This document shows positions 1-64,000 of a stretch of 64,000 nucleotides of DNA, piece after piece. A program made the translations under genes and the position numbers. Where the stretch lies: contig JAPJBO010001074.1 in the NCBI GenBank assembly GCA_030068145.1, forward strand, positions 1-64,000. Reading direction: 5' to 3'. Position 1 is the stretch's first letter; each line of letters opens with the position of its first letter. The DNA comes from Diplonema papillatum. Its lineage: Eukaryota > Euglenozoa > Diplonemea > Diplonemida > Diplonemidae. Below the pieces are notes generated by a model. The model was not told where the DNA came from, did not search any database, and saw only the letters and a list, made by a program, of their open reading frames with translations.

Positions 1-3000
1 TTCGCGGGCACCGGCGACATGTACCCGGAGATGGACGCGTTTTGCTCGAACCACAGCGTTTCGGTCCGCGTTGCGGGGCGCAACGCGTCGGACGTCCGCC
101 TCCTCACCCCGGCGGCGAAAACGACCGCCCCGCTCGAAGACGATTCGGTCGCGCGGTTTACGGTGGCGTACAACCAGCCGGCGCGCGCTCCGATGCCGTT
201 CGGGGGTGCCGACGGCATTTCCGACGCAGAGCTCGCGGCCGACGCGTCGCTGGCGGCGTGGGGGCACCGGTTCGACGAGCCGGACCGTGAGGACGTGGAG
301 GGGTGGGATAGCTCGCCCGGGGTTCCGAACCGAACCGCAGCGAGCTACCGGGGGGTCTGGGGGGTCGCGTCGTCGGAGGACGCAGTCGGCGGGCGCTACT
401 TCCACGTGAGGAGCCTGCCGGACACGCGGAACCCGCTGTTCATGCGGTACCTGACCGACGGCCGGGCGCCGGCGGGCGCGGCGTGCCCGCCTGGAGTTGC
501 GGAGTGCGCGGCGGCGGAGGACCCGGGGCTCACAGGCTGCTGCCGGCTGCACAGCCCTGGCCGCGTTGTCGGCGGGGCGGCGTTCTCCATCCAGTTCCGC
601 GCTCTATCCGCGCCGCGGGCCGACGGCACCGCGTCTTCGGACACCGGGCGGGTGGAGGTCGAGTACTGGAAGGCCGGCGCGTTCCCCCGGCTGCTCTCGA
701 CGCTGGCGGTCGACGTCCCGACGGCGACCATGACCCCCGGCGCGTGGACGCCGCTTGCGAAGCCGCATACCGCGCCGCTGGCCGCGCACTACGCGTCTAT
801 CCGGGTCATGTGCTGGAAAAACGACGCTACCGCCGCGTCCGACGACGCGTGCAGAGTGCACTTCGACGAGGTGTACCTGGTGCGCCTCGGAGGGGAGGAG
901 GTGTGGCTGCAGTACACCGCGAACCAGCCGGGGCAGAAGGTCGGGTCGGTTGTATCGCCCGTCGCATGCGGGCCGACGAGGGTGGAGCCGGAGGCGAAGA
1001 CGACCGCCGCGAAGCCCGCGCTCTGCACGCCGGCGACGTGCAACAACAACGGGTACTGCGGCGCGTCGTGGACGTGCCCGAAAGCCCTCGCTGCGGCGTT
1101 CCCCGCGTACTGCTGCACGCGGGCCCTCGCCTTCTGCTGCGGCGGCGTCGCGCGCGACACGGCGGACGCGGAGTTCAAAGCGACGTGCGGCCACGCGTTC
1201 TGCTCGGGGATGGGCGGGCAGGTGCCTGTCCCGGCGGCCTGCGCGACATGCTACGACGACGACGCCCGCGGGCACTGGGCGGGGCCGAACTGCGAGCGGT
1301 GCCGCGACGGGTTCTACGGGACGACCTGCCGCGAGCGCATCTGCGCAACGAACCCAGACAACGGAAGGGAGTGCTCCGGACACGGGGTGTGCCTTAGCAA
1401 CGGGCAGTGCAAGTGCTTCGGAGAGGAACAAGCCGAGCAAGCCGGGGTCCCCGCGTTGAAGCTCGCTGGCGAGTTTCTCGAGCTCACGAGGGACGTGCAG
1501 CAGCGGTCGGTCGGGGGGATCGCCGTGTATGATTCGTGCACCGCGGTGCTGCAGGACCACGCGAGTGCGGAAAAAAAGTGGGGTGCGCCGGACGACGGTG
1601 TCTTCGCCCTCCGGGCGCGGCTGGGCGGGGCGAACGAAACGCAGAGGTACTTCTGCAAGTTCCTGGCCGACTCGAAGCTCGCGATGCACGGCCTCGCGCT
1701 GGTCGGCGGGGTCTGGCGGCGGCACGCGGCGGTCAGCCTGCCCGACACGGTCTCCGCCGCGTCGAGCGGCACCCCGGGGGGCGCCGGGTACCAACCCTTG
1801 CGCTCGCTCGCAGCGGCGAACGGCACCGGATCCCGCATCTTCGAGTACGCCGTCGACGACCCGCTCGATCCTGTCGGTGCGCGCTGGTCGCACCAGACGC
1901 TGCAAGACGGCGGCGAAGCCGGTGCCTTCGGCAGGTATCCACCCGGTACCTGGGGGTTCGTCGTTTTCGCGACGAATCCAGCGGACCCGGAGGCCCTCGT
2001 GGAGTGGGTCATGCTGTCGGTTCCGGGGCTGGCAGACGCGGTGAGGGAGGCGGTTGCGGTTCAAGGCGTGCCGGTGAAGCTGCGGACGGCGGCGAGCAAC
2101 ACGAAGACCGTGATTGGGACCGCGGTCTGCGTGTACAGCTCCGGCGGGGCGGCGGCGCCGTTCGTGGGGATCTTCGCCGGGTGCGCGGCCGGCTCGCCGG
2201 CGGCCGCGTGGAAGCTGTGGTTCGGCGAAGGCGTCGGCACCCCCGCGCAGCGGGTCGTGTCGAACTCGGTCCGGATCTACGCCTCCGACTCGGCCGCCGG
2301 CATGGACTTCCCCGAAGGCCAAAAAGACTGGTCCGACGCCGTCACCTCGTACCTCCCGACGCAGTACAGCACGCGGGCACCCTCCTCCCTCCTCGTCGCG
2401 ACCACCCACGACACCCTTGACCCCCGCGTCATCCCGTGGCACCAGTGGACCTCCCGTCCCATCCCCCTCACCCCGCCGGGAGTCGTTGAGATCACGTTCA
2501 ACACCGAGAGCACGTTCCGCGCGCTGCCGTCGCCCCTCGTCGAAATCAGCGTCGTGCGGCTCGAGGTGTTCGTCGCGTACGCCGGCGCGGCCGCGGTGCC
2601 GGTGCGCGTGCGGGTCCAGCCGGACGCGCGGTCGCCGAAGCCGTGGAGGACGATCCACGTCGTCAACGGCACCGCCGCGTACGAGGCGTCGTGGGAAAGA
2701 AGCGGCGCGGGGGGCGACGGCCCCGTCGACGTTTCGGAGTTGGTCGGGTTGATGGCAAGGTTGGAGTTCGCCGGCGGCGCCGGAGGCGAGGTTTTCGTGT
2801 CCGGGGCGCTGCTGCACGTCGGGTACCAACGGGTGCCGCCGCTCGAGGCGTTTGGCCTCACCGCTATGCTGAAGCTTGCCCGGATAGACGAGGGCCTGCC
2901 GATGACGCTGTTCCGCGCTTCGCACGGCGGGCGCGACCTGATCGAAGTCCAGCTCAACCGGGCCGCGAACGGGGACATCCGGCCGGGGTCTGTAAGGGTG

Positions 3001-6000
3001 TCGGTCGTCGACAGCCGCGGCGCCGCGGCGGCCGGCGCGAGCACCGGCCTGCTGACCCTGTTTTCGAACCGGTGGGTCCGCCTGCACCTCAACGTCTCGC
3101 TGCAGTCCGGCGCCGTCCGGGTGTTCCTCGGGCGGTCGAAGACGGAGAACGGCCAGTACGCCCTCGACGAGCAACCCGTCGAGCACTCCGCCGCCGCCGC
3201 CGGGAAGCTCCTCGTCCGTGCGGTCCCTTGGATGAGCGATCCGGTCACGTTCGGGACGCGGACGTCGCCGTTCTACGGGTTTCTCCGCGAAGTCGCCGTG
3301 TGGTCGGGCGGCGAGGGCGCGGCGGCGAAGGTGTACTTCGCGCGCCAGGACCTCTCGCAGGCGAGCGAGATGATCGCGTTCGCCGACCCGAGCGTCGGTT
3401 CGTGGGAGACCGCGACCGTCCCGCCGAAGGGCACGTCCTACGACGGCGTGTCGTCGAAGGAGGTGCCGACAGACCTGGGGTACTGGTCCGGCGAGCTCTG
3501 CGACGCGTGCAGGGAGGGGTATCACGGCGGGCTGTGCTCGAGCGAGAACTGCGCCTCCGACGATGAGTGCGGCGGGGGAGCGAACGCAACGGCGCCGCGG
3601 GGGGCGTGCGTGCGGGACGAGGCAAACGCGCTGTTCTTCGGGCAGTGCCTCTGCGCCGAGAACTACGACGGCGAAGCGTGCGACCGGTGCGAGTCCGCCC
3701 CGGTGCGCGCGGTGTACGTCGGCGGCGACCTCCGCTGCATCGTCGACTCGGACATCTGCCCGTCGGCGGCCCAGCTGGCCGCAAACCCGGGCGTGTACAC
3801 CACCGCAGGGACCCTCGACGACGCCGTGTGCGCGCTCGGGGGCAAAACGATACCCGGCGAGTACTTCGACTTCGAGGAGGAACCTCCGGTGGTCGACTGC
3901 ACGGTGGACGGCGTGCGGCGGTGCCTGCCGCCGTCGGTTAAGCACGACGGCTGCGGCTGCCCCACCTCTAGGCAGCCCGTGTGCAGCGGCGCGGGTGACG
4001 CCGCGAACGCGACGGAGTGCCCGTGCGATGGCGTGGCGCCGTACGACACGGCGGTGACGTACAACTGCAGGATGTACGCGAACCCCTTCGTCTCGTGCCC
4101 GAAGGGCGACGCGTGCAGGGACGCCGCTGGCGCGCCGGCGCCCACGTGCCAAGCCGGGACAGAGGGCCTGCGGCAGTACTCGAAGTTCTGCCTCAACCAG
4201 CTGTCCCGAGCGTGCGACGGCGCCGCGACGCCGACGTACGCGCACCTCGTAGACGTCCTCCGCTGGCTGCCGCGGACCGCGATGCGGTTTTTCGGCGAGT
4301 GCCCGAATCTCTGCCCCTCGCTGAACACCGGCACCGTGAAGACGACCGGCGGGCACTGCGGCCCGTGCCCTGTGGCTGGCCAAATTGGGGACAGCCAGAT
4401 CGACTGCGAAGGCGCGCTGTTCGACGTGCACGTGCCGCAGCAGGTGATGAAGGAGGACTTCTGCGGGTGCACCTCGCCTGTGATGCCGGTGTGCGACCCG
4501 ACGACGGTCGACTCGTGGAACACCAGCGTCCGCGGCACGCTGACCTGCAAGGAGACCTGCCCCGACTGGGCTGCGCTGTACGGCGCCGCCGGGTATGAAA
4601 CGGACGGCGACGCGGTGTTCATCAACTGCGGGGGATGGCCGGCGCCGGAGTGGGCGCAGCTGCCGTGTTCGCAGGACGGCCACGACCCGTGCGAGTGCCC
4701 GTTGCCCAGCTTTCGATGCACCGGGGGCACCGAGGGGACGTGCCCGGATAGCAGCGCATGCCCGCCGTGGGACGACGTCGCGGAGATCGACTGCAAAGGG
4801 GGGATCGCACCGGTGGTGAACAGGATAGGAGCCCATGTCTGCGGGTGCGCGTGGCCCCCGGACCCTGTGTGCAAATCCGGGACTTCCGCTGCCGCCTCGG
4901 CGGTGTGCCCAGTCGACTACACCCTGGCGGCGCCGTCGCTGAAGGACTGCGAAGGCAAACCGCTCCTCGAATCGGTCGCGTGGCGTCCCGGCTCGAGCCG
5001 GTGGCCGCTGACCCGGGGCTGCTCCGCCTGCAAGACGGACGTCAGCCCGAACACCGTGTGCCGCGCGGGGTCGCAGTGTCCCATTGTCAAGGCATGCCCT
5101 CCCGGCACCGACAAAGCCACTGGAGTTACCTGCGCATCGGTCGTCTGGGAGAGCATACAGTGCGGCGGAGCCGAACTCCCGCCGTACGAACAGCCAGACC
5201 GCCCCGAGTGCTGGTGCGCGCCCCCCGTGCAGTTCCGGTGCGAGGACAGCGACGGCTGCTTCGGGAACGCGACGAAGTGCGCACCTTACGTGTGCGGAGA
5301 CGGGCGCTTCGTGGCGCCGGTGCCGGCGGACGAGTGCAGAACGTCGTGCTCCGGGGACAACCACTGCGTCGAGGACTACATCTGCGTCGACGGGGGCTGC
5401 GTGCCGGAAGGCACGTCTGCGCCGCCTCTGGGCGGGTGCGCGGGGGACCCTTCGGTGTGCGAGCCGTACGGCTGCAACGTCGCGGCCGGCGCGTGCTTCG
5501 CGGAGTGCTGGACGGACAAGCACTGCTTCGGCGGCGCCGCGGGACCCGGCGGCGCGTCTGGTTACCGGTGTTCTTTCCCGACGCAGACGGGGCTGCCGGC
5601 CGTTCCTGCGTACCAGGTGCTGGCGGGCGGGTTGGAGGTGTTCAGGGAAATGCCCGGGAACCTCTGCGGCGCGTCCGTCTTCGACAGCGGCGCCGACGTC
5701 GCCGCCAAGGCCGGCGGCCGGTGCGTGTGGATGGAGTACGACCCCAACGCGTGCTACGACCAAGTCGGTTGTGCTCCGTACGCCTGCGGGAAGAACAATT
5801 CGCAAATCGCGTTTTCGAGCGCAATCTGCCGGACGTCGTGCTCGAACGACGCACACTGCAACTTCAAAGCCCACTGCAACAAGGACGGCGCCTGCGTCCC
5901 CGGCGCTCCCTCCGCCCCGGCCAGCTGCAGTGCGAAGGATTACGACTACTGCACGCCGTTCGTCTGCGGGGTGCACATTGCCCTCGCGCCGAAGGCGACC

Positions 6001-6363
6001 GCGCTTTGCAGGACCACCTGCGAGAGTGACGGGCAGTGTCAGTTGTTCTACACGTGCGTCTCGTACACGTGCGTCGCGACGCCGGTGGTCGCCGCCGCGT
6101 TCCAGCCGGTGCCGGCGGTCCCGCGGGCGTGCTACAAGCCGGGGCAGGAGCACGCCGGCGCGCCGTACAAGTGCCTGCGGGTGCCGCTCGCGCTCAACGG
6201 CGACCCGCAGGCGCGCTTCGCGTACGCGCTGCCGCCGGCGGCGCCGGCCGCCGTCGAGCCGGTGCCGAAGGCGTGTAAGGCGCACGCGGGGTGCGTGCCG
6301 TACCGGTGCGGGCCGAGGAGGGGGATACCCGACAAAGACATACCTGACGGATCCATGTGCCAG
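1..6363 (+). CDS. Giant secreted Cys-rich EGF/LamG-like protein, exon (5' end outside window)
   Basis: This exon is open from the left edge, so the true start lies outside; the Met at position 19 is probably internal. It ends at a CAG|gttgcg donor (6364). Modules in order, by nucleotide: a jelly-roll-like segment (about 570-900); a Cys cluster and EGF/tenascin-like module (about 1030-1430, with C-x2-C-x-D-G-F-Y-G-x2-C); a laminin-G/concanavalin-like sandwich (about 2850-3320); a second EGF-like module (about 3480-3700); about five Cys modules sharing a C-x-C-x(4-6)-P-x-C core (about 3930-5230); then repeats of the form C-x-P-Y/F-x-C ... C-x3-C-x6-C-x5-C-x4-C (from 5278). The last of these repeats is cut by the intron and finished by the next exon. 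Such architectures occur in extracellular matrix or adhesion proteins. The role here is inferred as secreted and structural or adhesive. Exact family unknown. Confidence 0.85.
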
Positions 6364-6812
6364 GTTGCGTTTTTCTCTCGCTCTGTCGTCTTTGATTTTT
6401 TTCTTGAAAGTGTGCTAGGTAGGGGACTAACAGGTATTCGACACGCGTCTACGGCTGACAAAAAACACTACCATTTTTTGACCTGGAATCGTTTTGTACA
6501 AAATACCTGAGGAGGCTGCCGGTTGCGAAATCTCAAGGGCGTGCTACAAGCCGGAGCAGGAGCACGTCGTTCGTCTGCGGGGTGCACATTGCACACCGTT
6601 GTCCTCGTCTACTCGAGCTGCTTCGGCATTTTGGATACAGCACATCCACCTCCTTAGAGATTTCGCAACTGGCAGTCTCCTCAAGTATTTCCTACAAAGC
6701 AGGTGCTTATACAAAAACACAGCAAAATGGTTCAGGATAGACTCATCATGAAGCCACAAAACAGTCGCACCTTTCCACCGTTACCCTCGTCTAAACACAC
6801 AAACACACGCAG
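6364..6812 (+). other. Intron 1 of the Cys-rich gene
   Basis: GT-AG phase-0 intron placed by restoring the last Cys repeat: the end of the upstream exon (SMCQ) joins VTCQVFDDC, matching the C-x3-C pattern of the preceding repeats. It contains the inverted-repeat element at 6493-6712. Confidence 0.85.
6493..6712. mobile_element. Small inverted-repeat element carrying fragments of the adjacent exon
   Basis: The two ends are inverted copies of about 45 bp of repeat family B: left 6493-6537, right about 6655-6712. The right arm read in reverse starts with the family's usual GCACCTGCTTTGTAGG end. Between them lie two pieces matching the gene's own first visible exon. Positions 6539-6566 match 6127-6154 (one mismatch), and 6562-6592 match 5951-5981 (one mismatch). 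The pieces are in reversed order relative to the source and joined at a shared GCACG. This resembles a Pack-type non-autonomous DNA transposon that captured host exon sequence. Confidence 0.65.
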
Positions 6813-7496
6813 GTGACGTGTCAGGTATTCGATGACTGCGCGGAGGGCTACTCGTGCTTCAAGAAGAAGTGCATCCAGCAGAGGGCGATCGCGGCGCAGT
6901 GCGACACCGGAGGGCAGTGCGCCAGCGGCCACTGCGTGGACGGAGTCTGCTGCAACCAGGCCTGCGACCTGCCGTGCCAGAAGTGCACGAGCATGGGCGT
7001 GTGCGACTGGGTGGGCGCCGGGACAGACCTGCGGAACGACTGCGGGCGGTGCGCAACGTGCGTGGCGTCCAGCGATGCGGACGTGCCGAGGGAGTGCGGC
7101 GCGATTGCGGAAGGCATGGACCCGAAGGGCGACTGCGGCAACCACGGCGTCTGCAACGGCGACGCGCAGTGCGAGTGCCACGCCAGCAAAGAGGCCGGGC
7201 ACTGGGCCGGCGCCGCTTGCGACCGGTGCGCCGCCGGTTACGCCGGCGCGCTCTGTTCGTCTTCCGACACGTTCTACACGCCGCCCGCGCCCATTCAGCC
7301 CGGGATGCCGCCCATCGCGTCCGCGCAGCTCTTCTCGCTCGAGAGGAGGCCGGTGCAGTTCCCCGTCCGCGTGCTGGACTACACGACGCAAGCCATCCCC
7401 GCGAACATCCACAACGTCGTCGGCAAACCGGACGCGACCGACACGTACTACAAAACCAACGCTCCGAACCGCCAGAAGGCGTGGCAACCCATTCAG
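6813..7496 (+). CDS. Cys-rich EGF-like protein, exon 2 of those visible
   Basis: The acceptor cacgcag|GTG and donor CAG|gtgtga give a 684-nt symmetrical phase-0 exon. It completes the split Cys repeat (VTCQVFDDCAEGYSC), then encodes a CASGHCVDGVCCNQAC motif like the Cys clusters found in many secreted bacterial and protist proteins. An EGF-like module follows (CGNHGVCNGDAQCEC ... CDRCAAGYAGALC, about 7134-7260). The last third (about 7280-7496) has no Cys and looks like the start of a beta-sandwich domain that continues through the next exons. Confidence 0.88.
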
Positions 7497-8033
7497 GTGT
7501 GAAACAACGCGGCAGCCGTTCCAGGGGGGGAAGTTCGCTGATCGGCGCACGAAGTGCATCTTTTCTCGAGATCTTGCGCATTGCCGTTTTTTTCTCCGCG
7601 ATCGCGGCAAGGGGGGTCGCGCTGCAAGCACCGCTGCGTGTGAAAGTGAAGCGTATCGCTATGGACAGTAAGATTGCAACAGCGGCACGATCTATCACAT
7701 ACATACCCAAGACCTGAACCTTGGTTACCCAAGACCTGAACCTTGGTTACCCAAGACCTGAACCGGTGTTCTGCGGGTGTCTCAGAATGCGGCGCAAGCT
7801 GCTCGGGACACATAACTGGCATCGGTAAGTCTCCTGGAATGGGGTATCCACAGAGGGTGAGAGTCCCGTATTTCCTCGACAAGCAATGTTGGCTAACTCT
7901 TTGCTAACACGAGTCGCTTAGTTTTGGTGCAGGCACCCCCCCTTTGCCAAGGCTATGCCGACAGTGAACAAGTGCAGTGATCGGAAAAGGCATGTGCATG
8001 CCTGCTGCAACGTAAACACTCACCCACACACAG
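7497..8033 (+). other. Intron 2 of the Cys-rich gene with 22-bp tandem repeat
   Basis: Phase-0 GT-AG intron. At about 7704-7763 a 22-bp unit (ACCCAAGACCTGAACCTTGG plus TT) is repeated about 2.7 times. Nothing else recognisable. Confidence 0.75.
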
Positions 8034-8159
8034 TACTACTGCAACCGCCGCTTCTTCGGTGCGTCCGATTGCCCGTGGAAGCTTCAGAAGAATGCGGAGT
8101 GGAAAGGCAAGCTTCAGTACGTCGTACTCGAGTACGAGGAGCCCATCTACTTGTCTCAG
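8034..8159 (+). CDS. Cys-rich EGF-like protein, exon 3 of those visible
   Basis: A 126-nt exon bounded by cacacag| and CAG|gtatgt, phase 0 at both ends. The peptide starts YYCNRRFFGASDCPW and ends YEEPIYLSQ, and joins in frame to VYVFENSDPG in the next exon. The exon-to-exon reading frame, AT-richer flanks and consensus splice sites support it. No family assigned; probably part of the same extracellular sandwich domain. Confidence 0.75.
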
Positions 8160-9809
8160 GTATGTCCATCGCCAGTCCACCCCGAGGCTCCCATGACAAC
8201 CTTTTTCACGTAACCAACCCTCCCCACCACCCTTCTGACGATCCTATGCAGTTGAAGACGATTCGAAGAAGAGTGAGTTTATGTCGCGATTTTATGGGAT
8301 ATAATGACGAGATCACACACCGCGATGTATGATCGTCGTAACATTATGTCATCACCTCTCCCCCTGAAGTCCGTGACTTGAAGGACCGAAACACGGTGCA
8401 GGAAGGACCAGTGCGGTGTTGAACATTCAACCATTTCCCAGCACGGTCTTGCAACCCCCCCAGGCATCTTGTTAAGAACCATCCATCCATCCATCAGCCG
8501 GCTGACCCCCCCCCCCCCCCCCAGGCTATTTTCACTGTGGAGGGGGGAGACGCTACCTGTCACACTCTAAGGTGGTCACCACGGTGGGCGGTCAGAAAAA
8601 AAAAAATTTTTTTTTGCCCCAAATACCCCAAATACCACACTTTGGAAAATTTTTGTGGGCCCACTTTTGGCAGGGAATTTTGACCATTTCACCTTAGAGA
8701 ATTTGACCACCCAGCCTCCAAGGCAACTGCACTGTAGAGGGGGGGGGGGGTCTGGTTTATCCGGCCATCCGGCCAAAGTGGCTGATCCTTAACAAGAGCG
8801 CTGAACCCCCCCCCTCCCAACACATGTGGGGGGCCCAGGGCCACATTCATTGCGAATGTGTTCGTGGCGTCGGTCGCAGGAGTCTTTTTTGGCTAGCCAA
8901 AGAGAGTAAAAGAGTGAAAGAGTACGTACAATAGTGAGTAGAGAAGAGAACGAGTGTAAAATAATGGAGGTAGCACAAACTACCAGACCAGCGGAGGCCA
9001 CCGAAACAAAAAAAAAAATGATATGGCGGTCCGCGACCGACTGACGGATGAAGTGCCGCCACGGTGCCTCAGCACGCAAACCCTCCGGGCACTGCGGAAG
9101 TTACACGGCGCGACGGACTTGTTCCAGGCCCTGGTCCGAAGGACGATCATGCCGTTTAGAACGAGAAGCACGTGCTCACGGCCAACGACGAGCTTCACGT
9201 GCGGAGTTACGGACCCGAAGCAGACCTGCCGATAGGCACGCCGCGATGCGGAGGACGCGAGTAGCCGGGAAGAGCCGGCGGGAGGGCGCGATCGTTGTGT
9301 GACCCGTGGAGGGTCGGAACCAGAATCAGTAAAAGGGCCCGAGTCAGGGCCTGCCATCGAAGAGGGCCGGGCGGGGCCGGGTGGGCGCGGTGTGTTCGGG
9401 CCGGCGAGGCCAGTGCCGTCGTCGCCGAGATCGGCGCATCGTCGTCGTGGCGAGAATTTATGGACAATGCAACGTGTCGTACTGGCAAATCATGGATGAC
9501 TTCGCAGCGCGCAACGCCACTGTAATGAAAAGTGTATGCGAGCGGATTACCAAGAGCCCAGCGGAAAGGCTGCGGAGTGGGCATCCTGGCTTAAGCATGA
9601 ATTAAAGTCTAGCCCGATACAGTAGAGCTTCCTATCCAACCCTCCCCCCCCTACCGACCACACGCACCAAGCTGAACCTCACAAAACAAACAAACGGTCG
9701 AAAGTCACCAATCTGTACGTCCCACGGGATCGTACAAATTACCCTTTTCCTTATCCCTCAAAACCAGCACCATTAACAACGACCCCAAACACGACCGCGC
9801 ATAAAACAG
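8160..9809 (+). other. Intron 3 of the Cys-rich gene, filled with repeats
   Basis: GT-AG phase 0. It contains a truncated repeat C (about 8365-8485), homopolymer and low-complexity DNA (about 8500-8770), a segment at 8820-8940 that resembles 18985-19110 (GGGGGGCCCA ... TGGCTAGCCA), and a degraded LINE end (9020-9745). Confidence 0.7.
9020..9745 (+). mobile_element. Degraded LINE 3' end (second copy of the 13.8-14.7 kb element)
   Basis: Broken frames keep peptides recognisable from the better copy at 13763-14560: LRALRKLHGATDLFQALVRR (about 9083-9142) against LAGLRKCHGATDILQALVRR, and NATVMKSVCERI (about 9511-9546) against NKAAMKSVCERI. Frameshifts and stops lie between them. The tail (about 9685-9740) keeps the ACAAACAAAC ... 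GGTCGAAAG ... CACCAATCTGTACGTCCCAC 3' signature. Confidence 0.7.
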
Positions 9810-10088
9810 GTGTACGTGTTCGAGAACTCAGACCCAGGGTCTGTAGTTGCAATATACGCCCAGCCGGCGCCCACAGGCGCTGATGCTTCGCCAGGCGGTG
9901 GAGCACCTGGGAATGAGATGCAGATTGACGGCGTCGTCAGTTCCTCCCCCGCTGAGCAAAAACCGTCCTCGGTGCCCGACCAGCGGAAGTCGTACGTCGA
10001 CGCCAACAGCACCGACGACGCGTCCGCCAGCACCGCGCCCAATGGCACGAGCGCCAGCATCAACACAAACCCTGTCCCATTTGTGCAG
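9810..10088 (+). CDS. Cys-rich EGF-like protein, exon 4 of those visible
   Basis: The 279-nt phase-0 exon is bounded by aaaacag| and CAG|gtctgg. It begins VYVFENSDPGSVVAIYAQ, resembling a strand of an extracellular beta-sandwich. It then becomes a low-complexity Gly/Pro/Ser/Ala/Asn linker with several N-x-S/T sites, consistent with a secreted glycoprotein linker. An alternative is read-through past 10088 to a stop at 10154. Splicing is preferred because the next exon continues in phase 0. Confidence 0.7.
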
Positions 10089-10743
10089 GTCTGGCGGCGA
10101 GACGCACCGGTATGCGGCTTTTCTTTTGTGTTAACAATGCATTGTTGGTACTAAAAATTAGTAGTTGGCAGCATACTAAAAGCAACTCACCAAATCAGGT
10201 GAAAAGCCGCTAGTGCGCACAAACAAACGGAAGCGCCATACTAATTTTTGGTACTCACAATCTTGCGGGTTGCCCTTCAATGTTTCAACGTATCGTGCAG
10301 GCTAAAAAGACGTAGTCAGCGTGTTTTTGGTGGTTGATCAGAGTTCCTAACCTGAACATGACACAGGGGAAATACAAGCGGGAAAACGATCAATCGGCAC
10401 GCACAAACAAAACGAAGCGCCTGTCTTTTTTCCACAAGCCTGGGTAGGTAGAAAGGCCGTCGAAAGCTTCGGGAAAAAAGTATCCATCGAACCGTCCTAT
10501 AGCTGGCTCCCCTCCCGAAAACTGTACTGTTCGGGCGGTTGAATTTTGCAGACTCATGTTCTTTATGCGGCATGGTATAGGATTCCTAAAGGGGTGGGGG
10601 TTTGGGCAGAATTATAGCCAGCGTTAACGTCTTCTCTTCGAGGAGCCGGTGGGGGGGCGGGGGGGCGAAGGTTCTACACAGATACCGTCGCGTTCTCGAC
10701 ACGGTCCGTTTGTTCGACACATTCCACCACCCAACCCATGCAG
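10089..10743 (+). other. Intron 4 of the Cys-rich gene
   Basis: Contains a repeat-L-like stretch (about 10145-10245, GTAGTTGGCAGCATACTAAA and CGCTAGTGCGCACAAAC) followed by repeat D on the minus strand (about 10244-10440). A short G-rich run occurs near 10645-10665. Confidence 0.7.
10244..10440 (-). repeat. Interspersed repeat D
   Basis: About 170-200 bp. Key words on the minus strand are GCGCTTCGTTTTGTTTGTGC, GATCGTTTTCCCACTTGTAT and CAACCCGCAAGATTGTTAGT. Other copies: about 18263-18395 (-), 19262-19400 (-), 50352-50523 (+) and 60905-61150 (+, rearranged). SINE-like size; class not established. Confidence 0.7.
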
Positions 10744-10920
10744 ATGTTCTATTCGAATCCGATCGCTCGTGTGTATGCGCCCGCGACTGACCAGGATCCT
10801 TTCCTCCATCCAACAACCCCAGTATCGCTGGAGTCCGGTGGTACAACTACTGTCAACGTTGAGTGGAAAACGAAAGTTATCAAGCTGGTCATCAACGCAA
10901 GCAGCGAGAACCTTGTTCAG
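10744..10920 (+). CDS. Cys-rich EGF-like protein, exon 5 of those visible
   Basis: The 177-nt phase-0 exon runs from cccatgcag| to GTTCAG|gtatcg. The peptide begins MFYSNPIARVYAPATDQDP and ends LVINASSENLVQ. The Met is internal, not a start. It joins in frame to IDTVGILGFANAV in the next exon. Confidence 0.72.
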
Positions 10921-11565
10921 GTATCGACAAGTCTTCGTTTCTTGTTAAACCACAAAATCCAACTACTTATACGACGAAGTGTCACGGGACACTTCGCAGC
11001 CGCTGGTTAACGGCTGCAAGTGCATGCTGATCCATGTGGTCCGTGTACTTAAAAGTTCTCAGTGCTCAACGGCTTTATCACGTGGGCGGCCCTGAGACTA
11101 TCCCCCTCACGTGACACCATTGCACTACGTTTTCGACTATACTTTAACTCTTGCGGTGTGCGAGTTGGTAGGGAATACGCTCGCACCCGCGCCGCGTGGC
11201 CTCAGTTTTCACTGTTGGATGCTCAAAAAGCTCTGACAGAATTCCAATCCACAAATAACGCTAGAATATGCGCAGCCCGTGACCTAGGTCAAGAGTCGGT
11301 GGTTAACGTCGAAACACCCTGACTTTGCCTCTCGTCTCATCTTTCACCTCTGGCTTGCTCAGTGAGTCCTGCGTCGACCAAGCTTAACCTCACAAACACT
11401 CTCTACGCGATTTAACACTGCAAAACAAACAAAACGTCGAAAGACACCAATCCGTGCGTCCCGCGGGATCATCCAGGGGATTCGTTTACGTTGCAGATTT
11501 AGACCGACGGTCTAAATCTGCAAAGCGGTTCGACCGGGAAGGAAATGAAAAGGAAAAAAGGAAAA

Positions 11566-11835
11566 AGGCCGCTCCTGGTCCAGGAACGTGACGGTCAGCC
11601 ACAGCTTGCAAAGCTTGAGTCGGAGGCAGCACAATGCTCCAACCCCGTCCGCTCTGCCCTGTGGCTGACCGTCTCGACGAGTTTGTGTTCAGCGCAAGCG
11701 CCAAGCCCCAAGTGCGCCACGCCTTGATGCTTTAGTTTGGGAAATCGGTAGCCACTTGACCCGTAGGCCCGTGGCTCTGCAGTACCGCCGAACACGTGAA
11801 GCTTGGCTCCCGTGTAGCAGGTTTTCCCTGGTACC
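11566..11835 (+). repeat. Interspersed repeat A
   Basis: About 260 bp running from GCTCCTGGTCCAGGAACGTG to GTAGCAGGTTTTCCCTGGTA and preceded by an A/G-rich run. Other copies: 17322-17582 (+), 31517-31748 (-), 42250-42494 (-), 50782-51054 (+), and a decayed piece near 60775-60830. Several copies are flanked by short direct repeats (see findings). Confidence 0.85.
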
Positions 11836-12069
11836 TCCGGGTCGGCCGGGAAAATAAAATAAGAATCGTCGGAAATAGGTGGGGGGTTGGTATTTACAAC
11901 GGTGCGTACAAGCCGCGGTTACTTTGGACAAAGTTGCGGACGTGTGTCAGAACCTCCGAGCAACCAAAACGACACGTTGACTAAGGCGCCCCCGAAACCA
12001 CCCCCATTCACGGTCAATATCTGCAAAACCCAGGAACCTCTGAACCATTACCCTGGTATCGTCGGAAAC

Positions 12070-12402
12070 ACATAAAAAGAAGAGACAGTCAGACGGTACC
12101 AAGAAGACAGACCGTCACCTACTGCGGCACTAGCGTAAGTAAGGTACGTGGACAATGGCCGAAACCACCAATGACCAACAACCAAGGTACCCACCGATCC
12201 TCTTACCTCGTGTAACCACTATTCTTACGACACTCAGAGCACAAAGGATATCTTCCATAACGACGAAGGTCACCCGGAGACTTTAAAACTCCGGAGTTTT
12301 TTCAAGCGAGCTTTCACTCTAAAAAATGCTCTTGGGTATGCAGCCAGAGAGTGTCGATAAAACTCCGGAGTTTCAAGCGAGCTTTCACTCTAAAAAATGA
12401 CA
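12070..12402 (+). repeat. Interspersed repeat E
   Basis: About 300 bp. Key words are GACAATGGCCGAAACCACCA and GGTCACCCGGAGACTTTAAA. It is closely related to 52590-52830. A shorter 3' part recurs at 19154-19215, 41505-41560, 52856-52930 and in every AK6 unit. Here the last word (GCGAGCTTTCACTCTAAAAA) occurs twice, at about 12313-12332 and 12378-12397. Confidence 0.82.
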
Positions 12403-12403
12403 G

Positions 12404-12922
12404 ATCGACACGGTGGGGATCCTAGGATTCGCGAACGCAGTCCTGAACAAGACGGGGGAGTGCCCCGGGGTGACCACCGTGTCTGCAGACCCGGTAGGGA
12501 GCCGCACGTCAAGCGGAAAGACACGCCAGGTGATGTGCAGCGGCAACGGGGCGTGCAAACCGAAGGGGTGCGAGTGCAAGGGCAACTTCGACGGCGCCGA
12601 GTGCGCGAATTGCAAATTTGGGTACACGGGGGTCGATTGCGATAAGAAGGTGCTCATGGACGTGCCGACGATCAATATGTGCAGCATCGTGATGTTCGAG
12701 GACATCATGGACTTCGAAGGCGAGGCGCTGGAGCTGCGGTGGTTTATCCAGGACTACACCTTCAAGACGACGCGCGTGTTCAAAGCTCGCCATTTCGGCA
12801 CGAAGTTCTTCTCACCCCTCATCACACTCGGCTCGCACAGCCACATCCGCGTGCAGGCTGGATTCTTCGTCAGCGACATGCCCAACCACGCCGACAGCGG
12901 CATCGTAGTCCGAGCTGCGAAG
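12404..12922 (+). CDS. Cys-rich EGF-like protein, exon 6 of those visible
   Basis: The 519-nt phase-0 exon lies between atgacag| and GCGAAG|gtatgc. It encodes an EGF/laminin-EGF-like module (CSGNGACKPKGCECKGNFDG, then CANCKFGYTGVDC; about 12537-12640). A Cys-poor beta-rich domain follows, with ALELRWFIQDYTF and GSHSHIRVQAGFFVSD, probably a C-terminal sandwich domain. A large hydrophobic membrane segment is not evident. Confidence 0.85.
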
Positions 12923-12955
12923 GTATGCACCGCGGACTGCTAAAACAAGGCTGAA

Positions 12956-13170
12956 CAAAAAATACTCGAGGGGCTGCCTTGTGCTTACTTCGAAGGAGGC
13001 TAGAGGGGGAGAAACAATACAACTACAAAGTGGGTCTTTTTTGTTGAACGCTTACGCCCGCCACTAAACCCAGATTCACCTGTGTTTCGTGTGGGCTACA
13101 GCACATTTACCTCCTTTGATCTTTTGCAGCTGGCAGCCTCCTCAAGTATTTCCTACAAAGCAGGTGCTTC
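12956..13170 (-). repeat. Inverted-repeat (MITE-like) repeat B
   Basis: The family reads TATAAGCACCTGCTTTGTAG ... AAAGGAGGTAAATGTGCTGT ... GTGGCGGGCGTAAG ... CCTCGAGTATTTTT. The two ends of a unit are imperfect inverted repeats of about 55 bp, for example TTTGTAGGAAATGCTTGAGG against TTTGTGGGAAAAATACTCGA. Other copies: 14766-14972 (+), 18690-18877 (+), 21165-21305 (-), 47774-47966 (+), 48826-48860 (partial), 61884-62036 (-), 63060-63185 (-). Confidence 0.8.
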
Positions 13171-13479
13171 AGGGGGTTATGCACTGCAGCGGTTGGGTGA
13201 GATAACTCACCCAAAAAAAATAATAATCGAAAATCGGGTGGGAGGTTGGGTTGATTTTTTTTTATTTACACTGGGTTGGGCAGGAGTTTGGTGTCAGTAA
13301 TCTTGGGTTGGGCAGAGGTTTTGGGTGTCTGTAGTGGGAATTATTTCTCCTATTCTGGCTGTGCTACAGAAGAGAGACCTTTCATCAGAAAAAAGGCTAG
13401 GTGTTTTCTGGAGGAGAACACTGGCTGCAAAAGGTCCTGCCTTAGCCAGGACATCAGATTCTGAGGCACCATCTACCAT

Positions 13480-13665
13480 ACCGTCTCCCAGGGGCGGTGC
13501 CCCCTGGACCCCCCATTAAACTATCTACAGGATTTCGAATTTTCGCCAGAGGCCTGTTACCAGGCATCAGTTTCCTCTTACAGGTTCCGAACAAGACAGA
13601 ATCTGAAGTGCCATGTACCGTACCGTCTCCCGGGGGGCTGTGCCCCCCCGGACCCCCCCCCCTGC
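13480..13665. repeat. Two GC-rich hairpin repeats
   Basis: At 13482-13514 and 13618-13656 the motif CCGTCTCCC + GGGGGGC + loop + GCCCCCC + GGACCCCCC occurs, able to form a strong hairpin. A third copy lies at about 62460-62502 inside the MULE-like element. Confidence 0.7.
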
Positions 13666-13762
13666 ATTAAGACTCACCAGAGAAAATGGGCTTGGTGTCT
13701 ACTCTGAAGGAGAAAATGGGCTGCATAACGTCCTGAGGTGCTTATACAAAAAAAAAAAAAAA

Positions 13763-14703
13763 ATGAGTTGCTACGAGTGCGCGATTGCACTCGTAGCAAC
13801 CGCGATCGCGAACACCTCGTCGCCCCTACTCCGCAAGTGGTGGTGCGACAGCAAGAGCGCGATCGCAAGGGCAGCGAGCGCGAGGAGAGGAGACCCGCTG
13901 GCAGTCGTCCTGAAAGACGCTCCGGAGATCACGTGGGCGAAGGGTCACGCGCAGAACATTGCCATCAACGCCGCCGATGCAGCCGCCACCGCCGCCTACA
14001 AGACACGCAGCCGGTATGACCTAGAGTGGAGCTACCACGCAGCCGGGATCACGCACGTGTGCGCGCACGAAGAAGAAGACTATGTGCAGATGGACGAACC
14101 GGGGCGTTTTGTAAGGAAGACGCGAGAACACATACGGGACACGGGCCTGCGACGGCGGCTACTGCAGGATGGAACCCCCGCCGCCCTGCTAAACCCGCGC
14201 ATCCTTGCCGGTCTACGAAAATGTCACGGCGCCACTGATATACTGCAAGCCCTAGTGCGGCGGGCGATCATGCCACGACACACGAGGCGACAGTGCACGG
14301 TACCAGGATGTCAGCAGCCGGGAAACGCAGACCACGTCCTCACAGCCAACGACGCGGCTCACCTCCAGAGCTTATCAGAACCCGCTGGGCTTGAATCCAT
14401 CTACGGTAGAGAGCCGAAGCTAAATGATGTGCTGATCGAATTCTCGCGGTGCAACAAAGCTGCAATGAAGAGCGTCTGCGAGCGGATACGAGTACAAGAG
14501 TCGGAAGACAAGGCCGCAGAGTGGGCAAACTGGCTGAGAAGCGAATTGAGCACCCGGTAAGAGGGCGAGCAAACTGATTTTGGCATCTTATTTCTTATTT
14601 TCTTTCTCTAACTATAGCGCGTCACCAAAACTCCTTGCCAAACAAACAAAGGTCGCAAGACACCAAACTGATCGTCCTTCGGGATCGACGGTGACACAAA
14701 AAA
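13763..14703 (+). mobile_element. LINE-type retrotransposon 3' part: RNase H domain, CCHH-like tail, 3' UTR
   Basis: An open frame to 14560 encodes the C-terminal half of an RNase H: a WWCDSKSAIARAAS strand with the catalytic Asp, and ITWAKGHAQNIAINAADAAA with the usual His and Asp. A finger-like segment follows (C-x4-C ... H at about 14296-14356), then NKAAMKSVCERI. There is no reverse transcriptase and the 5' side is cut off next to an A-run (about 13749-13762), so the copy is 5'-truncated. The 3' UTR ends in a short hairpin (GATCGTCCTTCGGGATC) and an A-run. A non-functional remnant. Confidence 0.8.
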
Positions 14704-14765
14704 AAGGTAGAAGTTTTTCAGCGCCTTCGCTGCCCATAAATTTGAAAGTTGCACTTTTTTTTTCT

Positions 14766-14972
14766 GTGAAAATCACCTGATTCGCAGGAAATGCTTGAGG
14801 AGACTGCGCAGTTGCGAGATATCAAAGGAGGTACAAGGCTGTCGCCCTCACAAAACTCGGGTTCAGTGGCGGGCGTAATCGTTCAACAAAAAGACCCGCT
14901 TTGTGGTTGCAAGCCCCTCCAGCCTCCTTCGCAGTAAGCACAAGGCAGCAAATCGAGTGTTCTTGGATGCTT
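14766..14972 (+). repeat. Repeat B copy
   Basis: Diverged copy in opposite orientation to 12956-13170, so the LINE remnant sits between inverted B copies. Confidence 0.75.
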
Positions 14973-15224
14973 GCGCCCCGTGCGCCCCGATGCTCAACCC
15001 AGATCTACCTAGTCGATCACCGGTGTTCCTGTGCACAAATTGGCGTGAGGCAACACGAATAGTCAAGAGAATCGATCCCTTGCCATTCCCTGCTTTATCA
15101 TCCAATGCGCTTGAGATCCGGTATTTCAGAGTGAAAGTTGGCTTCATTTTAGCACAAATAGTCGAGAGAATCGTTCCCTTGTCATTCCCTGCGTTATCGT
15201 CCACGGCGAACGCCTGCTTTGGAC

Positions 15225-15362
15225 AAACTGCATCGAACTGTCTGCCGCTGTTTATCACAGTGAATCACGGTCCACCACGGTCTATCAGGTCCTTCCCCAG
15301 TCCCTAGAGCTGCATCGAATTGCCCGGTGCTGTATTCTTCGGTCTATCACGGTCTATCAATC
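15225..15362 (-). repeat. Interspersed repeat F
   Basis: Made of variants of CACGGTCTATCA/GTTTATCACAGTGAATCACGG and a TGCATCGAATTGCC word. Related copies: about 26645-26760 (-), 42645-42735 (-), 51697-51850 (+). Confidence 0.7.
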
Positions 15363-15428
15363 GAACTCTTTCACTCTGTCGAGCGCATATTTACTTTATC
15401 GCCGCTCACACAACACGCACCGCCGCAG

Positions 15429-15752
15429 AAACGCACTACGGACCCAACGAGAGACCGGACAGCTGCAGAGCGCGCGGATGCTGGAGAGCGCATCATTTTT
15501 GTGAAGCACATCCCGTACGTCACAGGGCTGAACGTCATCGGCATCGGCAAAGGCGACACGTCGGACCAGATGGACGTTACCACCAGCTGGCACTCGGACC
15601 AACTCACGGTCGAATTCGAGATTTGGTCGCCGGATATCCAGCAGGCCGCTAACAAAGGTGACCACCGCATGACCCTCACATACTTCGTCGTGCACTCATG
15701 CACGTACCCGTCACAGGCCGGCCGCGATAGCCCTGACACGAACCTGAACTAG
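15429..15752 (+). CDS. Cys-rich EGF-like protein, last exon
   Basis: The acceptor cgccgcag|AAACGC keeps phase 0 with the preceding exon. The stop TAG is at 15750-15752. The peptide contains IIFVKHIPYVTGLNVIGIG, WHSDQLTVEFEIWSP and MTLTYFVVHSCTYP, a beta-rich segment, and ends DSPDTNLN. No transmembrane helix or GPI-type tail is visible, so the protein is more likely secreted than anchored. An acceptor at 15474 would shift the frame and is less likely. Confidence 0.75.
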   Translation, partial: KRTTDPTRDRTAAERADAGERIIFVKHIPYVTGLNVIGIGKGDTSDQMDVTTSWHSDQLTVEFEIWSPDIQQAANKGDHRMTLTYFVVHSCTYPSQAGRDSPDTNLN

Positions 15753-17100
15753 TCGTGCCGCTTCCGATGGCGTCTCACGGGAACAACCCTCTTTTTTCAC
15801 GCGACCTTCCGCGGGTGAGCGTGCCTGTGACATTGCGTGCGTACCTGTGGCAATACGGTGCGTGTGGTCAAAGGGAGTGCCTCTTGCCGTTGCCTGTGTG
15901 GCAGCAAAGCTGATCACGCCCATCGTGCCTGTGACGTTGCGTGCGTACCTGTGGCAATACGGTGCGGGTGGTCAAAGGGAGTGCCTCTTGCCGTTGCCTG
16001 TGTGGCAGCAAAGCTAATCACGCCCATCGTGCCTGTGACAGTGTGTGTGTGTGTGTACTTGTGACTGGCACAGACACCCGCGGACTGGCAGTCAAGCTGA
16101 TCATGCCCGTGCCCACTTGTTGCTGCGCCCACGGGTTGCTCCCGCCGACTCAACTCGGCTCTAAACAGCCGCGCTCGGTTGTAGTGAGCAAGCGAATTCG
16201 TCACTAGCTACCAGCAACACACGTAGCGAAAGGCTGGTAGCTAGTTTTGTCTACAAATAGCCGCCCGCCAGCACGCTAGAAGAGCCTACGCGCACGTGTC
16301 ATTACTCCCTTCCGACATTTGCATGCGCGGCAGTCAAGCTGATCGTGCTATTGCATATCCTGCGGCGAGGCATTACAATAACTAACGTTTGCAATAAATA
16401 GCAGCGGCACGTGGACGAACCCGTCAGGTCAATTAAGTGACAGCACACGACTTCGGTGCAAGCCCGCAAGAGCTTCTTCTGCTACTTCAGCTTTGAACGG
16501 GTGAAGTGTCGTGGTAACCGTTGCTTTACCAGGAAACTGAGCCTTAATTTCGAGGAGGGGCAGCGGAACAGCGTAGAAACAACGTTGCGTTATTCGTACC
16601 GAATAATGCAACGTAAACGTAACGCAACGTTCGAAGGTGCCTTCTGACCATGCGTGGCCGTTGGGGTTGTGGAATTCGAGCTGCTCGTCGCATTCCTGGC
16701 ATTCTGGCCTTTGGGCTTGTTACTGCGTGCCTGCTTCACTTCAAGCTGTTGTTTACCTGTGGTCGTGTGTGCTCGTGGCATTCCGCAAGTTGAGGCCGAA
16801 GCTACGCTCGATCTAAAGTGACGGCAGGCAGGAAAAGGAAGAACGATTTTGCGTGGTCGCCGTTTGGTTCATCGGAAAAATCTGACACAAATAACGCTAC
16901 AAATCTTTGAAATGCGTCCTTCATCGGGCAGAAGTCCTGCTCCGTGCTCTCAACGGATACCTGAGGTTTTGCCATGGAGCCCGCCCTTTCCAAATTAACT
17001 CTCCCCCCTCCGTCCTTAAGTGGTTAGCTTGCATTTGTTGGCAGTGTTCACGCCAAGGAAAAAAAGCGGCGGATTTCAGCCGGAAAAAAAGTTCTTGAAG
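15753..17100. other. Intergenic: 104-bp tandem repeat and AT-rich spacer
   Basis: At about 15822-16035 a 104-bp unit (starting CGTGCCTGTGACATTGCGTG) is repeated about twice and followed by a short GT run. At 16860-17030 lies a sequence shared with 38500-38655 (ATCTTTGAAATGCGTCCTTC ... CCGTCCTTAAGTGG). No gene seen. Confidence 0.65.
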
Positions 17101-17700
17101 AACTGACCGGCTGATAATCAGCCGGCTGATTTTTTGGAACGTCTGCCGATCAGACGGTTTTAGCGACAACATCTTGATCCACACCTTGTCCGATTTGTGC
17201 GTCAAGCTGATTTCCGCTCCACGGGCGGCATTGCCAAAGGCGGCATAGCCAAAGCTTACACTGCTGAAAATCGGCTGATTTTGCGCGAGTCTACCGGAGA
17301 AGAAAAGAGAAAAAGAAGAAAACGGCCGCTCCTGGTCCAGGAACGTGACGGTCAACCACAGCTTTCGGAGGCAGCACAGTGCCACAACCCCGTCCGCTCT
17401 GCCCTGCGGCTGACCGTCTCGACGAGCTTGTGTTCAGCGCGAGCGCCAAGCCCCAAGGTGCGCCAAGCCTTGATGCTTTAGTTTGGGAAATCGGTAGCCA
17501 CTTGACCCGTAGGCCCGTGGCTCTGCAGTACCGCCGAACACGTGAAGCTTGGCTCCCGTGTAGCAGGCTTTCCCTGGTACCCATTGACTACGAGTCTGCC
17601 GGAAAAAAAAAACAGGGCTCGAAATTTAATCAGCCGGCAAGCCGGCTGATCGCGCGCACACTGTTTGTTAGACACAAAAAAATGTGCGCACCCCAGCCCC
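17101..17700. repeat. Repeat A copy with flanking direct repeats, and ATCAGCCGGCTGAT palindromes
   Basis: Repeat A (17322-17582, +) is flanked by GAGTCTACCGGA (17287-17298) and GAGTCTGCCGGA (about 17591-17602), a likely 12-bp target duplication with one mismatch. Palindromes based on ATCAGCCGGC occur at 17115-17130 and 17628-17650. Confidence 0.72.
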
Positions 17701-19730
17701 CGAGACGCTGTGCTGGCGGCCGGCGTGGAGCTGACACCCCCCTCCCTTCTTCCCCTCTCCCTCTGCTCTCTCTCTCTCTCGCGGTCAACCGGAGACGCTA
17801 TCACACCGGCCTTTCTATAACCCCAAAATAACTGCTGAATGGCCGAGTCGATCCCCCATCATCTTACCCTTGCCTCCACCCCGCACAAGGTCATGCGGAG
17901 ACCTTCACGAACGCCGCTTTTTCTAACAACCTCAACACAAATGTCAGTCTAAAAAAAGTCAGCAACCCTCGCCTCGCTGAGGTTCCTGTTGCTGCGCGCA
18001 CCAATGAGCGGCGCAGCCAGGTGTAAAGATCCCACCACCTCCCCTCTCCCCCCATGGAAGGCAGTGTTCTGCCTACACTTTGGATTAGGCTTCCTTCCTC
18101 CCCCTGTTGCAAAGTGCGAGGCCTGTTTACCCAGAACTCCTGGGTTCCGGGGACGCTTGACCAAAACACCGCCGCAACCATTCCTACTACTACTGTTCCC
18201 AGCCTTCAAACCTCGGGTTGCTCTTGTCAACCGGCGGATTTAGAACGACGGCTTTTTAGTACTAACAATCTTGCGGGTTGCCCTTCAATGTATTGCGCAG
18301 GCTAAAAAGATTTCCTTACCTGAATATACACAGAGTAAATACAAGTGGGAAAACGATCAACCGGCACGCTCAAACAAAACGAAGCGCCTGTCTTTTTGAA
18401 TATTGACGCAACCCGGAAACCTTCGGTCTTGCCACGCGCGGACGCTGCGCCGTTTGTTGAGCATCAGGCCCAGACGGGCGTCGAACGCTCTCACTAGCTC
18501 GAAAGTAATCGAAAATACGCCACAGAGGCGCAACTCAACAACGACGGACCTGCGGCTAAGCGCAACATATTCCCAAACATAGCGCCCGAGCTACAAAAGG
18601 AGTTAACCTACACGTCTTGCTTACGGGCCTCTTTTGGAATGGGTGGAACCCATTCCACGGACGCTCTTGTCTTTTTATTTCTTTTTTTTGTATAAGCACC
18701 TGCTTCGTAGGAAATGCTTGAGGAGACTGCCAGTTGCGATAGATCAAAGGAGGTAAATGTGCTGTAGCCCACGAAACACTGGTAAATCTGGGTTTCGTGG
18801 CGGGCGTAAGTTCAACAAAAAGTCCTCTAGCCTCCTTCGAAATGAGCACAAGGCAAACCCCTCGAGTATTTTTGACGTAAGAAGATCGCGGATCTTAGAA
18901 GATCAATAGGTATTGCATCCGACAAAATACATATAAACGCGGACAACAGACCGGTACGGGCTTCGAGGCAACCCCTGCTCAACTTGTAGAACCTGGGGGG
19001 CCCAAGACTACACTCCACGAAGGAATGTACTTGGTGTCGGTCACAAACAGTCCCAGACATGGCTAGCCATAACCCATAACGAAAGCGTGCACTAAATATA
19101 CAACCCGTAACCACATAGCCCTTTCTTGCTCTAAGAGAACCCATTCATGAACGGTCACACGGAGACCCCTAAAACCCCGGAATTTCAAGCGAACTTTAAC
19201 TCTAAAATACCCAACAATTGTACACGGGTTAATACCCCGTCGCTAACCCGAATCATCGTAGCTTCAAATCTTGCGGGTCGCCTTGCAATGTGTTGTGGCG
19301 GCTGAAGTGTGTTCTGGAGGTCGATCAGAATTCTCAACCTGGAAAATAAACAAGGTATGAACAAGCGGGAAGCCGGTTTCAACCGGCACGCACAAACGAA
19401 CCACCGGCCGCCTTCACCGTCCGAACGCTCTTGCGACCTTCGACATTTCCCACCGCCCCTCCCAGTATCTTGTCTGGGCAACCTCCTGTGGGCACCCTGT
19501 GGCACCAGGGGAGAGCAGGGTCGGATGGGAGTCGTCGCAGGCAGGAGATCGTCACTTAACTCTGCGAGCAGCGAACTCCGGTGCTGTGGCAACCTCGTTC
19601 AAGGTTCTGTCAGGTCATTGTATATTATTGCATCGGTCAACAAAAAAAGTTGCGGTCACCGACGAAGATCGCGCGAACAATTTGTGGAGGATTCGCGTCC
19701 CTGTTTGAGTAGTGGTGTGCTTCCGTGCAC
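17701..19730. other. Intergenic: mixed interspersed repeats, no gene
   Basis: Holds a CT-rich run (17745-17785), repeat D (18263-18395, -), repeat B (18690-18877, +), a segment like 8820-8940 (18985-19110), a short repeat E (19154-19215) and a diverged repeat D (19262-19400, -). Open frames here are short and overlap repeats. Confidence 0.65.
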
Positions 19731-20275
19731 GCTGCCCGTTGCTGTTTACTAGCGTCCGCGCGGCAGGTTTCAGATCATAAACACGCCTATCCTCCCAACC
19801 CCGGCTTGCGGAGTTTGATAGGGAGTCGCCTGAGACACCGCTGGCGGACAACCCCTGCCCTCTCTTAATAATTCACTTACACACTCTTCTTCTGGCTGGG
19901 GGCACTGCGGTGCTGAGCACAGTAGCAGTGCGTAGCAGACACGGTGTAGCAGCACGTAGCAGCAGCAGCATGTGGTATGTGATACCACGTAGCAGCAGCA
20001 CGTAGCAGCAGCAGCGTGACACTTCGATCCCGCGCTGATGGTCCGCTTAACGTCCGTGGCTTGAAGGACCGAACAGTGCATACTGCTGCCCGTTGCTGTT
20101 TGCCAGCGTCCGCGCGGCAGGTTTCAGATCATAAACAAGCCTATGCTCCCAACCCCGGCTTGCGGAGTTTGATAAGGAGTCGTTTGAGACACTGCTGGCG
20201 GAGAACCCCTGTCCTCTCTCCCTCTCTTAATAATTCACTTACACACTTCTCTTCTGGCTGGGGGCACGCCTAGGC
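19731..20275. repeat. Local direct duplication of about 180 bp around a CAG/GTA-rich core
   Basis: About 19736-19910 is repeated at about 20091-20268 (shared words CGTCCGCGCGGCAGGTTTCA, CCCAACCCCGGCTTGCGGAG). Between them are GTAGCAGCA runs and a short piece of repeat C (about 20020-20080). Confidence 0.75.
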
Positions 20276-23237
20276 GTCCCCCCGCTTCCTATCCAATCAA
20301 AAAAGGAAAAACAAAGCTCTACCCCAAGCAGCTTCTGCCGGTAGAGGAAACCTGTCTGAAAAAAATATATATGGTAATCGACTGCCTTCGGGCGGGCCAG
20401 TCTGACACTCGCAGACGTCACGGAAATCGCAAAAAAAGAAAAAGTAAGCCAGCAAAAAAATGCGCAAAATCACTGGGCATCAGAACGACGCAAAGAGTCG
20501 ACCACACGAAAAATAAAAGAAACGAACCTAAGCCAAAGCAGCAAGCTGAGATTCAGCTTGTTGGGAAGAAAAATCAGTTTCAAAACAAAACGACGTGCCG
20601 CGATTTTTGAAACGGTCTGCAGCCAATTTGTTCCTTTGCTCCTACGTCTCCCGCCTCTTTCCCTTTAAACACGTACAGTCGTCCTGAAGGGAATGTTTCC
20701 GGAGCAACGGTCGCACAAGTTAAACGAAGCCGACGAAAAAAGAGGACTGAACATCCCTCGTATAGGGATACACTCTGTACATGCGAAGAACAACTTGCTG
20801 TTTATCAGGATCAGTTGATGCTGCGTCTACTTCGTTTATCAGTGCAAGCTTCACCCCCGCCCCAAAACCACAGGAATGACCACGTTTCCACCTACTTTGC
20901 ATATGCGCCAGCTGTCTGGGAGAGGCAGGGCTTACGCTCCGTTTTCGGTCTCAGAGAAAATACGTGTGGTCTACATGTGGACGCGGCGGGCAAAAACAAA
21001 TAGTGTCACTACTTACTTGGCGACGTGGCTGCGCGGCCTTGGCGACTTGTGGGCCCAGACTCCCCTGCATGTGGACCAACCTGTGGCAAGCACATGTGGG
21101 GGAAAAAATAACTCAAAATCCACATGTGGTACCTGTGGATCCACACGTGGATGAAAGAAATCCAAAATGCTCGAGGTTTGTTGAACGCTTACGCCCCGCC
21201 ACTGAACCCAGATTCGATTCACCTGTGGTTCGTGTGGGCTGCAGACAACATTTACCTCCTTTGATCTTTTGCAGCTGGCAGCCTCCTCAAGTATTTCCTC
21301 CTGAGGAGACGCTCGAGCAAGCCCACAGCTGCTGAGGCTCAAGCGGACCGAGCCTGTTCTACCGCGAGAAGCGCCTGGGCCCGGCTGTACACGTCGGAGA
21401 AGGGGACCGACCACACACCAAGCACGAACCTGAACCTCACAATGGTCGGCTACTTCGACCACTGCCTAGCCCACGACGTGTAGAAGAACTGCTTCAATCA
21501 CTGCGTGGCCCATGGACGACCGACCACTGCAAAACAAGTGGTCGACAGCTGTTCGCAATGCCCGGGAATACTCGACGTAGCTGCTTCGACTCCGAATGGA
21601 AGGGGGGAAATATAGAGGTACCTACCCTCCCCCGTGCATGAGATGGATGAAAAACTCACAAACAACACGAACACCAAATAGGTCGAAACATACGCCAATC
21701 TGTCCGCCCCATGCCGGATTGGGAGGCTTTTGTTCGTAGTTGGCAGCGTATGAAACATACCAAAGCAGGTGAGTCCCGCTAGTGCGCACAAACTGACGTG
21801 CTTGCATAGCGACCGAAACCGACTCTCTCTCCGCAGAGAAACCGCCACACTCTCTTGCGCAACCAATGCACTGTTGTTACTAATAATTGGGCAACAGCCA
21901 GGAACACACTGGTAGGTGAGCAGCGACACCTCCCGAAAGTGAGCCAAGGGCGAAGGACGTGTCTGCGGCTGCTGCGGCAGTTGCCCGGTGGTAACCCCAC
22001 ACGCAGAACGCGGGGAAGGGGAACGGATGCCGTCTCGCGCTGCTCCCCTTGAGGTTCCTGGTTTATGCCATGCGCCGCCGCCCGGGTTGAGGGGTTGCGG
22101 CATCCGGCGTGGGCCAGTGCCAGCAGGCTGTTCACCACCCTCACTAGACCTGCGGCGTGTGGTATACCCAAAACAGCGGAACACGCAAAATATGGTGCAG
22201 AATATGGTGGGCACCATCCAATTGTAGGCCACCAAACCGTGCCGTCCGTTTCTAGCGACACTCCACTTTCCACGCATCTCCCTCACTCTCTCGCCTTAAA
22301 TTAAGCATATATTTTTGTTGTTCGCTCTCACTTTTCTTGGCTGCTGTCATTGGGCAGCCTTCCACGTACACTCATTCTCACGCTCTCTCTCTCTCTCTCT
22401 TTCTCGTAAGGTCAGCGCGGTAGCGATGACGACGAGAACACATACCGGTGGGTAGGAAGAGGCCCTGAGACTGCTAAGGCGTGACCACCACACCTTTTGG
22501 CTTGTTGTATGCGTTCTCTCTCTCTCTCTCGGTCTCTCTCGGGAATTCTCGTAGCAGGGCTTTTCCAGGACGTGTTCCCGTTTACCATTCTTCGGCAAGA
22601 CTGCAATCAGAAGGGGATGCAAACCTTGATCAGCGAAAACATAAGCCAGGCCGTGCGCTCAATGTACGTTGTCCCTGGGTCTTGAGCCTGAACGCAAGTA
22701 GGTGAGCACAGTTTACGCACAATAATCTACTTGCCTTCAAGTGAGAAATTGTCAGTCCTGGAGTAGCTGCCGGCACCCCCACGAATCCTCCCGAAGCAGG
22801 CACCGCACACGGTGCAATGGGTTTCGTGTCCAAGCCGTTGGGGTGTGCAGGGTGAGAAGGCTCAGCAAAATTGCAAAATTTCTCAGGTGAAGCAGCCAGG
22901 CGAAGCCTGCCTCACCCGAACTTCCGCGAAAAAATAATTAGGCAGCCTCACCTACTTCACGTCACAAGACAACATTGATATCGCCACCCAGCAGATACCA
23001 TGATGTGCATCTCTTCTCGTGATAGGTAATGAACTCCCGTACGACCCCTCTTCTCGGCCAGTAAAACGAGAGGGGACTTCAAGGGTTTGCAAACACAAAA
23101 TCGCAGGGGGATCCTGAGGTTCGAAATATAAATCCACCCACCGAATCTAGTGTTGCTACGCAACGGCACCGGGATCTTCGTGACGAGCACGCAACCCGGT
23201 GAACATAATCAAGAGTCGAAGATTAGCGTCGAAACTT
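20276..23237. other. Intergenic: repeat-rich, no gene recognised
   Basis: About 20325-20410 shares a word series (CTTCYGCCGGTAGAGGAA, CGACTGCCTTCGGG) with 51095-51165. It also holds a truncated repeat B (21165-21305, -), a foldback-end piece (about 21622-21655), a LINE-tail-like stretch (21650-21720), a repeat-L-like stretch (21730-21800) and repeat G (about 22411-22490, CAGCGCGGTAGCGATGACGA). CT microsatellites lie at about 22382-22402 and 22511-22541. Nothing coding found. Confidence 0.6.
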
Positions 23238-23690
23238 CCTAGACACCGAAACGGCGGCAAACCATATAGCAATCCAGCGAGAAAACCCGGGGAGGGGGTG
23301 TTAGGGGGGGGGGAGGGGGGGAAGATGTGCTTCACGTTCTTTTTCACGGCATGCACCCTCCTCCAGAAGAAGATGGCGGAAGGCGCGCGGAGTCGTTCGT
23401 GGTCGGGTGCACGGGGGGGCTCATCGCGCGGGCGGCCACGATACCGCTAGACCCGCACCGGAAGTCGCCGTTCGCGAAGCTAGTCCCCGGGAATCTGTCC
23501 GACACGACGCACTCCCTCCGGCTGCTCTACCGGTACACGCCCATGTGGGGCATCCGGATGGCTGTGTACGCGAACAGCGTGCGGCACTTCGGCGGCCAGC
23601 TGCCGGAGGCGTCGCCGATGGCGATGTTCCCGTACTTCTTCGCCAGCGGCGCGTGTTCACCGAGTTCATAACCCGAACGTTGCAGGGTTC
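23238..23690 (+). pseudogene. Truncated duplicate of the mitochondrial-carrier-like exon
   Basis: Nearly identical to 30402-30860, including about 75 bp upstream of the ATG. A deletion of about 34 nt after GGAAGGCGCG removes codons and shifts the frame. Homology stops shortly after GCGCGTGTTCACCGAGTTC, where one extra T is inserted relative to the intact copy. The following junction sequence (CTGAAGTTTCGACTGAAAT) is shared with the fragment at 31850-32040, so the two broken copies share an ancestor. Confidence 0.85.
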
Positions 23691-23879
23691 TCACAAAGCC
23701 TGAAGTTTCGACTGAAATCGGTAAGCCACCGACGAAGCGCAAACACACCGAAATTGGGACCCACAAAGCAATCAAGTGCTCCAATGCAGACGAAAACTGA
23801 AGGCAACGAGTTAGTTATTTCGGCCAGTGCAGTGCCTGGGAAGAAAATGTCGGGTTGACAGGGCAGCCACCTGATCCCG

Positions 23880-24112
23880 GCTCAGAGGCAGTTCTCCGAA
23901 ACTCCCCGAAACTTGCTCGAAACTCCCCGAAACTCCCCGAAACTCACCCCGTTTTTTGGAGAAAAAGTGGATTTGCTTGGGTGGGTGGGTGGGTGGGTGG
24001 GTGGTGGGTGGGTGGGTGGGTAGGTGGGTGGGTGGGTAGGTGGGTGGTGGGTGTGTGGGTGGGTGGGAGGGTGGTGAGTAGAAGGAGGTTTTCATACCGG
24101 CATGACGCATGA
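23880..24112. repeat. GAAACTCCCC decamers and (GGGT)n microsatellite
   Basis: About 23897-23947 has tandem CCGAAACT words, the same type as 25202-25290. About 23977-24075 is an interrupted GGGT/GGTG tract. Confidence 0.85.
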
Positions 24113-24700
24113 CGACGAATGTTTGAAGAACGGTTTAGACTTGGAGGTTCAGCGGAGAAGCAGGCACCGCCACTTCGCACCGTCTGGTGCTGTGCTACGC
24201 TCCACAAACCCAACCCGCAACGTACCACAAAACTCCCGCATCAACAAATCCACAAGACCCAGACTGTAAGAGCCGAACCAAATCACCATCGCAAAAAAAG
24301 AAAGTGCCGTTTGTGGCGGTCGAGGTGGTCGTTGACGAGGTGATGCAGACACCGCAAAGTGTACCGTATACTGGATGACGCACGAATGGTTGAAGAAACA
24401 TTTAGGCTTGGAGGTGCGGCGGGGAAGCGAGGCACCGCCACTTTGCACCGTCCGGTGCTCTGATACACTTCGCAAATACAACACATCACAACCCCCCGAA
24501 TCAACAAAACCCCAAGATCCACACCGTAACCGCCCGAAGCAAACCACCATGGCAAAAAAGGAAAATGCCGTTCGTGAAGGTCAAAGTGGTCGTTGTCGAC
24601 GCGATGCGGACTCCGCAGAATGGACCGTAAACTGGATGGCAATGACAAATGTTTGAACAAGGGATTAGACGTGGAGGTGCAGCGGAGTTCCGTGAAGAAT
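24112..24700. repeat. 262-bp tandem repeat, about 2.3 copies
   Basis: Units start near 24112, 24374 and 24636 (shared words GAATGTTTGAAGAACGGTTT and variants, GGCACCGCCACTT, CAAAAAAGRAAA). Copies are diverged, and open frames across them show no conserved protein. Confidence 0.75.
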
Positions 24701-25201
24701 GGACCCGAAGACCAAGAGGCATTCGCGTGGTTCTTGGGTCCTTACAAGGTGCAGAGCACCGGGCGTGGAAGCCACCAGGTTACCGTTGGGAGGGACGGGA
24801 ATCGATGCCCTGGTTGGTAACATAACGACGTAACCAGGTGGAAGGGGCAGTGGGGTCTGTACGCTACGGCTGCGACGAACACGGTTCCAATCCAGTTATT
24901 GGGTGGTTGACGGCGGCGCATCCGCAGCAGCAGCGAAGTCAACCACCGCCACCGTCCACGCGCGGGCGGGGATGAACACGGAACCTTCAAGAAGAAGGCA
25001 GAGGAGAACCGGGGGTAGTGAAGTAACGAAGCCCGCGGGGTATCGGCACCAGTCTGTCGTGAGCGTGCCACACCCTGGCAAAGACAAGCACATTTGGCCA
25101 GGCGTGCAGGAGATTACTTGCGCACGTGCCAGGCAAGCACCGGCAGCACAGGTCGCAAGTGCCAGCGAGGTAGCCGCATGGGGACCCCCAGTCCCAAACA
25201 G

Positions 25202-25290
25202 GGAAACTCCCCGAAACTACCCGAAACTACCCGAAACTACCCGAAACTCCCCGAAACTACCCGAAACTCCCCGAAACTCCCCGAAACTGT
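25202..25290 (+). repeat. 10-bp tandem array
   Basis: About nine units alternating CCGAAACTAC and CCGAAACTCC, matching the shorter array near 23900. Confidence 0.9.
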
Positions 25291-25502
25291 TGGGTCAGGA
25301 TCAGGTGGGGCAGCCTTGTTCTCCTTCAGTTGGGGAGTTTACCCCTCAGGTGACACCACTTTATCTTTAGCCATACTTCAACTTTCTTATGAATCAACAA
25401 AGACGCTTCGACGTCAAATTCTTTCGACAGAGGAGCGAAAGAAGCAAGTTACCATCCGAACAGATCTAAAGCAAAAAATAAAGGGACTCATGCAACGGCG
25501 GC

Positions 25503-26294
25503 ATGGAGCCAAAGCTCGTCGACCTGTCCGCAACGTTCGTCAACTTGGCTGGGTGCGGTGTTGGGGATGAAGTTGTGGTGTGCTTGTCGGAGGCACTCGC
25601 CACGAATCAGAACGTGGTGGACGTGGACCTGTCAGGGAACAACATCACCGACGTCGGGGCAGAGCACCTCGCCAGCATGTTGCGAAGAAACCGAGTGCTC
25701 AAGTACTTGAACCTATCTCGAAACGCCCTGGCCGACGACGGGGTGAGGTGGATTGCGCAAGCACTCCGCTGGAACAAGTCTCTTTCGGTTCTTTCGCTGT
25801 CGTCGAATCCGTTCGGAGATAGGGGAGTCGCGGACCTGGCGAAGGCACTCACCGCCAACGAAACCATCCAAGAACTGGTCCTGCTGGACTGCAACATGAC
25901 ATGCGACGGAGCAGTGGCTCTCGCGCAGCACCTGCACCTGAACACGTCGCTGCTGTACCTGTCCCTTCCATTCACGATGGGCTACCGCCTCATCGGCGAG
26001 ATCAACACCATCCTGCGGCACAATTGGCTCCGCGCCGGCTTCGTCAAGCAGTCGGCAAAGTCGTCGAAAGCATCCGAAAGGCTGCGCGCTGAGAAGGAGC
26101 AGTCTCGGAGGAAAATGTGGCGCACCCCAAAGCCTCCGCCCTCCGACGCACCCGGCCGCAACGGTGAGTTCTCGTCCACGCAGCTTCCCTCGCAAAGCTC
26201 GCAGTGGCTCGACAAGTCCTTGGGGGCCACCATGATGTACCTGCACCTACTTGACAAGACCAAACCCAGGCGGCCGCGGAAAACACCAGGCTAG
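25503..26294 (+). CDS. Leucine-rich-repeat protein of the ribonuclease-inhibitor type
   Basis: An uninterrupted 263-residue frame. Residues about 15-150 hold at least four LRRs of about 28 residues with the RI-type L-x2-L-x-L-(S)-x-N core: VVDVDLSGNNITDVGAEHLA, LKYLNLSRNALADDGVRWIA, LSVLSLSSNPFGDRGVADLA, IQELVLLDCNMTCDGAVALA. The C-terminal third is basic and Ser/Pro-rich, ending KTKPRRPRKTPG. There is no signal peptide, so a cytosolic protein-protein interaction role is likely. The first ATG of the frame is at 25503. A longer spliced 5' end cannot be excluded. Confidence 0.8.
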   Translation: MEPKLVDLSATFVNLAGCGVGDEVVVCLSEALATNQNVVDVDLSGNNITDVGAEHLASMLRRNRVLKYLNLSRNALADDGVRWIAQALRWNKSLSVLSLSSNPFGDRGVADLAKALTANETIQELVLLDCNMTCDGAVALAQHLHLNTSLLYLSLPFTMGYRLIGEINTILRHNWLRAGFVKQSAKSSKASERLRAEKEQSRRKMWRTPKPPPSDAPGRNGEFSSTQLPSQSSQWLDKSLGATMMYLHLLDKTKPRRPRKTPG

Positions 26295-27159
26295 TAGCCA
26301 AGATCTGTGATCGTACACATGCAATTCCCCGATGTAAAATGACCACATCAATTCCAGTTGTAGAAAGGCCACACTCGCATCCACAAGGCTATCGCTGTGC
26401 TTTGATGACAGACCCTTTCTGGCCTCGTTCTCGTTGCAAATACGACACTGAGAGGCAAGCAGCCAACGGCAGCATCGCACTTCACTAGACGACAACGTTC
26501 TTGGGGGCTACCAAGATGTGCCTCACCTCAACCTCAATAAGACCAAACCCCGGTGGTCGCGGAAAACACCAATAGCTCTGGGGATCCCGGGCAAATCTAG
26601 TCTCCCCATATGAGCGGGCACAAAAGGGCCCACCGCCCATCCCTTTCCCTTCGCTGTCTATCACGGTGTACCGCGTTTCACCATGGCCCATCAGGTCCAA
26701 CTAGCCCCTGAAGCTTCATAGTATTGCCGTTCATCACGGTGCATGGTCTACCAGAAGGCGGGCTGCTATAAATGCAAATTTTCAAGAACAACAACCGATC
26801 GACAACAGCGTACTAACCTCACTTCCGTTGCATCAAGAAAACAGGTGCCCGAAATGCAAACAAACAAAGGGAACACCAGTTCCGTTTTGCAACCCGTCTA
26901 TCCTTGCACCCCCCGCTCGCATTTTCATGTGGTCGGAAAGGTACACACACTTCACATTTTCTTTTCTCGCCTTATCTTGAACCTTTTTGAGTTCCACCAC
27001 ATCCCACTGCGTCAGACAAGGAATAGAACTGAGTTTCGTCTGGCACGAGAACACACGACTTTTTACAGAGTTTGTAGAGGAACAATATTCGTTTGACACG
27101 AGAACACACAGTCTGTCCGACAGAGCTTGCAGAGGAAGAGAGAAGAAAGCGGGGGGATA
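26295..27159. other. Intergenic, with duplicated 3' end of the LRR gene
   Basis: About 26498-26576 is a diverged copy of the LRR gene's last codons (26216-26290; CTTGGGGGCTACCAAGATGT, AAGACCAAACCCCGG, CGCGGAAAACACCA). Repeat F lies at 26645-26760 and a repeat-L-like stretch at 26772-26875. About 27048-27140 has two related GAGAACACAC ... AGAGGAA words just upstream of the arabinofuranosidase. Confidence 0.7.
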
Positions 27160-29223
27160 ATGATGTTCCAGGCGGCCCTAGCGGTCGCTGTGCTCGCGCA
27201 GAACACAGCGACCGTGCACAACACGAAGGGAGCTGCGATCAAGACGAACCACTTTTCGATGTTCTACGAAACGGAGATCAACTTCGGCGGGGAGGGCGGA
27301 TTGTATGGCGAACTCGTGTGGAACCGCGATTTCGAAGCTCTCGGCAGAGGGAAGCTCAGCGTCGACGACCCGCCGGCCAGGGCCAGCCGCGACGAGCGGG
27401 TCGCCGAGCTTAGGCAAATGAGGAGGCAAGCTGCAGAGGAGCCCGCCTCCGTCGGCGACCAGCTGGACCCGGGCGAACCGGCGGCAGTCCCGGGCGTCAT
27501 TGCGCCGTGGACAGCCGTCGGCGGCGTCAGCGCGAAGTCGGTCAACACGACACAGCCTTTCATGTCGAACCCTTGGGTCGTTAGCTTCACGGCCTCGGCC
27601 GCCGGGCAAGGCATCGAAAACCCCGGCTACTGGGGAATGAACCTGAGGACAGAAACAGCCTTCGACTTCTCGTTCTACGGCATGGGAAACGGTGCCGTCA
27701 TGTACGCGCAGCTCATGTGCGGTACACAGGTCATTTCTGAGTCGCCGAAATTCGAACCAATGACTTCGCAGTGGCAGATGTTCAATGCCTCATTGCAACC
27801 CACCTCGCCCTGCTTCGGTGGCAGTCTCCGTGTGCTGACTGCTACACCGAACGTGGCCATCTACTTGGACCACGTTTCCATGTTTCCGGGTGATGCTGTG
27901 TTGGGTCTCTTCCGCCCAGACTTGTTCGCGTTTCTCAAAGAATATGCACCGCCGATGATGCGCCTTCCTGGGGGTAACTACCTCGAAGGCACCGGTCCGA
28001 GGACCCGCTGGCAGTGGAAGAGAAGCATCGGCCCCAAGGAGACGAGGAGTGGGCACTACAACAGCGCCTGGAGGTACTGGGTTACCGATGGATTGGGTCT
28101 CATGGAGCTCCTTCGCCTCACAGAGCACTTGAACGCGCAGCCTTTGGTGTCCATCTACACCGGTTTCTCGCTTGGCAGACAGTACGTTCCCCTGAACGAG
28201 AGCCAGCAATTCGTTGATGATGCTATGGACCTTATGGAATACTCAAACGGTGGAGTGAACACCGTGTGGGGGCAAAGGAGAGTAGAAGACGGCCATCCAA
28301 CATCCTTCAATGTGTCGATGCTCGAAATCGGAAACGAAGAAACTCAGCAAGGACAAGAAGGATACGGTGGCCACTACAAAATCATCATGGATCCTTTGCG
28401 ACAAAAGTATCCCGACATTTTTATAGTCGCATCGGGCTTGGAGATTGCCACAAATGGAGGTAGGTCGACTTCGTGTCTCCCGTGTGTCGGTGGTTGCGAT
28501 ATGGCACCTCAGCACTGTGATGCTTGGGATGAGCACACATACGATAATGCCACTTCGATGGCGAGTTTAGTCGACCTGTATGACAATTACTACTCACCGT
28601 CCTTCTGCCAGACGGTGAACGGGACTCAGTGCCCTCCTGTGTACGTCCTTGAATTCGCATGTGCTTTCCAACCACTCACAATTCAATCCGCTGTGGCGGA
28701 AGGCATGTTCTTGATTGGTACTGAGAGGAACGCTGATGTTGTTCATGCCACCGCATTCGCTCCCCTCTTCGTGAACGTCCGTGGACAGCAGTGGGGGTAC
28801 AACCTGATCAACTTCAACGCGTCACACGTTTTCGCGCTTCCAAGCTACTCTTCACAGCTGATCCTAAAGCGGAGCATTGGAGACCACACCTTGCAAACGA
28901 ACATCAGCAGCCACGAGCAGGGTGTGCAGCGCTGGTCTGCGATTGCGAGCTTCAAGGGAACCAACACTGTCATCGTGAAAGTGGCCAATTTTGAGTTCTT
29001 AAACTTCACAGTCGACATCAGCTTTGAAGGCTTCCCCTCACCTCTTACTTTCCCGAGCACTGCCAACTACATGGGCAGCAGCGACGCTTCAATGGCCAAC
29101 ACTTTGGACAACCCGAACGTGGTTTCCATCACCAGCGTGCCTCTGAAGGTCAACGGTCAAACAGTTTCCATCACCATGGACACTTATGCTGTGGCTGTCT
29201 TCGAGGCCACTTTGAATGCATGA
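27160..29223 (+). CDS. Secreted GH51 alpha-L-arabinofuranosidase
   Basis: A retaining glycosidase that removes terminal alpha-L-arabinofuranosyl groups from arabinan or arabinoxylan. The 687-residue frame has no intron. It starts with a short hydrophobic signal peptide (MMFQAALAVAVLAQ). The family N-terminal motif FYETEINFGGEGGLYGELVW follows, then a beta-sandwich insert of carbohydrate-binding type. The TIM barrel carries MRLPGGNYLEGT, the acid/base Glu393 in EIGNEE and the nucleophile Glu498 in VLEFACAF. APLFVNVRGQQW and a C-terminal beta domain complete it, so domain order and length match plant and bacterial GH51 enzymes. EFA replaces the more usual EYA. The start at 27160 or 27163 is chosen over 27127 because it puts the signal peptide at the N terminus. 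Lack of introns beside intron-rich genes may indicate transfer or a retrocopy. Confidence 0.93.
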   Translation: MMFQAALAVAVLAQNTATVHNTKGAAIKTNHFSMFYETEINFGGEGGLYGELVWNRDFEALGRGKLSVDDPPARASRDERVAELRQMRRQAAEEPASVGDQLDPGEPAAVPGVIAPWTAVGGVSAKSVNTTQPFMSNPWVVSFTASAAGQGIENPGYWGMNLRTETAFDFSFYGMGNGAVMYAQLMCGTQVISESPKFEPMTSQWQMFNASLQPTSPCFGGSLRVLTATPNVAIYLDHVSMFPGDAVLGLFRPDLFAFLKEYAPPMMRLPGGNYLEGTGPRTRWQWKRSIGPKETRSGHYNSAWRYWVTDGLGLMELLRLTEHLNAQPLVSIYTGFSLGRQYVPLNESQQFVDDAMDLMEYSNGGVNTVWGQRRVEDGHPTSFNVSMLEIGNEETQQGQEGYGGHYKIIMDPLRQKYPDIFIVASGLEIATNGGRSTSCLPCVGGCDMAPQHCDAWDEHTYDNATSMASLVDLYDNYYSPSFCQTVNGTQCPPVYVLEFACAFQPLTIQSAVAEGMFLIGTERNADVVHATAFAPLFVNVRGQQWGYNLINFNASHVFALPSYSSQLILKRSIGDHTLQTNISSHEQGVQRWSAIASFKGTNTVIVKVANFEFLNFTVDISFEGFPSPLTFPSTANYMGSSDASMANTLDNPNVVSITSVPLKVNGQTVSITMDTYAVAVFEATLNA

Positions 29224-30401
29224 GCCAGGAGTAGTAGTAGTAAACCACCCACGATTCTTCGGCGTTGTGTGCCGAAATCACTCTACACCAAGCACTCTAC
29301 TTCCGAGTCTTTGGTACTGTTGACCAGTAGTGTGATCTTAAAACCCGAGTTCGAAATGTACAGTTGTACACACCACACATGGCTATGTGTGTTCTCCAGG
29401 GCCCGGAATGTGGGATGAAGGGTATTCTCCCACATACTGTGTGTAAATTGCGGGACCAGCGGATTCTGCAAGTGGACCAGGTCGACTGAAACTCGTGTGG
29501 TTTGCGGAGACACAAACAATACAAAATGGGTTTGCGGGCACCTCTGCAGCTCGGGTCATCAACGTTTGTAATGTGTTCAATTTAGAAGAGTGAAAACCCG
29601 CCTTACACAAGCAACATTATCCTCCTTTCCCCTCGCCACCCCACCCTCAATCCCTCTACGGTCAACCAGAGACATACAATACAGGGGGTTAGAACTCAAA
29701 ATACATGCTTCAAGAGCGAAGCCAGCGAAGTCTTCTCCCTGTGATGAGAAGATATGACATTTGACCGCGACTCCAACTCACAGTACTGTTTCTTGCAACA
29801 AGCCAACGTTTTCCCAACCTCGTTCCCTGTTCTTTGGCATCTTTCGAGCCTGAGACCATTCTCCCCCCTCCGTTCATGAACTTGACCACAACCAGTGGCA
29901 TCTGACTCTGTTGTCTTCAGAATGCAATTGTACACAGTTTCTCAGCTAATTGAACATGAAGCAGAGAGAAGCTCTCTCCTGTGATATGCCAAACTCGAAT
30001 TGTACTCGTTGTTGCTCTTTCAATGACATATGGGTCAATGCCAAAGCCCCCCAATGCGTCCTAAACCCCCTTATTAGCACACTGGACAGACAGTGGCGCA
30101 CAGGCAGGAGTCTTGGGAGCTGGCAATGAAGAATCTGCACATACAAACAGGAGTCTGCAAGGCGAGTTTTGTGCACCCGTGGTCACCCAGAGCAGAACAC
30201 ATGTTTTTCCCCAGGTGCTGACCCTTGCCGCCCAGTGAAAAATCAGAAATAGATTCGTTGTTTCTGACCCTATTTTGGATCATCCGGCATACCATACCCG
30301 GTTTGTGAGCTCCTATGCATGACACGGGGCCCATCTGGTGAGAACTAATACTCAGAAGTTGCTTTTGCACACACACACACACACATTTACATTGGACTCC
30401 A
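29224..30401. other. Intergenic, no gene seen
   Basis: Mostly non-repetitive relative to the rest of the window. A stretch near 29640-29700 shares CTCTACGGTCAACC with the AK6 upstream units. A short CA run lies at 30369-30385. Confidence 0.6.
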
Positions 30402-30479
30402 GACACCGAAACGGCGGCAAAACATATAGCAATCCAGCGAGAAAACCCGGGGAGGGGGTGTTAGGGGGGGTGGGGAAAG

Positions 30480-31236
30480 ATGTGCTTCACGTTCTTTTTC
30501 ACGGCATGCACCCTCCTCCAGAAGAAGATGGCGGAAGGCGCGCACTTCTTCGTCCACTCGGCGGAGACGATGCCGATGGAGTCGTTCGTGGTCGGGTGCA
30601 CGGGGGGGCTCATCGCGCGGGCGGCCACGATACCGCTAGACCCGCACCGGAAGTCGCCGTTCGCGAAGCTAGTCCCCGGGAATCTGTCCGACACGACGCA
30701 CTCCCTCCGGCTGCTCTACCGGTACACGCCCATGTGGGGCATCCGGATGGCTGTGTACGCGAACAGCGTGCGGCACTTCGGCGGCCAGCTGCCGGAGGCG
30801 TCGCCGATGGCGATGTTCCCGTACTTCTTCGCCAGCGGCGCGTTCACCGAGTTCTGGACACGGCTCATCACCAACCCCTTCGTCCGGATCCGTTACGAGC
30901 GAGACCTTGCAATCTCCCGCGGCGAAGCCAAGGTTACCTCGTTGTCCACGGCCCAGGCCCTCTTCAAGCGGCAGGGTGCCCTTTTCCTGCTCCAGGACGG
31001 CGCGAAATACAGGGTCGAGCTGCCGAAGATGGGGCTCCTCTTCGGCGTCTACCACAGCCTGCGCAACGCGGTCCTCGGCGCCGCGGCCGGTGACGGTACC
31101 ATCGCGGACGTGAACTTCCTGTTGAAAATCCCCGTGGACTTCGTCTGCGGCGGGATCGCTGGCGCCGCAGCGAACGCGGCCACGCACAAATTCGCAGAGG
31201 GCGTCTACTCGGCGCAGCCGGTTTACACCGGAAGAA
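30480..31236 (+). CDS. Mitochondrial carrier (SLC25)-like protein, divergent; probable first exon
   Basis: The frame reads MCFTFFFTAC... or, from 30528, MAEGAHFFVH.... It shows three spaced repeats in the manner of carriers: VVGCTGGLIARAATIPLDPH with a P-x-D-x-x-R signature; a second with FFASGAFTEFWTRLITNPFV followed by R-x-R; a third with CGGIAGAAANAATHKFAEG, in which the P-x-D signature is missing. About 250 residues, slightly short for the roughly 300 of the family. A donor A|gtatgg at 31237 probably ends the exon. Without splicing the frame stops at 31256. The downstream exon was not found. Inner mitochondrial membrane transport is inferred; the substrate is unknown. It is the intact parent of the pseudogene at 23238. 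Confidence 0.68.
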
Positions 31237-31256
31237 GTATGGTTTCTTTCACCTAG

Positions 31257-32167
31257 CACGTACCTGGCGCGCCTGACCGAGCGAGCTACGAGGGTCCAAA
31301 AAATACAACCTGCCCCTTTTCTTTTTTTAGAAACGTTTTCTCCTTTCCTCCTTTACTTTGATCATAGGTGTCACGGCAAGTTTTGGCAGCCGCTGCTCAA
31401 CAAAATTTGACGTGGGCGGCTTTAGATTTACATCTGAATGACACCTCAACACAAAACAAGTTGTCGACAACTAACAAGTAAAAGAATAAAACAAAACTAC
31501 GCATTTCTTTTTGCATACCAGGGAAAGCCTGCTACACGGGAGCCAAGCTTCACGTGTTCGGTGGTACTGTAGAGGTCTAGTAGCAACCGAGTCCCAAGCC
31601 TCAAGGCGTGGGCTTGGCGCTTGCGCTGAACAAGCTCTTCGAGACGGTCACAGACAGAGCGGACGGGGTTGTGGCACTGCGCTGCCTCCGACTCAAGCTT
31701 TGCAAGCTGTGGTTGACCGTCACGTTCCTGGACCCGCAGCGACCTTTTTCCTTTTTCCTTCGTTCCTTTTGCATCTGCCTTGTAGGGAATCCTCGTGCGA
31801 GGCTGCCAGTTGCGGAGTCTCAAAGCATTGTCTATCGCAACAAGAGTCCAGTTCCTCCGGTTGCTCTACAGGTACACGCCCATGTGGGGGGTCCGGATAG
31901 CCATGTACGCGAACAGCGTGCGGCACTTCGGCGGCCAGCTGCCGGAGGCAGCGATGTTAATCGCCACCGGCGCGTGTTCACCGAGTTCAGATTCCGAAAG
32001 TCACAGGGGTTTCAAAAACCTGAAGTTTCGACTGAAATTGGTACCCCACCCGCTGAGCCTTCCTTGTTGTCCACCGTACCTGGTATCGGGGTGCTCCGAA
32101 CGTGTGTTGGCCGCCAGGCGTGCCAGGTCTACAGCACAGGATTACCCACTTCAACCCATGCACTTTA
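31257..32167. other. Intergenic or intronic: repeat A and a third carrier-exon fragment
   Basis: Repeat A (31517-31748, -) is bounded by TTCTTTTTGCAT (31505-31516) and TTCCTTTTGCAT, a likely 12-bp target duplication. Next is a short repeat-B-like stretch (about 31780-31830), then a broken carrier-exon fragment. Confidence 0.7.
31852..32045 (+). pseudogene. Carrier-exon fragment, third copy
   Basis: Matches the codons for RLLYRYTPMWGIRMAVYANS onward of the gene at 30480, with an internal deletion, then the same extra T and 3' junction as the pseudogene at 23238-23690. Confidence 0.85.
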
Positions 32168-32584
32168 CAGGTTAGACGGTAATTCTGGCGTTTTTAATTC
32201 TGGCGGATTTGGCTGTCCGCCAGAAATAAAAATGCCAGAATTAACGCCGCATGTAACAGGTGAACTACGGACACACAGTGTTGGCCTTCTGTGTTTTTTT
32301 TGATGAAAAACGCCCACCCGCCAGCATAGCCCGCCCTTTCCCCCTCACGCGTTTCGTTTCTTGAACGTTGCTCTTCTTTTTTCTGTACAAACCCCTCGTG
32401 TGCCTTCTACTGTACTGTTTACCCACGGTACCAATCACCACGATGCCATTTTCCCTCCTCCTCCTCTGAAGTAAATAATTAGATCAAAAAGGCCGAAAAA
32501 TCGAAAAATCCCGGTCCGCCAGAAATACAAACGCCACCTTTAAAGACGACGCAGTTAGAGCCGCCAGAATTACCGTCTAACCTG
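32168..32584. mobile_element. TA-flanked inverted-repeat element (Tc1/mariner-type MITE)
   Basis: 23-bp perfect terminal inverted repeats begin CAGGTTAGACGGTAATTCTG (32168-32190 and the complement of 32562-32584). TA lies outside each end (32166-32167, 32585-32586). A 10-bp hairpin (TTCTGGCGGA/TCCGCCAGAA, 32197-32224) sits just inside. 417 bp with no transposase frame, so non-autonomous. Confidence 0.85.
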
Positions 32585-32639
32585 TAACACACGCACTCAC
32601 ATACATACACACCCATGCACAGCTCTGCAGCATGCTGTA

Positions 32640-32807
32640 ATGATGGAGGCACCCGTGGCGGCATTCGTCTTCGCTTTCTATGGTGTCGCACTCCACTTCA
32701 TCAGCAGCGACCCGACTTGGGATGGCGGATTGTCCGGCTGGGAGCCAGTGGTAGAGGAGCTCTCCGCCTATGGCGGGCACCTGCACGCGAACCACGGCAT
32801 CATCTGA
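32640..32807 (+). other. Small ORF in a repeated segment
   Basis: A 55-codon frame MMEAPVAAFVFAFYGVALHF ending at TGA. The same segment recurs in decayed form at about 34160-34255 (shared GGAGCCAGTGG, AGAGGAGC, GGCGGGC words), so it is more probably a repeat than a gene. Confidence 0.3.
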
Positions 32808-32839
32808 GGAAGACCGCAAACCCGAACCAGTATGACAAA

Positions 32840-32985
32840 GAAGAGGGTCCGTCGGCTGATACGAGCTTGATGCTCCGCATGCCGTGTGCCGTGGGCACCG
32901 CCTGCTGCACACGGGGATTCGTTTGCGACAATAAAACCTCGGAGGGAAAAATACTGCGTGTGTATCCCACTCAAGGAAAAAGGGC
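32840..32985 (-). repeat. Interspersed repeat N (short copy)
   Basis: Reverse-complement copy of part of 39285-39815 and 49190-49710. Read on the + strand here it keeps an open frame with CAVGTACCTRGFVCDNKTSE and LRVYPTQGK, similar to the minus-strand frames of the two longer copies. Confidence 0.75.
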
Positions 32986-34763
32986 GCCCGACGTGAAAAA
33001 TGCGCGCAGATGATGTTTCCATTGGCGGACTGCTGATGCGCACGCTGACTGCCGGGGCGCGCGCGTCTGTACAGTACACCGACGGTCTCTCGGAACGTTG
33101 GCTTGGTTGGTGCGAAACCTGCGACCAGGGGTCGGCGTCAAGGACCACTTCGTGCTCACCGGCCAGTGGTCGGCTGCGACCCCGCGCAGGGGCTGAGCAA
33201 TCAGTTAAAAAACACAGGGCCCTCCCGCACTGACTGCTGTTGATTGCGAAGGTACAACCGCCACGTACCCCTACAAAAATACCGACTCCAGCTGATCCTA
33301 GCCTGACCCTGCCTGCCCATGCTGTGCCTCTCCTTCGAGCATTTTGAGCGGTGTGCGTGGCGGAGTCGCTGCCGCCGTTTCCGTCCTGCACAATCGAGTA
33401 TAGGCCCCGCGTAGACCGGCTCCGCTGAGCCCCCGCAGGGTGGGGTTCGTCGCCGACGCGGTTGTAGGGGCCTTCTCCCCGTGACGGATTCGCCCGTGCT
33501 CTGGTAAGACGGGTGGTCCGGGCTGTGACGTGCTACGAACAGCCGCCTGACAAACCGGACTCACACCGCCGTCTGCAGTACACGCACTGTTCCGCGCTGG
33601 TGATTGTCTGCCTTATGTGGGCGCGGCTTAAAGGACCGACATACGGCGCAGACGGGACCAGTGCGGTGTTGAGCACAAATCCATTCCATTCACAGCACGT
33701 TCTTGCAACCCCCCGGCACATTACGGCCACCGGTCCATTAGGACTCACGGGGGGCTGGATGTGGAATCGGAAGTTGCCGGCTGCCGAAGCTGGTCGTGGC
33801 CGCATATCATGCAGGGTCAAAACCTTTGTGTCTTTTTAAAACGCTGCCGCGGGGCCGATGGCCCCCTAAATTTTTTTTTTGGAAAAAAAAAAAATTTGCT
33901 CAACTTCATCAAAAATTACTGCAGAGTTTGTTCCAAAATTTTAAATTTCAAAAAACCCAAATTTTTCCGGAATTTCTTTTTTTGGCCATTTCCAAAAAGG
34001 ACACAAGGTTTTGACCCTGCATGATATCCGTGCCCGGCATGCTCACGCGTTCCTCGAAGACTGGGGTTTGACTTACAGGCGAAGGATTCTCACCTGGGGG
34101 CTATGGTCGGCAGTAAACCATATGCAAACCACGACTTTCGCTTACCAGCGTTGTCGGGATCCGCTTCATCAGCAGCAATCCAACATCGGACGTGGGCTGT
34201 CCGGCAAGGAGCCAGTGGGTAGAGGAGCACCCCGCATTTGGCGGGCGTGCACTTGATCTACGTGAAAATCCAGCAAGCCCCGGATTCTCAAGCGATCCCT
34301 CACTCAAGGAGGGAAAAGGGGAAGTCGAAGAATGCCAATTTCTTCAGCCCTTCCCAGGTGGCCTTTCGAGCGTTGTCCGCGCCCCGTCCTCGGATCGCCA
34401 CCCGCAGCCACAAGCCTGCCGCTCGACGAAGGCAGTTTGAAACACGAGTCCGATACCGCCCCTTCGTTTCCGGAGTTTCTTGTGTTAACGACGCGTTGTG
34501 GGGACTAAAAATTACCTTAACATAACATCCACAGGATGGTGCTACCAGCTGTATACTTAGGTATTGGTGGTGTACGTACGCATGCAGCGCGTACACACCG
34601 TACCACTACGTGTGCTCATAGGGATACGTATATGCTCTGTATCTGTGTAGCAGCATCAACATCCCATACGCAGTCGTAGCATCTGCTCTGCAGAGCGTGT
34701 CAAAGCAGGTGGGTTCCGCTGGTGCGCACAAACCAAAGGAAGCGCCGTACTAAGATTTCTTTG
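32986..34763. other. Intergenic: repeat C and low-complexity DNA
   Basis: Repeat C at 33461-33720 (+), an AT-rich run (33870-33990), a decayed copy of the 32.64 kb segment (34160-34255) and a repeat-L-like stretch (34690-34755). ATCATGCAGGGTCAAAACCT (33807-33826) and the complement of AGGTTTTGACCCTGCATGAT (34005-34024) are exact 20-bp inverted arms around the AT-rich run, so 33807-34024 is a further foldback-like segment. Confidence 0.65.
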
Positions 34764-34936
34764 CGTACCTACCCCCCCCCCCCCCCCCCCGTGCATAAGA
34801 TGGATGAAAAACTCGGGGTTTGGCGGTATCCATCTTAATCAAGGGGGGTATCCATCTTAAACACGGGGACACTGTAGACTACATCAAGGGGGTTTGGCTA
34901 TCCATCTTATGCACGGGGGGGGGGTAGGTACGCGCC
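34764..34936. mobile_element. Foldback element with C-run/G-run ends
   Basis: Left arm GCGTACCTACC + C-run + GTGCATAAGATGGAT and right arm ATCCATCTTATGCAC + G-run + GGTAGGTACGC are inverted copies around a core of about 90 bp that holds further TATCCATCTTAA words. A one-arm copy lies at about 21622-21655. No clear target duplication. Confidence 0.7.
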
Positions 34937-36750
34937 TTTCCCTTTCAAAGTCGCGTTCTGGCAGCCATCCCCGTGCATGTTTCACCGCAGGACTGCTTGC
35001 GAGGCCTACTTTTCCGAAGACTTAATGCTAGCATCGAAAGAGGCTTGAATGGGCAGTGTGTCCTCCCTGTAGCACTACCACTCCCATCCCCCCCGCCTCA
35101 ATTTTTTTTAGTCTACATCAAAAGCTGTTGAGACACTTTGAATTACCGGGCAATCCTCTCTTCAACACCTTTCTTCGCCCCCTTTGCCTTGCAGCTGTTC
35201 CCAGCGCAGCGGCGAGTCTGGAAGTTGAGAGGTCAGCGGTGTCCTGAATGTCAACGCTGAGAGATCAGGCTCAAGCGCGGGTAAACGGCGGGGAGGAACT
35301 ATGCGGTGCGCAACAGACGCGCAGCATTTTCAAGTGCACAAACGCGGGCGCGCTGCTCAAATCCAAACCTGAAACGGTAACATACCCAGTTTCACTGGAG
35401 TGCCCGTTCCCGGCGAGCTACGAGGGAACGAACCTGTACGAGTGCCAACGCTACTCTTTCAATAACGTACGCAGTGCATGCCCACTTTCCCCCCATACCT
35501 TTTTTTACGAAGGGATCCCTATGCTAGCATCCGACTAGCCTGAAAGGCAGCGTCGTGCCTAAGCTTTGCGGCCAGTCTTCTCCCCTTCCCTCCTCCCAGG
35601 CTGTCGTAGCACGGGTGGACCTGGCTGTGACGAGCTACGAACCGCCGCCTGACAAACCAGTCTCACACCGCTGTCCTGTCTGCAGACACTCAGGTTTCGC
35701 CATACGTGTCCGTGGCTTAAAGGACCGAAACACGGCGCCGACGGGACCAGTGCGGTGTTGAGCACATATCCAATCCCTCCTCCCAGGCTGTCGTGGATGA
35801 AAGGACCGTGCCACGATGCTGTGAGGACACAAATTGGAGCCCATCAAGCCTCGTTCCCCCCCTCCCCCGAAAAGGCAGTGTCCTGCCTATAAACGCAAGC
35901 TAAGCCCCCCTCCGAGAATAAAGTCTTTCTTCCACGGCAGGCGTTGTTTCAGTGTACATCGATCAGTTGTTGCTGATCCGTCGCCTGGCCCTATCCGTGC
36001 CCAAGCTCCACCCCCCCTATCGCATCATCTCCGCCTTCTTCACCATTGGCGCTGCACACGGCAACTCCACGTCCACTGTGCTCTGCGGAGTTTGCTTCGC
36101 AGATTGCCACCGTAAAAGAAGACAAGTCAGCGCGGTCTAGAGTCGCAGTCACAATCAGGGCGGGGGACCTGAGTTTTTTAAACTGAGTGCTCAGACACCA
36201 GAAAAAGGGGACAGGTTTGCCTGTGCTCTTCGCTGTGACGAGCTACGAACAGCCGCCTGACAAAGCCAGACGCACACCGCTGTCCTGTCTGCATGTTCCG
36301 CCTTATGTGTCCGTGGCTTACAAGAATGAAACACGGTGCAGATGGGACTAGTGCGGTGTTGAGCACGTAGTCATTCCAAGCACGCTCTTGGAACTCCCCT
36401 CCGCATCATCTCGGCCTTCGCTCTATTTTTGCCTAGCGTCGGACCTTCCTTAGCCCTTCAGCTTCGGCAAAGCTACTGCTGCGCCCAAATATGCTCGCTT
36501 CGGCTGTCGCCTTGTCTTCCTTTTTGTGTCGCGAAGAAGAGAGACGTGAGCACTTGAAATAACTAGACCAACCCTGAATAAAAAGCCCATCGGGCCGGCG
36601 CAATCCAAGTCAATACGGCAAGCTCACGAGGAACTCCCGTTTCTAGAACCCGGCTTCTACACAGTTGTTCGGCTAGGACAGTGCGTGATGCTACCACCGG
36701 AGGTGGAATACGAGTGATCGAAACGTCTCTGGATCAGGACCCAGTCTAGA
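34937..36750. other. Intergenic: possible exon and repeat C copies
   Basis: 35248-35466 is a possible coding exon: a frame starting MSTLRDQAQARVNGGEELCG and ending YECQRYSFNN before a gtacgc donor. No homology recognised and no partner exon found. Repeat C copies lie at 35600-35770 and about 36048-36390, the latter nearly full length. Confidence 0.5.
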
Positions 36751-36767
36751 TGCTGTGTGTTGTGTGT

Positions 36768-37327
36768 GTAAACCGATGGTCCCCTGGAACCAGCGATAGC
36801 ATGAAAATGTACAAACCGATCGTCCCCTGGAAACAGCGGTAGCATGAAAACGTACAAACCGATCGTCCCTTGGAAACAGCGGTCGCATGAAAACGTACAA
36901 ACCGATCGTCCCCTGGAAACAGCGGTAGCATGAAAACGTACAAACCGATCGTCCCCTGGAAACAGCGGTAGCATGAAAACGTACAAACCGTTCGTCCCCT
37001 GGAAACAGCGGTAGCATGAAAACGTACAAACCGATCGTCCCCTGGAAACAGCGGTCGCATGAAAACGTACAAACCGATCGTCCCCTGGAAACAGCGGTAG
37101 CATGAAAACGTACAAACCGTTCGTCCCCTGGAAACAGCGGTAGCATGAAAACGTACAAACCGATCGTCCCCTGGAAACAGCGGTAGCATGAAAACGTACA
37201 ACCGATCGTCCCCTGGAACCAGCGGTAGCATGACAACGTACAAACCGATCCCTGGAAACAGCGGTAACATGAAAACGTACAAACCGATCGTCCCCTGGAA
37301 CCAGCGGTAGCATGAAAACGTACATTC
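36768..37327. repeat. 43-bp tandem array, about 13 copies
   Basis: The unit contains ACAAACCGATCGTCCCCTGG and AACAGCGGTAGCATGAAAAC. Copies differ by single bases. It has no stop in any minus-strand frame, which creates three long spurious open frames. Confidence 0.95.
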
Positions 37328-38413
37328 ACAAGTCTCGATTGCAACACCCGTCAAGCTCTTACCACAGCAGGGGTCCAGGGAAAAGGGGAATCCACAGGCG
37401 GGCGTAGGGAGGCGTGGAAAACGCCTCACCACCACCGCGCGCATGCTGCATGCCGATTCCACTTCGGAGAGACCCGACAAGCCGAGCTTCACGGTGCTCG
37501 ATGAGGCCCTGATCAAACGGGTATGCTGCTGTTTCTTCAGAAGGAGCGGGAGAAGAAGACTTCCGGACATGGCTAGCCGTTGCTCACAATAAAAGTGTAC
37601 GCCAAAGAAACAAACCCGCCCGGGGTTTTGCAGGCTTCCGCAGGTAGAACGAACCGATCCATTTCGTACAGCACGCGATTCCGAGCGAATGCGGCGTTGC
37701 ACGGTGTCGCATGAGGGATAGAACACACAAGTTGTTCTTTCATCAGCTTTCGTCTCCTCCGCGGGCCACTCAACCGCGGCCACGTCCTTCCACTTCACAG
37801 TAGAAAGATCAGTGTTGTCACGATGAACGGCGGGCATTTTCACTTACGTCCCCTTTTGTTTGTGCGCACTTCCTTCAAACCTGTTTTGTTCATCTAACGG
37901 GAGTGAGGATAGTACGCTGCCGTCGATCTGTTTTCGTTCTTGACAATTGCATTTGTTAGACACAAAAACAGCCGGAAAAAAAAGTCCCACCTAAACCCCA
38001 GTCCCGTCCGAGGCTAGCTTCGTTCGAAGCGAGTAAGGCCCCCCCCCCAGAATTTTTTTTCTCCGCCACCTGTGCTCTGGTAGCTCGGGTGGTCCTGGCT
38101 GTAACGAGCTACGAACAGCCGCCTGACAAACCAGACTCACACCGCTGTCCTGTCTGCAGACACTCAGGTTCCGTGCTGATGATGGTCCGCCTTCCGTGGC
38201 TTACAGGACCGAAACACGGCGCAGACGGGACCAGTGCGGTGTTGAGCACATACCCATTCCAAGCACGTTCTTGCAATCCCCCCAGAATTCTCGCTTACCG
38301 TGTGCGCGCTTCCTCCAGTCGTTATATCTTCACCGCTTCTGCCAATGCGACCTTTTTTTTGGTTGGTCGGGAGCTCTTGAAACCAGTTTCCGAGCCTCAA
38401 AATCGCCCATTAA
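37328..38413. other. Intergenic: repeat L and repeat C
   Basis: Repeat L on the minus strand at about 37855-37970 (related to 47530-47770), and repeat C at about 38080-38285 (+). No gene seen. Confidence 0.65.
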
Positions 38414-38653
38414 CCACTTCCGGACGAACTACCACTGTAGTGGTAGTTACCTCACGAAAGTTCGCGGGCGAGAGGCCAAATAATGGTCGAAAGTGGTCGC
38501 TGTTTGCTGTATTGGAAAGATCCGACACAAATCTTTGAAATGCGTCCTTCACCCGGGCAGAAATCCTGCTCCGAGCTCCAACGGATACCTGAGATTCGCC
38601 ATGGAGCCACCCCTTTTCCCAAATTAACCCTGCCCCCCTCCGTCCTTAAGTGG
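38414..38653. mobile_element. TTAA-flanked inverted-repeat element (piggyBac-type MITE), copy 1
   Basis: TTAA at 38410-38413 and 38654-38657. Ends CCACTTCCGGACG and the complement of CGTCCTTAAGTGG. Just inside the left end is a palindrome, AACTACCACTGTAGTGGTAG plus TT. 240 bp, no coding capacity. Confidence 0.75.
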
Positions 38654-38678
38654 TTAACAACACACAAACGCCGCGCAG

Positions 38679-38813
38679 TGCATTTACATCCCGCCGTCGG
38701 GTGCGGAGGATGACAAGAAATCGCGGGACCGCGACCCCGGCAAAACGCAGAAGCAACGCGTTGAATTCCACGAAGTCGGCTGCCTGATCTTCTCCTTCAC
38801 CGGTATTAGCAAG
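38679..38813 (+). CDS. DRC3: DRC3 exon a (N-terminal region)
   Basis: Dynein regulatory complex subunit 3 (LRRC48) is an axonemal nexin-dynein-regulatory-complex protein needed for ciliary beating. The frame ends VEFHEVGCLIFSFTGISK| before donor gtgtgc, which aligns with the segment just before the first LRR of known DRC3 proteins and joins IDNLAGF in the next exon. The 5' limit (gcgcag|) is less certain. The initiating exon was not identified. Confidence 0.7.
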
Positions 38814-39902
38814 GTGTGCACAACGTCAACATATCTACACTCGCAGAGGCGTGGTGCCACGAAGGGTGCCTCAGGCCGAGGCCACCTCGTCCTGGACGAG
38901 TTAGGGATCTATAAGCACCATCTCTCTCGGTTCATAGAACACCGTGATACGATTCACCTATGGTGTTCCATCACTGGTCTTGCATGCATGCTTACACGGC
39001 TCTGGCCGTCTTTTAGTACTTACGAGAGAAAGCTGTTTTTGGGTTCGGCACATGGCAATTTTCTTGTCAGGGCCCACCCGAGTAAGTATACTAATTGGGA
39101 TTCTGCTGCATTAGATCAGACGACGTTAGTCGAACCATGCAGAAGCTCGCCATTCCTCGACAAGACTTGAGGGGCCGGCTTTAGCTCTGCGACTAAATGG
39201 CAGTCGACGACGAACCAATAGGCGAAGAAAACAAGCTGCGCACTTCTCCTACGTCTTCGCTTCTCACCCGAAATCACATCCCGTTTTTTCTTGAGTGGGA
39301 TAAACACGCAGTCTTTTTCCCTCCGAGGTTTTATTGTCGCAAACGAATCCCCATGTGCAGCGGGCGGTGCCCACGGCACACGGCACCAAGCATCCATGCG
39401 GAGCATCAAGCTCGTGTAACAGCCAGCGCACACGTATCAGGCTGCCACGCAAACCCACATCATCGCACACACGCACGTATCAGGTTACCACACAACGCAC
39501 ATACACCCTCTCCGGTAGCTCCGGTCCGCTGACCTCCGCCGGCCTTTGAAAAGTCTAGTGTTCCTTCCGCGTGGAGGCACACGGAAGAGGGCCTCCGCAG
39601 GGGTGCCTACCCCCGCGAGTAATAAGGTGCCTCTTCCAAGGCAGGTTTTATATAGCAAGGTGGCCGGTGCTTCCTCACGGGCCCCGACGCATGCCGCGTC
39701 CTCCTCCAAACCCTCACTGTCGTTCTCTCCACTCTCTCTCTCTCTCTCTCCGCATATGATACGCAGAAGCCAGGTTCGTCACGGCAGCCATCCCAGTGAA
39801 GGGAAATAAAATCTGTACATTTTGTTTGGCACTCGAGTGCGGCAAGTTCGAGGAGCCGTGGTAGCAGCTTCTTCCCCCTCGTAAACCGCAAGAAAATGGC
39901 AG
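38814..39902 (+). other. DRC3 intron a: contains repeat N
   Basis: GT-AG phase 0. Holds the long repeat N copy (39285-39815) with a CT microsatellite inside (about 39726-39751). Confidence 0.75.
39285..39815 (-). repeat. Repeat N, long copy
   Basis: About 520 bp, roughly 95% similar by eye to 49190-49710. The minus-strand frame CAVGTARCTWGFVCDNKTSE and RLRVYPTQ is conserved with the short copy at 32840-32985. Confidence 0.85.
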
Positions 39903-39967
39903 ATCGACAACCTCGCCGGGTTCAACGTGCTCACGAAGCTGCAACTCGACAACAACAACATCCGAAA
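39903..39967 (+). CDS. DRC3: DRC3 exon b (first LRR)
   Basis: 65 nt between atggcag| and AA|gtatgc. Encodes IDNLAGFNVLTKLQLDNNNI + RK, matching the conserved IDNL...L-x-K-L-Q-L-D-N-N strand of DRC3. The last codon is split (phase 2) and completed by the next exon. Confidence 0.9.
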
Positions 39968-41832
39968 GTATGCCCCTTTTCGTTTTGTTCGAGCACCTGC
40001 TTTGTGGGACGCCAGTTGCAAAACGTCAAATCACTGCAACGGCAACAAGAGTCGACGTGAAGCGGGAGAGACTGAGCACCTGCTTTGTGGGACGCCAGTT
40101 GCAAAGCTTCAAACCACTGCAACGGCAACAAGAGTCGACGTGAAGCGGGAGAGACTGAGCACCTGCTTTGTGGGACGCCAGTTACAAAGCTTCAAACCAC
40201 TGCAACGGCAACAAGAGTCGACGTGAAGCGGGAGAGACTGAGCACCTGCTTTGTGGGACGCCAGTTGCAAAACGTCAAACCACTGCAACGGCAACAAGGG
40301 TCGACGTGAAGCGGGAGAGACTGAGCACCTGCTTTGTGGGACGCCAGTTACAAAGCTTCAAACCACTGCAACGGCAACAAGAGTCGACGTGAAGCGGGAG
40401 AGACTGAGCACCTGCTTTGTGGGACGCCAGTTACAAAGCTTCAAACCACTGCAACGGCAACAAGAGTCGACGTGAAGCGGGAGAGACTGAGCACCTGCTT
40501 TGTGGGACGCCAGTTGCAAAGCTTCAAACCGCAACGGCAACAAGAGTCGACGTGAAGCGGGAGAGACTGAGCACCTGCTTTGTGGGACGCCAGTTGCAAA
40601 ACGTCAAGCCACTGCAACGGCAACAAGAGTCGGCGTGAGGCGGGAGAGACGAACTACAGAAACGGAACGAGCCGTGCACCAAGAGAAGACCGGGACGTTG
40701 GGATCGCGCGAAACTGAAGAAGGAGTCTCGAGCCGAGCTGCAGGTTGAAGGCCTTGCCGCCGGAGGGTGGCTGGGACTACGCGGCCGCGGAGAAGTGGGA
40801 GCGTCGGCTCTCTCCACAAATGTGGAAGCGTTGGTAATTGCGGCTACCGGGCGCGCCTGTACGCGGTGGTCCCCTAACCCACATGCACAATGCCGGATTA
40901 GCGTCTGTCAAGAGCATGCGTGGCACAGTTGTGTGTTAAAGGTGAGATGAGAGGCATCGACTCAGCCCCTCGTCCGAAACGCAGGTACCGGCGGTATCTG
41001 GCGAACTTTCCGTTTTCACATTTTTTCCCCTCCAACGGCAACCCCCTGCACACTCCCTTCAACCAAACCACCTGGTTCTTGGGTGGATAAGCGATTGTGC
41101 TCGGGAAACTGTTAAGCAATCGGGTGTTTGTACGTCTCCGAATGACGTGTCGAGGCGGTGGGGGGCTCTGTTGTAAAGTTAGGCCAGAGTCTTCCTTTCA
41201 CACGGTTTACTGCCACAGGGTTAATTCTAGGGGGGTCCAGCGGACCCCTCAAAAAAGTACATCGTAACGACCAGCGCCCAGCGAGACTAGAGGCAGCAGT
41301 TAAAGTTCGGGAAGTAGCGGCCGCTGACGAACTATGAAGCGCCCGCATTGGAAGAGTAAATCTGAGAACCACCATAAACGCATCTGTGTCGGTCGCGAGA
41401 ACCCCGAAAATGACTAGACACACACTCACGCCTGTGCTGCTACTACCACAGATACAAAGTGCCTGCCAATGTACGATACCATGAAGGAATTCTTTTGACG
41501 ATGGTCACCCGGAGACTTTAAAGTTCCGGCTCCTCAAGCGAACTTTAACTCAAAACCCCCAATGCCATTTAGGGGACCCCACAAGGGTTCACAACGGAGT
41601 GACACACCACCCCGAAACGAGCTGCACCTCCTCATTGTTTTCAACTCATCCAACCCTCCTCCTACTCAGTCTCCATTTGGCCTCTACGGCAACTGGAGAC
41701 TTTGAAATACCAAGCTTCTGATCCACAAATAACGATACACCCCGAATCGTGTATTCGTAGTTGTAGCTGTTTCTCTCCCCGCCAGCCTTCGTCATACCCC
41801 CCCCGGGCGTCGTCATTGCATCCATAACACAG
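39968..41832 (+). other. DRC3 intron b
   Basis: Holds the 83-bp tandem array (39991-40652), otherwise little: a short repeat E (41505-41560) and an AK6-upstream-like stretch (41640-41735). Confidence 0.8.
39991..40652 (+). repeat. 83-bp tandem array, eight copies
   Basis: The unit starts GAGCACCTGCTTTGTGGGAC, then GCCAGTTGCAAA, then GCAACAAGAGTCGACGTGAA. Copies start at 39991, 40074, 40157, 40240, 40323, 40406, 40489 and 40569; the seventh is 3 nt short. The first half resembles the end of repeat B. Confidence 0.95.
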
Positions 41833-42092
41833 AATCGAGAATCTAGACCACCTGTCGAATTTAGTGTGGCTCGATCTTAGCTTCAACAAGATCACCAAGA
41901 TCGGTGGTTTGGGTGAGCTTCGGAAGCTGGAGGACCTGACGCTGCATTGCAATGACATCGAAGTACTCGAAGGCATGGACCACCTCCTCAACCTGAAGTG
42001 CTTCAGCATAGGCAAGAACAGCCTCGACAACCTTGACGACATCGCGAAGTACCTGCGCAAGTTCAAGAACCTTCGCATGCTGTCCCTCGCAG
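41833..42092 (+). CDS. DRC3: DRC3 exon c (central LRRs)
   Basis: The acceptor acacag|A completes the split Lys codon and gives K-IENLDHLSNLVWLDLSFNKI, the hallmark LRR of DRC3, then KLEDLTLHCNDIEVLEGMDH and NLKCFSIGKNSLDNL, ending FKNLRMLSLAG|. The phase-1 donor is gtctgc at 42093. LRR spacing is about 22 residues, as expected for SDS22-type repeats. Confidence 0.95.
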
Positions 42093-44067
42093 GTCTGCTT
42101 GCGTTCTTTCGTTTTTTGCGACAACCAATTTCTGCTTCCCTGGAGACAGTATTTGTTACAGCTAAAAAAACTTCAACTCTAAAAAGAACGTTGACAGCGG
42201 ATTAACCAGAACACATGTAGGTTAAATCGCACAAACAAAAACGGGTACCAGGTACACGGGTGCGGTACTGCAGAGCCACGGGCCTACGGGTCAAGTGGCT
42301 ACCGATTTCCCAAACTAAAGCATCAAGGCGTGGCGTGGCGCAACTTGGGGCTTGGCGCTTGCGCTGACCACAAGCTCGTCGAGACGGTCAGCCACAGGGC
42401 AGAGCGGACGGGGTTGTAGCACTGTGCTGCCTCCGACTCAAGCTTTGCAGGATGTGGTCGCCGTCACGTTCCTGGACCCGGAGCGGCCTTTTTCCTTTCC
42501 ATATTTAGAGTGGGGGTCCTCTCGAGAAATCGGGCGACCATTTATCGAATGATTCTGTTGTAGAATTGTAGTGGGTCTGGGCGAGAAAGTGCATGTAGGT
42601 GCGGGTCTTCTAGTATATTCAAGCAGCCGGACCGCTCCTACATTCCCCGGAACTGCATCAAATTGCCTGCCGCTGCTTATCACGATGCACCGCGGTACAA
42701 CACGGGCTATCGGGTCTATCCCTGCATATAATTGCTTGGAAGATGCAGTCGTCTCTTTTTGAAGGAAGGGTTGACCCTTGAAACGCTTCACGCGGGGACA
42801 GGGTTAACTATCCTGGAAAGCTGCACTTTCTTCGTGTAGTAGGGTGTCTTGCGGATGTGCATGGAAAAAAACAGGGGAGATCTCATTCTCTTGCATCGGG
42901 CCGTACCGTTAACCGCAATAGGTCTCCTAGGCTAAAAGCCTCTGACCGGCTCGCAGCAGCATGCCCATCGGTAAGGAAGGAAGCAAGGTGATTGCGCGAA
43001 GACGATGAACCGAATGGGTGGGTGCAAGCAGCGCCTCAAGCAAAAAAAAAGGGAAGCTCAAGCGAACTTTATCTCTGAACCCCGCCGGAGACCTTGGGAG
43101 GGCAGATTATCGCCGCAGATTCTTTGCATTCTAACCCCAAACACACACACCTGCCGTTGCTGGCATCGGATCATTTCTGGGTTGCGCGTGCAATTCATGC
43201 GCAGAGTCACGAACTCGTGAATAGAGGCAGAGAGAACGCCGGCGGAACCAAGTCCTCCTCCCTGCAGGGGTTGGATAGACGCGGCCATGAGACCGCGGGC
43301 ATGTTGCGATGGTGGGGAGTACATTGGCACCGAACGATAACAACAAAAAGCCGCACACCACCGAGAGTGGGAGGGGAGAAGGAAGAACGGAAAACCAGAG
43401 TTTTCGTTGACCCGCACCAATTCCTGGACGTGGTTTCAGGTGGAAAATGAGCGAGTGATCACGATCCGAAGGGTCCTAACCGGGCGGTTCAGTTTCCGCA
43501 CGCATTGCATGTGGCTAAAAGAACACACAGCTGCAACAGACGAACTGACAGGTACCAGCTGTACCCGCACCCAAATTCATGCGCAGAGTCACGAACTCGT
43601 TGAATAGAGGCAGAGAGAACACCGGCGGAACCAAGTCCTCCTGTCTTCTTGTGTCCGCTCGTCCCTGCAGGGGTTGGATAGACGTGGCCATGAAACCGCG
43701 GGCAGCACCGAACGATACCAACAAAAAGCCGTATACCGCCGAGAGAGGGAGGGGAGAAGGAAGAACGGGAAACCAGAGTTTTCGTTGACCCGCACCAAAT
43801 CCTGGACGTGGTTTCAGGTGGAAAATGGGCGAGTGATCACGATCCGAAGGGTCCTAATCCGGCGGTTCAGTTTCCGCACGCTCTTGGCTAAAAGAAAACA
43901 CAGCTGCAGCACGACGAACTGACAGGTACCAGCTGCACCCACACCCAAGGAAAGAACACCAACAACCCGCCTTGACTGTCGACCGTGGACACAAAAAACA
44001 CGGATCCTTTAAACTCGACTCGAAACCGTATAGAAAACACTGGAAAGTGCAAACGATCTGTGCACAG
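42093..44067 (+). other. DRC3 intron c
   Basis: Repeat A (42250-42494, -), repeat F (42645-42735) and a direct duplication of about 382 bp (43192-43573 and 43574-43948). Phase 1. Confidence 0.75.
43192..43948. repeat. 382-bp direct tandem duplication
   Basis: Two copies both start AATTCATGCGCAGAGTCACG and run to the word GACAGGTACCAGCTG. They differ by small indels. Confidence 0.85.
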
Positions 44068-44514
44068 GTAACCCGTGCCACACGAAGATGCAGCTGCAGA
44101 TCTACGAAGCGAAGGTGCTGGCACACTTGTCGAAGTTGAAATACCTCGACTACCGGTTGGTCGATGCCAAAGCCGTTGCGAATGCGAAGGCAGAGCACAG
44201 GGAACACTTGGTGCAAGTCGAAGAGCAGGACAAGAAGGAAGAGGAAAAACAGCGCCTCGACCACCAGCTCGAACAGGAGGAGACCGACTACAAGAGCTGG
44301 AACTGCTCCGGCATGCAGACTTTGTTCGAAGAGCTCGTCACGGACGGGACGGAGGCGAAGCAAATAGCCGGATTCCGCGAGTCGGGGCTCTACGAAGACG
44401 GCGAGAAGCTCAACGACGCCCTCAAGGCCTATCGCGACAAATTCGAGGAGCGCCGACGCGACTTCGTCACCCGCATGCAGGAGCACAAGAAGGTCAAAGA
44501 CGACGAGTATTTCG
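44068..44514 (+). CDS. DRC3: DRC3 exon d (LRR cap and first coiled coil)
   Basis: The acceptor tgcacag|GT restores the Gly of LAG-NPCHTKM and the LRR cap VLAHLSKLKYLDYRLVDAKA, which aligns with LPDLMYLDYRRIDD of human DRC3. A Glu/Lys/Gln-rich coiled coil follows (about 44180-44290), then LNDALKAYRDKFEERRRDFV. The phase-1 donor TTCG|gtgcgc is at 44515. Confidence 0.95.
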
Positions 44515-44689
44515 GTGCGCCTTTCTCTCTCGGAATTGTCAGCGCGGTAGCGACGACAGCGAGAACACACATAGGTCATAGGGGAGAGGCCCTGGGACTG
44601 CTAAGGCGTGACAACCTTCTCTGCCCGAAACGAGAATCGGGTAACGAGTAGAATCTTCCTGCCCAAAACCCCCCCGCCCCTTATCGTAC

Positions 44690-45115
44690 TTCAACCATTG
44701 GTGCTGCACACGGCAACCCCATGTCCGCTGTGCTCTGCGGAGTTTACCTCGCAGATTGCCACCGTAAAAAGAAGACTAGTCAGTGCTGCCTAGCGAGTCG
44801 CAGTCACAATCAGGGCGAGTGCCCTGAGTTTTTAAACTGATTGCTCAGACACGGTGGTAGGGGCTTTCTCCCCGTGACGGATTCGCCTGTGCTCTACTAG
44901 CACGGGTGGTCCTGGCTGTGACGAGCTACGAACAGCCGCCTGACAAACCAGAATCACACCGCTGTCCTGTCTGCAGACACTCAGGTTCCGCGCTGATGAT
45001 GGTCCGCCTTATGTGTCCGCCTTATGTGTCCGTGGCTTAAGGACCGAAACACGGCGCAGATGGGACCAGTGCGGTGTTGAGCACAATACCCATTCCAAGC
45101 ACGTTCTTGCAATCC
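44690..45115 (+). repeat. Repeat C, longest copy
   Basis: Starts near GTGCTGCACACGGCAACC and ends near CATTCCAAGCACGTTCTTGC. Other copies share the 3' end but start at different internal points (8365, 33461, 35600, 36048, 38080), a pattern typical of 5'-truncated retroposed elements. Confidence 0.8.
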
Positions 45116-45159
45116 GACATCCGACCATATTATCCCGACGAGAACTGACACTTGTACGT

Positions 45160-46739
45160 GTAAAGCCATGTCAACCGCTACAGCCCGGTCAACCTGTAAA
45201 GCCATGTCAACCGCTACAGCTAGGTCACTGTAAAGCCATGTCAACTGCTACAGCCAGGTCAACCTGTAAAGCCATGTCAACCGCTACAGCTAGGTCAACC
45301 TGTAAAGCCATGTCAACCGCTACAGCTAGGTCAACCTGTAAAGCCATGTCAACCGCTACAGCTAGGTCAACCTGTAAAGCCATGTCAACCGCTACAGCTA
45401 GGTCAACCTGTAAAGCCATGTCAACCGCTACAGCTAGGTCAACCTGTAAAGCCATGTCAACCGCTACAGCTAGGTCAACCTGTAAAGCCATGTCAACCGC
45501 TACAGCTAGGTCAACCTGTAAAGCCATGTCAACCGCTACAGCTAGGTCAACCTGTAAAGCCATGTCAACCGCTACAGCTAGGTCAACCTGTAAAGCCATG
45601 TCAACCGCTACAGCTAGGTCAACCTGTAAAGCCATGTCAACCGCTACAGCTAGGTCAACCTGTAAAGCCATGTCAACCGCTACAGCTAGGTCAACCTGTA
45701 AAGCCATGTCAACCGCTACAGCTAGGTCAACCTGTAAAGCCATGTCAACCGCTACAGCTAGGTCAACCTGTAAAGCCATGTCAACCGCTACAGCTAGGTC
45801 AACCTGTAAAGCCATGTCAACCGCTACAGCTAGGTCAACCTGTAAAGCCATGTCAACCGCTACAGCTAGGTCAACCTGTAAAGCCATGTCAACCGCTACA
45901 GCTAGGTCAACCTGTAAAGCCATGTCAACCGCTACAGCTAGGTCAACCTGTAAAGCCATGTCAACCGCTACAGCTAGGTCAACCTGTAAAGCCATGTCAA
46001 CCGCTACAGCTAGGTCAACCTGTAAAGCCATGTCAACCGCTACAGCTAGGTCAACCTGTAAAGCCATGTCAACCGCTACAGCTAGGTCAACCTGTAAAGC
46101 CATGTCAACCGCTACAGCTAGGTCAACCTGTAAAGCCATGTCAACCGCTACAGCTAGGTCAACCTGTAAAGCCATGTCAACCGCTACAGCTAGGTCAACC
46201 TGTAAAGCCATGTCAACCGCTACAGCTAGGTCAACTGTAAAGCCATGTCAACCGCTACAGCTAGGTCAACCTGTAAAGCCATGTCAACCGCTACAGCTAG
46301 GTCAACCTGTAAAGCCATGTCAACCGCTACAGCTAGGTCAACCTGTAAAGCCATGTCAACCGCTACAGCTAGGTCAACCTGTAAAGCCATGTCAACCGCT
46401 ACAGCTAGGTCAACCTGTAAAGCCATGTCAACCGCTACAGCTAGGTCAACCTGTAAAGCCATGTCAACCGCTACAGCTAGGTCAACCTGTAAAGCCATGT
46501 CAACCGCTACAGCTAGGTCAACCTGTAAAGCCATGTCAACCGCTACAGCTAGGTCAACCTGTAAAGCCATGTCAACCGCTACAGCTAGGTCAACCTGTAA
46601 AGCCATGTCAACCGCTACAGCTAGGTCAACCTGTAAAGCCATGTCAACCGCTACAGCTAGGTCAACCTGTAAAGCCATGTCAACCGCTACAGCTAGGTCA
46701 ACCTGTAAAGCCATGTCAACCGCTACAGCTAGGTCAACC
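45160..46739 (+). repeat. 36-bp tandem array, about 44 copies
   Basis: The unit has AACCTGTAAAGCCATGTCAA + CCGCTACAGCTAGGTC. Copies are almost identical, with variants only at the first few units and a 1-bp deletion at about 46233. Because 36 is a multiple of 3, it is open on both strands as 12-residue repeats (KAMSTATARSTC and MALQVDLAVAVD). Confidence 0.97.
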
Positions 46740-46766
46740 GGTGACTCGAAAATACCGGCTTCTTAA

Positions 46767-47034
46767 CCACATACGGATGGAGGGTGGTGTTAATTTTGGG
46801 AAAATGGACGTTTCAAGGCAAACCTTGGGTCATACTCAAAAGGGGGTTTCGTAGGTCAAAAATGGGAACCGAGGGGTGCATTTGAAAGATTTCGTGGCAG
46901 GTCTTTCAAATGCGCACCTCGACGCTGAATGAATACACATGGAAGTGACCCAGGACGGGCACCCGTGGCGTCTTGCAGATACCCGCAAATTAATGAATTA
47001 ACTACGCCATATGGCGTAGTTCGTCCGTATGTGG
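46767..47034. mobile_element. TTAA-flanked inverted-repeat element (piggyBac-type MITE), copy 2
   Basis: TTAA at 46763-46766 and 47035-47038. Ends CCACATACGGATG and the complement of GTCCGTATGTGG. A palindrome AACTACGCCATATGGCGTAG plus TT sits just inside the right end. An internal hairpin of ATTTGAAAGA/TCTTTCAAAT lies at 46881-46912. Confidence 0.82.
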
Positions 47035-47107
47035 TTAAAACTCGAAACAGCCCGGAAAATCCGAAAACGAATTCACACGTAAAAACTTTCACCCCAAACC
47101 AACGCAG

Positions 47108-47503
47108 ACTTCTCCGAAACGCTTTCCATTGCGAAGCAGGAGTGCGACGACGAGTGCAAGGCGCTGATCAAAGCCTTCGAAAAGAAGAAGAAGCGCGTGC
47201 TGCCCAGGAGCGAGGCACAAGCGGGCGAGGAGGGCCGCCCGGCCGACGACGACGGCGCCGTGCAGGAGCTGGCCGCGGCGCTGCAGTCGCTGAAGGAGGC
47301 GCTCCTCGAAAAAGAGACGGACCAGCAGGAAGCCTACGAGGCGGTCATCTCCGACTTCGAAACTAACTTCATGGCCTTGCAGGAGGAAACCATCGAGACC
47401 ATCAGCGACAGCTTCAAAAAGCTGCAAGATTGCGAGAAGGAGTACCGCGACGAGCTCGAGGCGATATTCGAGGAAATCCGGACCAGGCACCAAGCACAAG
47501 CAG
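47108..47503 (+). CDS. DRC3: DRC3 exon e (coiled coil)
   Basis: Phase 1 at both ends (aacgcag|AC ... GCAG|gtatcc). Encodes DFSETLSIAKQECDDECKAL, aligning with the TFSECVREAIQENQ region of human DRC3, then long helices LKEALLEKETDQQEAYEAVI and FMALQEETIETISDSFKKLQ ending TRHQAQ. Cytoplasmic axonemal coiled coil. Confidence 0.93.
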
Positions 47504-48467
47504 GTATCCTTTGCGTCCTCTTTTTTTGTGTCTAGTACAAAAACAGATCGATGGCAGCGTACTATCCTCACTCCCGTTAGATGGACAAAACAGGTTTGAA
47601 GGAAGTGCGCAAACAAAGGAAGCGCCAGATCCGTTTTTGTGTCTAACAAATGCAATTTGTCAAGAACAAAAACAGATCGATGGCAGCGTACTATCCTCAC
47701 TCCCGTTAGATGAACAACACAGGGTTGAAGAAAGTGCGCACAAACAAAGGAAGCACCAGATCCGTTTTTCTTTTGTATAAGCACCTGCTTTGTAGGAAAT
47801 GCTTGAGGAGACTGCCAGTTGCGATAGATCAAAGGAGGTAAATGTGCTGTAGCCCACACGAAACACAGGTAACCCTGGGTTTAGTGGCGGGCGTAAGCGT
47901 TCAACAAAAATGTCCCTCTAGCCTCCTTCGAAATGAGCACAAGGCAGTCCCTCGAGTATTTTTCCCACAAAATCGCCAGCTTGGAAGGAAATACTCGACG
48001 AAGCTGCCAGACAAAGAACCGAAGGGACCCCAGGTGCTGTAACTACCGAACACGTGTTGAATGGACGTGCGAGGTGGATCATGCGGGTCTACCCCTACAC
48101 GACAAGACACACGAACACAACAGGGAAAATAGTCCTGTGTGGCAAAACAACACACGGTGGTGTAAACGAAGAACAAATGCCCTTCAATTGCATGGAGCCG
48201 GCTAAAAAGACGCTGGTGAAAGTAACAAGTGGGCTGTTCTTCGTTCAGACGTTGCAGATGCAAGCAGGCTTCAGCCACCCACCTCCCCGTCTGAGCGTAC
48301 CTAGGCTGGCGAGACTTGTGAATGCTCCACTACGGAGCTAGTAGCACTCTGGGATGCTGAAAACTGCTGTGTGGTGAACACAGCTAGTGCATACCAGGGG
48401 GTCTAAATACGGTTAGCTACCCACTGGACCTCACTGAACGCCACGAATCTTTACACATGCAACACAG
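47504..48467 (+). other. DRC3 intron e: duplicated repeat L and repeat B
   Basis: Two tandem copies of repeat L (about 47530-47650 and 47655-47770; GATCGATGGCAGCGTACTAT), followed by the best-preserved repeat B (47774-47966, +). Confidence 0.8.
47774..47966 (+). repeat. Repeat B, best-preserved copy
   Basis: Inverted ends are clear here: TTTGTAGGAAATGCTTGAGG at the left, and TTTGTGGGAAAAATACTCGA read from the right. Confidence 0.85.
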
Positions 48468-48826
48468 GTGAACAGCAAGCCAGCGTAAACGCCTCGGATC
48501 GGGCAGGAGACTGGGAGCAGGAGTTGAACGCGAAGAAGACGCAGCTCGACTCCATCCTTGAAAACAAGGAAGAGTTGGACAAGCTCATCGACGAGTCGCA
48601 CCAAGCGCGGCAGCAGAAGCTGTACGCCCTCGAAGAAAAGCGGACCGACACCGAGAAGAGCAACTGCACCGCGATCGTCGAGCAAGAGAAGGAGAACGAG
48701 CACCAGCGCAACCGGGCGCGGGTCTGCGAAATCTTCATGTACTGCAGCCTCGCCCAGAAGCTCATCAAGCAGGAGCTCGACGACGACCACGCCTACAGAG
48801 ACGTGTGCCCATTTTCATTTGTGTAA
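48468..48826 (+). CDS. DRC3: DRC3 exon f (C-terminal coiled coil and stop)
   Basis: The acceptor aacacag|GT gives GEQQASVNASDRAGDWEQEL, then EELDKLIDESHQARQQKLYA and EHQRNRARVCEIFMYC, aligning with the NRKRVKEINQYID end of human DRC3. The frame stops at TAA 48824-48826 after DDDHAYRDVCPFSFV. That stop lies inside a truncated repeat B starting near 48815, so the annotated C terminus may be repeat-supplied. Alternatively a donor at 48803 (gtgtgc) leads to a further exon. The six exons give about 554 codons; human DRC3 has 523. Confidence 0.88.
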
Positions 48827-50344
48827 GCACCTGCGTAGGAAATACTTGACGCGACACCGAACCAGCATTGCACGCTGGGATCCACAAGACATTGCGGGTT
48901 GACCACAAAAAAAACACGTGCCACCCGTAGACTTGAACCTAGTCGGCAGACCGGGTGAGTTCCGCTAGTGCGCGCAAACGACATTGTCGCTTTCGGCCAA
49001 ATTGGGGAAGGCGGGGTGGGGGCTCTGCATCCAGGGGGGTTGGATCCTTCTTTTGAAGGAGAACCGGCACGCAGCCTTGATAGATAAATTATCCCGCAAA
49101 CGGACCAGAACTGCTGCCCCTGTGACCAAAGGTGCCAGAATGTCTGCCCTTTTTAGCGCGAATGTTCGCTTGAAACGTACTGACACTTTTTATTGAGTGG
49201 GATAAACACGCAGTCTTTTTCCCTCCGAGGTTTTATTGTCGCAAACGAATCCCCATGTGCAGCGGGCGGTGCCCACGGCACACGGCACCAAGAATCCATG
49301 CGGAGCATCAAGCTCGTGTAACAGCCAGCGCACACGTATCAGGCTGCCACACAAACCCACATCATCGCACACACACGTATCAGGTTACCACACAACGCAC
49401 ATACACCCTCTCCGGTAGCTCCGGTCCGCTGACCTCCGCGGCCTTTGAAAAGTGTTCCTTCCGCGTGGAGGCACACGGAAGAGGGCCTCCGCAGGGGTGC
49501 CTACCCCCGCGAGTAATAAGGTGCCTCTTACAAGGCAGGTTTTATCTAGCAAGGTGGCCGGTGCTTCCTCACGGGCCCCGACGCACGCCGCGTCCTCCTC
49601 CAAACCCTCACTGTCGTTTCTCTCCACTCTCTCTCTCTCTCTCTCCGCATGTGATACGAAGAAGCTAGGTTCGTCACGGCAGCCATCCCAGTGAAGGGAA
49701 ATAAAACTTGAGTGGGATAAACACGCAGTCTTTTTCCCTCCGAGGTTTTATTGTAGTGTCAGTAGTACGACTGCGCCTGTAAAGGGTGGGGAATGGGAAA
49801 GACATGTGCGCACGTCAGAAGGTGACATGGAGTGCCGACGAGGGGCCGAGAGCAAACCTCGGCAGATAGCACCCGTCCCAAAAGTCGCACCCCGGCCATC
49901 AACAAACAACCACCACAGACCGAGTACACCCAGACGAACGCCTTCGTGGAAGCATGAGCCTGAGTTGACAAACCCGAAGGCGGGCGGGAGGTGGCAAGGT
50001 GAAGGGAGGCAGCGCCCCCTCGTCCGCACCTTCCTTGCAAACCGTGCGGTGCCGACACTGCTTGACGCCGTCCCCATAGAGGGGATATTGGCTAAGGACT
50101 CCGCGTAAACTGCCACCGATTCAATGAGCACAGACCCACCTGCCAATCTCCATAACCCTTGTTCCGTAAAAGCAGATGACGACACCTGATTTTGACCGAA
50201 GCGCGGAAGCAGGTTATTTACAGGCAATGCGATTTAGCTCCAGGGGGTAGGATAACCCCCAGGGGCTCTTATCTGTTCCAAAACCGTGGATCATGGGATG
50301 AAAGGCACGGCAGGATTTCCCGCGCAAGCGCAGCTTTGCTTCAA
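48827..50344. other. Intergenic: partial repeat B and repeat N
   Basis: A partial repeat B near 48826-48860, repeat N (49190-49710) and another repeat N start (49708-49755). 49756-50344 has no recognised element or gene. Confidence 0.65.
49190..49710 (-). repeat. Repeat N, second long copy
   Basis: Matches 39285-39815 with small indels; includes the CT run at 49625-49647. Confidence 0.85.
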
Positions 50345-51190
50345 TCCTTCAAAAAAAGACAGGCGCTTCGTTTTGTTTGTGCGTGCCGGTGATCGTTTTC
50401 CCACTTGTATATACCCCGTGTATATTCAGGTAAGGAATTCTGATCAACCACCAAAACACGCTGCCTACGTCTTTTTAGCCTGCACAATACATTGAAGGGC
50501 AACCCGCAAGATTGTTAGTACCGTAATTGGAAAAAATGTTGGACTGGACTAAAGCTGGAACGAGATCGCTTTCGAGTAAACGACAGCCGGGTAAAACCTG
50601 AGACACCCGGGGGGTTCTCCTGCGTGGTTGCACCAGTGGCGGTCCTGCAGCCTCCTATGACAGCGGCATCTAGGGGTCGAGCTGAGTATTGAGCACCCCA
50701 AGGCAAGCACCAGGGTCGCGATGTCCTGCAAAGTACACAAGTCGCAAACCCCGAGAAGAAGAAAAAGAAGAAAAAAGAAAAACGCCGCTCCTGGTCCAGG
50801 ACCGTGACTGTCAACCACAGCTTGCAAAGCTTGAGTCGGAGGCAGCACAGTGCCACAACCCCGTCCGCTCTGCCCTGTGGCTGACCGTCTCGACGAGCTT
50901 GTGTTCAGCGCGAGCGCCAAGCCCCAAGGTGCGCCACGCCTTGATGCTTTAGGTTGGGAAATCGGTGGCCACTTGACCCGTAGGCCCGTGGCTCTGCAGT
51001 ACCGCCGAACACGTGAAGCTTGGCTCCCGTGTAGCAGGCTTTCCCTGGTACCTGGTCTCGCAAACCCCGAAAAAAAAAAAAAAAAGACGTTAACCCAAAC
51101 AACTTCCGCCGGTAGAGGAATCTTGCCTAAAGGAATCAACTGCCTTCGGGTAGGCTAGTCTGGCACTAGTTGTCGTCGGGGGAAAAAAAA
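50345..51190. repeat. Repeat D and repeat A in series
   Basis: Repeat D (50352-50523, +). Repeat A (50782-51054, +) is flanked by TCGCAAACCCCGA (about 50743-50755) and the same word (about 51057-51070), a 13-bp target duplication. Then a short segment shared with 20325-20410. Confidence 0.82.
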
Positions 51191-51202
51191 AAAAGAAAAA
51201 TG

Positions 51203-51270
51203 CCGAACCGGGTAAACCCTGGGACACCCAGCCTCATTTTTGGGGGGAGTCCCAGGTTTTACCCGGTTCA
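51203..51270. repeat. Foldback hairpin
   Basis: Arms GAACCGGGTAAACCCTGGGA + C and the complement of GTCCCAGGTTTTACCCGGTT + C, with a 26-bp loop. A diverged arm occurs near 50583-50615. Confidence 0.8.
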
Positions 51271-52334
51271 ACATTAATCCAATTACGGTACTAAAAAACA
51301 GGACCTTTGTCATTTCCTCGAAAGCGATCCGCATAGAGGCCGCGAGGCTCGTGTCACAGAAGACACCACCCGTCATGGACACACGAAACACGAAGTGTGG
51401 CACCTTCCGGCATCACGCAGCCCCAGAGGGCGACCTGTGACGTATCCATGGTCGGGGAACATCGCCGCATGCATCTCCACGAAAAGTGCGCGCGCGTGTG
51501 AATACCACCCTCCCCCGCCGCCTCCATTTATTGTTCATTTCTTTTTTGTGAGTTTTTTTCCCCCCCGTTCGGCTCTCTTCTTTTCCGCCGTCTGCGATGC
51601 TGCTGAGCAGCGGAGATCGCTCGTTCAAGGGGGAGGAGGTTGCCCGGCGCACTCTTTCAAATGGAGCGAATCAGGAGATATGAGCCGGTCCATCCCCTCT
51701 TGATAGACCGTGATAGACCGAATAATATGCAGCACCGGGGAATTCGATGCAGCTCTAGGGACGAGGGATGAACCTGATAGACCGTGGTGGACCGTGATTC
51801 ACTGTGATAAACAGCGGCAGGCACTTCGATGCAGTTTCAAGGGGTAGGGACGGACCGGCTCAAGATAACCGGCAGGAACCGGCCGTGATGCTCAAACCAT
51901 CGGAACGTTGACGGCTCCTCATTGCGTTACGAGGGCGCGACTATCGTCCAGTCTTGGACACAGCCTCATTCGAGGCTGGAAACTGGCAATACCGTGTCAT
52001 ACGACTGAGTGTCTCGTTAAGGCTAAGAACCGGTAGTTGCCGTATCGTACGACTGAGTTCCTAGAAAAACCACCACTATCGGAAAAGAGAGTGCTCAAAA
52101 TATGACTAACACGCCACAAACCCGACCAAACCTGGTCTGATCTCAGGGTCTGATCTGCTAGAATTGGGTGCTGCCAAAATTTTGCACTTTTCCCAAAGGA
52201 ATTGCCATTGCCTAGGAAAATGGATTTTTGAAGATGAAATTTTTGCTTGGGATTTTTCACTGTGACATACGCCGGACAGATCCATAACCCGCATATTTAT
52301 ATAGTAGCCTGCAGTGTCGGCAACAAGCAACACA

Positions 52335-52431
<97 letters not shown>

Positions 52432-52589
52432 CGTTGGGCTATATTCTGCGTGGGATTACCCACAACTGAGATTTAACACACGCACACCGCACTGCAACTA
52501 CTAATTGTAGCACCGCACCCGTATTGCAATACGATATAATTACGGATATATTCAACCTGCGCAAACCATAAGCAGCACCACAAATACAC
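51271..52589. other. Intergenic: repeat F and CA microsatellite
   Basis: Repeat F (51697-51850, +). An uninterrupted CA tract of about 95 bp (about 52335-52428) could adopt non-B DNA. No gene seen. Confidence 0.75.
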
Positions 52590-52930
52590 GAAAAGAGACG
52601 GTCAGACGGTACCAAGAAGATAGGCAGTCACCTTCTGCGGCACCATACTGAGGAGGGCCTAGGTATGTGGACAATGGCCGAAACCACCAATGACCAACAA
52701 CCAAGGTACCCACCGATCCTCTTACCTCGTGTAACCACCACTCTTACGACACTCAGAGCACAAAGGATATCTTCCCATAGCGACGAAGGTCACCCGGAGA
52801 CTTTAAAACCCCGGGGAACTTTCACTCTAAAAATAATGTGCGTGCCAATATTCACGATACGACGATGGCCACCCGGAGACTTTATAACCCCGGGGCCTCA
52901 AGCGAGCTGTCACCCTTTCAAAAATGGTAA
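52590..52930 (+). repeat. Repeat E copies upstream of the AK6 array
   Basis: 52590-52830 matches 12070-12300. 52856-52930 is a second 3' part (GGCCACCCGGAGACTTTATA ... GCGACTC) that becomes the start of the AK6 repeat unit. Confidence 0.82.
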
Positions 52931-53279
52931 AGCGACTCTCCTACATCTTAGCCCGATACAGCAAAGCATCCCCCTCCTACTGTTCCACACCGCACACGAA
53001 GCTGAGCCGTACAAGCAACAAATACAGTTCGTGAGGCACCAATCTGTACGCCCATACAAGATCGTCGGCAACACAAAAAGCGCTTGAATGATAAACGTTG
53101 CACCGGAAATCTGCACGAAACAGTCTGAAAGACCCCTAACTTTTCTCAACCCTCTCAACCCCCCTCCTTACCCAAGCCTCTACGGTCAAGCGGAGGCTTT
53201 AAAATACCGACCTTCTAACACAACACTGCCAGGCGAAAAAAGTAACCCGGCAAAAGGAAGCAGAGGGGGGCGCAGAGAA

Positions 53280-53603
53280 ATGTTTGATCTACCGCAGCCG
53301 AAGGTGCCGAACATCCTCATCACCGGGACCCCTGGCGTCGGCAAGAGCAGCCTCGCGAAGGCCATTTCGGAGGCCACGCCGCTGACGCACATCGCCGTCG
53401 GGAAGATCGTGAAGGTAGAGGGCCTCGTCGAGGGCAAAGACGAGAAGTTCGACACGCTCATCCCCGACGAAGACCGCCTGCTGGACCACCTGGATCACGA
53501 TGGAGGGCGGCAAGACCCCTTTCGAAGATGGTCACCCGGAGACTTTATCACCCCGGGGCCTCAATCGAACTTTCACCCTTTAAGCGACTCTACCAAGTTT
53601 TAG
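53280..53603 (+). pseudogene. AK6 first-exon copy 1, truncated
   Basis: Keeps the P-loop GTPGVGKSS and about 71 AK6 residues, then runs into repeat E and stops. It differs from the others by MFDLP for MSDLP and IAVGK for IDVGK. Confidence 0.9.
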
Positions 53604-53970
53604 CCCGATCCAGCAAAGCATCCCCCCTCCCACTGTTCCACACCGCACACGAAGCTGAGCCATGCAAGCAACTATTTCGTAAGGCACCAATCTGTACGCC
53701 CATGCAAGATCGTCGGCAACACAAAAGCGCTTGAATGGTGTGCATCACAAACGTTGTACCGGAAATCTGCACGAAACAGTCTGGCAACCCACTCACTTTT
53801 CTCAACCCTCTCAACCCCTCTCCTTACCCAAGCCTCTACGGTCAACCGGTGACTTTAAAGTACCGACCTTCTATTCCACAAATAACGCTAGTCTAGAAGC
53901 ACCGCATCAGGCATACAACCAGGCGAAAAAAGTAACCCGGCAAAAGGGAAGTAGAGGGGGGCGCAGAGAA

Positions 53971-54426
53971 ATGTCTGATCTACCGCAGCCGAAGGTGCCG
54001 AACATCCTCATCACCGGGACCCCTGGCGTCGGCAAGAGCAGCCTCGCGAAGGCCATTTCGGAGGCCACGCCGCTGACGCACATCGACGTCGGGAAGATCG
54101 TGAAGGTAGAGGGCCTCGTCGAGGGCAAAGACGAGAAGTTCGACACGCTCATCCCCGACCAAGACCGCCTGCTGGACCACCTGGATCACGATGGAGGGCG
54201 GCAAGACCCCTTTCGAAGATGGTCACCCGGAGACTTTATCACCCCGGGGCCTCAATCGAACTTTCACCCTTTAAAGCGACTCTACCAAGTTTTAGCCCGA
54301 TCCAGCAAAGCATCCCCCCTCCCACTGTTCCTCACCGCACACGAAGCTGAGCCATGCAAGCAACTATTTCGTAAGGCACCAATCTGTACGCCCATGCAAG
54401 ATCGTCGGCAACACAAAAGCGCTTGA
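53971..54426 (+). pseudogene. AK6 first-exon copy 2, truncated
   Basis: P-loop intact. The type is PLTHIDVGKIVKVEGLVEGK with IPDQDR. The extra A in the following repeat lengthens the spurious tail. Confidence 0.9.
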
Positions 54427-54661
54427 ATGGTGTGCATCACAAACGTTGTACCGGAAATCTGCACGAAACAGTCTGGCAACCCACTCACTTTCTCAACCCT
54501 CTCAACCCCTCTCCTTACCCAAGCCTCTACGGTCAACCGGTGACTTTAAAGTACCGACCTTCTATTCCACAAATAACGCTAGTCTAGAAGCACCGCATCA
54601 GGCATACAACCAGGCGAAAAAAGTAACCCGGCAAAAGGGAAGTAGAGGGGGGCGCAGAGAA

Positions 54662-54985
54662 ATGTCTGATCTACCGCAGCCGAAGGTGCCGAACATCCTC
54701 ATCACCGGGACCCCTGGCGTCGGCAAGAGCAGCCTCGCGAAGGCCATTTCGGAGGCCACGCTGCTGACGCACATCGACGTCGGGAAGATCGTGAAGGAAG
54801 AGGGCTTCGTCGAGGGCAAAGACGAGAAGTTCGACACGCTCATCCCCGACGAAGACCGCCTGCTGGACCACCTGGATCACGATGGAGGGCGGCAAGACCC
54901 CTTTCGAAGATGGTCACCCGGAGACTTTATCACCCCGGGGCCTCAATCGAACTTTCACCCTTTAAGCGACTCTACCAAGTTTTAG
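54662..54985 (+). pseudogene. AK6 first-exon copy 3, truncated
   Basis: The type is LLTHIDVGKIVKEEGFVEGK with IPDEDR; truncated as copy 1. Confidence 0.9.
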
Positions 54986-55352
54986 CCCGATCCAGCAAAG
55001 CATCCCCCCTCCCACTGTTCCACACCGCACACGAAGCTGAGCCATGCAAGCAACTATTTCGTAAGGCACCAATCTGTACGCCCATGCAAGATCGTCGGCA
55101 ACACAAAAGCGCTTGAATGGTGTGCATCACAAACGTTGTACCGGAAATCTGCACGAAACAGTCTGGCAACCCACTCACTTTTCTCAACCCTCTCAACCCC
55201 TCTCCTTACCCAAGCCTCTACGGTCAACCGGTGACTTTAAAGTACCGACCTTCTATTCCACAAATAACGCTAGTCTAGAAGCACCGCATCAGGCATACAA
55301 CCAGGCGAAAAAAGTAACCCGGCAAAAGGGAAGTAGAGGGGGGCGCAGAGAA

Positions 55353-55808
55353 ATGTCTGATCTACCGCAGCCGAAGGTGCCGAACATCCTCATCACCGGG
55401 ACCCCTGGCGTCGGCAAGAGCAGCCTCGCGAAGGCCATTTCGGAGGCCACGCCGCTGACGCACATCGACGTCGGGAAGATCGTGAAGGTAGAGGGCCTCG
55501 TCGAGGGCAAAGACGAGAAGTTCGACACGCTCATCCCCGACCAAGACCGCCTGCTGGACCACCTGGATCACGATGGAGGGCGGCAAGACCCCTTTCGAAG
55601 ATGGTCACCCGGAGACTTTATCACCCCGGGGCCTCAATCGAACTTTCACCCTTTAAAGCGACTCTACCAAGTTTTAGCCCGATCCAGCAAAGCATCCCCC
55701 CTCCCACTGTTCCTCACCGCACACGAAGCTGAGCCATGCAAGCAACTATTTCGTAAGGCACCAATCTGTACGCCCATGCAAGATCGTCGGCAACACAAAA
55801 GCGCTTGA
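55353..55808 (+). pseudogene. AK6 first-exon copy 4, truncated
   Basis: Appears identical to copy 2, 1,382 bp away, including flanks. Confidence 0.9.
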
Positions 55809-56043
55809 ATGGTGTGCATCACAAACGTTGTACCGGAAATCTGCACGAAACAGTCTGGCAACCCACTCACTTTCTCAACCCTCTCAACCCCTCTCCTTAC
55901 CCAAGCCTCTACGGTCAACCGGTGACTTTAAAGTACCGACCTTCTATTCCACAAATAACGCTAGTCTAGAAGCACCGCATCAGGCATACAACCAGGCGAA
56001 AAAAGTAACCCGGCAAAAGGGAAGTAGAGGGGGGCGCAGAGAA

Positions 56044-56367
56044 ATGTCTGATCTACCGCAGCCGAAGGTGCCGAACATCCTCATCACCGGGACCCCTGGC
56101 GTCGGCAAGAGCAGCCTCGCGAAGGCCATTTCGGAGGCCACGCTGCTGACGCACATCGACGTCGGGAAGATCGTGAAGGAAGAGGGCTTCGTCGAGGGCA
56201 AAGACGAGAAGTTCGACACGCTCATCCCCGACGAAGACCGCCTGCTGGACCACCTGGATCACGATGGAGGGCGGCAAGACCCCTTTCGAAGATGGTCACC
56301 CGGAGACTTTATCACCCCGGGGCCTCAATCGAACTTTCACCCTTTAAGCGACTCTACCAAGTTTTAG
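56044..56367 (+). pseudogene. AK6 first-exon copy 5, truncated
   Basis: Appears identical to copy 3, 1,382 bp away. Confidence 0.9.
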
Positions 56368-56734
56368 CCCGATCCAGCAAAGCATCCCCCCTCCCACTGT
56401 TCCACACCGCACACGAAGCTGAGCCATGCAAGCAACTATTTCGTAAGGCACCAATCTGTACGCCCATGCAAGATCGTCGGCAACACAAAAGCGCTTGAAT
56501 GGTGTGCATCACAAACGTTGTACCGGAAATCTGCACGAAACAGTCTGGCAACCCACTCACTTTTCTCAACCCTCTCAACCCCTCTCCTTACCCAAGCCTC
56601 TACGGTCAACCGGTGACTTTAAAGTACCGACCTTCTATTCCACAAATAACGCTAGTCTAGAAGCACCGCATCAGGCATACAACCAGGCGAAAAAAGTAAC
56701 CCGGCAAAAGGGAAGTAGAGGGGGGCGCAGAGAA

Positions 56735-57190
56735 ATGTCTGATCTACCGCAGCCGAAGGTGCCGAACATCCTCATCACCGGGACCCCTGGCGTCGGCAAG
56801 AGCAGCCTCGCGAAGGCCATTTCGGAGGCCACGCCGCTGACGCACATCGACGTCGGGAAGATCGTGAAGGTAGAGGGCCTCGTCGAGGGCAAAGACGAGA
56901 AGTTCGACACGCTCATCCCCGACCAAGACCGCCTGCTGGACCACCTGGATCACGATGGAGGGCGGCAAGACCCCTTTCGAAGATGGTCACCCGGAGACTT
57001 TATCACCCCGGGGCCTCAATCGAACTTTCACCCTTTAAAGCGACTCTACCAAGTTTTAGCCCGATCCAGCAAAGCATCCCCCCTCCCACTGTTCCTCACC
57101 GCACACGAAGCTGAGCCATGCAAGCAACTATTTCGTAAGGCACCAATCTGTACGCCCATGCAAGATCGTCGGCAACACAAAAGCGCTTGA
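56735..57190 (+). pseudogene. AK6 first-exon copy 6, truncated
   Basis: Appears identical to copies 2 and 4. Confidence 0.9.
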
Positions 57191-57425
57191 ATGGTGTGCA
57201 TCACAAACGTTGTACCGGAAATCTGCACGAAACAGTCTGGCAACCCACTCACTTTCTCAACCCTCTCAACCCCTCTCCTTACCCAAGCCTCTACGGTCAA
57301 CCGGTGACTTTAAAGTACCGACCTTCTATTCCACAAATAACGCTAGTCTAGAAGCACCGCATCAGGCATACAACCAGGCGAAAAAAGTAACCCGGCAAAA
57401 GGGAAGTAGAGGGGGGCGCAGAGAA

Positions 57426-57905
57426 ATGTCTGATCTACCGCAGCCGAAGGTGCCGAACATCCTCATCACCGGGACCCCTGGCGTCGGCAAGAGCAGCCTC
57501 GCGAAGGCCATTTCGGAGGCCACGCCGCTGACGCACATCGACGTCGGGAAGATCGTGAAGGAAGAGGGCTTCGTCGAGGGCAAAGACGAGAAGTTCGACA
57601 CGCTCATCCCCGACGAAGACCGCCTGCTGGACCACCTAGAGCCCCTCATGATGGAGGGCGGCAAGGTCGTCGACTACCACTCTTCCGAGCTGTTCCCGGA
57701 GAGGTGGTTTTCGCTGGTCATCGTCCTCCGCGCCGGCACGGCGTGCCTATTCGACCGACTGGCCGCCCGAGGCTACTCGGAGGTCAAGCGGCAGGAGAAC
57801 TTGGACTGTGAAATTTTCGGCATTCCCTCCGAGGAGGCGAAGTCTTCCTACCCGTCCGAAATCGTGCGCGAGGCGCAAAACGAGACGATCGAGCAAATGG
57901 TATAG
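57426..57905 (+). CDS. AK6: Adenylate kinase isoenzyme 6 (Fap7/CINAP), the only full copy
   Basis: A nuclear/cytosolic P-loop NMP kinase/ATPase that acts with Rps14 in 18S rRNA maturation. It has the Walker A GTPGVGKS (residues 16-23), IDVGKIVKEEGFVEGKDEKF, IPDEDR, VVDYHSSELFPERWF (81-95), LRAGTACLFDRLAARGYSEV and the short LID ENLDCEIF, all in family order. The frame stops after residue 159, about 13 residues short of human AK6 (172), and lacks the C-terminal W-x-x-x-W helix. A donor directly at 57901 (ATG|gtatag) suggests one more exon, which I did not find. The start at 57426 is chosen because it gives the family N terminus; the upstream open frame is repeat-derived. Confidence 0.95.
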   Translation: MSDLPQPKVPNILITGTPGVGKSSLAKAISEATPLTHIDVGKIVKEEGFVEGKDEKFDTLIPDEDRLLDHLEPLMMEGGKVVDYHSSELFPERWFSLVIVLRAGTACLFDRLAARGYSEVKRQENLDCEIFGIPSEEAKSSYPSEIVREAQNETIEQMV

Positions 57906-58470
57906 CACCCCCCACATCCCTTTGAGTCACTTCGGACAACTCATTGGGTCAGGTCGGTCGTCCCAGCGGAAGCCACGCCGCTGCCTGCCGTGAAACTGCT
58001 ACAAGACGTAGAACGCATGCAGGATGCGTCTGCATGCATGGTTTCCAATGGGCCACGGGGGTGGCCCATTGGCCGTCGGAACGTGGTGGCAGACAACACC
58101 GCAAGATTTAACACCCAAATCCTTGACAACATCTTCCTCGAAGAAGACTTGATGCTAGCATCAACCATGCATATAGAGCCAGTGCTCTGCCTAGACATTA
58201 AACTAAGATTTTCCCACCCTCACTTTGGCATCAACGCGGTGTTCGCCTAAACATTCAAGCTTTCCGAGAACGCATCGCAAAATGCCAAAGCACCCTAACT
58301 TTGGCTCGTTTCAATGTGTTCTCGGAAAGGTCAGCGCGGTAGCGATGCCTTCCTCTTCTTGGAATATTTTTCCTGATCCATGTGGAATTGATTCAGATCC
58401 TGTGTTGGCATCAGGATCATCTCTTAATTTGCGGCAGAGATAGAAAGAAATTTTATGATCAGCATGTCTA
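57906..58470. other. Region after AK6: likely intron or intergenic
   Basis: An inverted repeat CTTTCCGAGAAC (about 58259-58270) / GTTCTCGGAAAG (about 58319-58330) encloses 48 bp, followed by a repeat G start (CAGCGCGGTAGCGATG). A direct hairpin GGGCCAC...GTGGCCC lies at about 58049-58067. No exon recognised. Confidence 0.55.
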
Positions 58471-59524
58471 CTGGGGGGGGGGCTAATTACTATTGAACCG
58501 TATAATACAATTGAACCGTATAATACAATTGAACTTTTTTTTCGGGGAATCGGCGCATCCCAACCGTATAATACAATTGAATTGTACTGTTACTGTACGG
58601 CTGACACTTTCGCACTGCACATGAGTGTGAGCCAGCCAGTGAGGCGGTTTCAGGGCCGTTTTCGTTTCGGCTTTTTTTGGAAAAGTCATGTTAGACCTCC
58701 AAAGCGGAGAAGAAATCTTAAAACGAGGTTTTGGTGTGCATTCCGAACTCGGGGCTTCCTAAGGTTTTGAGCATGCTCATGATGATGTCGCTGATGCCGT
58801 TGCTCGTGCCAAAGTCTTGGAGCTGGCTGTGTGCGGGGATCATGAAGCACAAACATGGCAATGGGCCGGCAATAGCAGTGTGGCGGTGGATCCGGAGCTG
58901 CTGAGCCAGCTCCGGAGTTGAGCTTCGGAGCCAGCCGGAGACACTGGGCCAATGTGACTGGCAATCGTGACTGTGGCCCGGCATGGGGGCGATGGCCCAT
59001 CGGATGGGACATCTTGTTAGCCCCAGATTTATCGGTGGTGCCCGTCTGCTGCCAGCGCTCTCTCAAAAAGAGAAGCAGTAAGTTCGTCGGAGTGCGGTCG
59101 CCATGCTGTTGGAAACTCTGATACTGAGCAACCGCCCCAGAAAAAGTGAACCTTAGGCCCAAGTTAGGGTACTCTCTTGCCAAGAGTCTTGGCAGGAGTC
59201 TTGCCAGGTGTTGGTGGAAACACCCACGGCATGCACCAGTTGACCAGTTGGGTATTTCCGACCCGGTGCACGAGAAATCAGGGCTCGGAGTCCGAACTGC
59301 GGGCTCGAACCTTCACTTGTTTTGTGAAGGAGTTCCCTTCAGTTTTTGCTCGGAGTTGCATTGTACTCACTGTATCATTTTTGTCACGACAACAACGTGT
59401 TTCTAACAGGCAAGCTGCACTTCAATTGTAATACCCTAGTGTTTTTGGGGGGGGGTCTGAGACCAATTCCACGCCGTGTATCGTTATATTACAATTGAAC
59501 TCAATTGTAATTGGCCCCCCCCAG
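58471..59524. mobile_element. TA-flanked 1.05-kb inverted-repeat element
   Basis: TA at 58469-58470 and 59525-59526. Ends CTGGGGGGGG(G)C[T/C]AATTAC in inverted orientation, followed on both sides by ATAATACAATTGAAC-type subterminal repeats. Inside (about 58766-58850, + strand) the frame EHAHDDVADAVARAKVLELA resembles the last motif (H-x-x-x-x-D) of DEDDh exonucleases. The frame is broken on both sides. Non-autonomous or decayed. Confidence 0.7.
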
Positions 59525-59526
59525 TA

Positions 59527-61883
59527 GCTATTGCGAAACAATTCTGGGTGCAGATACCGCTACCTAGACTAGATGATTTATTTGACTAGCTTCAGGGCAC
59601 TGCCGTGTTTTCAAAGATCGATCTAAGAACTGGGTATCACCAATTCTGGATCAAGGATACTGATGTGTCAAAAACATCATCCTTGCTTGTCCTATCTTGC
59701 TCTCTCTAAACCGCACACCACTCGACGCAGGAAGCAACCGTCGAGAACGTGGAAGCCTGGTGCCGGGAGCGTGGCATTCGCCAGTGAACGGCCAAGCCGT
59801 GCGAAGGAACGGAGTTGTTGAAAGGCGTGCTTTCTCCATTTGCTCCTGTCGGCATCCCTTGATGCGGGAAGTCAACCGTTGAGCCCGTTGAACTGGTGCC
59901 GGGTACGCGACAAGTCTAACGAATCTTCGAGTCCACCAGTGCGTGTACTGTGCGAGACAGGGGAGAGATCGAACTACCACACGCGTGCAAGGTCTCGGAT
60001 GCGTGTGCCGTAGTAGTTTTGAATTTGATATGCAGCGACAATCTGCGATGATGGTCCGCACAAGTCGCTGAACTTGATGTGCAGCAACAATCTGTAACGA
60101 CAGACTGCGTAGTTGTCGTCTCATCCCCGCAGAAACGGGAGTGAAACGGAGCGGTGTTTGCAATCAAACGATTCGAGCGCGGTTGCAGCAGAAACTGTCG
60201 TGTGCACAAGCCAGCTCGTGAATAAAAAAACCCGGCGGACTCGTGGTGGTGGTCACTCGCAGCCGGCGTCGCCAGCGTTCCTGGTCGCTATCACTCAACA
60301 CCCGCGTGCACCTTCCGATCCGATTGCTACTCTCCATAGCTTTGTCGCCACTCCTCAACATCCGCCTTTGATCCGATTCGACGGCGACTCCGTTCGCCAG
60401 TCTTCTTGGATTTGTCACATGACCCTACACCCGCCCACATTTTTTGATCCGGTTCGATGATGGCCCTAGGTGTCTCCTCGTCGATCGTCGAGATTCTCTA
60501 CCGTCATTAACCAGGCGGCCGACCGTCCAAACTCCGAGGTTCGCCACACCTTGAAGATGATTGATTTTATTTGGAACTAGATCGGTTCTTGGCGCTCAAG
60601 CCCAGAACGTGCTCTGGCCCGAGCGATCCCTCTCTTTGACCACGAACGCTCTCCCCGTAACGTAGCACGGAAACAGTATACCGGACAGGCACACGGCACA
60701 CCCTCGGGCCCGCGAGCGTTCTGCAGCTCGTGGGATGTGAGCTGACTCTCGGGCCGTAGGCTCATGCTGCAACCTCCGCCGAACATGCGAAGCTTTGCTC
60801 TGACGTAGCAGGGTTCTGCACGCGTCGAACAAGCGAGGTTTTTACTCCTGTGCAGAGGGTTCTACGGGCAGTAGCTTGCAAGAGTCGTTTCGCGAAGACC
60901 GAAAAAAGACACGCGCTTCGTTTTGGTTGTGCGTGCCGGTTCCCTGTCACGCCATCCGGGACGGTCCGGGCGGTCGTCTCTCGGCTTCAGCAGCTCAGCC
61001 ACGTCAAAGATTCTTTTGTTTGTGCGTGGCAGCGTGCCGGTTGATCGTTTTCCCACTTGTATTTACCTGCGTCATTTTCAGGTAAGGAATTCTGACCAAC
61101 CACCAAAACACGCTCCGTACGTCTTTTTAGCCCGCACAATACAAGATCCCTGTCCTGTTAGTACGAAGAGAGAAGCACCCAACAGACCGCTCGAGTTTTC
61201 GAGTTTTCGTCTGTTGATGTTGCTGTCAGAACGCACCGGTGCTACGCCGTGGCCCAGCAGAGTCCCACTCAAGGCGTGTTCCCCGGAGCATTTGCCGTGA
61301 GTGGCAGCACGTTACCTTTCGGTCTAGCCCACAGTGCAGCATCAGGAGGGAAGTCGTCATCAGGAAGAACGATCACGCAACCAACGCAAGAAGGGCAAAT
61401 CGCCGTGTTCCCCCTTTCTTTTTGAGGTTCGCCTTTTGCCAACACCAGCCCTCGCACGCCGGGGAATATAATTGATGGATGTCGCGCACAGCAGCCGCAG
61501 TCAGCGCCTACCCGCTAACACTACAACGAGTTTGGAATGCTGAGCAAATCGGCAGGTATCCCTCTGCCAAGGCTTAGAACTTCTTACCTCGGGCTTATTT
61601 CGGACCGGCCGCGTTGCTGCCCTCTAACCTCGCAATCGTGTGCTTACTAACAAGAAAGATAAACGGCAAACCAAGCTAGACCACTAAACTGCACTACTTG
61701 TGCCACGAAAGATACAAATCCCGATACCATGTCGCATAAAGAACATGAATCTGCAAAATAAAACCGCCCGAACAGTACAGTTTTTCGGGAGGGGAGTTGC
61801 CGTAATGTCTCCCGGAGGCCGAGTTGGAGATGCGTTCAAATCTCAAGCTCCTTCACTCGGGTTCATGTTTGAGACGTCTCGAC
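59527..61883. other. Intergenic: decayed repeat A, rearranged repeat D
   Basis: About 59700-59890 contains two related CGTCGAGAACGTGGAAGCCT/CCGTTGAGCCCGTTGAACTG words. A decayed repeat A lies at about 60775-60830, and repeat D is split and partly duplicated (60905-60945 and 61015-61150). No gene recognised. Confidence 0.6.
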
Positions 61884-62036
61884 CTACAAAGTGGGTCTTG
61901 TTTGTTGACAACGCTTACGCCCGCCACTAAACCCAAATTTCATCTGTGTTTCGTGTGGGCTATAGCACACTGTCCCTCTTTGAGGTTCCGCAGCAGCCTC
62001 CTGAAGTATTTCCCAAAAAAGCAGGTGCTTGTATAC
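61884..62036 (-). repeat. Repeat B copy (left tandem unit of the coiled-coil locus)
   Basis: Starts ACAAAGTGGGTCTTGTTTGT and ends GCAGGTGCTTGTATAC, where the MULE-like element is inserted. Confidence 0.8.
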
Positions 62037-62670
62037 AGTGCTCCCGCTAGCGAAAAAGTGCGAGGAATTCCTCAAAAAAAAGAGGCTCGAAAAAAGAGGG
62101 TGAGGAATTCCTCATGAGGAATTCCTCACCTTTTTCCCATTGGTGGTATCGTGTAGCCAAAGCGTTGCATCACGGTCTACTCTCTGCTGGGCATGGTGGG
62201 CTGGCGGGTAGAAGTTGGGGGCTGGAGCCGAGAAAGAGAGTCGAGGCTCAGAAGCAGCTCCGGATTTCTTGACAGATTCTCTCCGAGTCGACACAAGTGC
62301 CTTGTTCCATGTGATCTCTGGTCTGCATCTACTCGTGGCAATGATTTACCAGCACACAGTATCGAGTGGTGGTTGAATTTGAAGTGGGCTGTTGCCTTCA
62401 GGAATGTGCAGTGTTTATTGTGACAAACAGACTGCGAAGTGCAAACTTTCTCCACCTGTACCGTACCGTTCGCCGGGGGGCAGACCCCCCCGGACCCCCC
62501 TTGAACGATTCTGGTGCTCCCCTGGCAAGTTGGTCGAGAAACCGAGGCAGAAACGAAGCTAATAACCTGCGCAGCACGGGGGGGAAAAAAATTGGAGACA
62601 CACAAAAAAAAAAAAAGTCAAAAAGCAGGTTTTGGAATTCCTCACCAAAAGTGAGGTTAGCGGGAGCACT
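62037..62670. mobile_element. MULE-like MITE with 10-bp target duplication
   Basis: Terminal inverted repeats AGTGCTCCCGCTA (62037-62049) and the complement of TAGCGGGAGCACT (62658-62670) are followed by GAGGAATTCC-type subterminal repeats. The flanks are an exact 10-bp direct repeat GCTTGTATAC (62027-62036, 62671-62680). 634 bp; inside are a double palindrome of GAGGAATTCCTC (about 62101-62128) and a GC hairpin (62460-62502). No transposase frame. A duplication of 9-11 bp is characteristic of Mutator-type elements. Confidence 0.88.
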
Positions 62671-62775
62671 GCTTGTATACAAAAACAAAAACAAAAAAAC
62701 AAAGGAAGCAAAAACCCAAGGGGAGAAGAACAGACGCTGCCGCCATTCGGAGGCCCGCCCCCCCCCCCCGCCGCG

Positions 62776-63056
62776 ATGGCGTCCCTGGCCGAGCTGGGGA
62801 GCGCGCTGGCGCACGGGTTGTCGCTGTCGATCGGCGGCGTCGACGTGAAGGAGGTGCTCGTGACCCTGGTGGCCGAGGCGCGCGCCAGCAAAGGCCGCAT
62901 CGAAGCCCTCGAAAAGGACGCGGTCGCCCGCGCCTCGAAGGCCGCCGCGAGATCAACACGGCCCGCGAGATCCAAGCCGCCGGATCCTCAATAGCAGCCC
63001 TCGACGCCGGCGTTCAAGCTTCGCTTGCCGCCGTCGACTCCGAATCCCAGCGGAGA
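62776..63056 (+). pseudogene. Broken duplicate of the coiled-coil gene's first exon
   Basis: Matches 63267 onward, then loses 37 nt at a CGCCGCG microhomology (after KAAA), shifting the frame to a stop at 62994. Homology to the intact exon ends after GACTCCGAATCCCAGCGGAG, where it is joined to repeat B, the start of the second tandem unit. Confidence 0.9.
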
Positions 63057-63059
63057 TAC

Positions 63060-63185
63060 TCGCCACTAAACCTAGATTAACCGTGGTTTTCGTGGGCTAC
63101 AGCACATTTTTCTCCTTTGAGGGTTCACAACTGGCAGCCTCCTCAAGTATTTCCTACTTCCTACAAAGCAGGTGCTTGTGTACAA
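63060..63185 (-). repeat. Repeat B copy (right tandem unit)
   Basis: The same position relative to the exon as the copy at 61884-62036. It lacks the MULE-like insertion, which shows the empty site GCTTGTGTACAAAA. Confidence 0.82.
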
Positions 63186-63266
63186 AAAAAAACAAGGGAA
63201 GCAAAACCCCAAGGGAAGAAGAACAGACGCTGCCACCATTCGGAGGCCCGGCCCCCCCCCGCCGCG

Positions 63267-63944
63267 ATGGCGTCCCTGGCCGAGCTGGGGAGCGCGCTGG
63301 CGCACGGGTTGTCGCTGTCGATCGGCGGCGTCGACGTGAAGGAGGTGCTCGTGACCCTGGTGGCCGAGGCGCGCGCCAGCAAAGGCCGCATCGAAGCCCT
63401 CGAAAAGGACGCGGTCGCCCGCGCCTCGAAGGCCGCCGCGCAGGCGACCCGCGCCGAAGAGGCCCTGTTGCGCCGCGAGATCAACACGGCCCGCGAGATC
63501 CAAGCCGCCCGATCCTCAGTAGCAGCCCTCGACGCCCGCGTCCAAGCCTCGCTTGCCGCCGTCGACTCCGAATCCCAGCGGAGATGCGCAGACGTCGCCG
63601 CCCGGATAGACCTCGCCGAGGAACACTTGACCGAATCAATCACCGCAACGACCACACGCCTCGAAGCGAACCTCAGCGGGCAACTCGAAAGCGTCGAAGA
63701 AGCGCTGCGCGCGAAAACCGCGGATCTAAAGCAGCAGGTGTCCAGCCTTCGGTCGGAGACCGAAGCGGTGGTTGAAGAGACGAAGCTGCACACGCGGGCG
63801 ACGTTCGAGCTGCACGAAAAATCGGTCGGCGATGCGATGCGAGAGCAGGCCGAGGAGCGAGAGCGGCGCGACCGCGAAGCACTGCTCCGCTACGAGGAGT
63901 GCGTCGGGCGCCTGTCGCACATGGGCCGGCGGCAGAAGGAAGTG
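63267..63944 (+). CDS. Coiled-coil protein, first exon (gene continues past the window)
   Basis: Starts MASLAELGSALAHGLSLSIG with a short N-terminal domain (VDVKEVLVTLVAEARASKGR). The rest is almost entirely Ala/Glu/Arg/Leu heptads (RIEALEKDAVARASKAAAQA, EEALRAKTADLKQQVSSLRS, REQAEERERRDREALLRYEE), a long parallel coiled coil. No signal peptide or membrane segment. The donor GTG|gtatgc at 63945 ends the exon in phase 0 after 226 codons. Family not recognised; cytoskeletal or axonemal proteins often look like this, but that is only a suggestion. Confidence 0.8.
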
Positions 63945-64000
63945 GTATGCCGCCCTTTCGCCCCTCCCCTTTTCCCCTGTACTGATCTTCAAACAACCAC

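What the first reader, a model, noticed from the sequence alone, without database searches (positions are those of the whole stretch)
52856..57905. Seven-copy AK6 first-exon array arranged as a higher-order dimer repeat
Seven AK6 start regions lie exactly 691 bp apart. Alternate copies match each other better than neighbours (2=4=6 and 3=5, and 7 in its shared part), so the amplifying unit is a 1,382-bp dimer, like satellite higher-order repeats but built from an essential ribosome-assembly gene. Each copy carries the same upstream region and an intact P-loop, so up to six truncated proteins or six decoy promoters could be expressed. Near-identity points to very recent expansion.
Basis: partly seen in the sequence, partly recalled or inferred. 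Interest (0 to 1): 0.78.

Follow-up and report, generated by a model that had tools for sequence, protein, structure and literature searches.

The report
Tandem AK6 gene-start fragments in Diplonema
In a marine protist the start of a ribosome-assembly gene is repeated six times in front of the one intact gene; this looks real but is an already described habit of this genome, most likely leftover DNA made by recombination and not a working device.

Summary
Seven AK6/Fap7 start regions lie exactly 691 bp apart; copies 2, 4 and 6 are identical, as are 3 and 5, and the two types differ by 5 substitutions and 2 indels, so the recent unit of expansion is a 1,382-bp dimer. Only copy 7 runs through the kinase region; no other complete AK6 was found in the genome. 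Copies 1-6 share one frameshift after codon 72 and join back to upstream DNA.

The genome paper already describes dozens of genes with adjacent repeats, many with 5'-UTR plus part of the CDS repeated; its SufC example is supported by PacBio reads and absent from mature mRNA. 'Decoy promoters' fits badly: genes are thought to be co-transcribed, with leaders added by trans-splicing. All six coding differences in codons 1-70 change the amino acid, fitting decay.

Most likely: a partial tandem duplication of a repeat-rich 5' flank, later expanded as dimers by unequal recombination. New member of a known kind. Transcription and exact copy number were not testable.

The parts
52330..52431 (.). (AC)51 microsatellite left of the locus
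   Evidence: TRF
52560..52833 (+). dispersed repeat with copies of 90-94% identity elsewhere (left edge not determined: the query began here); holds the motif GGTCACCCGGAGACTTTAAAACCCCGGGG, relatives of which recur in each unit
   Evidence: 40 of 3560 first-look candidates scored; motif copies (D6)
52853..53279 (+). diverged upstream region of copy 1 (outer edge of the array)
   Evidence: 79-84% identity to the inner units, alignment
53280..53603 (+). copy 1: truncated AK6 ORF, 107 aa (72 AK6 codons, then shifted frame)
53515..53926 (+). joined upstream segment of the unit (between exon fragment and next copy), largely dispersed-repeat pieces
53787..53891 (+). 105-bp end of a dispersed element, one fetched copy of which has terminal inverted repeats; contains the most pyrimidine-rich AG in the unit (AG ending at 53832), a candidate spliced-leader acceptor 138 nt upstream of the ATG of copy 2
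   Evidence: TIRs at L016; pyrimidine scan (candidate only)
53971..54426 (+). copy 2 (type A): truncated ORF, 151 aa
54662..54985 (+). copy 3 (type B): truncated ORF, 107 aa
55353..55808 (+). copy 4 (type A): identical to copy 2
56044..56367 (+). copy 5 (type B): identical to copy 3
56735..57190 (+). copy 6 (type A): identical to copies 2 and 4
57426..57905 (+). copy 7: the AK6/Fap7 gene (159-aa open frame with P-loop and VVDYH); stop at 57903-57905, or a first exon ending before GTATAG at 57900
   Evidence: no exon 2 above background

Best explanation
This is a tandem array of 5' fragments of the only AK6 gene found in Diplonema papillatum, one of the 'repeat-bounded' gene structures described for that genome. 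SHOWN: six 691-bp units, each with about 235 nt of AK6 coding start joined to DNA homologous to the upstream flank, stand in front of one intact gene; the upstream DNA contains pieces of dispersed repeats; inner units alternate between two types and are identical within type. INFERRED: (1) a partial tandem duplication joined a point inside the AK6 coding region to a repeat-derived sequence upstream, leaving a broken 5' copy before the intact gene; (2) the broken copy was multiplied and two types diverged by a few changes; (3) recently, unequal recombination or replication slippage with a two-unit period added 1,382-bp steps, giving A-B-A-B-A-(7). The truncated copies are most likely non-functional: transcribed through as part of a polycistronic precursor and discarded or degraded, with the leader for AK6 mRNA added at an acceptor just upstream of copy 7.
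For: Array anatomy. One complete AK6 in 271 Mb; all 7 protein matches lie at this locus (9 candidates, all scored). A 5-nt deletion and a junction shared by copies 1-6 point to a single founding broken copy. 6 of 6 differences in codons 1-70 are non-synonymous, none private to copy 7; probability 0.12-0.19 without selection versus 0.00005-0.0002 at omega 0.1. Genome identity: C1 is 1,009,103 bp, the length printed for contig tig00022654_12; 624 exact hits of a recalled spliced-leader core with 0 in the reversed control; no match to the phycobilisome or chlorophyll-binding families. Published precedent in the same genome with PacBio and RNA-seq data (PMC10161547 section 7). Haploid lab strain with fewer than 600 SNVs in the 142-Mb repeat-free part, so alternating alleles are unlikely. 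Tandem arrays are common: 9 TRF rows of period 6 or more and 100 bp or more in the window, this array included and two rows overlapping; 14 of 20 fetched loci of 3.0-4.3 kb hold an array of period 20 or more (loci chosen for a dispersed repeat, not at random; L024 and L025 are largely the same sequence).
Against: No reads or RNA data could be examined, so silence of these six copies is by analogy with SufC. All six ORFs remain open for 107 or 151 aa; this fits recency but also fits translation. Six changes are a small sample: moderate constraint (omega 0.5, probability 0.03-0.05) or adaptive change is not excluded. The first breakpoint is not resolved: about 20 nt at the junction match neither parent clearly.
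Confidence: 0.83

Rival explanations
1. The array is a set of spliced-leader decoys or pseudo-cistrons: each unit carries its own acceptor and short ORF, so that trans-splicing and polyadenylation are spread over seven sites and copy number tunes how much AK6 mRNA is made.
For: Copies 1, 2, 3 and 7 were scanned (4-6 are identical to 2 or 3): each has a pyrimidine-rich AG (0.84 pyrimidine, the best in the unit) upstream of the ATG, followed by an open frame. Essentially all mRNAs of this species are thought to receive a leader.
Against: In the published SufC case RNA-seq indicates that the array is not in mature mRNA. The acceptor is inferred from composition only, and it would give a 5'-UTR of 138 nt where about 70 is usual; the AGs at -79 to -60 have only 0.48-0.60 pyrimidine. 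No sign of constraint on the coding part.
Confidence: 0.06
2. Assembly artefact: the true array is shorter and the identical dimers were added by the assembler (this concerns the count, and does not exclude the best explanation).
For: Exact identity of the dimers; words of 2,720 bases needed for uniqueness. Illumina and PacBio assemblies were made separately and merged, and I do not know which gave this contig. The authors warn of artificially duplicated or collapsed repeats. Contigs C2890 and C2708 share 3,684 bp at 100% identity.
Against: The genome is haploid, and long reads verified a nearly 5-kb array of the same kind. Even if the dimer loop is over-counted, the neighbour pairs 1-A, A-B, B-A, A-7 need at least five units if reads exceed about 310 bp (reasoned).
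Confidence: 0.12
3. Truncated AK6 proteins are made and act, for example as dominant competitors of AK6.
For: Open frames of 107 and 151 aa with an intact P-loop.
Against: [quoted passage not shown] the fragments end at codon 72 and so lack at least the Walker B, LID and C-terminal parts (domain limits recalled). V46 (copies 1, 2, 4, 6) and Q64 (copies 2, 4, 6) replace residues that are E in copy 7 and in chains 1y63 and 3iij. The tail is read in a shifted frame.
Confidence: 0.03

Closest known systems
Repeat-bounded genes of Diplonema papillatum, e.g. DIPPA_19968 (SufC homologue), Valach et al. 2023, PMC10161547 (abstract, sections 5, 7, 8, 9 and 12 of 25 found passages seen; supplement not seen)
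   Same: Same genome; 5' region including 5'-UTR and part of the CDS repeated in tandem upstream of one intact gene; array of nearly 5 kb there, about 4.4 kb here.
   Different: SufC: about 400-bp unit, 12-13 degenerate copies (71-96% identity, the most distal 47%). AK6: 691-bp unit, six fragments, inner ones identical within two alternating types (a dimer step). The paper's main text has no mention of AK6, Fap7, adenylate kinase or higher-order. I did not examine the SufC array itself.
NBPF / Olduvai three-unit higher-order repeats in human (PMC9584774; short abstract and section 5 seen)
   Same: Gene-derived units of kb scale arranged in a higher-order repeat.
   Different: Units there lie within genes, have two exons each and encode a protein domain; neighbouring units differ by about 20%. 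Here units lie before the gene, and the two types differ by about 1%.
Partial tandem duplications and chimeric genes in Drosophila yakuba (PMC5460883; abstract and section 7 seen)
   Different: There shuffled regulatory elements can raise expression of chimeras; in Diplonema regulation is thought not to act mainly at transcription start.
Tetris foldback element and its satellite in Drosophila virilis (PMC4079207; abstract seen)
   Same: Terminal-inverted-repeat DNA found inside tandem arrays.
   Different: There repeats inside the TIR became the satellite. Here one element end is only part of the unit. TRF arrays overlapped this element in 2 of 20 fetched loci; L024/L025 (one sequence) hold it three times about 740-800 bp apart. 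Seeding by the element is open, not shown.

Membership tests
Repeat-bounded gene (Diplonema papillatum) | lies in the D. papillatum nuclear genome | tested here: met
Repeat-bounded gene (Diplonema papillatum) | part of 5'-UTR/upstream and CDS start repeated in tandem next to one intact gene | tested here: met
Repeat-bounded gene (Diplonema papillatum) | array supported by long reads | not testable with these tools
   no reads available; published for the SufC example
Repeat-bounded gene (Diplonema papillatum) | array absent from mature mRNA | not testable with these tools
   no RNA data; published for the SufC example
AK6 / Fap7 / hCINAP | P-loop, VDYH, ERWF and RGY segments as in solved AK6 (motif names recalled) | tested here: met
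   copy 7: alignments to 1y63 and 3iij; Pfam AAA_18. The C-terminal end after residue 159 was not found
AK6 / Fap7 / hCINAP | same features in copies 1-6 | tested here: not met
   AK6 match ends at codon 72 in all six; profile covers 1-64 of 128 in the three truncated proteins scanned, copies 1, 2 and 3; copies 4, 5, 6 are identical to 2, 3, 2
Higher-order repeat | multi-unit blocks more alike than neighbouring units | tested here: met
   A versus B 5 mismatches plus 2 indels; within type 0
Higher-order repeat | long array of many identical higher-order blocks, as in centromere satellites | tested here: not met
   only 2.5 to 3 dimers; the whole unit matches at this one locus
Promoter array | gene-specific transcription start in each unit | not testable with these tools
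   argued against by published one-way gene clusters with leader addition

The most novel reading that the evidence does not exclude
The array is a copy-number dial acting on RNA and not on transcription: six upstream pseudo-cistrons, each with a transposon-derived spliced-leader acceptor and a short AK6 frame, compete with the real gene for trans-splicing, and dimer-wise recombination resets the number quickly.
Probability: 0.05. Interest if true: 0.65.

Novelty: new member of a known kind. Interest (0 to 1): 0.25.

Why it matters
It is a clean, young example of how 5' gene fragments pile up before intact genes in a diplonemid, with enough markers to propose the order of steps (one founding broken copy, two types, dimer expansion). 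Because genes here depend on trans-splicing, such arrays would be a natural test of whether surplus acceptor sites cost or tune expression. It also warns that automatic annotation may call truncated AK6 paralogues that are probably not genes.

Tried and rejected
Second exon of AK6: no candidate scored above background in 57.9-64 kb (best 28, other stretches of the window up to 34) or to the contig end at 71,254 (best 28 against 27 on the other strand). The gene may simply end at 159 aa, or the last exon is too short to recognise.

Brown alga as source: my first guess from size and GC; dropped after no chlorophyll-binding family was found, then replaced by Diplonema.

A splice donor in copies 1, 2, 4 and 6 (AAG|GTAGAG): weak beyond GTA by recalled consensus; not pursued. 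Copy 1 as a crossover between A and B: possible, but inheritance before later changes in A explains it as well.

Transposon seeding of the array: the unit contains one end of a TIR element; 2 of 20 element loci had a TRF array over it, and L024/L025 hold the element three times. Left open.

Rfam: no match in the window at gathering scores. Comparison with the SufC array: the search did not complete, so no second array of this kind was examined.

Literature: 10 searches. No listed title or shown start of an abstract concerned an AK6 array; several listings were capped (for example 10 of 252), many papers are not in the library, and supplements could not be read.
Full report
OBSERVATION. Seven units start 691 bp apart, with ATGs at 53280 + 691n. 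TRF with long periods reports period 691, 6.4 copies, 98% match. In the unit alignment, copies 2, 4 and 6 are identical and copies 3 and 5 are identical; the two types differ by 5 substitutions and 2 single-base indels; copy 1 differs from copies 2-6 by 13-14 substitutions. At a lag of 1,382 bp, 2,719 bp are identical (53425-56143).

WHAT EACH UNIT CONTAINS. From the ATG, 72 codons of AK6, then a 5-nt shortening relative to copy 7 that shifts the frame, then the end of the exon fragment at 53514 (GGCGGCAAG), then DNA homologous to the region upstream of copy 1. The predicted products have 107 aa (copies 1, 3, 5) or 151 aa (copies 2, 4, 6). All six share the deletion and the junction, so they most likely descend from one broken copy. 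Copy 7 has the full kinase region: 159 aa, Pfam AAA_18 E 5.5e-31, best PDB matches 1y63 (Leishmania by its label) and 3iij (the coilin-interacting ATPase, human by recall). All 7 protein matches in the 271-Mb genome lie here, and only copy 7 is complete. I could not find a further exon.

UPSTREAM DNA. The segment between units is a mosaic. A 105-bp piece (53787-53891) is the end of a dispersed element: 39 places elsewhere match it at 142 bits or more, with 40 of 2,016 first-look candidates scored; one fetched copy has terminal inverted repeats (L016). The middle piece (about 53601-53726) has relatives of 74-82% identity at 33 other places among 40 matches, 40 of 359 candidates scored (ten of these loci fetched). 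Left of copy 1 lies another dispersed repeat of at least 274 bp. The stretch between the element end and the ATG is only about 79 bp; no match to it elsewhere was listed, and one weak extension was seen in L023.

WHICH ORGANISM. No match to the phycobilisome family or the chlorophyll-binding family; each control rang only in Synechococcus. A recalled spliced-leader core gave 624 exact hits, 0 in the reversed control. The held genome's largest contig is 1,009,103 bp, the length printed for contig tig00022654_12 of Diplonema papillatum (PMC10161547 section 9). The last contig, C2910, is 10,003 bp, so the held set is probably the published 6,181 contigs cut at 10 kb (inference). I take the identity as settled.

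WHAT THE GENOME PAPER SAYS. Section 7: dozens of gene models have adjacent sequence repeats; in many, part of the 5' region with 5'-UTR and CDS is repeated in tandem; the SufC homologue has 12 copies in the text and 13 in the legend, supported by PacBio reads, and RNA-seq indicates that the array is not in mature mRNA. Section 9: genes stand in one-way clusters, probably co-transcribed, and essentially all mRNAs carry a spliced leader. Section 5: the strain is judged haploid with very few variants. The main text does not mention AK6 or 'higher-order'. I did not see the supplement.

INTERPRETATION. The finding is a new member of a described kind. 'Decoy promoter' does not suit a genome with polycistronic transcription; the relevant signal would be the leader acceptor. 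Each of copies 1, 2, 3 and 7 (4-6 being identical to 2 or 3) has a pyrimidine-rich AG 138 nt (103 nt in copy 1) before the ATG, so acceptor competition is conceivable; this is composition, not evidence of use, and the usual 5'-UTR of about 70 bp would rather suit nearer, less pyrimidine-rich AGs. The coding differences point to decay: 6 of 6 in codons 1-70 change the amino acid and none is private to copy 7. Outside that stretch copy 7 alone differs at codons 71 (silent) and 72. Six of six is expected with probability 0.12-0.19 without selection, 0.03-0.05 at omega 0.5 and 0.00005-0.0002 at omega 0.1, so strong constraint is disfavoured and moderate constraint is not excluded. Two of the changes (E46V, E64Q) hit residues that are E in chains 1y63 and 3iij too.

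HISTORY (inferred). One founding duplication, spread, divergence into types A and B, and a recent expansion in two-unit steps. Zero differences in 2,719 bp bound the divergence of the dimers below 0.0011 at 95%. The outermost copy is the most diverged, as the SufC legend reports for its most distal repeat.

LIMITS. Copy number rests on the assembly: words of 2,720 bases are needed for uniqueness. Long reads of a haploid can do this, but short-read and long-read assemblies were merged and I do not know the source of this contig; the authors warn about repeat artefacts; and two contigs share 3,684 identical bases. If reads exceed about 310 bp, the distinct neighbour pairs need at least five units. 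No RNA evidence was available. The comparison with the SufC array, which would show whether dimer steps are common, could not be run.

VERDICT. Observation confirmed; mechanism ordinary for this genome; the dimer step is a small extra over the published example.

Noticed in passing
45159-46739: 44 copies of a 36-bp repeat at 99% match inside a 613-aa open frame (45013-46854).
   Followed up: partly
36770-37324 and 39991-40650: Two more minisatellite arrays, period 43 x13 and 83 x8, 94-95% match.
   Followed up: no
27127-29223: Open frame of 698 aa with alpha-L-arabinofuranosidase domains; fits the polysaccharide-degrading gene set reported for this species (abstract).
   Followed up: no
about 59.6 kb: Short stretch resembling a retroelement reverse transcriptase, seen by eye in the three-frame translation, not searched.
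   Followed up: no
L046, L047, L048, L049: The recalled spliced-leader core occurs 624 times, against 110 SL RNA genes at 90% identity or more in the paper. In 3 of the 4 loci looked at (L046, L047, L049) the leader is not followed by GT, so many copies may be pseudogenes or leader-bearing retrocopies.
   Followed up: partly
L024 and L025: Contigs C2890 and C2708 share 3,684 bp at 100% identity in opposite orientation: redundancy or a very young repeat.
   Followed up: no
19-6510 (+) and 604-6285 (-): Very long open frames on both strands over the same stretch (2163 and 1893 aa) with no Pfam match at E 0.001.
   Followed up: no
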